This document shows positions 1 to 64,000 of a stretch of 64,000 bases of DNA, in pieces (within the stretch, counting starts at the first letter, position 1; the number at the start of each line of letters is the position of its first letter). The notes under the pieces are model-generated. The model worked only from the letters and a program-made list of their open reading frames with translations. It did no database searches and was not told where the DNA came from. Source of the stretch: Chrysomallon squamiferum (Eukaryota; Mollusca; Gastropoda; Neomphalida; Peltospiridae). The stretch covers positions 12,072,083 to 12,136,082 of the forward strand of contig CM022670.1 in NCBI GenBank assembly GCA_012295275.1, given 5' to 3'. The position numbers and the translations under genes were made by a program.

Positions 1-3000
1 AAACAAAGAAATATAACAGAAGTGATATACAAGAATAATAATAATTTAAAATTAAATAATAAATCTGTATATAAAATGAAAGGTCAAAAGAAATAAATTA
101 CATCTGATAAACATTCATGTTTTATATATATAAGACAGAATTTTAAATTTATTAAATATTGCATAATATTGGTTTGCTGGTCATTTTTTATCTTTCATAA
201 AAATATTCTGTTTTATATCTTTGATGCTGTATTGTAAATCTATATTTGTGGTAGAATTAGTTGCGTGTTTATGTTTAGATGAATTATTAATAATTTAAAA
301 AAGACTGTTTAATTTGTGAAATCTACAACCTTTTCTTCAGTTGCACGTTTTACAACATCCCGAGCTTTTTCCATCCAAATGTCCATGTCAAAGTTTCTAA
401 CTTGTCTTCCAAGACGTTTTGAATTCCTGGTTCAGTAGCTTCGAGAATTTCTTGTTTTATTTCTTCGTCATGGAATGTAACTGTAATTAGTCATCGTAAT
501 GCATTATGTATATGTGTTTGTTTATATATATATATATCATAAATACAAAATAAATAAATAGATAAATTATAGTAGATTCCTTTTCTTCCTTTTTTATAAC
601 AAAAAAATCAAATTAAAACAAAACAAAAAATTGTATAGCTATAAAACACAACTCAGACTATACAGTCCAAGAGTTTGTAACATCCATTTTCCTGTGGTTA
701 AGAAAAAAAAAAAAAAAAAAAATAATAATAATAATAAAAAATAAACAAAAAAAAAAATTAAATAAAATAAAATAAATAAATAAATAATAATACAAAGTAA
801 GGAGAAAGAGAACAAAAAATAACATTTCTAGAATTAAGTATAACACAATAACAACGATTATTACATTAACTGTAATGCCATGATAAAGTAAAAGAAGTAA
901 TAGACGACTTACCTGCTTTCATGTACATCATATACTGCTCAGCACAATTAAATCTGATGCCGTCGATTTCAAATTGAGCTGGATGATGCTGACTGAAAGG
1001 CGATTCTTTACCAAAAAACAAAATATATTCTTCTTTAACTTCAGATTTTTCACATTTTGTGTCCTCTTCATAAAGTTTATTTCGAACCTCTGTAATAATT
1101 TCTCCCAGCAGATTCTTTTCCATTCCATTTACTACGGTCTCTGGCTTCAGGCGCCTGTTTACTCAGACCAATGCCCCAGATGCAGTCATGAGGATTACAT
1201 TCCACAAAATGTTTGGGGTACGTTCTAAGTAATATTTTCTTTAGATGTGGATTTTGTGAAAACTGAAATCAAATACAGAAACAAAGAAATATAACAGAAG
1301 TGATATACAAGAATAATAATAATTTAAAATTAAATAATAAATCTGTATATAAAATGAAAGGTCAAAAGAAATAAATTACATCTGATAAACATTCATGTTT
1401 TATATATATAAGACAGAATTTTAAATTTATTAAATATTGCATAATATTGGTTTGCTGGTCATTTTTTATCTTTCATAAAAAATATTCTGTTTTATATCTT
1501 TGATGCTGTATTGTAAATCTATATTTGTGGTAGAATTAGTTGCGTGTTTATGTTTAGATGAATTATTAATAATTTAAAAGACTGTTTAATTTGTGAAATC
1601 TACAACCTTTTCTTCAGTTGCACGTTTTACAACATCCCGAGCTTTTTCCATCCAAATGTCCATGTCAAAGTTTCTAACTTGTCTTCCAAGACGTTTTTGA
1701 ATTCCTGGTTCAGTAGCTTCGAGAATTTCTTGTTTTATTTCTTCGTCATGGAATGTAACTGTAATTAGTCATCGTAATGCATTATGTATATGTGTTTGTT
1801 TATATATATATATATCATAAATACAAAATAAATAAATAGATAAATTATAGTAGATTCCTTTTCTTCCTTTTTATAACAAAATCAAATTAAAACAAAAACA
1901 AAAAAATTGTATAGCTATAAAACACAACTCAGACTATACAGTCGAAGAGTTTGTAACATCCATTTTCCTGTGGTTAAGAAAAAAAAAAAAAAAATAATAA
2001 TAATAATAATAATAATAAAAAGAAAAAAAAAAAAATTAAATAAAATTAAAATAAATAAATAAATAATAATACAAAGTAAGGAGAAAGAGAACAAAAAATA
2101 ACATTTCTAGAATTAAGTATAACACAATAACAACGATTATTACATTAACTGTAATGCCATGATAAAGTAAAAGAAGTAATAGACGACTTACCTGCTTTCA
2201 TGTACATCATATACTGCTCAGCACAATTAAATCTGATGCCGTCGATTTCAAATTGAGCTGGATGATGCTGACTGAAAGGCGATTCTTTACCAAAAACAAA
2301 ATATATTCTTCTTTAACTTCAGATTTTTCACATTTTGTGTCCTCTTCATAAAGTTTATTTCGAACCTCTGTAATAATTTCTCCCAGCAGATTCTTTCCAT
2401 TCCATTTACTACGGTCTCTGGCTTCAGGCGCCTGTTTACTCAGACCAATGCCCCAGATGCAGTCATGAGGATTACATTCCACAAAATGTTTGGGGTAATG
2501 TTTCAAGTAATATTTTCTTTTTTAGATGTGGATTTTATGAAAACTGAAATCAAATACAGAAACAAAGAAATATAACAGAAGTGATATACAAGAATAATAA
2601 TAATTTAAAATTAAATAATAAATCTGTATATAAAAATGAAAGGTCAAAAGAAATAAATTACATCTGATAAACATTCATGTTTTATATATATAAGACAGAA
2701 TTTTAAATTTATTAAATATTGCATAATATTGGTTTGTTGGTCATTTTTTATCTTTCATAAAAATATTCTGTTTTATATCTTTGATGCTGTATTGTAAATC
2801 TATATTTGTGGTAGAATTAGTTGCGTGTTTATGTTTAGATGAATTATTAATAATTTAAAAAGACTGTTTGATTTTGGTAAAATCTACAACCTTTTCTTCA
2901 GTTGCATGTTTTACAACATCCCGGACTTTTTCCATCCAAATGTCCTCATCGACGTTTCTAACTTTTCTTCCAAGACGTGTTTGATTTCTTGGTGTAGTAG

Positions 3001-4802
3001 CCTTAAGAATTTCTTGTTTGATTTCTTCATCGTGGAATGTAACTGTAATTAGTCATCGTAATGCATTATGTACACGTGTTTGTTGTATGTATATGTGTAT
3101 GTATTTATATGTATACATATAAACATATAATAAACAAAATAAATAAAGAGATAAATTATAATAGATTTCTTTTCTTCCTTTCTATTATAAAAAAATAATT
3201 AAAAAAATGGACTTGTATATAGTTATAAAACACGACTCCACCTATACAATCAAATAGTTTGTAACATCGATTTTCATGTTTGCCATACAGTTATCAAAAA
3301 AGAAATCAAGAAAACAAAAAAACCCGAAAAGAATAATAATAATAAATAAAAATAAATAAATAAACATAAATACATAAATAACTAAAATAATAATAATATA
3401 AAGTAAGAAGAACGTGAAGTAAAAATAAGATTTTTAGAATTAAGTATAACACAATAACAACGATTGTTACATTAACTGTAATGCCATGATAAAGTAAAAG
3501 AAGTAATAAACGATTTACCTGCTTTCATGTACATCATATATTGCCAAGCACAATTAAATTTGATGCCGTCGATTTCAAATTCAGCTGGATGATGCTGACT
3601 GAAAGGCGATTGATTACCAAAAAATAAAATATATTCTTCTTTAACTTCAGATTTTGAATGACCTTCAGACTCTGCTTTAGTTTCTGAATATAAATCCGTC
3701 TCTTCCAGGTTTTGCAATTTACTAGCTGCTGCTGAAAGAATTGGTTTCTGATTATGGTTATTTTTTTCACCCATCTGGTCCGATTTATTTTCCATTATTT
3801 CATATTTTCTTTCCTCATCATAAAGTTTATTTCGAACCTCTGTAATAATTTCTCCCAGCAGATTCTTTCCTTTCCATTTACTACGGTCTCTGGCTTTAGG
3901 TTCCGTTTTATTCAGACCAATGCCCCAGATGCAATCATGAGGATTACATTCCACAAATGGTTTGGGGTACGTTTCAAGTAATATTTTCTTTAGATGTGGA
4001 TTTTGTGAAAACTGAAATCAAATACAGAAACAAAGAAATATAACAGAAGTGATATACAATAATAATAATAATAATTTAAAATTAAATAATAAATCTGTAT
4101 ATGAAATGTCAAAAGAAATTAATTACATCTGATGAAGATTAATGTTTCATATATATATGAGACAGAATTTTAAATTCATTAAATATTGCATAATACTGGT
4201 TTACTGGTCATTTTTTTTCTTCTATAAAAATACTCTGTTTTATATCTTTGATGGTCACTGTTGTATTGTAAATATATATTTGTGCTACAATTAGTTGCGT
4301 GTTTATGTTTAGATGAATTATTAATAATTTAATAAGACTATTTAATTTGTAAAATCTACAACCTTTTCTTCAGTTGCTCGTTTTACAACATCCCGAGCTT
4401 TTTCCATCCAAATGTCCATGTCAAAGTTTCTAACTTGTCTTCCAAGACGTTTTTGAATTCCTGGTTCAGTAGCTTCGAGAATTTCTTGTTTTATTTCTTC
4501 GTCATGGAATGTAACTGTAATTAGTCATCGTAATGCATTATGTATATGTGTTTGTTTATATATATATATCATAAATAGAAAATAAATAAATAGATAAATT
4601 ATAGTAGATTCCTTTTCTTCCTTTTTATAACAAAATCAAATTAAAACAAAAACAAAAAAATTGTATAGCTATAAAACACAACTCAGACTATACAGTCCAA
4701 GAGTTTGTAACATCCATTTTCATGTGGTTAAGAAAAACAAAAAACAAATAATAATAATAATAATAATAATACGAAAAAAAAACAAATAAAATAAAATTAA
4801 AA

Positions 4803-4854
<52 letters not shown>

Positions 4855-7333
4855 AATACAAAGTAAGGTGAAAGAGAACAAAAAATAACATTTCTAGAAT
4901 TAAGTATAACACAATAACAACGATTGTTACATTAACTGTAATGCCATGATAAAGTAAAAGAAGTAATAGACGATTTACCTGCTTTCATGTACATCATATA
5001 CTGCTCAGCACAATTAAATCTGATGCCGTCGATTTCAAATTGAGCTGGATGATGCTGACTGAAAGGCGATTCTTTACCAAAAAACAAAATATATTCTTGT
5101 TTAACTTCAGATTTTTCACATTTTGTGTCCTCTTCATAAAGTTTATTTCGAACCTCTGTAATAATTTCTCCCAGCAGATTCTTTCCATTCCATTTACTAC
5201 GGTCTCTGGCTTCAGGCGCCTGTTTACTCAGACCAATGCCCCAGATGCAGTCATGAGGATTACATTCCACAAAATGTTTGGGGTACGTTCTAAGTAATAT
5301 TTTCTTTAGATGTGGATTTTGTGAAAACTGAAATCAAATACAGAAACAAAGAAATATAACAGAAGTGATATACAAGAATAATAATAATTTAAAATTAAAT
5401 AATAAATCTGTATATAAAATGAAAGGTCAAAAGAAATAAATTACATCTGATAAACATTCATGTTTTATATATATAAGACAGAATTTTAAATTTATTAAAT
5501 ATTGCATAATATTGGTTTGCTGGTCATTTTTTATCTTTCATAAAAATATTCTGTTTTATATCTTTGATGCTGTATTGGAAATCTATATTTGTGGTAGAAT
5601 TAGTTGCGTGTTTATGTTTAGATGAATTATTAATAATTTAAATAGACTGTTTAATTTGTGAAATCTACAACCTTTTCTTCAGTTGCACGTTTTACAACAT
5701 CCCGAGCTTTTTCCATCCAAATGTCCATGTCAAAGTTTCTAACTTGTCTTCCAAGACGTTTTTGAATTCCTGGTTCAGTAGCTTCGAGAATTTCTTGTTT
5801 TATTTCTTCGTCATGGAATGTAACTGTAATTAGTCATCGTAATGCATTATGTATATGTGTTTGTTTCTATATATATATCATAAATACAAAATAAATAAAT
5901 AGATAAATTATAATAGTTTCCTTTTCTTCCTTTTTATAACAAAATCAATTTAAAAAAAAAAAAAAAAAAATTTATAGCTATAAAACACAACTCAGACTAT
6001 ACATCCAAGAGTTTGTAACATCGATTTTCATGTGGTTAAGAAAAAAAAAAAAAAAAAAAAAAAAATAATAATAATAATAATAATAATAATAAGAAAAAAA
6101 AAAACAAATAAAATAAAATAAAAATAAATAAATAATAATACAAAGTAAGGAGAAAGAGAACAAAAAATAACATTTCTAGAATTAAGTATAACACAATAAC
6201 AACGATTATTACATTAACTGTAATGCCATGATAAAGTAAAAGAAGTAATAGACGACATACCTGCTTTCATGTACATCATATACTGCTCAGCACAATTAAA
6301 TCTGATGCCGTCGATTTCAAATTGAGCTGGATGATGTTGACTGAAAGGCGATTCTTTACCAAAAAACAAAATATATTCTTCTTTAACTTCAGATTTTTCA
6401 CATTTTGTGTCCTCTTCATAAAGTTTATTTCGAACCTCTGTAATAATTTCTCCCAGCAGATTCTTTCCATTCCATTTACTACGGTCTCTGGCTTCAGGCG
6501 CCTGTTTACTCAGACCAATGCCCCAGATGCAGTCATGAGGATTACATTCCACAAAATGTTTGGGGTACGTTCTAAAGTAATATTTTCTTTAGATGTGGAT
6601 TTTGTGAAAACTGAAATCAAATACAGAAACAAAGAAATATAACAGAAGTGATATACAAGAATAATAATAATTTAAAATTAAATAATAAATCTGTATATAA
6701 AATGAAAGGTCAAAAGAAATTAATTACATCTGATAAACATTCATGTTTTATATATATAAGACAGAATTTTAAATTTATTAAATATTGCATAATATTGGTT
6801 TGCTGGTCATTTTTTATCTTTCATAAAAATATTCTGTTTTATATCTTTGATGCTGTATTGTAAATCTATATTTGTGGTAGAATTAGTTGCGTGTTTATGT
6901 TTAGATGAATTATTAATAATTTAAAAAGACTGTTTAATTTGTGAAATCTACAACCTTTTCTTCAGTTGCACGTTTTACAACATCCCGAGCTTTTTTCTAT
7001 CCAAATGTCCATGTCAAAGTTTCTAACTTGTCTTCCAAGACGTTTTGAATTCCTGGTTCAGTAGCTTCGAGAATTTCTTGTTTTATTTCTTCGTCATGGA
7101 ATGTAACTGTAATTAGTCATCGTAATGCATTATGTATATGTGTTTGTTTCTATATATATATCATAAATACAAAATAAATAAATAGATAAATTATAATAGT
7201 TTCCTTTTCTTCCTTTTTATAACAAAATCAATTTAAAAAAAAAAAAAAAAAATTTATAGCTATAAAACACAACTCAGACTATACAGTCCAAGAGTTTGTA
7301 ACATCGATTTTCATGTGGTTAAGAAAAAAAAAA

Positions 7334-7365
<32 letters not shown>

Positions 7366-8593
7366 GAAAAAAAAAAACAAATAAAATAAAATAAAAATAA
7401 ATAAATAATAATACAAAGTAAGGAGAAAGAGAACAAAAAATAACATTTCTAGAACTAAGTATAACACAATAACAACGATTATTACATTAACTGTAATGCC
7501 ATGATAAAGTAAAAGAAGTAATAGACGACATACCTGCTTTCATGTACATCATATACTGCTCAGCACAATTAAATCTGATGCCGTCGATTTCAAATTGAGC
7601 TGGATGATGTTGACTGAAAGGCGATTCTTTACCAAAAAACAAAATATATTCTTGTTTAACTTCAGATTTTTCACATTTTGTGTCCTCTTCATAAAGTTTA
7701 TTTCGAACCTCTGTAATAATTTCTCCCAGCAGATTCTTTCCATTCCATTTACTACGGTCTCTGGCTTCAGGCGCCTGTTTACTCAGACCAATGCCCCAGA
7801 TGCAGTCATGAGGATTACATTCCACAAAATGTTTGGGGTACGTTCTAAGTAATATTTTCTTTAGATGTGGATTTTGTGAAAACTGAAATCAAATACAGAA
7901 ACAAAGAAATATAACAGAAGTGATATACAAGAATAATAATAATTTAAAATTAAATAATAAATCTGTATATAAAATGAAAGGTCAAAAGAAATTAATTACA
8001 TCTGATAAACATTCATGTTTTATATATATAAGACAGAATTTTAAATTTATTAAATATTGCATAATATTGGTTTGCTGGTCATTTTTATCTTTCATAAAAA
8101 TATTCTGTTTTATATCTTTGATGCTGTATTGTAAATCTATATTTGTGGTAGAATTAGTTGCGTGTTTATGTTTAGATGAATTATTAATAATTTAAAAAGA
8201 CTGTTTAATTTGTGAAATCTACAACCTTTTCTTCAGTTGCACGTTTTACAACATCCCGAGCTTTTTCCATCCAAATGTCCATGTCAAAGTTTCTAACTTG
8301 TCTTCCAAGACGTTTTTGAATTCCTGGTTCAGTAGCTTCGAGAATTTCTTGTTTTATTTCTTCGTCATGGAATGTAACTGTAATTAGTCATCGTAATGCA
8401 TTATGTATATGTGTTTGTTTCTATATATATATCATAAATACAAAATAAATAAATAGATAAATTATAATAGTTTCCTTTTCTTCCTTTTTATAACAAAATC
8501 AATTTAAAAAAAAAAAAAAAAAATTTATAGCTATAAAACACAACTCAGACTATACAGTCCAAGAGTTTGTAACATCGATTTTCATGTGGTTGG

Positions 8594-8628
<35 letters not shown>

Positions 8629-10392
8629 ATAATAATAATAAAAAAAAAAACAAACAAAATAAAATAAAATAAAAAATAAATAAATAATAATACAAAGTAA
8701 GGAGAAAGAGAACAAAAAATAACATTTCTAGAATTAAGTATAACACAATAACAACGATTATTACATTAACTGTAATGCCATGATAAAGTAAAAGAAGTAA
8801 TAGACGACATACCTGCTTTCATGTACATCATATACTGCTCAGCACAATTAAATCTGATGCCGTCGATTTCAAATTGAGCTGGATGATGTTGACTGAAAGG
8901 CGATTCTTTACCAAAAAACAAAATATATTCTTCTTTAACTTCAGATTTTTCACATTTTGTGTCCTCTTCATAAAGTTTATTTCGAACCTCTGTAATAATT
9001 TCTCCCAGCAGATTCTTTCCATTCCATTTACTACGGTCTCTGGCTTCAGGCGCCTGTTTACTCAGACCAATGCCCCAGATGCAGTCATGAGGATTACATT
9101 CCACAAAATGTTTGGGGTACGTTCTAAGTAATATTTTCTTTAGATGTGGATTTTGTGAAAACTGAAATCAAATACAGAAACAAAGAAATATAACAGAAGT
9201 GATATACAAGAATAATAATAATTTAAAATTAAATAATAAATCTGTATATAAAATGAAAGGTCAAAAGAAATAAATTACATCTGATAAACATTCATGTTTT
9301 ATATATATAAGACAGAATTTTAAATTTATTAAATATTGCATAATATTGGTTTGCTGGTCATTTTTATCTTTCATAAAAATATTCTGTTTTATATATTTGA
9401 TGCTGTATTGTAAATCTATATTTGTGGTAGAATTAGTTGCGTGTTTATGTTTAGATGAATTATTAATAATTTAAAAAGACTGTTTAATTTGTGAAATCTA
9501 CAACCTTTTCTTCAGTTGCACGTTTTACAACATCCCGAGCTTTTTCCATCCAAATGTCCATGTCAAAGTTTCTAACTTGTCTTCCAAGACGTTTTTGAAT
9601 TCCTGGTTCAGTAGCTTCGAGAATTTCTTGTTTTATTTCTTCGTCATGGAATGTAACTGTAATTAGTCATCGTAATGCATTATGTATATGTGTTTGTTTA
9701 TATATATATATCATAAATACAAAATAAATAAATAGATAAATTATAATAGTTTCCTTTTCTTCCTTTTTATAACAAAATCAAATTTAAAAAAAAAAAAAAA
9801 AAAATTTATAGCTATAAAACACAACTCAGACTATACAGTCCAAGAGTTTGTAACATCGATTTTCATGTGGTTAAGAAAAAAAAAAAAAAAAAAAAATAAA
9901 AAAAATAATAAAAAAAAAAAAAAAAAAATAAAATAAAATAAAAATAAATAAATAATAATAATACAAAGTAAGGAGAAAGAGAACAAAAAATAACATTTCA
10001 AGAATTAAGTATAACACAATAACAACGATTATTACATTAACTGTAATGCCATGATAAAGTAAAAGAAGCCATAGACGACTTATACCTGCTTTCATGTACA
10101 TCATATACTGCTCAGCACAATTAAATCTGATGCCGTCGATTTCAAATTGAGCTGGATGATGCTGACTGAAAGGCGATTCTTTACCAAAAAACAAAATATA
10201 TTCTTCTTTAACTTCAGATTTTGAATGGTCCTGGTTTTGTTTAGGATGATGTTTTGATTCGTCTGTGAACTCCGATTTTCTACGAGATATCGGTTTCTGG
10301 TTTTGGTTTCGGTTTCTGTTCGTATATTGATTATGACCCATGCAGTTATTTTCCTTTTTCTCACGGTTTGTGTTTTTTGGTACTGAATCCAT
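1..10392 (-). CDS. Poly-NADAR gene: tandem NADAR-domain protein, partial (continues past position 1)
   Basis: Seen: 16 minus-strand exons with GT-AG borders form a chain of NADAR domains. The order is start exon 10392-10086, then B8 9656-9505, A7 9161-8813, B7 8377-8226, A6 7882-7534, B6 7106-6955, A5 6610-6261, B5 5823-5672, A4 5327-4979, B4 4514-4363, A3 4011-3519, B3 3042-2891, A2 2543-2192, B2 1758-1607, A1 1262-913, B1 480-330. Each intact domain shows FFGKESPFSQ, then CAEQYMMY, then DIWMEK, then DCIWGIG and NLLGEII. Known: NADAR proteins include YbiA-type N-glycosidases of riboflavin-pathway intermediates and hydrolases that remove ADP-ribose from guanine bases. The conserved Glu, Trp and Asp of the family appear to be those in AEQY, DIW and HDCIWG (assignment from memory). 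Intact A+B is 501 nt, so reading frame is kept across units. B6, A5, A2, A1 and B1 carry frame lesions. Start codon is uncertain: ATG 10392 or 10341 is likely. Inference: a multi-domain cytosolic or nuclear enzyme acting on ADP-ribose-type substrates. Confidence 0.82.
330..480 (-). pseudogene. Poly-NADAR exon B1, middle of domain 8, one-base deletion
   Basis: 151 nt instead of 152. The plus-strand T run 417-420 is one base short, at the same place as in B6, shifting the frame at GIQKRLGRQ. It is followed by intron up to the window edge, with the next exon A just outside. Confidence 0.72.
913..1262 (-). pseudogene. Poly-NADAR exon A1, end of domain 7 and start of domain 8, one-base insertion
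   Basis: 350 nt. The plus-strand T run 1116-1119 has four bases where other copies have three, shifting the frame at the SKWNGKNLLG segment. Both halves are otherwise conserved. Confidence 0.72.
1607..1758 (-). CDS. Poly-NADAR exon B2, middle of domain 7, open
   Basis: 152 nt, matching the consensus B exon (FHDEEIK, RLGRQVRNF, DIWMEKARD). It lies downstream of the nonsense codon in A2, so it is translated only if that exon is bypassed or the stop is not real. Confidence 0.7.
2192..2543 (-). pseudogene. Poly-NADAR exon A2, end of domain 6 and start of domain 7, disrupted
   Basis: 352 nt with four differences in length or frame. The third codon is TAA (plus 2535-2537) where others have CAA. 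There are three extra bases in the T run near 2518-2523, one inserted base near 2497-2501, and one missing base in the A run 2292-2296 that breaks FFGKES. If spliced normally, translation ends at the third codon. It is the most damaged exon and the only one with a clear nonsense substitution. Confidence 0.75.
2891..3042 (-). CDS. Poly-NADAR exon B3, middle of domain 6, divergent but open
   Basis: 152 nt. Substitutions against consensus include ILKATTPRNQTRLGRK, NVDEDIW and VRDVVKHA. The Trp is retained. It forms the same domain as the AEQY-to-AWQY start in A3, so domain 6 keeps Trp but not Glu. Confidence 0.78.
3519..4011 (-). CDS. Poly-NADAR exon A3, divergent, with a 48-codon longer linker and Glu-to-Trp change
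   Basis: 493 nt, exactly 48 codons longer than the other A exons, open throughout. The C-terminal half keeps DCIWGIGLNK and NLLGEII. The linker then contains ENKSDQMGEKNNHNQKP and a Glu-rich segment before HSKSEVKEEY. The next domain begins FFGNQSPFSQ, and its NCAEQY site reads NCAWQY, so the conserved Glu is lost. The HSKSEVKEEY junction matches the start exon, suggesting the long linker is ancestral and the short one a deletion derivative. The domain beginning here may be catalytically dead. Confidence 0.82.
4363..4514 (-). CDS. Poly-NADAR exon B4, middle of domain 5, intact
   Basis: 152 nt and open. The exon matches the consensus, while the sequence after its donor is closer to that of the divergent unit, consistent with a recombination boundary near here. 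Confidence 0.78.
4979..5327 (-). CDS. Poly-NADAR exon A4, end of domain 4 and start of domain 5, intact
   Basis: 349 nt with all motifs (DCIWGIG, NLLGEII, FFGKESPF, AEQYMMY). It carries the SEVKQEY linker variant shared with A6. Its donor, gtaaatcg, is shared with A3. No lesion. Confidence 0.82.
5672..5823 (-). CDS. Poly-NADAR exon B5, middle of domain 4, intact
   Basis: 152 nt, phases 1 to 0, with FHDEEIK, RLGRQVRNF and DIWMEKARD. The five-T run that is short in B1 and B6 has its full length here. Confidence 0.8.
6261..6610 (-). pseudogene. Poly-NADAR exon A5, end of domain 3 and start of domain 4, one-base insertion
   Basis: 350 nt rather than 349: an extra A lies in the plus-strand run at 6574-6576. 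On the coding strand this turns CTT AGA into CTT TAG, a stop twelve codons after the acceptor. Downstream the exon is otherwise fully conserved (DCIWGIG, FFGKESPF, AEQYMMY). The lack of further decay suggests a very recent mutation or an assembly error. Confidence 0.72.
6955..7106 (-). pseudogene. Poly-NADAR exon B6, middle of domain 3, frame broken by two compensating indels
   Basis: Total length is still 152 nt, but a T run (417-420 equivalent) at 7043-7046 is one base short, and a T run at 6991-6996 is one base long with a nearby substitution. Between them the frame is shifted, covering the RLGRQVRN to DIW part, and an in-frame TAG is met just after the shifted Trp region. Splice sites are intact. 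This is either real decay or consensus error in homopolymers. Confidence 0.7.
7534..7882 (-). CDS. Poly-NADAR exon A6, end of domain 2 and start of domain 3, intact
   Basis: 349 nt with DCIWGIG, NLLGEII, FFGKESPF and AEQYMMY. The linker reads SEVKQEY instead of SEVKEEY, a variant shared only with exon A4. The codon pair around QHH shares a silent T with A5 and A7. The exon is therefore a mosaic of two variant groups. Confidence 0.82.
8226..8377 (-). CDS. Poly-NADAR exon B7, middle of domain 2, intact
   Basis: 152 nt, with coding content near-identical to B8 (FHDEEIK, RLGRQVRNF, DIWMEKARD, ATEEK). The donor is again gttgta. No frame lesion. Confidence 0.8.
8813..9161 (-). CDS. Poly-NADAR exon A7, end of domain 1 and start of domain 2, intact
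   Basis: 349 nt. The acceptor is followed by FSQNPHLKKILLRTYPKHF, DCIWGIGLSK, NLLGEIITEVR, the short linker YEEDTKCEKSEVKEEY, then FFGKESPFSQ and CAEQYMMYMKA. The domain boundary thus lies inside the exon. Donor gtatgtcg is shared with A5 and A6. No lesion seen. Confidence 0.82.
9505..9656 (-). CDS. Poly-NADAR exon B8, middle of domain 1, intact
   Basis: 152 nt, phase 1 to phase 0. Acceptor attacag, then codons for VTFHDEEIKQEILEATEP, RLGRQVRNF, DIWMEKARDVV and ATEEK. The donor after the last codon is gttgta, a weak GT donor used by all B exons. Its length equals that of exon 2 of the single-domain gene at 14802-14953. The Trp in DIW is likely an active-site residue of the family. Confidence 0.8.
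10086..10392 (-). CDS. Poly-NADAR gene, start exon (leader plus N-terminal part of domain 1)
   Basis: Begins with a polar, basic, Asn/Gln/Lys-rich leader (MDSVPKNTNREKKENN, then RNRNQNQKP), then the domain start KSEVKEEYILFFGKESPF and AEQYMMYMKA. It ends in phase 1 at GCAG with donor gtataagt, unlike the gtaagt or gtatgt donors of the internal A exons. It lacks the C-terminal domain half found at the front of every other A exon, which marks it as the true 5' end of the coding array. The frame is open upstream to 10470; ATG 10341 is an alternative start. No 5' untranslated exon was identified. Confidence 0.75.
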
Positions 10393-10499
10393 GCTTCGGT
10401 TATTCGGTATATATGTCATAAAATAAAATAAAGTCAAGCCATTAAGGTGACAATGTACAGAATGTTGCAATCCGTAACTTCCTTACTTTTATTATTGTT

Positions 10500-12048
10500 G
10501 GTGAGCATTGCACAACTTCGTCACATATGGAAGAAAGATAACTCCAATTGATGTGTTTTGCATCGGTATGAATAATCACAACCGACTTAGTCGACTAATA
10601 CGTTTTTTGCTTGTTTTTTTTGTTTATGTGAAGACACACTCTAAATATTATTATTATTATTTTTTGTTATTAATATTTATCTCCATTGTTTCTATAATGT
10701 TTCTTCTTGTTGTGAGAAAACAATTCTGGTATCAGACCACAAGAACGGGATGTGAACTCTTTTATAAGTATTGTTTGTATACCATACTTTGTTGCAAGTC
10801 ATTAAACTAATACTTGTAATATTTAAAGATATTGATTAAACTTTTTTCCCCACTCCCATCAGTTAGACTTTAATACTTGTTACCTATGATTTTATCATAT
10901 AAAATATACAATATTTTATTCTTTATATTGTAAAGTAAGTTTTTAGTCTCGTGACTGTGACGTTTTTGTCGCTGACTAAATCAGCTACTATTTGTATAAA
11001 TAAATTGTAATAATAATACTATTAATCAAATTTAAACAGAACTAAATCTGAATAAATAAATACATATATTACCTCTTAATGAAATAATGCTTGTAAACAT
11101 TGCTTCAGAATCATGGAATTAAATCTTTCATTTTTATTTTTTAAAATACCTTCTTATTATTTTTTTTTTTTTATCATACCAATTTAAAAATTAGTCGCAC
11201 TTCATAGATACTTTTCAATGAATGCTTCGTACACTATGAAATATTTTAATTTATAAATCTTTAACATATATTAATAGCCTGTTTCTCTGGAGCAAATTAT
11301 TTTTAAGCTGTATAAAGGTATTATAATTAATCGTATGTTATAACAGTTAAACAAGCACTAATATTAATATTCAGACTTTATTTTCATTTCAGCAGCAGTA
11401 ATAGTAACAGCAGCGTTGTCGTGACATTAACAGTAGCGGCAGCAGTAGTATTATTTTATTATGTTTTATATAGTTATTAAAATATAGTAGTGGCTTCTAG
11501 ATGCAGTAGTAGTAGCTAGGTGTAATATAATGGCGTGGTAGTAGTAATAATAGTTATATATAGTGTTTAAACAGAAATGAAGAACGTGATCGTCAGAGAT
11601 ATAATAAAGGCTGGTTTACTGCTAGCGTTGTTTTATCTCACAGTAAGAAAAAGAAACTTTAATGCTTGGTAACAAATACAGCTAATATGGATACAGTTTG
11701 TATGCTTATATTATTAATTGTTAATAAAACATAAAACAAAAATCTAAGCTTATAATATTTATTGCACAGTAGGGACATATACTTCTTTTGTATTCTTTTT
11801 TTCATTATGTCATTATAAATGAATAAATAAAAAGGAATATTTTCAAAAATAATTCTGAAGTAGAGAGAGAGAGAGAGAGAAAGTGTCGTCATTCATACCT
11901 TCTTAGTATCTCGTTATTTTCTGTATTGTAAAAAAGTCTTTACTTCGAAATATAAAAATATATTTAAGCTATGTAATAATATTATTAAAGATATATATAT
12001 TTTTTAAACAAATATATACAAATTTAATTTAGAGTTTAAAGGCAGATT
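10500..12048. other. Noncoding DNA between the array start and the TRIM-like gene
   Basis: Probably contains the promoter and any 5' untranslated exon of the poly-NADAR gene and the 3' region of the TRIM-like gene. I see imperfect AGC/AGT trinucleotide runs at about 11390-11530 and a short (GA)n at 11861-11881. No convincing coding signal. Confidence 0.6.
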
Positions 12049-13820
12049 TCATTTATACACATCACACACTGAAATTCGACCGTTATTTTCACCTATCCAT
12101 AACTTCCCACGACTATCCATAGCAACTGCCGTCGGCGAAAATGCTAAAAGTTCGGGTAAAAAACTGCTTTTGAAACCCTCTGTCACCTGATACTGATGAA
12201 CGACATTCAAACCACAGTCAGCGATGAAGACGTCATCTTTCAAACCCCAGCAGACGTCGCGTGGATAAAATCCAATTCTGTGTTCCAAGTCTTCCCCTAT
12301 ATTGCAAGTGAACTCTGCTCCATCTGCTAAACAAATCTGTACAACTTTGTTAGTGGTATCTACCAAACACGTATCACCATTTTCTTTTTTATGAAACACT
12401 GGAACATTTTTGCCGGAAATCTGTAAGCCTTAGGAAGAGATAAATCATCACCAGAATCTGGCTTGAACTCGACCTGTTTTCTCACGTTTGATTCGCTCGT
12501 CTGGCAACTGGAACCTTCCCCGGTCAAAAGGGAGAGAAGTCCCTCCATTCTGACCTTATTGTACAGGTCTTTGTGTAGACTCATTCTTTTGGAGATGACT
12601 CCAGTTTCACTGACTAGATACACGTCATTATTTCGACACCCTTCGCTTTTACAGCCGATCCATGCACTGCTGGTGTTAGACAGAGGACCTATCAGGTCTA
12701 TCGAGTGACTGATACAGTGAAAGGTCGAAGTCGGTTTCAGGTGGTCAGAGTTCGATGCAACCACTTTACTTGCGAAAACAGTGGCTATGTTTGTGAAAAC
12801 GTTCATCCATTGTTTCGCAGCAGGATTTTTAATAAACATTTTTTCAATGGATGGCCTAGCTGCAGTATGGGCTTCTTTTTCGCATTTCACATCTTTCTGA
12901 AGCTTCTTTATTTCCGATGCCGCTGTCACAGTGTCAGCCTCAAGTCCATTGGATAAAGCCATAGTGACGTGGTAAATCTGGGCTTGCAAATTCTGTTTAT
13001 TTAATAATATTTCGTTCCACGATTCTCCGAGAGTTTCCAAGCAGGCTACTTCTCGTTGTACAATGTCGTCAATTCTGTTCAGTTCACTAGTACGGTAATC
13101 ATTAACTTCAGCAATAATACGATCAGCTAATTTGTTAATATCTGCGTGCATTTTTAACCTTTTGTTTTCCATGCTATTTTTTCTAGCGTCCATTATCCGA
13201 AGCTTAGTATCTAAACATTCTATGCAATGTTCTAAATGTACCTTCGTTTTCGTCAAATACGATTTTGCATCATTAACCAGGTCACAGAGATCTTCTGTTT
13301 TGTGTCCTTCGTGTGACGTCAGTTTGCAGTCTCGACATATTGGTTTCTCACACGGACGGCAATAAAATCTTACGATCTCTGCTTTATGTTTCATACAGAA
13401 CTGAGGTTTGCAAGTTATTTCACTTTCTTCACTCAGTCCACCCAATTTTATAATCGAGTGTGTTTTAAAAGCAGTCAGTGAATTATGATTGGCAGTGCAA
13501 GATTGACAGAGAAACTGCATACAGTCAAGACATTTTCTTGTTGCATGATTCGAACAAACATGACATGAAGTTTTCAAAGCTTCAGCACATGTATCACCGT
13601 CTCCCTCGATGTAAAAGTTTCTTTGAAACTCTTCGACTCCACCCTCGGGCACCTTGACCTCAGCTCTACAAATCGGACAGGAAAACCTTCCGTTTACCGC
13701 AGAATTTGATACATAATGTTTTAGACAATTACAACAAAATGTATGAAAACACGGAAGAAGTTTCGGAACTTTAAACTGCTCAATACATATTGTACAAGTT
13801 CTGTGATCTCTCATAGCCAT
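12049..13820 (-). CDS. TRIM-like RING, B-box, coiled-coil, beta-propeller protein; one apparent frameshift
   Basis: Seen: intronless. From ATG 13820, a C3HC4 RING finger occupies roughly residues 9-52 (CTICIEQF, CFHTFCCNC, CPIC). A first B-box (about 86-120, CHVCSNH, CMQFLCQSC) and a second (about 138-180, CMKHKAEI, CRPCEKPICRDC) follow. A coiled coil covers about residues 185-300. The C-terminal part has propeller-like blades (DVFIADCGLNVVHQYQV, GKLWIGENNGRISV). The first frame stops at 12360; the propeller continues in another frame to the stop at 12049. Joining needs one base at the plus-strand T5 run 12407-12411 (an A5 run on the coding strand). Known: TRIM proteins of this build are ubiquitin E3 ligases, much expanded in molluscs and often linked to innate immunity. 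The RING cysteines and histidine are intact. Alternatives are a young pseudogene or a sequencing error, the latter favoured by the undamaged propeller frame. Confidence 0.85.
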
Positions 13821-14277
13821 TGAAATGGGTCAAGTGCTTTATAATCAACTCCGTAATGTGAAACGTTTCCTTGCTAGTAATTCGGTTCAGTTGTGTAACA
13901 TCTCATTAGTTCGCCCTGTAAAATGTTCCGGGATAATTAACTTTTTAATATAACGTTTATATTTAACTTTTTTTGCAGGTTTCAGATTAAAGCAAAGTTA
14001 GTTATGTTAGATCTCTTCAAAATTTTCTACATTAAATTATGTAATGCATTTTATTCATTCTTATAATTATACTCGTGCTGAATTGCGTTTTAAATATACA
14101 TTTGTACACATTTTTTGATAAATGTTTATTTGGTTATCTCACATCTCCGACAATTTTGGTGTTTCTCGTTTTAGATGTTTTTCTTTATACAAAGATTAAA
14201 AACAATAATAAAAAGAACAAACAAATTTATCACATTTCTTTTCTTTTTCAAATTATATAATGTATGAGTGTGATAAA
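13821..14277. other. Spacer between the single-domain NADAR gene and the TRIM-like gene
   Basis: About 460 bp of AT-rich DNA. It should hold the 3' untranslated region of the NADAR gene and the promoter of the TRIM-like gene. No coding signal seen. Confidence 0.5.
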
Positions 14278-14543
14278 CTATGTAACTGCATGGGTCATGA
14301 GACCTTCTTCCATCATCAGGTCATTCCTTACTTCCGTTAAAATGTAACCAAGGAGATTTTGTCCTCGCCATGTACTTTCGTCCCAAGCGTAAGGATCATC
14401 TTCAACATAACCAATTCCCCATATAACGTCCACTGGACTCGCTTTTACTAATATTTTAGGAAATGTATCAAAGAGTAGCTTCTTTAAACTTTGATTCTGC
14501 GAAAACTGGAAAAAAAAAAAAGAACAAGAACACAGAAAAAAAA

Positions 14544-14590
<47 letters not shown>

Positions 14591-15059
14591 AACTATAGAT
14601 AGACACATTTAAGGGATACACACAGACAGATAGACAGAGAGATAGATGATAACAGTGAAATAATTATCTTTTTAGTAATGACATGTCGCATAATGCAGAC
14701 ACAGAGAGATACTTCATTATTTGATAAACTAGTCTCTGTTTGGAACGGGATATAGCTCAGTCGTCACACTGAAACAGAGTGATATTTCAACGGTTTCTTA
14801 CCTTCAGAATCGATGCTTCTCTAACAATCTGCTTGCACGAGCTGTCCCACATATCTTGGTTCCAGTTGCGAACTTTACGTCCTAAATATTTGTGCTCTTT
14901 GGGATCAGGGGACCAAAGAATTATTTTTGCAATCTCCGAATCTCTGAACAAAACTGTAACATCAGAAAAACTAATTCTATAATAATGAATTGGTCCAAGA
15001 ATTATTATCTATTTAAATTATATATATGTAATCTTACAGCAGGCTGGAAGAGAGAAATA

Positions 15060-15115
<56 letters not shown>

Positions 15116-15284
15116 TACCTGCCTTTTTGTACATCATATACTGTTCGGCGCACACATATTCGCGATTTCCATCTTTGAATTTAACCAGATATCCCTGACT
15201 AAACGGCGATTCTTCTTTCCAGAAATACTCGTATTTTGTTTTTGCTTCTGCTAAAGTTGTCTTAGATTCACATTCGGATTCCAT
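14278..15284 (-). CDS. Single-domain NADAR protein, three exons, complete
   Basis: Exons are 15284-15119, 14953-14802 and 14505-14278, with stop TAG at 14280-14278. The spliced product is 181 residues, a usual NADAR length. Exon 1 gives YFWKEESPFSQGY and CAEQYMMYKKA, ending in phase 1. Exon 2 (152 nt) gives LFRDSEIAKIILW, YLGRKVRNWN and DMWDSSCKQIV, ending in phase 0 with donor gtaaga. Exon 3 gives FSQNQSLKKLLF, DVIWGIGYVED and NLLGYILTEVR. The candidate Glu, Trp and Asp are all present. Intron positions and phases match the poly-NADAR array, so the two genes are paralogues. ATG 15284 (MESECESK) is preferred; the frame is open to an ATG at 15386. Probable role is hydrolysis of an ADP-ribose or N-glycosidic bond; the substrate cannot be read from sequence. 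Confidence 0.87.
14545..14588. repeat. Poly-A tract in intron 2 of the single-domain NADAR gene
   Basis: An uninterrupted A run of about 44 bases on the plus strand. On the coding strand it is a poly-T tract that lies upstream of the exon 3 acceptor and extends its polypyrimidine tract. Confidence 0.9.
15063..15112. repeat. (GA)n microsatellite next to a splice donor
   Basis: About 25 GA dinucleotides. On the coding strand it is a (CT)n tract starting about six bases inside intron 1 of the single-domain NADAR gene, right after the donor at 15118. Confidence 0.95.
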
Positions 15285-15386
15285 TTTTCGTCTGTTAGAT
15301 ATTTTCACCCTAAACACTGTTAATATATGAAGCCGAACATCAGTGTTTACATCCTCTCGTTTATTTAAACCTGGAGGGCTCTCCAA

Positions 15387-15765
15387 GGAAACATAATACG
15401 TATTGAGTGCTGTTTACAAAAATTATTACGTATTTCCTGGTTCCTTGCGAAAAATTTGCGGAAGTGCTTTTATATGCCCGGATCAAGAGGGTGCCCTTGG
15501 TTTATTGCTAACCCATACCGTTTTGGGACGGTTCTGATATTTGTTTCTTTTCCTTTCTTTTTTCGTTTTTTCTCTTTTTTCTTTATTCTTTCTTTCATTA
15601 AAAGAAAGAAAGAAAGAAAGAAAAATATAATTATATAATTTCATTTTGAATACTAATGAATGTATGTATTAAAGAGCAACAATCATGAAAAAAAATATTT
15701 TTCTTGGAACCCACGTATCAGATTTAAAATGTATATGAAGACTACAACATTTTGTATTGATTGTC

Positions 15766-15849
<84 letters not shown>

Positions 15850-16796
15850 TGCAATAACTGTTCTCATGTTTTCCCCTGCCTTGAAATATCGTTTAGTTAT
15901 CATAGTCTTACGCAATAAAGCATGACGTCACTCAAGTCTAGTGAAACCAGCTCAGCTTGGTCTTGCAGAGCGACACCAATGTCTACAAGTGACACGTCAA
16001 CTCAGGTTGCCATAAAAGTAATCGAAAAATTTCCAATCAGTTTTTGTTTTACATACGTAACAAAGGTGCCCATTTACACCATATATGGGCATATAAAAAA
16101 GTGGTAGGATACCGTTGGAAATGTGTAGGCAGGATATTTTCTATTAAAATGTGATCCATTTAAAAATAAAATAAAATAAAATAAGAAAAATTAAAAATTA
16201 AGTAATTAAAAAAAAAAAAGAGTTATAAAATGTAGTAGTAGTAATAAAATTAATAAATAATACACACTGTCGATCATTTCTGTAACTAGGTCTAACCAGC
16301 AGATTTTTGTCATCTGATTTATTTTTCTTTATATCTTCAACATGGTGATAAGCTACCTGGATCGACAGATATTCCAGCTCACACTGATAAGGAAGTTTGC
16401 ATTTTCGACCTCGTCATAATTAATTCATATACTATTCTGAATATATAAACAAATAAAATATATTTGACAAACTCATCCAGCGTCCGTTATAAAAAAAATC
16501 CATTTCAGAGTTAATCCGCGATTATTGTAAAAAGACTTCTGTGATGTCAGAGACATTTTAAAAATGACCATAGAATAAAACAACACACAAACACACAGAC
16601 TCACACAGTCCATACAGCTTGATCATTGATCTTTAAACTATTTTTAAACTATCTTTAAAAATCCCTTGGCCTATGCGATCGGTGAACAGAAGAAAAGGTT
16701 TCTGCAATTAATATTTTGATTGTGAACCCAGTTGGTACATCTCTCTCTCTCTCGAAGTTATTCCCCTTCGCCCACAAGGTAGCGTAGTTGACAACA
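15387..16796. other. Divergent intergenic region between the NADAR gene and PPP1R8
   Basis: Separates divergently transcribed genes, so it should hold both promoters. It contains a (TTTA)n tract running into (TTA)n at about 15766-15849, a GAAA/TTTC-rich patch at 15548-15625, and a (CT)n stretch at 16740-16753 close to the PPP1R8 start codon. No open coding signal. Confidence 0.6.
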
Positions 16797-19536
16797 ATGG
16801 CGGCTCGTCCTCTTGTAAATAATTTCGAAGTCCCTTCATGGTAAATATGTTATCTCTGAGCCATTTTTAATGCATATAAAGATAGCATTTATCTAAATAA
16901 AAGTAACAATAATACGATTTCTATGCTTGTTGTTCTAGACGTTTTAAGTTACTGGCTGAAGGAAATTGAAAGTGTGCTCTTGATTATGAGATTGTTGATA
17001 TCGACTACAGTTACTTTCCGTAAATTCCAGAACTTACCATTTTATGCAGTCACATTTTAGGTAGATTAATTATTAGAAAAAAATACAATAAAACCACGAC
17101 AGTATTTTAAACAGTTCAAATACCTGGATGGTTTTTAACTTTTTACGCTCATGACAGATGTGTTGGCCTTAATTATTTTTAAATGCATTATGATTATCAT
17201 GATTATGATTATAACGCTAATTAGGACTACAAGTATTACTTGAAATAACAACATGAATGTAAACATTAAAATTAAATGTAGACATAATGGTAATGTCATG
17301 GACAGACTAAAACATATCTTCAAATAGGAAATTAAAATGTGTTCTATCTTGTTTAGATTTACTTCTATCTGTGCTGTAACTATTTGATTACAATAAATGT
17401 TTACATGATGACGTTTTATGATTTATAATGTATTTTATTTATTTATTTATTTATTTTGTTGGTTTTAATTTAATGATTACTTTTGTTGCAGGGCTGGAAA
17501 GCCACCACCTGGTCTTCATTTAGATGTAATGAAAGATGGTAAAATGGTTCAGGTTTGTTCCACTGCTAGAATAAAACATATATATATTATTTTAATTGAA
17601 TAACAGTATTTAAAATTAATAAATCTTTTCCTATTTTCTATTTTGTTATTAAAAATACAAGTAAAATTGAAAAAGATATTAATATAACCATTCAAATGTT
17701 GCATTTAATCATGGGTTCATGTGGATATTTTATCAAGATAAGTTAGCCCATTTATGTTCACTTTTAAGCTAATATATCATTTGTGCAGACTGCTACCAGT
17801 CATCAGTTGAGCTTTATCAAATTACATAACAACATGCAGTTATTTCCCATTAGTTTTATAATAATCAGTATTCCTGAGAAACATATAAAAGATATAATAA
17901 TAGTTACCTCTTAATAATGATACTTATATTAAATTTATTTTTCTTTTTTCTCCCATCTTTATTTTATTTTATTTTTTCCAGAAATTAATGATCGATGAAA
18001 AAAAGTGCTATTTTTTTGGAAGGAATAAACAACTTTGTGACTTTTGTATTGACCATGCTTCATGTTCTCGTGTTCATGCTGCGTTAATGTGGCACAAAAG
18101 ACTTTCACGACCTTTTCTGATGGATCTTGGCAGCAGTGAGTTATACTTGTTATCATGTTTCCTAAGTTCTGAATCTGCTGTACTTGTTATCATGTTTTCT
18201 GAGTTCAAAATCTGTTGTACTTGTTTATGTTTTCTAAGTTCAAAATCTCTTATATTTGTTATGTTTTCGATGTTCAAAATCTCTTATATTTGATATGATT
18301 TTTTAAGTTCAAAATGTGTTATATTTATTATCATCGTTTTTTTAAAGTTCAAAATCTGTTATATTTGTTACCATGATTTTCTAAGTTCAAAATGTGTTAT
18401 ATTTATTATCATTGTTTTTTTTTAAGTTCAAAATCTGCTGGACCTGTTATCATGGTTTTTCCAGCTTCATAATCTGTTATATTTATTACCATAATCTTTT
18501 AAGTTCAAAATCTATTTCTCAAAGTAAGATAATTATCTCTGTGTTTTTTTGTTTTTTTTTTAATTCAGCACATGGCACATACCTTGGTCAGATAAGATTA
18601 GAGAAGAAAAAACCGCAGAATGTTCCCATAGACAGTGAAATTCATTTTGGTGCATCTACAAGAATATACATAATCAAAGAGAGACCACAGCCCATTGCAA
18701 ACCAACCTCTTGAAGATGGGAAGCGATCAGATGATCATGATGTCAGCTTATTGGGTTTGCCTGAGTCAGAAACTGAACTAGATGTAAGATTTAGGATTAT
18801 AGGATATATATATGTAGATATATAACTATAGTTGTTTTGAGGCAATTTTTCTTATAAATACATTAGAAGCAAACTGAACATGATTTATTGTTAATCACCT
18901 AAATAATATAATTTAATATGTTTTTAATGCCTTTTAACTACTTTATTTTTACCTGACTATTAATTGACATAGTACATATACAGGGTATACACTTGATTTT
19001 TTTCTTTTGACTGGTCAATTAGACCACTCACAAGAACACTTTGACTTGCCTGTAGCACTTTGAATTTGTTTTTCTTTAAATGGCACTTTAAAAATGTTAT
19101 AATGCTATAATAACAACATAAAAGAATGAACCAGAACTTGTTTTAGTTTTATTATAATATGTTGTAATACAAAATGTGGGACATTTCGGTCATCGGGGGT
19201 GGGGGGGACACACAAGATACTGTTTTGACTTTCCTGACACTGTTTTGATTTGCTGTATGTGTATATGTTGTTTTAGTTGAATAATTTTTGAAAATTTTAG
19301 AATCTAACAGAATTTAACACTGCACACAATCGACGGATAGCCTCACTTGTTGAGGTGGCTGATGTGCCCAATCCTCTCAAAAGAAAACATAAAAATGTTA
19401 GTGTGAGCTTCTTTGAAGAAGATGAAATTATCAATCCAGGTAAAATATTTTTATTTTTTCAGTCAGAGATTGTCACAGCATTTTAGAGACTTGGAGAATT
19501 TTGTTTTTTGAAATTGTTAAGTTTCCAAATCTGAAT

Positions 19537-19567
<31 letters not shown>

Positions 19568-19569
19568 TT

Positions 19570-19608
<39 letters not shown>

Positions 19609-20510
19609 TATACGTATATGTATATATATTTTTGGAATGTTTTAAGATTTTATAATTGTTTTAATTATAAAAAAGTATACCTTTTCAAAGGAAATTCTCT
19701 GAGATACAAACCTAGTAGCAAATAGGACCCAGATTGAAGAATGATTTTTTAGTTAATGGAATTTTTATTTATTTCAGAGGACATTGATCCAACAGTGGGC
19801 AGATTCAGAAATCTTGTCACCACAATGGTTATTCCAAAAAAGGTGAGTGGTTCTACACAGTATAAAAATATAGAGCAGGAGTTTAAAATTTTAAAATACA
19901 TAATCAGATAAAAAAAATGGTTTGATTACATTTTTTGTTTTTATTTTGATTATCCTTTTTCTCATTTGCTATATTATTAATTTTTTATTCTGATTCAAGT
20001 TATTTTTTGTGATATTTTTTGTTGAGAAAATCAGTATTACTAAAGACCTTAAAATTCTGAAAGCCAAAGTTTACTATTTTCTGTTTGCTTTCTAATTAAA
20101 TTAAATCATATTTAATGAAAATATTTGATACATTAATATACTGGCATTTTATTATTCAGAAACCAAAGCTGGATATAGGACCCCAACAATCAGGAAGTAT
20201 TACAGACATTATAACAAAACGGTTACAGAACTTTTCGTATGGAACACACTTATATGGAGACTTACCTGCAGCTGGGGGAACTGCTACCCCAGCTCTTGGA
20301 AGTACTTACAGTATTGCTGCTAAGCTTGGGCTGCCTGTACCGAATTTGGCTCCTGATTTGGAGCATGAAACAGTGGCACAACCTTTAGAAAAACCGCAGA
20401 TTATAGGATTCACAGCAGAGGAGCCATCAAAAGAACCAAAAAAGAAGAAATATGCCAAAGAGGCTTGGCCTGGGAAAAAGCCAATACATTCTCACAACTT
20501 GCTTGTTTAG
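16797..20510 (+). CDS. PPP1R8: Nuclear inhibitor of protein phosphatase 1 (NIPP1), seven exons, complete
   Basis: Exons are 16797-16840, 17492-17552, 17982-18135, 18569-18783, 19301-19439, 19778-19842 and 20160-20510. They sum to 1029 nt (342 codons plus stop), against 351 residues recalled for human NIPP1. All borders are GT-AG. An FHA domain lies near residues 48-115 (FFGRNKQLCDF, SCSRVHAAL, GSTHGTYLG). The central PP1-binding region reads VSVSFFEEDEIINP and VGRFRNLVTTMVIPKK, and the C-terminal domain contains ITKRLQNFSYGTHLYG. Known: NIPP1 is a nuclear scaffold that targets and restrains protein phosphatase 1 and binds phosphorylated splicing and chromatin factors through its FHA domain. 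The RVTF docking site recalled from vertebrates reads SVSF here. The start codon has a good context (acaacaATGG). Confidence 0.96.
18142..18520. repeat. Minisatellite in PPP1R8 intron 3
   Basis: About ten imperfect direct copies of a 35-45 bp unit built around taagttcaaaatctgttat and ttgttatcatg. The first copy begins within a few bases of the exon 3 donor at 18136. It is noncoding, and the open frames across it are incidental. Confidence 0.85.
19536..19630. repeat. (TA)n microsatellite tract in PPP1R8 intron 5
   Basis: Several TA runs interrupted by tg and ttttg, between exon 5 and exon 6. Confidence 0.9.
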
Positions 20511-21193
20511 CATTTGCGACTGTTTGTTCACTACTTGTTTGTTTTTAATTTCTCTTCGACTAAAAGACTTGCGAAGAGGCTAAAGTTGGGGTAAAAGTAA
20601 CAATTAAATATAGTTGAACATTCTCTTTTTTAATTGTTAAAATTTACACATTACCTTGGGAAAAGCACGAAATAGGAAATAAATGTAAAACTTATTATTA
20701 TTATCCTAATTTGTTTCAGTGTTGTTTAAAATAATTTTTATATACATTTTTGGGGGGTATAAATTTATGAACTGGGTTGATAATGAGTAAGGACAACTTA
20801 AGACATAAAATAAGTAGTAGTAATATTAAATAGTGGAAATAATGAAATCCCTGTGACAATACATTTTAGCATTTTTATGCTTTTTGTACACGTATTAAAG
20901 AAATCAGGATTAGTTAGATATTGCTGCTGTATATGCTATTAGGAAACAAAAATGATTCCTCTGTAAAAATGTAACAGTTCAGCTTTGTTTTTGTATCATT
21001 CATCATATAGAAAGTCAGAATGGAACATAATCTAAATATATTTACAGTTCATTTGTATATTTCGACTGATAATGGAAATGTCTGCTTGTATGTCCACTGT
21101 CTGAATGAAAAATTATTTTCTCAAACTTGAATAACTGAAGGAATTTTTGAAAAGTATATTGTAATCTGTACCTAAATAATTTGTATTAAACAC

Positions 21194-21199
21194 AATAAA
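21194..21199 (+). terminator. Candidate polyadenylation signal for PPP1R8
   Basis: AATAAA in cacaataaagtccag, about 680 bases after the stop codon. Further AATAAA hexamers follow (for example near 21750 and 22417), so the used site is uncertain. Confidence 0.35.
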
Positions 21200-23129
21200 G
21201 TCCAGTTTTATTATATATATATATATATATATATACTTATATAACAATGAGTATATACTGTTTATTTATTAATTAAATTTACTGAGACTGCACCTGTAAT
21301 GTTACCAAATATATTTAACATAGGTGTATTTAATCTGCTTTATCTGGTAAAGATGATGACATTTTGTCTTCAATAGATGTAATTTTAAGCATAGAAATAT
21401 ATATTGATCAGTACATAAAAAATATATAAAACCAATGGATCAGGACTGTGACTTCACTAAAAATACCATACTCACATAAGATAATAAATCATGTGTTGCT
21501 TTTACACAAACAGTGCATGTTTGTAATTAAATAATTTATTATATTGAGAGAAAACTGTACCCAAAATATTTATCAGTTTTGAAAATACTGTATGAGGATG
21601 TATATGTTGTTTTGAAAGTGTTTCAGCTGGTAATGCAGGGATTAAAAAAATGTTTACGCAACCAGGCCAAAGTTTGTGCAATGTAAATATATTTCATGGT
21701 TGTCTCTCATTTACATCATCTGCTGTCTTTAAGATAATTCAGTTTTCAATAAATTACTTTTTTTAAGCTGTTATATTATCATGCTGTTGTTAATTTTCAT
21801 TTGTCCTTTTTCTCATTTTTTTCTGGTGCATGTCTGTTTGCATCACACACATATGCAGTAAAATATATAGATGAGAGAAGAAAGAAATGGTAGAGGCATA
21901 ATTTAAAGAAATAGGTAAAAAAAAATCTTCAGTTGAATATGTATCAGATCTATTGAAATGTTTAATGAACAGTTATTACCATCAGAAAATTTTATTTTAT
22001 GTGTGTGTGTGTGTGTGTGTGAATACAATTTCTAAATCATTTAGATGTAGTAAAGAAACAACAAATTCAAGATGTGAGAACAAATACATTTTATATTCTT
22101 CAATATGTTATATTTCTAAATCACCATAAAATTTTAGTGTAATAATGTTAATACAAAAAGCAGTTAAGGAAATATCACCGTTGTAAGTTTTCTGCTGTTT
22201 GAACTTGTGATTCAACATCTGTTAGGAAAAAGAAGTGCAGACACAGAATCAAAGTAATTTGTTTTGCTGTCTTTTTAGTGTTTTTATTAGCAAATAGAAT
22301 AATCACAAAAAAAAATTATCTAAGTATTAAAATTTATCCCCAAAACCATGAATAGTATTGCAGAAATGTGTGATAATTAACTGTGGCATGTAATGCCTTC
22401 ACTTTTGTTACTTTGCAATAAAATATGATGTTTCTATGAGTTGTAATTTTCTTTTTTACTCCTCAGATATGTTGCATTATTTTGATTTTTTGAAAACTGA
22501 ACTTTATATTTTTATTGTATACGTGTAAACAAATATATGAAGAAACGATCTCAAAAAAAGAAAAAGAAAATAATAATAATAATAATAATAATTATAATGA
22601 TAAAATGTGCTGATCAATAATTTACATGAATATAAATACTAAATCACTTGCAGGTGTGTCGTTTATTCTTTTTGTTTAGTTATATTTTCATGGAAACATG
22701 AGTCGTATTTTAACTATTGTTTTTCTGCATTCTGACAAAGGCTGCTTTCTTTCATATTTTCCCCCATCCTTTTTGGAAATAAAATACTTGAAATAAAATA
22801 TTTGGAAAGATCTAACATCTTTTTATTCAAGATTAAATCTCTGTATGGTTAGCATACTTACCAGACGTAGTTAAGATTGCATAATTATTATCATAATGTT
22901 TCAATACCTTATAGGAGCTAGTTAGACCTGGATGAATCTGTGCAATAATTATCTAGTTACCATAATACCAAAATTGGTCTTTTTAATAAGTATGTTTCTC
23001 CTGATAAGAAAATTAAGTTTTATCAGGATACATTCAAATAAAAGAATAAAATGGCACCAAGCTAAACAAATTGCATTACATCACCTGAAAAGCTTGGTTT
23101 AGAATTGGAATCAATAAAACTATACTGTG

Positions 23130-23165
<36 letters not shown>

Positions 23166-23479
23166 TTAACTGAATACAGAAACAACTGAAATACAGTATA
23201 CACTAAATATTTAAATAACAATTAATTAATTTGGCTCAAATACAAACTGATTATAAGCAATAATAATTTGATTTTTAATGTATATTGTAGAAATATGTGA
23301 ATAAATAAGAAAAGAAAACAAATGTGGCATATATTATTAGCTGTATGTCTTTGTTTATTATTAACAAAGTCCTTTTGCTATTTGGATGCATGGATGTATA
23401 AAAATACGTTTTGCTCTTTGTTCTCATTAATCTGATTCAATTATGTGTCTGTTTGCATTCACCTGACCCAGTTCTTAGA

Positions 23480-23520
<41 letters not shown>

Positions 23521-23722
23521 CACCTGCAGGACAATGGGTAGAGGATCAGAAGTGGAGAATAAAAAATGTTAAACTGACAACAGTAACTTTACCTTGATTT
23601 GAAAATATGGTGGGGACAGAAATATTAATAACCCATCCTTTCAGAAGCCATATAATAAATATGCTTGCAACACTACCCTGGGATTTGTTTTCTTATGAGC
23701 CCTGCCTGGCAATCATCACAGA

Positions 23723-23900
23723 ATGAATGTGAAGCCTCATGAACGTAGAGAAAAACAGTTAGATACTGAGGAAACAACAGATTATTACAAGCAGCTACAG
23801 GAAATTCTACTTGAGCAGCTTCAACTGAGTTCACTAGAATTTTATACATGTCAAAATGTTGTTGACATGGTAGATAACAGACAAATATGGACTCAGACAT
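23723..23900 (+). CDS. Orphan exon candidate, unrecognised
   Basis: Acceptor-like cag precedes ATG 23723, and a strong donor (gtaagt) follows at 23901. The 59 codons between have a protein-like composition (RREKQLDTEETTDYYKQLQ, ILLEQLQL, LEFYTCQNVVDMVDN), including a short helical Glu/Leu/Gln-rich segment. No partner exon with matching phase was found. It does not join in frame to the CLIP4 first coding exon. It may be a fragment of another gene, a retained exon, or chance. Confidence 0.3.
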
Positions 23901-24289
23901 GTAAGTTTACATTATTGTTTGGTTTGATTTTTTTTTTTTGGTATGTATGTTTACGTTTATTTATTTATTATTTAAAAAAAGATACATTAATATTGATTTA
24001 ATTTTTATATCAGTATGTTTTTCTGTTATCTCTACTTTCTTATGCATATTTTTTCTAAACTCTAGTCCATTTATTGTTAAAATATTTCAATTTCAGATAT
24101 ATAATAAGAGTATTATTTTTTAAAATTAGTGTTATTAATTAATTTTAATTAAATATATTAACCATATTTGTATTTAAAAGCCTCTATCCTCTCAAAAGGA
24201 ATATACATTATATCTAGATAAAGGAAAATAAAAATAAAGAACGAATGAAAGGTTTCTTTAGAAAATTATTAATTATCATATTAAAAAAC

Positions 24290-24328
<39 letters not shown>

Positions 24329-27300
24329 TATATATAAAAAGAAACAATTTTACACCTCGCTTTACAAATCAAGTACTTACGCCTCATAATATGCCATAAT
24401 TTCTTTTTAACGTAATCATAATTTTAGTGTCTTAAACCAGTACTTTCCTTGTTGATTCAGGAATAAAAAATTACTATGATAACCTCATTGAAACGCTAAT
24501 TTTGTTGTATTTTAAATTATTTATTATTTTTAATTTTAGATTTTATATTATTTATATTTTATTGTTATATAAGGTCACTGCATTTCTTTTCCAAATCACG
24601 TCAAAATTATACTTTTGAAATTAATACATTATTTTTTTTAATTATTCGCTGAAACCAGCTCGCTCACTCACTCAGACCCATCAGGAAAAGCTATTCCTAA
24701 TAGACTGCTTGTCTGTTGTTGTATATTTCATATTTTACGCTACGTTTATTACAAATGCAGTGAGAATATCGTTTGCACACCAGTCTACCAATTTCGATCA
24801 CAGCACCAATTTCCGGAAACCAGGAAAACCTTGAACAAAAGAAAGTAAAAGTTCCTTTTTTTTTTCGTTGGGATTTCAGTAGACATGCTATTATTTTACT
24901 TTTTGTTGATGACCTACTGCTGACAGTAAAAGAGCATGAGGTAAATAATACTGAGAGTTAAACTGACAGGTTTGTAGCTTATCGCGCCTTAACGTTACAA
25001 ACGTATCCTTCATATTCACTGTATCAGTGTATCGGTGCTATCACTATCACTATCAGTCTCAGTCGGCGACTGTAACAAAATACTTAAATAGTAACATTTA
25101 AAGCACCATTATAAAAAATGAATGAATTATAATCAGATTGTTTGCAGGGATCTAGATTAAAAGGAATAATGCATTCAGAATATATATTTCGATTTAAGTC
25201 AATTTATCTAAATACAGAAATGATAATCTTTTAAAAGTGACAGGATATGGCCTGTCTGATATTACGTCACCAGTTGGAAAACAAAAATGGTGTCACGACC
25301 TAGGTCATGGTGATGTCATACATTTTATTTAATGAAAAGTATGTTAAAAAAATATTTTATTGCAACCTTATTATTATTATTATTATTATTATTTTTAAAT
25401 TCTGTAATTATTTCAGTGAAAATATAAATTTCAGAAACTTAATAATAAATGTTCTTAAAATTTATACATGTTAATTTTTAGCAAAGAAAGATACTGGATT
25501 ATGAATTATGGAATAAACCCCAAACAATCATATTAATTTATAGAGTTAAGAGCGAGTCTGTATTGGTGGTGTTGAATAATGTTTAATTTACAAGCAAACA
25601 TTTGAATATTATTTTTAATGTTTGATTTTCAGAATACAGTGCTTGATGTTTTGAAACAAATGAGGATTTGTCTATAACTTAACAAACATATATGAACATA
25701 AACACACATACATACACTTCTAAATTCAGTGAGCTGATATTTAATAATCTTGATTGTATTTTTGCCTTAACTAAAATGTAAAATACATATTACACATGCA
25801 AACATACTTTCTTCTTGTAATCTATTTTGTTTTACATTTTCATTTCATTTTCTCTTTATATACTCTGCTTAAGTTATTTAATTTGGAAGCTTTATTAGTA
25901 AATCAAATGAGATATTAAAAAAAAAAAAAAAAGATAAGAAGAAATAGTATGGATAATCTACAAGATGTATTTGTAAACCAAGTCTTAAAGACAGATATAG
26001 TTAATTTTTTAAGATTCATTAACTAATTATAATAAGGATAAGAAATAAATGTAACAACTATAAGAATGCAACTTTTATGAGTGCATGGTAATCAAAATAA
26101 AATAGTTTTTACTCACTTCTTAGTTGGCTACCTGCAAAATATAAGAGTAAATAGTCACACACACACACAACACACAGAAAAACACAGAAACAGCCTTAGG
26201 TACCAACCTATATTGAAAAAGACTTGGTGTTCTTTTTGTCCAAGTCCATTTACTGTTAATGACATACTGGTTAGATATAAGAAGATTGTCTAGTACATGC
26301 CACACTGGTTGTTGAGTTAATGAAAAGGTTTTCACCTGTTGCTATTGATTCGACATGGTGCCTTTGCAATGACACAATACAAAGCCACAATCTTTGATAA
26401 ATATAAAATGTGCTGCTACTTCATCAGGGAATATAAAGTTAAATAATTTTAACTGTATGACTGAAGAGGCCTTTTTGGGGTTGTGCAAGAATATATTTAA
26501 AATTTGAAGGTTATGGAACTTAATATATTTATTTAATCTTTGTTTTGTTTTATATATAAATGGGGTTTATTGAAGGAAGAAACATTTATGACACTCCATG
26601 GACTATTATTTTATATGCACAGCTTCCTAAGAAGTAGAAAATATACCATATACCACTTGTTTACTGGCTTGAACAGATAATGTTTTTAGGGTATACTATA
26701 AATTATAATCAGTGAGATACAACCAACTTAATGTCAGTGTCATAGATTTTATTGCATTTATTTAGAAACGATAACTTTTTATTATTTATTTATTTGTGCT
26801 TTTTAAAAATTTTTTTTTTTTATCAAAAACAGGAATAATTATAGGAATACATTAAACTGATTAATTTTTAATGTGAGATGTCTTCTGTGACATCAGTTAC
26901 TTAAATTTCAGTAATTTAATTATTTAAGTTGTTGTATCAATATATATTGATTGAATTTTGGAATTAAGTTTTATATTCAAAGTAAATAAACCTGATATAA
27001 CAAATTATGACATTTATTAGGCATTATTTCATTTTTCTTTTCTAAGTTTTAGCATAATAATTATAATACATATTTATCTTAAATTTTTTTTTTTTTTTTT
27101 TTTTTTTTAATGAAAAATGTATGTAACCCAAAAAGGGCCTTAAATTCAATAGGCATGTGTCATTGCTGATTGATTTTTTTAAAAATATACTTACTTCAAG
27201 CACTTAAAAACCGAAATGTAGTATGGTGATCACATGCAGGATACTAACTTTTTAAAACAGTTTTTAATAAATAATGTGTTTTGTAAACTGATGTGACATA

Positions 27301-30300
27301 CTTTTCACAATGAAGTTTACCAAACTAAGAAACCTTAGACATGGTTTGTAAGTATTTCATTTTTATTTTCAATAGAAGAAAACTGTCTTTTGTTAGTTGA
27401 TTATGTAGATAGGTTGTAAATAGTATCTGCATACATTACATGCAAGATCAGTACATGCATTCTTGTATTTTAAAGCAATAGGCTAACAATATATATTTTA
27501 TATTCAAACATATTTTAAATATTTTGCAGATGTGAGCAAAAAGTCAATAGTGTCATCTGTGTAAAATGTTTCATGTATTATATAAATTATGTAGATTAAA
27601 AATATTAGAATTTATTATTGTATATTGGTTCCTAATTCTGAATGTATTATTATTTTATGTATTTATGTTCAACAAAGCAGTATGTTGTATTTAATTCTAT
27701 AAATCATTATTTTTAATTAATAGATTATTGGTTTCTGGGTTGTGTTTAATTTCATTGATCATATGGTTTTTAACAGACTGTTTTTTGTACTGTGTATTTA
27801 ATTTCATAGAACTGATAGTTGGATATATTTATATTTTAATAAGAAGAAAACAGACAGAGCATAATTTTTTAGTTAATAAAAAGATGGATTAAATGTAGAA
27901 AAATTGTAAGGTACACACACACTGACATACAAGAATTATCCTTATTCAAATTCATGCAGACGTACACACACGTAAACATGATTTTTTACATCACATGCAT
28001 TATACATACAATTTAATGATCATTTAATTTTTATATAAAAAAAAAATTATATTATAATTATTTTTAGGTTTAATATAAAATGAAAACAGTTTTAAATCTT
28101 TAAAAAAATAAAATATAGAAATTTTTTGTTTTTGTCACAAATGTTAATAAAATTGAAAAAAAAAAAAAAAAAAAAAAAAACATGAGGTCATTTATTTTAA
28201 AATTACCAAGTGATCTATGTCTCTGTGGTAACTAATAAATAAAAAATAAATAGACTTCATTTTATTTTTTATTTCAAATATAACCATATATCTGTTTTTA
28301 CATAATTACAAATAAGTGTGTGAGTTGAGTAATTATTAACTTCAGAATAAATACGTTCTGTTTTTAAATTTGAATGCTGCCATTGCAGAATATACCACTT
28401 TTTACATATACATTATGATTTAATAAATATGACGGATGAATTACTTAATGATTGATAATTACTGTCAAGTATATGCATCATATTTCAGTTTAAAAATATT
28501 AGGTCAAGTATGTGAAATTTAAATATTTTTAAAATCATTTTGAATTTATGAATATTTTGTTTCCTGTCATTCTTGTTTATCACATTTAAAACAAATGTAA
28601 AAATTAATAAATTAACACCTCCAGCTGTCTAAAATGAGAGACATAAATAAATAAAAGAAATAAAAAAATTACAAAAAAAGACCAATAAATAAAATTTAAA
28701 AATGCATAAACAAATATATATATATATAAACGTTTTTAAAGATAATTGACTTCAGGTAGTTTTCAAATATTTTATGGATTTTGTATAATGTTTTAATAAT
28801 ATTCAGAGAGAGAAAATCATATCTGTTTTCAATTACAACAAAATATACATATTTATCTTAACATAGTGCCCATATAAGGGACAGCACTTGCTATAGCATT
28901 TTTAAGCAGGACTGAATCAATAACAAACAATCAAAATTAAATGATAATAATAAATAATGAAAAGTAAAATATTAATGTAAAAATTTAAAATATTACAAAT
29001 ATTTTACCTTCATGTGTGATATCTGGAAATATAACACATTTTCACATATTTATATACTGTTACCTTTTTGGCTTCATTTCATAATGATGTTTGTGTCATA
29101 TTTTATACCAGTGTCATATTTCATTAAAAAAATACTAATGTATTCTTTGTATATGTGTGTATATATATTTACATATAAATATACACACATATACACACAC
29201 ACATATATGTCTGTCTCTCTCTCTCTACATATTTAGTAATTTGACATGTTATAGTAGGCTGGTGATATTTCGTTAAAAAATAATAATCTATCCTTTGAAT
29301 TGTACATTATAGCATTAAGTTCAACAAGATTTAACATGCTGTAACAGGGAGATCATGTTTCAGAAAGAAATTTGATACATAAATATTAATTAAAATAGTG
29401 TACAAGTTTATTGTGATAAAGACAGTCGTGGACTGAGTGATACACAACTTCCAGTCTGGCAACTAATAATTCAAATAAACAAATCTTTATTATAAAGATA
29501 TAGTCCAAAAATACCTTTTTCTTGAAGATGTTTTAGGGTAGTTGAAATTCTTCAAAACCTCTGTAACTAGCTCTGTAAAACATTCACAGTGTTGGATATC
29601 AGGAATGGCTAATCCAGACTTCTAGGCAGCAGGGCCTAGACATATATTCTTGAACATTTAATGGACATAAACATGATTCAGATGATTGATTGACTGATTG
29701 ATTGACTGACTGATTGATTGAGAACTCTGGCTTTGTGTATGAGCTTGTTCTCAAATCATCAAACAAAGATTAACTAAAGCTTTTTAATTTATATTAATCC
29801 AGCTTCTGTTCCCCCCCGGTGTCCTTCCTCTCCCCCTACATTGTTAACTCCTCCACTGGTCACACACAAGAGGTGAGATTTGGAGCAGAACTGGTCTCTT
29901 TATTGTTTTTTTAAGCTTGTTGTACAACAGGGTGGCCTTTTCAGTTAATTACACCAGTTTGTTGAATGTTTTTTCTACATGAAGGCAAATGTCGACACCT
30001 GAGATAGACAGCCATGCTTTCAGGTGCTTGTCGTGCAAATTGGGTAGATATTTCCAGGTGTGACATGGAGAATGGAACTTTGTTGCATATGGATGAGTAC
30101 AGAGAAGCAGTGCTTCTTGGTCTGTGCTGGAGATGTAGGTATGTCAGTATGTGCGTCAGTCCATGTATAATTAACACATCAGAGGAGTAATTGAAGACTG
30201 TTTTGATGTGTCAGCTTGTTTGTTTATTTATTTATTGTGTTTATTTTTAATTTAATTTTTGTTTTATTTGATTTTTTTTTTTTTTTTTTAATTTTTTTTT

Positions 30301-32539
30301 TGTTGTCAGTTTTTAATTTTTGTTTGTTTAAAAAGCCATTATTCATCATAAATAATCTTACTAGTTTGTTTAGTCTTTTACATTATGCAACACTTTTTTT
30401 TTACATATTCAGTTATATACATTATTTACCCATTAAATTCATTTATTATTAAATGGAAACACCATTTAACCTTTATTACCATATTTTAGTTATCTTTAAT
30501 TATTGTTAAAATTAATGACTATCCATAATTTCTATTTTATAATAATTTAGTCAGTTTTATCACAATAACTACAGAGAAATTTATTTCTTTTTGTTTGTAA
30601 TGTTTTTTGTTTTTTATTATTATCTCTGTGGAATATAGTGAAAAAAATTGCAATATTACACCTATTTGCTTCACACTTATTGTAGGGTATGTGTATGTTT
30701 GAGTGCAAATTAATGTGTGTTTTTGTGGTGCAGACATGAGTATGTTTCTGCATAAGTTTATTTATTTATTTTATTGAGAGACAGTATTTGTTATGGTTCT
30801 CAGATAGGTCATGTTTTTGTGTGTGTGTTTATATATATTAACTGGAAAAATGTTAAAGCTACTGTTATTTATTAATTTGTTATTTTGTATGTAAATTTTT
30901 GATGCATATTGAATATATGTATATATAAATAAATGAAAGAAAGCAAGTAAGATAAAAAAAATAAATAAAAAAAGTAAAGATATGATTAAACAACATATTG
31001 TCTATACAGCCAATATGATAGCAGTTGACATGATTAATGCAATGCAGTCTAACACCGTCATTTACATTATTTATTTATTTAACAAGGTGCTTATAATTTA
31101 TAATTTATCAAGTTCTGTCACAGTTTAAATTACTAATACACTGTGTGAAGATAGGAATGAGCCAGGAACAAGTTTCACTGTCGTTTCCTGTTGTCGATTG
31201 GTACTGACGGTGTAATCCAGGATCCTATGTCAGGGCAGGGCGGACTTCAGATTGAGATGGGATGGGAAACAGGAGCACTTTTAGCTATGTGACCAAATTA
31301 TGTTGGTTGTAAATGATTACATTAAAGATAAAAACTTGTATTAAGGATCTAATAAACATCTCTGAGTCGATATTTTTACAGTTTTATAATTGATATAGGA
31401 ATACCTGAACTATTACAATTACAGCTACTACTACTATTGAATTTCTAAATTAAAATAATTTACAAATAATGCTACTACTGTTACTATTATAACTTCTGTT
31501 ATTACAAATATTATTATTGCATCTACTGATAAATATGATGTATTTTGGAGAAAGTTCTAATAAAAAATAAAATAAAAATAAGAACAAAAAGCAACATGCA
31601 GAGATAAAAAGAAAAAACCCAAGAAGAATGGCTATAACAGTGATAAATATAACCCATATCATCATCAGTTATTATACTTATTTGTAATAATGGCAGAATG
31701 ATAATGTAAAGAATAAATTAATACAAATCTTTTCAAAAAGTAAGTGTAAAGAAATCAATATAATGATTATGCTCCAGTCATTACTTGTGTATATGACTAT
31801 GTACTGAGATAAACTGCAACATGTTTGACATACATGTTTTAGGTTTTGAGAATATTTATCTGAGCACATCAGTGTTGAATTTTAAAAAACTTTTTGTCAT
31901 ATCAGCAGTTCTGATCAGGTAATGTGGTGTGTCATAATAATTACGTATGTTTTGAAATGTATTCAGTTTCCTGAATGAAAGAATGAATAGTGTTTTAATG
32001 ATATATATTGACACATTTTATCATCAAAAATTCTCAGGTGTCTGACATACATTTTTTATTTAATGATGGTACGTGAGATAAAACCAGCTGCTGCCATCCA
32101 GTATCTATTCTCATTGATTGCAAGTACGGCTTCTTTTATGATCATCCCATTAACAGGACAATGTATATCACAAGCTGTAATAAAAATTAAGGGGAATACA
32201 CTGGAATTACAAATATTCCTTTTAAGACATTAAGAAGGTTTGATCCTAGACACCTTGAATCAGTCCTTTGCCACTCCCATTGCCAGTATGTATTTTGAAT
32301 GATCAAATGATGTGTAAGGTAATACAGTTATAATTATAATGGCTTTGTGTGTTCTGTATACCTCAACACTGCTGTTTGTGCATATGGCTTGGATAGTAAT
32401 GGTAATTTAAATACAGTGATCAAGTTTACTATGTGATTTATTAAGTTGATTAAATTGTAGACTTGGCAGTATGACAATGGAATATTACATATCTTGTCAT
32501 TATGCTTAAACTATAAAAATGTTTATAATGTGTGCATTA

Positions 32540-33000
32540 AAACAGTAATTTGTATTTGACTGTTTTTGTCTGTGGTTAATTATAATTTCGTAAAACAATA
32601 ATTTATTTTTGGCTATTTACATATGGCTATTTTACATTTTGTAAAACTAATTTATTTTTGACTTCATGTGTGGTTAATTAAATTTTATAAGACTATCTGT
32701 GTTACAACTGATATTTATTTTTCAGGAGACATTTTTATATTTAATGAATTTTAAATTCAGTATATCCCCAGGGAAGAAGACTGTTTAAATGTATTTTAAT
32801 TTTGTAAAACTGTCTGTCTTACAACAGATTGTATAGATGACATTTAATTTTAATGGATTTTAAGTTATGTCCATAGGAAAAAAAGGTTTGTTCAGTATAT
32901 TGTAATGAATTCTATTTTACAACTGATTTGGTAGAACTTTCTCAGATGTTTTTAATTTTAATTAATTTTATATATCTCTAGGAAAAAGAAGTTTGTTTAA
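32540..33000. repeat. Degenerate tandem repeat upstream of the first CLIP4 coding exon
   Basis: Three to four diverged copies of a roughly 120-130 bp unit with shared pieces (ttttgtaaaactgtctgt, cttacaacagatt, catttaattttaatg, ataggaaaaa). No coding potential seen. Confidence 0.55.
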
Positions 33001-33110
33001 ATGTTTTTTTGATTACCCAGAATATTCATTAAGAATACACTGTTATTTGAATTTCATGAAAACTCTATAAAGAAAGAAATTTTAATTTTAATTTTAATTT
33101 TAATATTAGG

Positions 33111-36100
33111 ATGACGCTGGAGGAGGAGGACCAGTCAGAGAACACATCCCACCAAGTGGACACATCATTCACTGGAAAACCAATCATCCACCCATGTGTT
33201 GACCCGCCCTTGTGTGAGTCCTGCCAGCGACAAGAGCTATCTTTTTTCGATCCTAACTGCCCGGGGTGCAATGAGATTTTGCTCAATCCAAATACAAATG
33301 CCTCTGAAATCTTTGCCGTCCTTCGACAGTGGACCCCACAAACACAGCAAAACTTAGACCTTCTTGTTAATGAGGTATTTTTTAGTTGCTTGATCTACTT
33401 ACTAAATAAATATTTATTTTATTTGTTGTTTTGTTGATTTTGATTTGTTCTTTTCTCATTTTACTAATGACTAAAAATGTTAGACAAGTATAAATCTGAA
33501 ATAACATCTATTACAGATATTAAAACGTGGTGCAAACATCAACGACAGAGATGGACTCACTGACATGACATTATTACATTATGCCAGCAAAGCAGGGGCT
33601 GCTGGGATAGGTGATGCTGACTTAGCTGCCAGTGTTGCCAGTTCGCTCCTGTCCCAAGGAGCAGACGTGAACATCCGATGTCGGTGGACTCACATGACAG
33701 CACTCCACTACGCAGCCTATTTTGATGTTGTCCCTGTCATCAAAGTTTTACTTAAAGCTACCAAAGCTCTAGGTAAATGAACATTAAAAAAAAAATTCAC
33801 TTAAAGACATTTTAATTAGAAAACTTAAAGCAAACTGATAAGCAGTGGATTTTTACTTTAAAATGCTAAACTGATGAATAAAAAGTGTTAAAAAATTTCA
33901 TTTGAAAAAACAAAATGAAAGCTTTATGAAGTAACTTTTAGCATATTAGGTATCCTAACAGTATTTAAACAGACTTAGTAGTTGTTGACAGATAAAATCC
34001 TTAAATATTTTAAAGTTACTTTTATTTAACATTATAAAATAATTCCATTAACAATTATTTTCTGTTACTTTATATCCCTCTTTTCGTATGCAGTGTATAT
34101 AAAAATATATAATTTTTCTTCAGACATTGATTCAACGTGTTCTGAGTTTGACAATGGAACAGCTCTACACATAGCAGCGTCTAACCTTGCCCACGAAGCT
34201 GTCAAAGTTCTTCTACAAAATGGTGCTCATCCTTCTCTTAAAGACAGTCTGGATCGCACTCCTGCAGGTATACCAAGCATTATGTATTCTCACCTTTGAA
34301 ACTGGTCCAAATAAAAACCTATTTTAGCAGATTTATCATTATTTTTACAGATTTTGTATTAAAAACTAAAAAGAGAAATTATGTTTCTAATAAAATGTAA
34401 TGAAGTCTTAAAAGAGTTTGCTCTACATCCTGTTGTTTCCCTTTAAAATGGTGTTCATCCATTTGGAAGTGAAAAAGTTGTTTGAATTTGTTAGAGAAAT
34501 GTTGTAATGGCATATATTGTAATGTCATTAAAGTGGTTTGGGGGATTCAGACTTTTTAAAATGAGGATTGACACTAAAAAGAAAAGGTAGTTTTGAAAAT
34601 TTAGTTTCCTATGTAACTTTCCACAGGGCTTTTAACATATTAATATTCTATTTTTTTTTTTTCAGATTGTGTTCCGGATCCAAATAGTTTAGAACTTGGA
34701 AGTGACATGCAGAAACAAGTTTCTAAAATAAAGAAAACTCTTCAAGATGCAATTCCTCCTAGTCCAAAACAGCCACCGCCCAATTATGATTTAGTTCAAA
34801 GCAAAGTAACACTGCAGGCTCTGGGACTTAGCCTTGGAGATAAAATTGTTGTTGGAGGTTTGAAGGTAAATACTGTTTTTATTATTCTGTTATGTACACA
34901 TACCATGAAGTTTGATAGATAAATGATTTTTGTTTATGAATGGTATAACTATCTATTTGGATGGTAAAAATTTGTTATGAATGTTTTAATAATGTCATTT
35001 AACTTAGGTTTTAGGTTGTATTTAATTTGATATGTTAAAAGACTAGCAGAGTTGTGGAAGTTGTAATATTTTAAGGTTATATTTTATTCTAATTCTTAAT
35101 ATTCTTGTTAATATGTTGTATTTAAAATACCATGAGTTATGTGATCGTTCTCAGTTTGATATATTATATTATAGTTGTTCATTCTACCAGTAGTAGTACA
35201 ATGACTGTTATTACTATAATTTTAACAGACAGGGACACTGCAGTATTGTGGACCTACAGAGTTTGCTGGTGGTATCTGGGCTGGAATAGAGTTAGATGAA
35301 CCAGTAGGAAAGAACGATGGAAGTATTGGTGGTATCTCATATTTCAAGTGTCCTCCAAACTATGGTTTGTTTTTGTTCATGCATTATTATTTGCTTTTTT
35401 TATTTATTATTCCTCTTATTATTAGTATTAGTATTATTTATTACTGTTATTTATTGTATTATTATTATTATTCTTGCTATTTTCATTAACTGTTTTTGTT
35501 ATTTTTATTATTGTATTATCATTATTAGTTACTGTTAATATTAGCTCAGTTATTGTTGTGTGTGCTATGCCACAATATAATAATAATAATCATTATTATT
35601 TCTTTTTTAACGTTATTGTTGTTATTATTATTATTATTAGAATTATTATTGTAAGTCATTGTTAACATTGCTCAGTGATTGTTATGTGTTATATGACCTG
35701 AGATAGTTTTATTGTCTGCATTCTTTTGGCTAATTTTTTCTGTTTCATCCAATGTCCCAAAACTTTGTATTTGGTTTCCTAGTATTAGACAAGGGTTATC
35801 TCATACAAGTCAACATAGAATGTAAAATTATTTATTTGTCTAGCCGACTTAAAATAATTTTGAGATTAAAATGTTTTGATGGGATGTGAAGTAAATAAAT
35901 ACTCATTTTGATTCTAGGTATTTTTGCACCTGTTAGTAAAATTAGCAAACTGGGAATGATGACAACTAGAATATCACCTGCATCACCTGTCAGGCCAGTG
36001 GTCAAGAATATTGATGTGTCCCACGTCACAGCCAAAGTTGATACAGGTCAGTTTGAAATACATTATTTCTGTTTGCTTTGCTGGATTTCTTCGTGGGTTT

Positions 36101-39100
36101 TTTTGGTTTATAGAGATGAGAAACCATTTCTTTTATATTCAATGAATGTATTGTTTTTTCATTGAAATAAGAGTAAATGAATATATTTATTTATAAATAT
36201 ATTATCAATCTAAATTCTATTTTTGAAAGTGTTTTTCAGTTCATAAGCTCAGTACACTATAGAGATGATGTTAGCTTGATGAGATAATTTTTAATTTGTT
36301 TGCATAAATTATTTATTTTTTAAGATTTATTATGAGAGCTTTTGTTTAGATAATAAATAATTTTTTTATCATTCAGATCTCTAGAAATGAAAATATATTG
36401 CATAAAAAGTTTATTTCATTTCATATTCATTATAAGTATAAAGTAAACCTTTTTTTCCTATTCTTTCTAACTAATTTTTTTTTTTTGTTACATCATAATA
36501 TTATTTTATTATCATTCTTTTATTCCCTGGATTTTTCCTGAAAAGATTTAGAATTTATTCATACTGTTTTTTATATTTTTACTTGTATTCCTTCCCTATA
36601 ATGGTTTCACAATTTGTTTTTACATTTCTAATTTCTGCTGGTGTTAACAGCAAGGACTTTGGATCTGTTAATCTTGTTTTAATGTTTATCTTTTATGTGA
36701 GGTGACTGTAATTCCATTGTTTTGTTTCAGCCGATTCAGAGGAAGAAGGTAAAAACTCTTCAAGTTAAAAAACTTTACAAATCTGCACAAAACACTTGTG
36801 ACCTGTCTTACTGTTTGGTTATCAGTTTCATGTTTAACTTAAAACACCACATACTAAGTTTTTTAATTTATCTGTTATCTAGTCGTACACACTTTAGCCT
36901 TCATCTGCAGCAGGTTTATTTGCATTGCACATTATTTTAAATACAAATCTGATGCAGATTAAAAGCTTTGGTATAAATGCTTTAAATGTATTATCGAATA
37001 TGTTGTGTGACTGTGATTACATGTATGTTGTATGTGTTTATTTTGTATATGTTATGTGTTTGTGTATTTGTGGTATATGTCATATGCATTTGCATATTAT
37101 GTATATGTTTATCTAGGTATGTATATCTGTATGTATGGAAGCATCTATTAATACATATACATTATTTCAAAGTATTCGAAATAACATGTTTAACAATCAA
37201 ATTACATTAAGTGAATATTTGCTTATTTAAGGCCACATATTGATTTCAATAATTTTATGAAACTCCAGCAGTTGAATAAACTATTATTAATAAACACATT
37301 ATAGTGTAATGATATGATAATGAAAGTGAAAACAGTAAGATAGTCACAAGTGTTTGTTATTAGAAATCCAGGCTTGTTGAATTTCTGTCCATGTTCCAAT
37401 TGACACCACATTTAGAACTTGAGATAAGATGACAAATCATTTTCTTACTAACATAAATCATTAGCTGCTAAATATTAATTGAGATTTAGATTTAATTAGT
37501 ATAAATGTAGGGCATAATATGTAGAATTAGTTTTAGACATTTACAAGTTTTATTAAAAATCATTGTTATCAGATTGCAAAATAGAGGAGGCAAACATTTG
37601 ACCATCATGAAGATATTTCAGAATTAAATGAAGGTTATTTTAAGGAACAACAAAACAAAACAAAAATTAAAAAAATATAGAAAAGATTCTAATGACAAAT
37701 AATGAATAATGTAGATAGAAAAGAATAAAATAACTTCATCATAATTAAATATTACCAGATATAAAAATTATTTATGAATATAAATACATTGTGTATGTAC
37801 TGATATCTCTAGGATTGGTATGTGTGTTTTTGGATTAGTAATTAATCAGGATTTTATTTGCATTTTGTATCATCAATTTACTTTTGGGTGTGAATTTGCA
37901 TGAGTCGACAGGTTAAGTCAACAAAACACTTTTAATGTTAATTTTGTTTAATGCACGCTGGATGTCATTCAGATGAATTTTATGGTTTATTTTTGCTTGG
38001 CACCATTTTTTGTTCATTTTGTTTGTTTTTTTAAAAGCCATACCTTTTGTTAATGTATATTAAAAATGTTGATCTCACCTTTGTCAGTTAAAACAAACCC
38101 GGCAACAACAGACTATAATGCGTTTGTGTGTTTTTTAATGGCACAACATTGCTTTTAGGTAGGTCAGTTTACATTTGTCTGTCTGCACATCATTCATCCC
38201 TCCTCCTCCCCCACCATGTTTGAAAAATCTGTAGTTTAAAAATAGTACAGGTTATCTCCGACAGCAACCAGTTTTAAAAACTATTCTAGACTAAATTGAC
38301 TTACATCTGCTGTAATATAATACCTTTGTTACAGATGTAGTTGTTACATAACACACACATGCACACATGCATAATATATTTTTATTTTTTAATAAGATTT
38401 AGAAGAATTTGTATTTATTTTAAAAATCAGAAACCATTCAGAATTAAAATGTTGTCATCTCACCTGACTGGTGACTTAAAATGGTTTAAATTTTAAATAT
38501 CTAAATGTATAGTTCACATTTACAGTGTCAGACTTGAAAATAAAAATTGATTAACACATTATACCTTTTAAGAGAGGTCTTTATATTTTATTACTAGTGT
38601 CATCATCATCATCATCATCATCATTGTCACAGTTATTGTTGTCAAATATTATTATTTTATTGTTAAAATATTAACCAATAAAACCAGTTTGTGGTGTCAT
38701 TTGGAATTTGGTTTCAGAAAAATCAAGAAGATTAGATTATAACTAATATGGCTTTTATATGTATTTCAGATTATCTGTAATCATCAAAACCAGTGCTTCT
38801 AACATTAATCCTTTTTAATTCTTTTACAGGATGAAGAAATTATAGTTTTAATTTACATAGTAATAATAAAAAAAAGTGATAAAAATTTTAAAAATGTTAA
38901 AAATTTTAAAAAATGAGATTTTTATGAATTGTACAGCCTTTTTTTTGTAGAACATTTTATGACAAGCAAATTTTATTTGTTCATATTTTGCAAATTTTAG
39001 TTGTCGTTGATAATTGTATTTTATATACATTTTAATTGAATATATTCTGCTGCAGTGAAATTAGTCATAAATTTCATACTTTATTTCATTAGATTTATAT

Positions 39101-42100
39101 GCAGGTATTAACTTGATGCTTAGGGAGAGGTCTGGGTATTGGTTGCCATGGTTAACTAATAATATAACAATAACAATGACAGTTGCTACCTTTAATATCA
39201 AATTGCTAAAAACAAAGTATTTTTTGCTTACTTTTTTTAGGTGGACACAAAGATCTGTTTGTTTATTAATTATTGTTATTATTATTAATGTTGTTGCTAT
39301 TGATATTATTAGTATTACATAATGAAGAATTGAAAATATAATTCAGGAAATGATTTCACTGTTTTTTTATAGGATCTTATTAAATATCATTCATTGATAA
39401 AATACATCCTATTGCTGATATTTTATTGTTGAAGAAGAAATATACTAAATTTATAGATTTCTAAGTAGACAAATGCCTAGTAGTTTTAATCTGAATAAGC
39501 TTACAGATAATTAGTGCATTAATAATAAAAATATATAACTATATAATGTAGTGGTGGTACAAACAAATAGCATAAATAACATTTTGTATATTTTCAAAGG
39601 ATTGTTTTAATTGTTAATGACACCTTTAATATCTGAATTTAATACAACATGCCCATGAAAAATACAGTGATACTGACATTACCTCTTTTTTTTTTTTTAA
39701 TAATTTCTATTTCTATTTAAGTAAGCTTATCTATATTAGACCAGGGATGCAACAACATTACTGTGATTCATTCAGTTTATCACTGGTTTTTTAGTATACG
39801 ACTATACAAAGTAATGGCATGAAAGAAAGGGTAAAATGACAGTCAGTATAGATTTTGTTGTTCTGGACATGCTTTATTATTAGCAAAGACGTGTCTACAA
39901 ACAAATAAAACAATCTCTTCAAAGTACTCAGTTTGTTTAAACTATTTGTTTGCTTCATCAGAGTATAGTAGTGTAATGTAGTGACAGGTATCAGATTCTT
40001 GTAGTTGTTGGGTTCTACTTTATTAACATTATTATTCTGGTCCAAGTTAAAAAAAACTCCTTAGATTGGTTAATTTAGAATTCTAACAAACATTATTTAC
40101 CCCTATTAAGGATATAATATAAAGATATGAAAAATGTTGTGTTGAATATAGGCTTGCTATGTTATTATGAATAATTATTGCTTGACTTTAATCTAGTTTA
40201 TGAAAAATACATATAATAATAGATATTAATGCTGTCAGAAAAAAAATGGGAGTATGCAGGTTATTTCATACCTATTAAAAATAATATAAAAACATGACAA
40301 ATGAAATTCTTTGAGTTAGAGTTTAAACACTGGATTAAAGTTGAAATTTTTAATTTAAAAAATAACTAAAAGTTTTAAAAAAAAGGTTTTTAATGGGTTT
40401 CAGTATTGAACGCTTATGTTTGACAGATTTTGTAATAATAAAAATAAATAAATTAAAAACTGTTGTTTAATAATGTATTCACAAGAATATATATATCTTT
40501 AAAGCTATTATATTTTAACTTTTACCACTTTTTTATTTTTATTCAGGTGTTTTGTGTTGTACAGAACACAAAACGATTTATTATATAAGCAATAAAAATA
40601 TTACAATTTATTATATAAGCAATAAAAATATTACAATTTTATATTTCTAAATTTATTTTTGAAATCGTTTTTGTTATCGATAGTTTTTGAAATAATATTG
40701 TTTATGATTATTGTTGACTCACTGAGCCGTAAGTAATATTATTTTATTTTTTATAAACTTGAATCAGACGTAATTATATATTTTTTATAATTACGGTCCC
40801 AAATAGAAAAAGGTAATTTCACAATTAGTATATTTATAAATAATGTTAAGAAAACTTGAAATATATATATAAATATAAAAAGTATTAAGATTGTTAATTT
40901 TCTTAATAGATTATCAACCTTGACATTTCTATATTTGTAAAGTTTAGATCCGCCTTGATTCGTTTATTTATTCGAAGAGTTTATTTTTACGGGGTTAACA
41001 GATAAAAAGAAAAACACACACATACACAAAGATACACAAAAATTACTTTACGTGCCATACTTATATCAAATCTTAAATAGGTTACATTAATCAGAAGAGT
41101 TTGTATATCTTCAAATTATGCGAAATATTTATAATCTGAAATCCCTGCTTTGGAAAGTCGACTCGTCCGTTTTACAGTACACAGTGAGTTATTTTTAACT
41201 ACAGCATATTGTATGGTGCTCCAGTAATGGAATCCGTGAACGCAGCGAACGCAGCGAAAAGGTTGGGCGGTGTTTGTGCCATAACTTCAGATGTCCAGAC
41301 AAAATTACATGATGCTGAAAAATCATTTCGTAAAGCTTGTGAACAAATAGTTCAGTTGAACAGACGATTAGATGAAATGGCAAAACGATACGATAAAGCG
41401 AGCAAGGAAAATCATCGTTCTTTTCGATATTCGCTGCGACTGCGCATGGCGGTGACCGAGGGTGTTCGGAATATGTATTACGAATATGCTTCAAACAAAG
41501 CTGACGAAATAACTAATTTAAGAAGTCAAGTGCTTCATGATGAACACGGATCTAGCGGCGACGACGACGACGACGATGATTACAGCGATGAATTTGACGA
41601 TGACATGGAAGCAGAAGAAAACATTGAAAACGATGAGGAAGAAATGGCACTGGATGAAATCGTCCCGAACGCAACGGAACAAAACTCCGAGCCAACACCA
41701 TGACGATAGTTACTTCAGTTTAGAAATGTGGTTATATTAGGTTTCCATGATTGAAACCATTGTAAACGGGTGAAAACGAACAAAAGACAGAAAAGAAAGA
41801 AAAAACCCTACAATCTTTTTATCTCCCAGTTTGGTAAGAAGAGGCCCTAATGAGGATTTTATTCCCATTGTTTCTGTTAAAACGGGAATACCAATGTACA
41901 TTGAGGATGTGTACTAAACAGTTTCTTTCATGTTTATGCTCAGGGTTGAACTACACATACGTTTCTTTGAAACATTTGAACTGAAGCAATATTAAAGTTG
42001 TTAACATTTGTGCTTTATATTAAGAAAAATTATAAATTTTTAATTGAGTGATTTTTTGTGTCGAGTGGAAATATCATTTATATGTATATTAAATCATCTT

Positions 42101-43265
42101 GTTCAATTTTTGCTTGTCTAAAATATAAACAAGTGTCATTACATTTTAGATTACTTTGATTTGATAAAACATTTACTAAATTAAGATTGGAATCAAAACC
42201 ATTCATATAATGGTTTTATTTCATGAAGTAATTTGTATGTTGTACATCATAAAAATGAAAACAGTAACATCATTATTTAGAATAATCCAAAAATACATAA
42301 ATATTTATAATTAAATTGGGTAATGAACGTATAAACTTGACCGATTGTATGGAAAACAAAAAATGTATTCCACAATTCTCCATAGTTGTTGTCACTAGTA
42401 TAAAATAAAGAGAAACTTTAAAATATTGCAACAAAATTACAAAAACCAACAGAATTAGGATTACTTTTTAAGATAGTTTTGTGTCTGGATCTTGAAAAAA
42501 AAAAAAAAGTTAAAAAGTTAAAATCATGTCTGTAACAAACAGAATTTGTGTTCTTGAAATGAGTATTTTTGAATTGTTATATTTGTTATTTTTCATTGTG
42601 TGGATATCATTCCAGTGGGGGGGAACTTAAGAAAAAAAATTTAATAAAAGTGTTGAAAGTTCTGTATTTTATTTTGTATAATTAATTTTCATTAGGTATA
42701 AATACAACTAAAAATATTTATGTTTGAGGTTGTTGGTCATGACATTGTAAAATGCTAGTAATTATCCCACCATAACACATGGAAGAAATAAAACAATATT
42801 AAAATATCTACTAAAATTACAATTTTCCTGTTTTATTGATAGAACATTTTTTTTTTTTTTTTGTAACCTGCAAAACATTTGCTACATACAAAAGAAGGGA
42901 CACTTTGTTTAACAAAATTTTAAATATTAACAATTAACTAATTCTATAAACAAAATATAATACAATAGAAAAAACACTCTGTTAGCATATGTTGAGTTAA
43001 TTCATTAAATGTGTCAGATTGATGTCACCTGTTACTTTGTTGTCAGTTTGTATAGAAAAACTCACATTTTTACATCTACTAACCATTTAAAGTTTGTGTT
43101 AAAAAACCATTCTTTTTATGGATTAGAATTGCAGTAACAATATGTTTTACAATAATGGTGTCATGAAAAAGCAAATCTTGCTTGTTGTAAGCTTACAACA
43201 TTATTAGCTTTAATCCTTAAAATAAACAAGACCTTTAGGAAAGCCATTTGTCAAACTCTAAAAAA

Positions 43266-43300
<35 letters not shown>

Positions 43301-46300
43301 GTGTGATGGATCAGAAGAATACTATGATAGACAGGGTGGAAAATTGAGCTTTTTATCCCTCCTATTAAGTACATCCCATCATAATCTGTTACAGGTAGTC
43401 CATCTCTATCATATACATTTGAACATAGAAACATAACTAGGTTAATAACTATAGACATTAATATTATCTGCATGTTCCGATGACAAATGGTGGTATTATT
43501 TTCCTGAGTTAAAACACAATTTTAAAATGCTGAAATCATTTGCATGGTCACTTTGATTATACTGCAAAACTTTATAAAATGTAATGAGCTGTGCATGTAT
43601 GAGATTTGATTAAAAAGATAAAAAAAAAATACTGAGTAATAATCATTCGTGTGTAAATCTAAAACTGAAATAGGTTAAAATGACGATGATGTATGTGACC
43701 CAACTAACCCAGTAGGAAATGTATATGGTAATGCGTGGTATTTATGGACATAAATATTTTATTCAAATATAGTTACGTTTATAAACAATGGCAGTAAAAA
43801 AAATTGAAAAATAACAAAAAAGAACCTTTACATTGTATTTACTTTTTTAATGAGCCATTATGAAACAAGAAGACAATTTTTCCATGATCCTGTATCAGAA
43901 AGAAAGAGAAATAGCCTATCTATTTCTGTATATATGTCATTATAAAATAGCTTCAAATTCATTCTTTGGAAAAATTTAAAGTACGAAGATACTGTATTTC
44001 TCAGAAAACAGAGAATTTTGAGGACTTATTAAGAGTTGCATTTATGAAGATTGATTTGATATACATAACTGCCACATCAATTCTGTTGTCTTAAACAGCA
44101 TCCAGCATCTTGTTTATAATAAAAATATTTGCAATGTTGTTGGAAGTTAAGAGTGAAAGAACTATCTTCTTTTTGATCATGAAAGTCTTAGCAGTAATGA
44201 AAAGAAAAAGATCAAAGAGGTCTATGATAATATTTATAAATTTTCTTATTTTTCCGTAAATTTGAGCTGGGGAATAAAGTAAAATTAATAAAAACTCTAA
44301 AAATGTATAAACACAGGTAGACAGAGATACATTTTATATGTATGTAAATTAATTTAAAAATTACTCGCAAAAATATTACTTCAAAAGGAAGAGGGAAAAA
44401 AAATTAATTATTCCTTTAATAAAATGTTTTACTTATTAAAACTGGCTTGATGTTTCTGAACTTTCTGATTTCACTTAGCATTTCTTTCACAAAGAATAAA
44501 TATTTAAAATATCTGTTTGTAGGTTTGAGTAAATCACGAACATCATCAATAACAGATTTGGGAGACATAGTTGTAGGTGATAGAGTGATTGTGGCAGGTC
44601 AGAGAAAAGGAACAGTGCGGTACATTGGAAGTACTGACTTTGCTCCAGGTATGATTAATCAATATACAAATAACTATATAACATAGTATGGAGTGGAGAA
44701 ACCAATTCGAACTTTCAGGTTATTTCATTACATATTTAGTACACTATTTTTCCTTTTTAGACTTAAATTTTAATTATTGTCTGTCTTTGTCTTTCTCTTT
44801 TTATCTCTCTCTGTAAAAAATATATTAATATGCAAAGTTGTTAACATGTGACTTTATAATGACACAGCTGCATCATTTTACAGGTACATGGTACGGCATA
44901 GAGTTGGACAAACCAGCAGGTAAAAACAATGGGTCTGTGAATGGCGTCCGTTATTTCTCTTGTAAAATGAAATGTGGAGTGTTTGCACCTTTGTCAAGAA
45001 TACAAAAGTAAGTGTAATTAGAAATAGGTTACTTACTTATAGAAGGATTACTTTTACTTGGTAATTTGTTATGTTAAATTTCGGATTTTTGAAATTATTT
45101 ATGGTAAATAAAGTAGAGGGTAATTAGTAGCTATAGATCTACATTATTTAGTCAGTTTAACTGACTCTTTTCTGAAGCATTATTAAGGGTTTGATGTAAC
45201 TGAAAATTAATTATTATTATCTCTTATTCAATTTTAAGAACAACAACCGTGTTCTTTCTGTATGCTGTCAGTTGTAACCTTTTTATTTTTATGAAACGGA
45301 AAAAGAAGAAAAAAATATACAAAAATAAGTAATAATAAATATGAAGTAAAAAAGGATTCCTGAATTGAATATAAATTAAAAAATAAATATTAAAATTATT
45401 ATTTTTTTCTTTTACTCAGAGACAACCATGTTTACAATAGGTATATAAAAAACCTGTGTTTTTATTTGAATGTTGCCTTTGTTTATCTTTCCTGTCTGTT
45501 TATTGTGGGTGTAAAGGATTTATTTAAATTTTAAAAAATTTGGCTTTGGAAATAATTAGTCTTGTGAATAATATATATGCCTATATGCATACACTCCTTG
45601 TTTTGGATGTTTAATCATTTACTAAATAATATTTATTTATTTATTTATACTTTCACTTGTATCTTGCATAGTTACAAATAAACACACATATATACAGAGA
45701 ATGTTTTAATAATTTAGTGGTGAAGGGAGAATTATTTTACTATTTGAAAGGTTAAAGATTATTGTGTGTGTCGTCAGGTTGTGGTTCAATGAGTTTTATG
45801 TTTACCTTTTATTTTTATTATTATTTTTTTTTTAATAAATACAGTACTGCTACAGAATAAAATTTAAATATTGTGGTTAAACCTTTTTTTTCTTCATATT
45901 TTACCATTTTTTTTTGTAGTCTTTCAAATTCAACTATTAAATATTTCATCCATACATTTGCAAATTATTTTGATAATTTATTTCATAGAATAAATACATT
46001 TAATTGATTTAAAACAGTAAAGTGAAATATAAATTAAATATAAACAATTTTTTTATTAACTTTTATAACTGATTTGTGTTTTATTTTTGTTATTTCTGTT
46101 GCTAGGCTCGGAGACAGGCGGTTCAGTTCAAATGAATCTCTAGACACAATTAGCTGGGGAGCAGTCTCAGAGAAACTCGACAGAAAAATTTCAGGTATTA
46201 TTATTATTATTATTTCTTTTCTTTTATTATCAACAATTTTGTACCCTAAATTCATCATGGTTAAAATCCTAAAGATGTAAATCCAAAAATAATTCAGTGA

Positions 46301-47711
46301 ACTAATAGTTTAAATAGATTTTTAAAAATACTTCCAAGTGATATATTAGAGAAAAATAAATAGTGACAGTCTTGGAATTTTAATTATTGTCAGTAGTTTC
46401 ATAAATGTGTCAGTAAAACAATTATGTTATTTGTTTCCATAGTCTTTATTTCCACTTTCATAAAAGATATTTAATTAGATGTATTTATTATTAAGTTTTC
46501 ATTCTGAATGTTATTTGTTTCAGGTCCATCTGTATCAAATTTTGTAAGCAGACCATCCAAGTCACCTTTACGAGCGTAAGTAAAACTTATATTTTATGAA
46601 AATAAACACAGTTAATAATTTAATCTGAAACAAGCGGAGGTCAAGTTATTGTTTATAAGGATACACAAACCATGTAACAGATTTATACATCTTCACTATA
46701 TCAGAACATGTGGGATAGAAGAGACAGCAGAAATAATCATTCCAATATAGATTTTAAAATAATATATTTTAGTTGTTTTTTTTAACAGATAAAATAATTT
46801 ATTTGTAATATCATAAATTATTAAACGAAAATACTTTTATATAATTTTTTATATAAAATTTTATTTTAGGACAAAATCAACAGGTAGTCCCAACATCCAG
46901 AGGACACCAGGATCCAGTCCTAGTCTCAAACTACAGCTAGGAAGCAGCTGTCTGTGTAATGGAGAGTTGGGTGAGATGATTTATAGCAGGCTTTTTTTTA
47001 TCTTTAGTAACGGTCCATTCTTTACTTGATCTAGACCAGTCATTATTTGGTATAATAGTACTAAGCAAAGATGGTATTAAAACAATTATTTTAAAACCTC
47101 TGTCAGAATATTTATTAGAACCTTGCAAACTTTCAGATATGAAACATTTTACTATTATAAAGCTATATTATGATTATTTCTTAGTCATTCAGTCATCCTG
47201 TCTATCTAATTAACTCACAATCAGCAAGTCAGTCATTAAATTTTTCACTATGTTATTCATCTGTTCACTGCATTACTCAGCTATTCTTCCATTTCTTTGT
47301 CAGTTCCGTTCACTTTATTCTTTAAGACATATTCATTTGAATAAAAAAATGATAAAAACTCCTCCCCACCAAAAAAAAAATTCTGGCTTTGCTTTTTAAT
47401 TATTACTGAAAAGAACTGTAATTATTTCAACAGGAACAGTTAAATATATTGGAACAACCGAGTTCAGTGATGGAACATGGATTGGAGTGGAACTGAAAAC
47501 TCCGAAGGGAAAGAATGACGGCAGTGTTCAAGGAAAGAGATACTTTGTTTGTAAACCGAATCACGGACTGCTTGTCAGACCAAGCAAACTGTATGTACGA
47601 GGAATTAATGGTGCTAAGCTTATTTCTGATGATTTACCAACCACCCCAGACAAAATGGTGATGAACGGAGAGAGCAAACATAATGGCGACTTTCACTACG
47701 GAAGAACTTAA
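33111..47711 (+). CDS. CLIP4: CAP-Gly domain-containing linker protein, CLIP4/CLIP3 type, 13 coding exons
   Basis: Exons are 33111-33374, 33517-33772, 34124-34267, 34666-34865, 35229-35364, 35918-36046, 36731-36748, 44523-44648, 44884-45007, 46106-46194, 46524-46575, 46870-46970 and 47434-47711. They sum to 1917 nt (638 codons plus stop), with all phases consistent. The N-terminus has the SFFDPN and ILRQW-like (VLRQWTPQTQQN) start known from CLIP3/4. Ankyrin repeats follow at about residues 90-220 (MTLLHYASKAG, MTALHYAAYFD, GTALHIAASNL). Three CAP-Gly domains come next: about 275-345 (GKNDGSIGG), 395-465 (GKNNGSVNG) and 550-615 (GKNDGSVQG). Known: CAP-Gly domains bind EEY-type tails of tubulin and EB proteins; CLIP4 is microtubule-associated and CLIP3 acts in trafficking. 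An in-frame acceptor precedes the ATG, so a 5' untranslated exon lies upstream. Exon 7 is only 18 nt, and intron 7 is 7.8 kb and hosts another gene. Confidence 0.95.
36731..36748 (+). CDS. CLIP4: CLIP4 18-nt microexon
   Basis: Acceptor ttgtttcag, 18 exonic bases encoding the core DSEEE, donor gtaaaa. It starts and ends in phase 1, so skipping it removes six residues without a shift. It lies in the acidic, Ser-poor linker between CAP-Gly 1 and 2. Confidence 0.75.
40577..40636. repeat. Perfect 30-bp tandem duplication
   Basis: Two identical adjacent 30-base copies beginning tttattatataagcaataaa. Noncoding, inside CLIP4 intron 7. Confidence 0.9.
41209..41703 (+). CDS. Intronless acidic coiled-coil protein nested in CLIP4 intron 7, function unknown
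   Basis: A 164-codon open frame ending TGA 41701-41703. ATG 41227 (MESVNAANAAKR) may be the real start, eighteen bases downstream of ATG 41209. Composition differs sharply from the surrounding AT-rich intron, with GC-containing codons, supporting real coding. A helical, basic, coiled-coil-like region spans about residues 28-105 (EQIVQLNRRLDEMAKRYD, SFRYSLRLRMAVTEGVRN, MYYEYASNKADEI). The C-terminus is very acidic, with a seven-Asp run followed by DEFDDDMEAEEN and NDEEEMALDE. No signal peptide or membrane segment. I do not recognise the family. It is on the same strand as CLIP4 and could be an independent gene or an old retrocopy that stayed open; there is no downstream poly-A tail adjacent. 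Several AATAAA hexamers follow (for example 42404 and 42643). Confidence 0.75.
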   Translation: MYGAPVMESVNAANAAKRLGGVCAITSDVQTKLHDAEKSFRKACEQIVQLNRRLDEMAKRYDKASKENHRSFRYSLRLRMAVTEGVRNMYYEYASNKADEITNLRSQVLHDEHGSSGDDDDDDDYSDEFDDDMEAEENIENDEEEMALDEIVPNATEQNSEPTP

Positions 47712-50700
47712 AATTCTTAAGATAGTTCATAAAAATTTTTTTTTGAACTTAAAGAAAAATGAATGTAGCTTTTGCTCATTGTGGTCCAGGCACATGTTTT
47801 GAGGGCTTAACGTGACAGTTGCTTTCACATTGTTGTTTGTTAGTGATAAGAAAAATTCAAAAGTTAGAAAACAAAAATTCAAACTTTTGTTTTAATTATA
47901 ATCATGACTAAATGTTGCTGCAATTTATTATCATCCAGGCTAATGTGTTGTTGGCATTTGCTTTCATTTTAAATGATTGTTGGAGAAAGCAGACATAATG
48001 GTTATTACTAAAAAAAAAAAAAAAAAAAAAAAAAAATAATACTTTTTTTTTTATAAATGTCATAATGCTTTTTTGAATAGAGAAAGGTGCTTTCTCTATT
48101 ATGGTTCATACATGTTTGTAATGGGTGAGGTCATGGTGGCAAGAAATATTTTTGGAAATTTTTTCTTATTTTAAATTACAAACTTCATCCAATAAGATCA
48201 AAGAATTTTTATATCAGACATTTCCAGTTCATAATAGTTGCTGTTATGATGTCATTTTAAATGATGAGTGAATGCAATCATGTTAAAGTTGGCCACTCAA
48301 ACCAGATGTTGTAATTTTTAGTAACTGTTGGTGTTTGTTTAAGTACAGTTGTTTCAGTTCAGTTTGATCCTTTGACAGGCCTCAGAATAAATTTAATATT
48401 TTCTAGTTTAGCTTTAGGTGTTACAGCAATGAATGACAGAAGCAACAGAAAATAAGAAACAAACATACAATAAATAAATCTCAATTGAATTTGGATAGGC
48501 ATACCAAAAATGTATTTTTCTCATAAGAAGCTTTTAAATGAATAAAATTCTGAATCATACAGCTAATCAGGTATTGAAAGTTGTTTAAGATGTTACAAAA
48601 AAACAATCAGATTAAAAAAAAAAGAAAAAAAGAATGGAAAATAATAGTCAAACATGACTAATTAATCTCTCTCTCTCTCAACTGCCATTTGTTTTCTTAA
48701 TAAATTTACAGAATGATAAAGTGGTGTTTTCATAGCCATTTCAGGCAGTTATGCAACTATTTTGCATCTAGTCGGTATTGAGTTGTTAATAGTTTGAGTA
48801 ATTGTGACAGCTATTGTTCAAGTAGTTAGTGTTAAAAAGCTGATACAGCGTTTTATGACACTTGCATAGTTGAATAGATTTAAATAATAGAAGGGTGCAT
48901 AATTTTACACTGAGGCTTGTTTTGGGCTTGAAAGGACTTTTCAGTGTTGTTACAGTTTAATGACAAATATACTTTGGTCACTTTAAGATGTTTGATGCTT
49001 TTTAGCCACAGTTTCTTGCCATTTGAGTTTAACTCACACAATTATTTGCAATTGTTTAAATGTATGTTATATGTAGTCTTTCTTAAAACAATTCAGCTAA
49101 AAACCAGCTGAAATTAATTAAAAGTGTTTCTTACATTTTTAAATTAAGTTAATGGAATGATTAAGCAGAAAATAGAGACTGTTTTGAAAAGGATTTGAAA
49201 GAAATTAACAAAAAATATAACTTATTCAAATATTCCTAATGTGAAAAATAGAAAATATTTAAATACTATTTTTGGTGCAATTGCAATTTATTTAAGAACT
49301 GTCAGAATTATTGACAAAGTACCCTGACATTATTAATTTATTAATTTTTTTTTATCTTTTTTTAAATATTTTTTTTTTGGAAGCAGAAATGTCATTATTA
49401 TCTGGAATTATTAAATTTTTTATAATACATTGCAAACAAAATATTGATTTTCATGATGATTTTTTTATATTATTTTATATTATTTTATTATTAATACATT
49501 TTACTGTATGTTGTTACTATCAGACTATTTCTTGAGGTTGGTAACATTCCATGATGACATTTGTATGGATACTTTAATATATGTACCATTTATTTTTATT
49601 TTATATTTTTCATTTAGTCTTATATTAGAAGTGTAATTAAAATATTATTTTATCCATTTATTCTTATGATTCATTCACCCATCTCTCCATCCATTATTAT
49701 AATTTTACTTTATTACACTATCAAAATTAGATACATCAACATATCCTATAAAAAATAAAAACACTAATGAAAAGTATGCCATCCATCATGTAATTTCTTT
49801 TTTGAATCTCATTAAACTGTACAGATATATTTTCTATTAATATTTAGAATTTTTTGGTATTTTGGATATAATCTGAAAAGCCATTTAACCAGTTTTTCAC
49901 CCTTTTGTTTCGTTGTGTGATTGTTTTAAGAATTATTTTCGTGATTCATTACCATTACTTATGGTACATTATGTTATTTATGCATGCATCTATTTATAAT
50001 TTTTAACTTGCTATTTGTACTTTTAGTTGTAGGTGCATGCAGATCATGTGCATGCATGTGTTTAAATTATATCAAAATCTTCACCTAAAGTTGAAATATA
50101 TATATATATATGTATGTATAGAGCCACATGTACACACTTTGTAATTTTTAAAACTTTTAGGAGTAGAATTAGCATTTAAATTAAGCAGTGAAATAGGCTT
50201 TTTAATTTATTTTGATTTAAAAATAAATATCAGCATTTAAATTAGCAAGTGTAATAGGTATTTTTATTTATTGTGACATAATAAGAAATTATGTTTTTAA
50301 ATGGGTTTTTATAATTTACAGTTTGAAAATAAATATTGCTTATTTATTTATTTATTTATTACTAAGGATTATTGTTTTCATGTCATTTTCCTTCAGCAAA
50401 TTTCTAACCTACCCATTTCCGAGTAACATTTTATAGCCAGAGAACATTGGATGTCACATTTTCTACAAAATTGTATGTTCCTTTAAAAAGAATAGAAAAA
50501 GAAAAAAAATGCATTGATCAGTTTAAAAATCAGAAATTTTGTGTTTTCTGAATGAGCATTCTTAAGCACAACATATGAATATAAACACCAACAGAGATAG
50601 GATATATACTATTAGTTAACAAATGATCAAGAACTGTCTTTATTTGATGATCTGATGATATTTGATGATTCTTTGTAGCATAGAAATTGCCATGGGGAAA

Positions 50701-51468
50701 TTTCATGAAGCCACAATTATTATCCTTAACAAGATCTCACAATGTTTATAAAATTGTTTTAATTAATGTGCATTTTTTCTGAATTTGAAGTCAAGACAAA
50801 AATATAAACAAGTGTATTACAACTCTCAAAATGGCTTTATTTGCATTATGTAAAATTTGTAATGTAAACTGGAAAAATATTTTCAGATTATGTTTTTTTT
50901 AGATGAAAAATATATTATGAATGCAAGAAAAGGTAAAAATAAAATGAAAACTAAAAAATCATTTCTGCAATTGATTAATATATTTAACATTATCACATTA
51001 TTTCATCAAAACTTTTTTTTAAATGATATTCAGTCTTCCAAGAATAAGGGAGGAGAGACTTGTAAGAAAGAAATTTACTAACAGAAAAATATAAATTTCC
51101 AGTTATTTCAGCATCAGTAATAAGTAGATTTAAATTGATGAAGTTAAATTTATCATTGAATACATTTTTACATACTTGTTATTTATGCCATTCAGTATTA
51201 AAATAACCTGTATTGAATAATCTCCATATTTAGTGAATTTTTAGACATTGTTAGTGAATATTTTATTGGTAATGTTCATACGATTATGACTGACTCCTCA
51301 AACTAATTTTGATTTCAGATACAGAGTTGAGCTTGATGAGTTAGATAACAGTACAAAGCAGGCAAATTATTCTAAAAATCATTACAATTGTTTTTATTAT
51401 TATTACTATTATACATGTACATATGTAATTTTTTATTTCTAAAAATAATAGCAGTAGATCATTAACAC

Positions 51469-51505
<37 letters not shown>

Positions 51506-54017
51506 TGCTGATAATAATAATGAGATTACAAATTGCTGAATTATTTGAAAACCATTTCACATATTGTGTAACTAAATTATCAAATCAGGTATCAAAATAA
51601 TAAATCTGTATTTGAATAACATTGTAATCAATACTATGGTGAATCAAATGACAAGCATGCCAGTGTATTATGTCAAAACAATTGCTGCTTTTTCATAATT
51701 ATTAAAGGAAAAAAGAAGAAAATTATAAAGAAAAAATTACTCATCATATCCAAGCAAAAAATCTTAACCACAAAGGGACCTGTTTAAAAGAATTTAAATT
51801 TATTTATTCTTAACATTCATCTAGTCAAAATATATATATTTATATTCTCTAACATTAAAAAAAAAAAAAAAAAAATCTGCTTCTTTAGTTTTTAATAAAG
51901 CAAACCACATTACTCCATGTTAGATTGATATTTGTTCAAATATAAAAATAAAGACATACATAATTTAATAATTTGTAGTGACAGGTGATTTTTTAAAAAT
52001 TTTTATTATATTTTTTTAAAGTTCTAATATTGAAATGTTACTGTTTTAATTAATTCAGTCAAACAAGAAATTCTACATGTAAAATATATTATCATCTTTC
52101 TCATGTTTTCATTCAGTGCCTTTCTTTACAAGATGTTTAAGCCACACATGCCTTTCTTAAAAGAAAATAATTTTATTCAGTCACTGCCTTTTAAAAACCA
52201 TCTACATTTCTCAGGTGATCTTTTACCTTTCTTCTTTTTTTTTTTTTTTTTTTTCTTTTTCATAAATTTTTTTTGTAGATTTGTCTTTTTAATATTTATT
52301 TTGCTAAGAACATTTTGCCCAGATATAATTATTTGTCTTTGTGAATTTTAGGTGAGCTCTTGCTAGACTTGGCAGGTTTATTGCTGATACAGTGAACATG
52401 CATATATAATTGCTCACCTCACAAAACATTTTCACATCTGATTCTTCTTCATATTAAGAGTTCTGAAATGTTCTGACCCATCATGTAAGTTACATACACA
52501 AATCAGTGATGCTGATACACAGTCAAATCTTGCTAATACTGCATCTCTGCTTATTGTAAGAAAATAACTTGCATACCAATCAGCTATATTTAAATTTACA
52601 TTAATTTACCACATTTTATTGAGCTGTGCTATTCACAGTATTCCACTTCATTTCTGAACAGACCTTGTGTTTTTCCATTGGATAACAGTCTTGAATACTA
52701 TTACCATTTATAGGTTTATTGAAAAACATTAATTGCTTATTTTTTTTTTATATTTCGTCCATTAAACTATTGTTTATTGTCTAAATTGATCCAAAATATA
52801 TAACAGTTCTTATCCAAGAGGAATTTATCTCATTTATTGCACATATCGTTAAAAAAAAAGAAAAAAAAAAAAGATTCAGTTATGCCAGAGGTTGATGTTA
52901 TAAACAAGTTTGACTTGTATTAATAATTTTGATATATTTTTATACGGCATACTTGTTTTAAGTACCCTTTATTAACAGCAATTGAATTGAAAGTTGGATA
53001 GCATTCGTTTTTTTGAAAATAAAATAAAAATTTTGATACAAGATTAATGAACAAAAAGAAATAAATTAGTTTTTTAGTGAAACTTTGATAGCATTTATTG
53101 TTTTGAAAAGAAAAGAAATATTTTGACAAACATTCTTATTATTGAACAGTGCCTTACAGTTTACAGATTGTAAAATTTATTTCAATATTTATTTTTTAAT
53201 GTTCTTTTGACAAGTAATTTTGTAACATATTTTATAAGTTTATTATTATTATTTTATTTATTTATTTTATTTTTTTTTATTACTATTTGCAATTTTTTTA
53301 ATTATGAAATGAAAGTCAGTACTACATGGAATTGTAAACTGATATTTGATTTCAGTTTTATTTGTGAGTCTTACTGTAATGATTATTATTATTTATTTTA
53401 TTTATTTAAAAAACCAAAAACAATTAAAAACATTGAAAAGTATCATTTCACAAAATTTCAATCATACTTTGTTTTTTTATTTCATTTTCTCTAAACAATC
53501 CTGGATTTGTTTTCTATTTTTTTTTTTTTTTTAATTTCTGTGTGCATCATTTGCTTTTTGTTTATTTATTTTTGTTCTCTGAATGAAAGTACATTGTCAC
53601 ATCTTTTTCCAAATAAAATATGGATTAAACACTATCATTTGTTTTCTTTTCTTTTCATCAGGTAGATGTTTGTCAGATTTTAATGAGATAAAAATATTTG
53701 ATTGGAACAGGCATTTACAGCATTTTTTTAATTCAAAGTGTACTTGGGTATTTTATTAACAGATTTATTCAACCATACCTGTGACATTCAGTTCACCTTT
53801 CAGAAGAAGGGTGTATCTCATTTATTTCATGAATATGAAATGAACTTACTATTTAAAACATTCTAAAACTTTTGTTCCAACCCAATAATTTTGAACAACA
53901 AGAAGAAGAAGAAGAAGACAGTATCTGATTCTTGAGTTTTCCATTTGTGTGATGTTACTGAATTAATGCAAAATCTATAAACCTAAAAAGTAATGAGATA
54001 ACAAATAAAACATCCAT

Positions 54018-54059
<42 letters not shown>

Positions 54060-54802
54060 ATCAGTAATATTAGTTGCAATGAAATTTCATGTGGTCACAG
54101 TATTTCTTTCTGGATTTAAATAGCAAAATGTCAGGATACTGAATTTTCTTTCCTTTTTTCCAACTTTTATTTTATTATTGTTATTTTTTTACAATCTTTA
54201 AATCACCTTTTAATATTAATTTTGATATTGTTATTTTTATTATTATTTTTTAAAAATTATGCTTGAAACTGCAAAACAGTATATGGAGTATAGGACTGAT
54301 GACATCAATTAATCATCTCTCCAGAAATACACTCCTGATTTGGCACAGTCATTTGGTATTCAGTGAAAATTGAAAGGAATTTTATAAAAAATAAATTATT
54401 TTAATATTATTATGTTTGTTGTTTTTGCTATTATTACTATTATTCAACAATTCAAAAATATAATTATCTGTAAGAACTTTAACAAGAGTTGGACACAAAA
54501 TTTCACAAAAACAACAACAACAAAAAGAACCCCACCTACCTAAAATGAGTAACATAATTTAAATAATAATATATATTTAAAAAAAAAAAAAAAAAAAAAG
54601 GCCAAATTAAATACGGACATATTTGTAATAATTACTCCTCTTGAACAAATTATTTTAAATGCAGTACACTAAAGATTATATATAATTTACTGTCTATCTA
54701 AACACACCCAGACTAAGCCAAAACAAAAGGAACCACAGAATGAAAGTAGAAAAATGTCGATCACAAAATCTGGTGACGTAGTTCACATTAAAACTAACTA
54801 AA
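47712..54802. other. Intergenic DNA between CLIP4 and the DOCK gene
   Basis: Holds the CLIP4 3' untranslated region and the DOCK promoter. There are poly-A tracts at about 48010-48036 and 54021-54057, (TA)n at about 51474-51503, and a (TTTA)n run near 50338-50361. A TGACGT (CRE-like half site) lies near 54774, about 30 bases before the DOCK start codon. No coding signal was supportable. Confidence 0.55.
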
Positions 54803-55058
54803 ATGGCTGCTCCTGGTCAAAGAGCTTTCGCTCAGAAGTTAAACAAGTAAGTTAAAGCGCATAATAAATAATTCTAGTATTCATAACTATGACATATTAT
54901 TGGCAGTAAAGGACAACTCATCAATAGTGAAACTGTTCATATACTCTTTAATGTTAAAAGAAATGAAAGAAGAAAAACTCGGTAACAACTTCCGGACATT
55001 TACAGATTTTTATCTATATTTCTTTAGACGGCTAATCTCAAACTTAGAAATTTATATC

Positions 55059-55093
<35 letters not shown>

Positions 55094-55824
55094 CTTTATA
55101 TATAATAACTACATTAATGTCTACTTTCAATCAGTCGAAGAGGCAAAAGTTTTTACTGACTGCTGATAATCATAAGCATCCACAGATAAATAATAGTAAT
55201 AATATAGCAAATTTAGCGTTGATTCAAGTTGAATGAGTCTTGAAATTTAGGGTTGGGGTTAGGATTAGCAACAGGATCGGGGTTAGGATTTAAGTTAACG
55301 TCTTGTTTAGAATTATTTTAGAGTAAATTTACTGTTGGAAGATGACCTTTTTAAAACTAAAAAAAAAAAAAAAAAAAAAAAAAAACATTATTTAAAATCT
55401 ATTCTTTAATTTTTTTATTTATAATTTTGCATAGTTGTTGATTTTTGTTATATTATCCTTAATTTGTAATTAAAAATATTGATTTTGTTTAATTTCAGAC
55501 AGGGGGCAGCAGAGGTGAGAAGACAGGTATCATCAACAGTTTTATTTGCACCTGGTGAACTTGCAAAAAGTGTCAGTGGACTTAACTTGGCTGTAGCTCA
55601 ACATGGACATGGGGTAATTAAAAATATTATTAACATTTTAGTTGTTGATGTAAGTCATTGTCAAAATTACAGAATATTCTAATATCTCAATACAATGTTT
55701 CTTTTTTAAATAATTTAAAAAAAATATATTTACATTTCTTTTCTAATAAGCAAATAAAATGTAGACATTTAGATTAATATAATTCTTTATTGTTATCACA
55801 GTTTGAACAAGAGAATTAAGACAT

Positions 55825-55886
<62 letters not shown>

Positions 55887-58270
55887 AAAATAAATAAAGA
55901 CAGAAAAAGAAAAATGTTAATATGATATTTCATAACAAATTGTAGTCTTAAGGTTGCATTTTCTGCTGAGAGCTATTCTGACATCTTTTATGCATTATGT
56001 GACTGTTTATTTTTTAATAGCTACATCCAGCTGATGGGATTGATCCACCAGATTTTGAGGATTTTGTCATCCAGAATCAGTGCCTCATTGAGCGGGATCC
56101 ATTCCGAGATCTGCTACTCTATCCAGAAGATGACATTGAAGTTCATAAAATTCCAAGGACATGTCGGACTGTTAATCCTGTTGTTCCTGAAATCAGGTTT
56201 TTAAATGTTACATGTGGAAATCTAAACTTAGGAGTTACAATAAATTAGGTGACACTGCTGAAAATGTAATGACTTTTTTTTTTTTAAAGTGTTTCACATG
56301 ACATTTTCTTAATATGGTCATCGATATTTTATAAAAGAAATCATTTGTTAGCTCTTTCTTTCATGTATTTATGTATTTTTTTTCAAACAGAATTATGAAA
56401 AAATATACACTGTTAACGATTTGATTGTTTCAAATTTTCAAATTTATTTTCAGCAATGACATGGACCCTATTGTTAGTGACTGCATCAAACGTTATACAA
56501 CAGACCATACCGTGGTCACACGCAAGTAGGTGATTGTTAATACAGAAATTTAAACTTATAAAATTTAGTCTCATATAATAGATAAGTAATAAAAAGTACA
56601 ACATTTCAACTGAAAATAAGTTTTCCCTTTTGAACACTAAACATTCCACAGCAGTTATAAAGACTAAATCTTTTAAAGTGCTCTCACCAGACTGTTCATA
56701 ATTCAACCACTGTTCTTTGAATTTGTTTATCAAAGGCCAGGGTGTGTGTTTTTAACTATATATATATATAAAAATAGCTTGCAATCAGTTAGTTGGCAAA
56801 GCCTATGTAATAGTTGTATTTCCTTTCTTGTATTATTATGTTAAAACATTCTGTCAAATAAATGTTAAAGTATAATATTACAGGACTTAATTTACATTCA
56901 TCCTTTATACGTGTGTTTGTTTACACAAACAGCACTGTTTTTAATAACTGAAATTTCTGTAATTGCTTCAGATACCAGAAATATAGCTCAAGTTTTTACA
57001 GCAAAGATCGCTTGGCAGAATTAGATGGAATTATTCATCAGGAGTATGAGATTGATGTTGAAGATGCACCTACAACATTTGACAGGGTAGAATTACTTTA
57101 TTTATATACTTAATCAGTTTTATTTTATTTATTCAAGACATTTTTACATTGTCTGTCATATTAGACAACTACAGTTTTAATATTTTATCTATTTTAAAAT
57201 TCATTTGTTGTATTTATTTCCAATTAATATTATTCTTTACCTTATTTGAATTTTAAATTAATATAAAGATTTAAAGAAAAACGCAAGTGTATATGATAAA
57301 AAAACATTTTGTGTATTAATAGGAGAACACGAAACGACAGTCGATCCACATGAATGAGACGCCTCGTGGCAGCTGGGCAAGCAGCATCTTTGACCTGAAA
57401 CAATCCCAGGCTGATGCCCTGCTGCCCAAACTGTTTGACCGGATGTCATGTGATGAAGTGGACAGACAGAACGAGAACCAGCGACAGCAGAACAGACAGG
57501 ACAACATTTTCAGCCTGTTCACCGTACAAGATGACGTAAGTCTAAACATGCAGATTAATCATGGATTAGTTATTGATTAAGATTAGTTGTTAAGAAAATA
57601 ATTTGTTGTGATAGTTAATTTATTTTTTATGTACTAACTGGGATGAAAGTTTTTGCTTTTTAATTACTAATCAGATTAATTTTTATCTTGAATTATACTA
57701 CAAAGTAAATAGTTCATCATTTCAAATTTCTGAAATCTTTAAATAATCTTCTCTATAGCCCATCATTTATTAGAAATTGTCATTATTATTTCAGGATGAG
57801 GGTGTAGAAAAAAGACCACCAGCTCCTGTTCCAGCTGAACATTTTGGTCATAAAATTCTTGTTAAATGTCTACAGCTCTCGTAAGTGATTTCTGTTTGGA
57901 TTTATCTTTTGTAAAATCCTTTTTTCAGCAAATGTAAATATTTTGAATATGTTTAGTCAAATGATTCTCTTTTCTGTGTAAAAGAAAATTCATTGTGAAT
58001 ATTATTTATTGTGCTTCTTTTCAGGCTTGAGATGGAAGTTGAGCCTATCTTTATTTCCATGGCACTGTATGATGCCAGAGAACGAAAAAAGGTAATTCCT
58101 TTGTAATGTACTTTGCTTTTTGAACTTTGATTTTCTTTAACATAAATTGAGAGCAGAAACAACCCTTAGTGAATCTATTTTTAATTTCTCTTTATTTGAG
58201 TTGCATATTTAAAAAAAAATATTTTTAAAATTTTTATTTGATTTACATATCGACAGAATTGTAAGTATTA

Positions 58271-58320
<50 letters not shown>

Positions 58321-61300
58321 AATATTATTATTAATATTATTATTAATATTTCAGATATCTGAGACATTTTACTTTGACTTGAATGCAGAACACACAAAAA
58401 TCTGATATGTATGCATGTTCCACACCAAGACATCTCCACACTCAGTCGTTCCTGTATCTTCAGCTTGACGTACCCATCACCTGATGTCTTCCTTGTCGTC
58501 AGGGTAACAGGATTTATCTCATCCTTTAGAGTTTATCTTGGAATGATCTTGCAAATAACATTAATATAATCTTCTGAAAAATTTAATAATATTCAACACC
58601 GAAAATAGTCTCTGTATCTCTTACATTTGTTTCAGATTTATGCATAAACACTATTTAGTCAGTTCCTATAATTACCTATGTTTCTGTTTATTTGAGGAAC
58701 TTTATTATAATTGTGAGATATGGCTTATTTAAATTTTCAGTTGGAGAAGGTATTGCAACAAGGTGATATAAGTGAATGTGCTGAACCGTACATGAAAGAA
58801 GATAAGGTAGGTTCAGTCATTTGACTTTTTTGAAGCAAAATAATATTAAAACAAAATTGTTGTCACTCTGTTGATAAAACAGTATTTTATTTCTTCCAAA
58901 ATTCTGTAAAATTGTTGAGAAGATACGAAAACAATTATATTTTTTTAAAGGAAGTATTGATATCAAGTGTGTTGATGTTTTGATGTAGAAATATTTTAAT
59001 TTCAGTGTTTTAGTTATCCAGTCATATTTCTGTTTGTTTATAATAGTGAATAATCAAAAATAACCACTGCACCATCTAGATCATTTTCGTCTGTGTTTAT
59101 AATAATAAACTGACATACTAAATTCAGAAGTCAAGGGCTGAGATATAAATTCTTTTTTTACATGCTATTTTTTTCCCATTTTGTTGAATTTAGCTAACAT
59201 TGTAAAATATTTACTTTTCATTTCAGTCTGCCAAAGAGGAAAAGTACCGAGCAAATGCTGTTCAGTTCTGTGAGCGGTTAGGAAAATACAGAATGCCATT
59301 TGCTTGGACAGCAATTTATCTCATGAACATAGTGACTGGTGGAAATTCTAACAGTTTGGAGAGAGAGGCTTCGGTGGAGAAAAATGTTGACAATGAGACA
59401 TCAAGAGCCACTAGTCTGGGTATGAAGATTTTTACTGAATTAAATATTTGTGTTTAAGCATGATTTCAAAAGTATAAATGTGAAGATAGAACATGTTTGG
59501 TTATCTTAAGATAATATGTTATATTTTAAAAAAACATTTTATGACAGTAAATTTTCTGTGTATATTTCTGTAACAGTCGCATATGTCAGATCGTATAGGT
59601 AAACAAATAATTTTGTTTATTTATAATAAGCATAATTATAGGTTTTTTTTCTTAGATTTTACTGTAAATTATACAAAATAAAACAACCTATAAATATTAT
59701 AATTATAACATTTAAATGTATTTTGATTTGATGTTTATAATAATTATATGATGTGTTCAGACAGAAGAAGTGGAAATCTCGGAGGTCAGATTCAAGGATT
59801 TCGCAGACAGTCAAAAGATGACCTGGCTACAGCTGGACGGCGAGGGTCAGTGGACCGTGGACGCAGTGGCTATGACAAGAGACGTAGCTGGTCACCTGAT
59901 AGTTATGGTGCAAGTCTGGACAACTTCAGACCGGTCACTCTTACTGTGTCTAGTTTTTTCAAACAGGTAATTTTTAAAATCTGGTGATAAGAATTCAAAT
60001 TAGCTGATGATTTTGTTTTTTTTATTTTTTATTTATTTATTTATTTATTTATTTTTATTTCAGGAAAGTGACAAGCTAAGTGATGATGATCTGTACAAAT
60101 TTCTTGCTGATCTCAAACGACCTTCATCTGTTTTGAAAAGAGTCAAGTGTATTCCAGGTTTGAACTTTCTGCTGCTTCTGATTTTCTGTATGTATGTGTG
60201 TGTGTGTGTGTGTGTGTATGTATATATATCATATATTTCTAGAAATTTTATTTAATATATAGTAATGTGAACATTCAGCAATCAGAGAAAGCATGCTGTG
60301 TAATTATTGCTTGTACATAGATATGTTTATTATTTTAAAAAATGAAAATAATAATTTTCAGCAACTCTCAAGTTGGACATCTCTCCCTGCCCAGATGAAC
60401 ACAAGTACACGCTGACTGCTGAACTGGCCAAGGTGGAGCCCTACCCTGATGACAAGGGGAGACCCACAAAGGAAATAACAGAATTTCCTTCCAAAGAAGT
60501 GTATATGCCATACACCACCTACAGGTAAGTGGAGGTTTCACTCTGTTACCATAGACTAAATTATTCAGCATAGACTAATATTAAAAATGAAGAATAAGTT
60601 CATTTTTGTAATGTTGTTTGGTTGTAAAAAATAATATTGTTGGCTCTGTGTTTCAGGAATTCACTGTACATCTATCCAAAATACCTCAACTTCTCTACGA
60701 GGCAGGGCTCAGCTCGCAATCTTGCTGTTAAAATTCAGTTCATGGCTGGTGAAGAAGAAGTTCATGCCTTGCAGGTATTTAACATTTTATGTATTTTATT
60801 TAAAAGCGAGTTAATAACAGTTATTATGATAAATTGCTATTTAATTTATTCATAATGTTATTTTTGTAAATGTATCTCTTTTCTTTTCTTTTTTTCTGTG
60901 AAAATAATATAAAAGGAATATTTTGATGTGATAAAGTTAGCATTTGTTTTTCATGATATAATAAAGAGTATTGCTTCTATATTGTCATATTTTGTTACTG
61001 AATATAAATCAGGGAGTTTTCTGTTTCAGGTGATTTATGGGAAGTCTAGTTGTCCTGAATTCACCAGAGAGGCTTACACACCAGTTACTTACCATAACAA
61101 GTAAAACCTGTATTTTTAATAATATATTTAGTAGTATAAATTGTAAATAAATCTTGATAAACTGTATAATTTTATCAACATATTGTTTGAATCAGTTCAG
61201 AAAAAACACTAAAAAAACCTATGGAAAATACAAAATATATTCATGCTTTTTGGCACATGTTGTGATGATTATAAACAACAGAATCTCTAGGAAATATTTA

Positions 61301-62591
61301 AAACGAATTTACTTTGTTTAAGCCACTGAGATTTGTTTTTGTCTTAAAAGCATCTTCAGTGCTAATTACAATATGTTTCTGATTGATTATATTTGTCTCC
61401 ACAGATCTCCAGATCTGTATGAGGAGGTGAAAGCAAAACTGCCAGCCAAGCTGACAGAGTTTCATCATCTTCTGTTTACATTCTACCACATCAGCTGTCA
61501 GGTGAAGAAGAATGAACCAACACCAACAGAAATTCCTGTCGGATACACGGTTCGTAAAATATTTTATTTCTTGAATAAATTCACAAAATGTGGATTGCCT
61601 TAACCTTTAAAAACTCAAAACCACTTATTAGTTTCCATTTTATGAAACATTAGCAGTATCTCTTCTTTGAAGAATGATTTCCTAATTTTTAGTCAGTATT
61701 AAAAGTGTATAATTTTCAGCTGTGGCTACCAAAAATTTAATAATTTTTAATTTTGTTGAAACTACTGATTTATGCTATATATATATATATATATATATAT
61801 GCATTATACATGCAGTGCCAGTCTTTGTATAAAATTGTTTTACTTACATTTACAGTGGTTGCCTTTGATGCGAGATAACCGACTGGTTGTTGGAGAGTTC
61901 AGTCTGCCTGTCTGTATAGAACGACCTCCACCACGGTACTCCATGCTGCACCCTGATGTAGGTGTAACACCTTTCTCTGTCTTTCTTCAACATATCTTTT
62001 ACATATATTTTCTTCTCTAATTGTTGTTGTTACAATGGAACTATTATTCAAGCGTGTATTACACTAGGAACTGTTATTCAAGTTTGTATTGAAGAAGTAA
62101 GTGTATTGCAGCAGTAACTGATTTAAGTGTGTATTACAGCAGTAATTATTATTCAAGTGTGTAATACGGTAACTATTATTCAAGTGTTTATTACAGCAGT
62201 AACTTTATTCAAGTGTGTATTACAGTGGTAACAATTAGTAATATATGTATTGTAGTATTTGTAAAATTTGCAGCCATAATATATGGTATTTGATTGTGTG
62301 CTTATGTAAATTCATGCTGTAGCTGGTATATTTTTTTATTTTCAGGTGAAACTACCCAACATGAAGTGGGTGGACAACCAGAAAGGTGTGTTCAACGTAG
62401 TGATCAGGGCAGTGTCGTCAGTACACCCACAGGTAAATTTGTTGTGACCATAATTATTATAGACATCATCGTTATTATTTCTTATTTTCATCATCATAAT
62501 TATTACTGTCATAATCTTGTTATTATTATAAAAAATATATTATTATTATTATTATTATTATTACTGTTATTACTGTTATTATTATTATTAT

Positions 62592-62668
<77 letters not shown>

Positions 62669-64000
62669 TTACTATTACTATTACTATTACTATTACTATT
62701 ACTATTATTATTATTGCCTCCTCACCATTATTTACATATTTGCAGGATGAACATATAGACAGGTTTCTTCATCTGTGTCAGGCAGCCCAGGAGCAGAAAC
62801 TGCCACCTCGCATGACTGAGATCAGTTTTGAGACAGAACTCAAACGTAGTATCATGGACATCACAAGGGCAAAGGGAGAGAATCTCGTACAGTTCCTTTC
62901 ACTAATTCTTGATAAACTGATTCTTCTGCTTGTTAGGCCACCAGTCATTGCTGGAAATATGTGTAAGTTTGTTATTGCTTGTATGTATTTTACTTAGAAT
63001 ATGAACCATCATTTTTACACTGTTTGCAATAAATTTATTGGTAATGAGTGGTAATAATATTATGTATTTTTCTATCATATGAAAAGAAAAATGTACTTCT
63101 TTTTTCCAGTATCTGTCTTGCTTGGTTATTCAGATGTAAAGATATTTTCTTCCTTTAGTCTATCAAACATCAGCAAAACAAACATTCATGTAGTTATTTT
63201 GTTATTCAATCCATAACAACATTATTATTAAATCATTGGTACTCTTATTAGTTACTTTATTATTACTATTACTGAGACAAAATAGCTATTAAACAGTTAT
63301 TATTAATAATGCTGTTATTATCTGACCAGCCTGTGATATGTTTATTTTGTATATTTTTTCCAGTGAATGTTGGACAGTGCACGTTTGAAGCTATAGCTCA
63401 GGTTGTACATCAAGTACATGAACTGCTGGAGGACAAGAATGATCAAAATGGTCGCAACACGTTGTTAGCATCATACATCCAGTACAGTTGTTCTCTTCCA
63501 CATCCTACCATCAGTCATCAGAGTATGTTACATTCTGTTAAACTATCTACCTTAAATGTAGTAACAAATAATCTAAATAAATTGTGTATGTGTGTTGCAA
63601 TGGATTTTTTTAATAGCATTGGCACATTTTAACAGGGTGGAGAAATTATAGTACTAATAAATAAACTGAATAATATTTTGAACATTTTCATACTCTAATT
63701 TTATTTGTTTATCATCTCTCCCAGTTTTAGAATACTGGGTTAAATAAACGTGCTAAATTGTAGTTTTAGAGAAGCTTATTGTTAAGGTTTTCTATGTGGT
63801 TTGTTGCTGTTTGAGATGGGTTGGTTTATTTTCTCTTTGTATATATTTATATAGTTTAATACTTACTGAAGTTCAGAAAATTTTAACTGTTAATTAATGT
63901 CATGTTAATTTTCTTTTCAGATTCCTCCCCAGCTCTGTGTCCCTCTGTCCACTCACAGGGGTATGCAACTCTTGGTCGACCATCCTCTCTGCCAATCAGC
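54803..64000 (+). CDS. DOCK7: DOCK6/7/8-class Rho-family guanine nucleotide exchange factor, N-terminal part, runs off right edge
   Basis: 22 exons: 54803-54846, 55499-55613, 56021-56196, 56454-56525, 56972-57086, 57323-57535, 57795-57880, 58025-58091, 58355-58503, 58741-58806, 59227-59419, 59761-59966, 60064-60157, 60362-60524, 60657-60774, 61030-61100, 61405-61549, 61856-61957, 62346-62432, 62746-62962, 63364-63522, 63921-64000. About 913 codons of some 2000-2100. Hallmarks include [64 protein letters not shown] and [18 protein letters not shown]. The DHR-1 (C2-like) domain follows from [19 protein letters not shown] to [14 protein letters not shown], then [17 protein letters not shown]. 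Known: DHR-1 binds phosphoinositides; the catalytic DHR-2 lies beyond the window. DOCK6/7/8 activate Rac/Cdc42. Exon 9 is 149 nt where phases require 150: an A5 run at 58396-58400 is one base short, giving an early TGA, while the conserved [19 protein letters not shown] resumes in another frame. Confidence 0.95.
55831..55882. repeat. (GA)n microsatellite in DOCK intron 2
   Basis: About 26 GA dinucleotides, intronic. Confidence 0.95.
58263..58350. repeat. (TTA)n microsatellite in DOCK intron 8
   Basis: Long ATT/TTA run followed by interrupted ATT units, ending directly at the exon 9 acceptor at 58354. Confidence 0.9.
62031..62240. repeat. Minisatellite in DOCK intron 18
   Basis: About seven imperfect direct copies of a 28-35 bp unit built around attattcaagtgtgtattac and agcagtaact. 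Confidence 0.8.
62539..62716. repeat. Compound (TTA)n-(CTA)n-(TTACTA)n microsatellite in DOCK intron 19
   Basis: About 180 bases of trinucleotide repeats changing from TTA to CTA to alternating TTACTA and back to TTA, ending about 30 bases before the exon 20 acceptor. It reads as poly-Leu in one frame but is intronic. Confidence 0.92.

Follow-up and report, generated by a model that had tools for sequence, protein, structure and literature searches.

A tandem-amplified gene with at least 15 NADAR units, a candidate multivalent ADP-ribose hydrolase, in the gastropod Chrysomallon squamiferum

Introduction

NADARs take ADP-ribose off guanine in DNA or RNA, according to excerpts of three studies (PMC11543638, PMC11125620, PMC11833690), and the excerpt of the first describes removal from guanine by several kinds, the oomycete one included. 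The YbiA subfamily is defined by a glutamate at the position of E125 in the Phytophthora nicotianae protein (PMC11543638). The role of NADARs in animals is stated as open in the available part of PMC11125620. A described animal protein of this kind is SNA-3 of Caenorhabditis elegans, which has three NADAR domains, one of them without key residues. It is reported to be nematode-specific and to take part in spliced-leader trans-splicing; according to the excerpts of the source (PMC9303266), each domain is conserved separately and no homologue exists outside nematodes. Concatenation of a single domain in an animal chain is also known from the globin of Artemia, where excerpts of PMC1865544 describe nine domains joined by linkers of ~14 residues. 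In the open-licence PMC literature, as far as its texts were accessible, no animal NADAR chain longer than the three domains of SNA-3 was found among the matches listed. Nothing on point was found among the matches listed for NADAR with molluscs or with tandem duplication, and the combination of 'NADAR domain' and 'Haliotis' gave no match in the open-licence PMC literature.

Here we describe a NADAR gene of the gastropod Chrysomallon squamiferum (assembly GCA_012295275.1) that enters a window of 64,000 nucleotides (contig CM022670.1, here C6:12072083-12136082), together with its relatives, its neighbours and the explanations that compete for it. Like SNA-3, it places several NADAR domains in one predicted animal protein, but its units are near-identical. 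It resembles E. coli YbiA (2b3w) and the P. nicotianae NADAR (8bau) in sequence and active site, including the YbiA-type glutamate, whereas both of these are single domains. The Artemia globin domain is unrelated and its chain is known as a protein, whereas the NADAR chain is known from its gene alone.

Results

Exon structure of the array

Positions 1-10392 of the window, whose base composition is 27.8% G+C, are occupied by a head-to-tail array on the minus strand with a period of ~1.28 kb. Each period holds two exons, B (152 nt) and A (349 nt, or 493 nt in A6), and the start exon A1 and seven fused A exons (A2-A8) alternate with eight B exons (Table 1). An earlier sequence-only reading had described eight A/B pairs plus a distinct start exon; the eight pairs are present, and the start exon is itself the first A. 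Its proposal that the exons lie on one strand with borders and phases that allow continuous splicing is confirmed, as all borders are GT/AG, the A exons lead from phase 0 to 1 and the B exons from 1 to 0. The A-B-A-B order therefore keeps phase, and the B+A module is phase-symmetric. Exon skipping was considered and ruled out, since loss of an A or of a B exon breaks phase.

Every fused A exon bridges two NADAR domains, giving the first its C-terminal half and the second its N-terminal half. In the fused exons that are intact and have the short linker, the domain junction contains no stop and no ATG, and the chance of an open exon of 116 codons is ~4e-5 at the base composition of the window. 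The evidence is good for a single chain gene and against separate genes in a row: the intact short-linker fused exons stay open between domains, and beyond the window the array ends in a terminal exon that carries a stop. Independent single-domain genes, named in the sequence-only reading as the outcome that would speak against it, are ruled out by these same junctions.

Table 1. Exons of the NADAR array and related or neighbouring features (window positions, or contig positions where preceded by C6)
Feature	Position	Strand	State or remark
A1, start exon: ATG, N-terminal peptide, N-half of domain 1	10086..10392	-	intact
B1, middle of domain 1	9505..9656	-	intact
A2, fused: C-half of domain 1, short linker, N-half of domain 2	8813..9161	-	intact
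B2	8226..8377	-	intact
A3, fused exon	7534..7882	-	intact
B3	6955..7106	-	frame-broken; first in-frame stop of assembled reading (codon 473)
A4, fused exon	6261..6610	-	frame-broken, one-base indel
B4	5672..5823	-	intact
A5, fused exon	4979..5327	-	intact
B5	4363..4514	-	intact
A6, fused, long linker, divergent	3519..4011	-	intact; N-half of domain 6 with active-site E43 to W
B6, divergent	2891..3042	-	intact; K75 to T
A7, fused exon	2192..2543	-	broken: point-mutation stop and indels
B7	1607..1758	-	intact
A8, fused exon	913..1262	-	frame-broken, one-base indel
B8	330..480	-	frame-broken, one-base indel
Intron after B8	1..329	-	cut by the 2500-N run ending right before window base 1
7 more fused A exons, 7 B exons, terminal exon with stop	C6:12060126-12069501	-	beyond the gap
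Single-domain siblings (three)	start exons ending at C6:12058746, 12048701, 12042942
Two-domain sibling	about C6:12050.1-12054.2 kb		fused exon frame-broken
TRIM-like gene (RING and B-box by Pfam)	12049-13829	-	between chain and separate NADAR gene
Separate divergent single-domain NADAR gene, three exons	14278..15413	-	open frames, same two intron positions, strong donors

Extent of the gene and number of units

The array continues past the left edge of the window, where we examined C6:12030001-12073000. Exactly 2500 N stand inside it, directly before window base 1; we take them to be, with some reserve, an assembly gap. The N run is preceded by 65 bases that are the same as the first 65 bases of the window, so that any units missing in a gap would form a whole number, which may be zero. 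Past the N run the gene goes on for 9.5 kb, and the stop of its terminal exon ends at C6:12060126. As assembled, the whole gene comprises 31 exons and 15 units (7996 nt, about 2665 codons); between its start codon and its stop, B exons, N-halves and C-halves number 15 each. Further units may be hidden in the gap, and the lengths of the two arms from start or stop codon to gap (10392 and 9457 bp) suggest, by inference, that reads were unable to cross a longer array. The sequence-only reading had missed both this continuation past the 2500 N and the frame breaks in 5 of the 16 window exons. Its chain of at least eight NADAR domains stands as far as the fused exons and the 15 units up to the stop are concerned, but not as a continuous open frame.

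All 40 NADAR matches in the genome (404.6 Mb, 22 contigs; 59 of 59 candidates scored) lie within C6:12041585-12087036. Among the 13 units compared, identity is 97.0-99.8%, apart from U5 and U6, where the divergent block lies. Elsewhere in the genome, 14 B exons and the 1280-bp unit have only low-complexity matches. A dispersed repeat was rejected: outside C6:12.04-12.09 Mb, the 1280-bp unit matches only short low-complexity stretches among the matches listed (39 of 114 candidates scored), nearly all of them in its AT-rich run. A single region assembled twice was also rejected, as the identity matrix of 13 units, with the unit across the gap left out, has no constant offset.

NADAR identity and active site

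The profile search proposed by the sequence-only reading bears out the NADAR assignment. When A1-A3, B1 and B2 are read as spliced, Pfam NADAR (PF08719) scores 336.8 bits (cut-off 35.1) in two stretches on the first 436 residues, and sequence matches were found to 8bau (E 6.1e-22) and 2b3w (E 1.1e-10). Residues are numbered as in PMC11543638 and were placed on the units by way of the 8bau alignment; with broken exons read piecewise, 13 of the 15 units keep E43, K50, K75, R79, W89, E125, D130 and W133. Only D6, with E43>W plus K75>T, and D15, with K75>T plus R79>S, deviate. All 15 units have glutamate at the P. nicotianae E125 position, as in the YbiA subfamily, and aspartate in its place, a trait of DarT-linked NADARs, is absent from all 15. 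A predicted eraser fits the kept active site, whereas the reader that the sequence-only reading had offered as an alternative would fit D6 and D15 at most. The E43>W change of D6 (A6, 3519-4011) recurs in domain 1 of the two-domain sibling (C6:12053893-12054025), which hints at a common variant that was kept.

A two-domain relative from Branchiostoma, P0003, models as two confident NADAR domains (mean pLDDT 87.9, pTM 0.49) with a predicted flexible linker between them (residues 172-180, pLDDT under 50). The model matches 8bau (E 1.4e-10) and 2b3w (E 9.6e-8), and the fold search gave the NADAR fold only.

Relatives with several NADAR domains

Among 192 NADAR proteins (the best 120 of 1295, plus 72 from the 7998 candidates sharing most words), found by searches that cover only 0.55-1.75x the query length, 170 have one domain, 15 have two, 4 have three and 2 have four (Patella). 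The profile gave six pieces in the remaining protein, P0126, which we read as three domains. Like the chain, proteins of Haliotis (P0001, P0121), Patella (P0122), Mercenaria (P0124) and Branchiostoma (P0002, P0003) repeat NADAR within one animal protein, and the repeats within Haliotis P0121 and within Branchiostoma are closely related, as they are here. These mollusc and lancelet proteins have 2-4 domains against at least 15 units in the chain, a comparison made between proteins and not between exon structures. A poly-NADAR protein in an animal, called unusual in the sequence-only reading, is less so given the three domains of SNA-3 in excerpts of PMC9303266 and the two to four in Haliotis, Patella, clam and Branchiostoma, but by predicted count 15 or more units are well beyond the four domains at most of the relatives found. 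Some domains in the multi-NADAR relatives are degenerate. One two-domain protein, P0008, whose domains look nearly identical, belongs to a cluster of 372 member sequences. In a tree of chosen domains (45 rows) the window units group together (100/98), and the domains of several relatives cluster by their own genus or protein, so amplification of NADAR has probably recurred.

Integrity of the reading frame

Eleven of the 16 window exons are intact, with A4, A7, A8, B3 and B8 frame-broken; over the whole gene, 23 of 31 exons are intact, the terminal exon included, and 8 are broken (also A9, A14 and B11, the last at 153 nt). A continuous open frame through all units is not found in the gene as assembled, and its first stop (codon 473, in B3) comes after two complete domains. 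Most breaks are one-base homopolymer indels, which fits consensus error but is not proof of it. Counted over near-identical exons (A6, A15, B6 and B15 left out beforehand), there are 11 indel events, 8 of them in runs of at least 3, against substitutions at 9 sites (7 in A and 2 in B exons). B3 and B8 share the same A-run deletion though their units are not nearest kin; together with the excess of indels, this is as expected if homopolymers were miscalled in the consensus of a repeat that resists polishing. The TRIM-like gene nearby likewise seems to have one frameshift.

Other observations speak against consensus error: the stop in A7 is a point mutation, indel density in the window is about equal in exons (8 in 3162 bases) and in intron b (7 in 2394), and the NIPP1 exons matched in the window have no visible frame break. 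One of 17 sibling exons is broken compared with 8 of 31 in the chain, which is not significantly fewer (Fisher p 0.13). Substitutions number 11 in exons and 8 in intron b, a constraint test that is underpowered on near-identical copies. The divergent unit A6/B6 has a dN/dS ratio of 0.51. Comparisons among chain units, D15 and the single-domain siblings give 0.38-1.04, with pairs of almost no difference and the two-domain sibling, whose first part reads out of frame, left out; such estimates indicate fast change and weak constraint. We regard the evidence on consensus error versus decay as balanced.

Splice donors

Within the cluster, counted without the gene at 14278-15413, each of the 20 B exons ends in AAG|GTTGTAG or, once, in AAG|GTTATAG (pattern allowing one error). 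Scored against splice-site frequencies, AAG|GTTGTA is a weak B donor at 38 of 100, the A1 donor reaches 54, and the B donor of the separate gene at 14278-15413 reaches 90. The weak B donor is common to every sibling. Retention of intron b would stop the chain soon after each B exon. An alternative donor three bases downstream was rejected on its lower score (27 versus 38).

Sibling genes and neighbours

Left of the array lie four sibling NADAR genes, three with one domain and one with two. They share the introns and a common start peptide with the chain, and their last exons resemble the terminal exon of the array. The fused exon of the two-domain sibling (C6:12051991-12052339) has a chain-like short linker and is broken by frame changes. 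The siblings, start peptides and last exons suggest a single-gene origin followed by fusion and spread. In the order that we propose, single-domain three-exon genes would have duplicated, and the last exon of one copy would then have fused with the start exon of the next, giving the long linker kept in A6 and A15. An internal deletion would have shortened the linker, and unequal crossing-over or conversion would have spread the 1.28-kb unit.

On the other side of the chain, the separate NADAR gene has lysine in place of the YbiA-type glutamate (E125 to K). The TRIM-like gene next to it has two overlapping frames, apparently through one frameshift near 12.4 kb. The plus strand carries, at 17493-20507, 33505-47711 and 61322-61600, NIPP1/PPP1R8, ankyrin and CAP-Gly (CLIP-like), and DOCK C2 exons, which belong to ordinary, conserved genes. 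In a tree with 31 chosen relatives, the NIPP1 of the window groups with Haliotis (99/90; 78% identity over 235 columns), which we read as the position of a vetigastropod-like gastropod.

Discussion

We consider it somewhat probable that this locus is a tandem-amplified gastropod gene of at least 15 NADAR units whose predicted product is a multivalent YbiA-type hydrolase of guanine-linked ADP-ribose. The kept active site, the reported NADAR activities and the ADP-ribosylation context make a multivalent guanine-ADP-ribose eraser our best guess. We infer that the chain is transcribed, translated in full length and active in such a role. Should consensus errors account for most of the frame breaks, the product would have about 2660 residues with short charged linkers, and would strip ADP-ribose from guanine in DNA or RNA. 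Its most plausible targets would be the products of guanine-ADP-ribosylating enzymes of microbes, of viruses or of the animal itself. Counting against this explanation are the eight broken exons with the early stop, the point mutation in A7, the weak B donor, an exon indel density close to that of intron b and the weak constraint seen in dN/dS.

The strongest competitor, which we hold to be rather unlikely, is that the array is real but decaying DNA in which translation covers no more than the first two or three domains, while the units downstream are a relic, free to expand and to break as a satellite does, with exons in it by chance. The early stop in the assembled reading, the eight broken exons, the point-mutation stop in A7, an exon indel density similar to that of intron b and the weak B donor would all be expected of such a relic. 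Yet 23 exons are intact, the last one and its stop among them, the indel events outnumber the substitution sites and fall mostly in runs of at least 3, more as in consensus error, and the weak donor is found in the intact single-domain siblings as well. The assembly could instead inflate or distort the unit number, so that the true gene has only a few domains. The N run inside the array, its edges with 65 identical bases and units up to 99.8% alike lend themselves to that explanation, but we think it highly improbable: the near-perfect matches between the arms lack the constant offset of one region assembled twice, and unit-specific variants, two long-linker units and differing A donors mark many units as distinct. 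Both arms also end about 10 kb from unique flanks, which would suit too many units to cross and not too few.

Should the chain be made as a protein, it could mainly bind ADP-ribose adducts without hydrolysis, or be a polyprotein that is cut into single domains. The altered residues of D6 and D15, the recurrence of E43>W in the two-domain sibling and the degenerate domains of some multi-NADAR relatives are compatible with binding, and in their near-identity the units are like polyprotein repeats. All eight checked residues are nevertheless kept in 13 of the 15 units and the short linker has no cleavage motif evident by eye, and we find either outcome improbable.

For the multivalent eraser, the surroundings offer circumstantial hints of conflict or defence. 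Excerpts of PMC11209040 report a guanine-N2 ADP-ribosylating activity on DNA from six edible clam species, and NADARs are present in bivalve picornaviruses and other viruses in the available part of PMC9503650. This genome, the only mollusc considered here, has 60 PARP-domain and 48 macrodomain matches, both counted as exon pieces. Of the PARP-domain matches, 25 cluster at C10:15279415-17434106. A role of the chain in conflict or defence may be proposed on these grounds. Against the eraser reading counts that DarT, a known partner of some NADARs, had no match in the genome (3 of 3 candidates scored; control positive in 1 of 14 genomes).

We put forward only tentatively, as a possibility that we would not yet call probable, a fuller picture in which one snail protein would carry at least 15 near-identical, mostly catalytically competent NADAR domains, their number varying between individuals by unequal crossing-over, and would serve as a tunable multivalent eraser of guanine ADP-ribosylation in a genome with clustered PARP-domain matches. 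Single-domain, two-domain and fifteen-unit versions at one locus would allow domain number to be tested against activity, avidity and dose. If the proposal is true, it would also point to guanine ADP-ribosylation as pressing hard enough on a mollusc for an eraser to be amplified.
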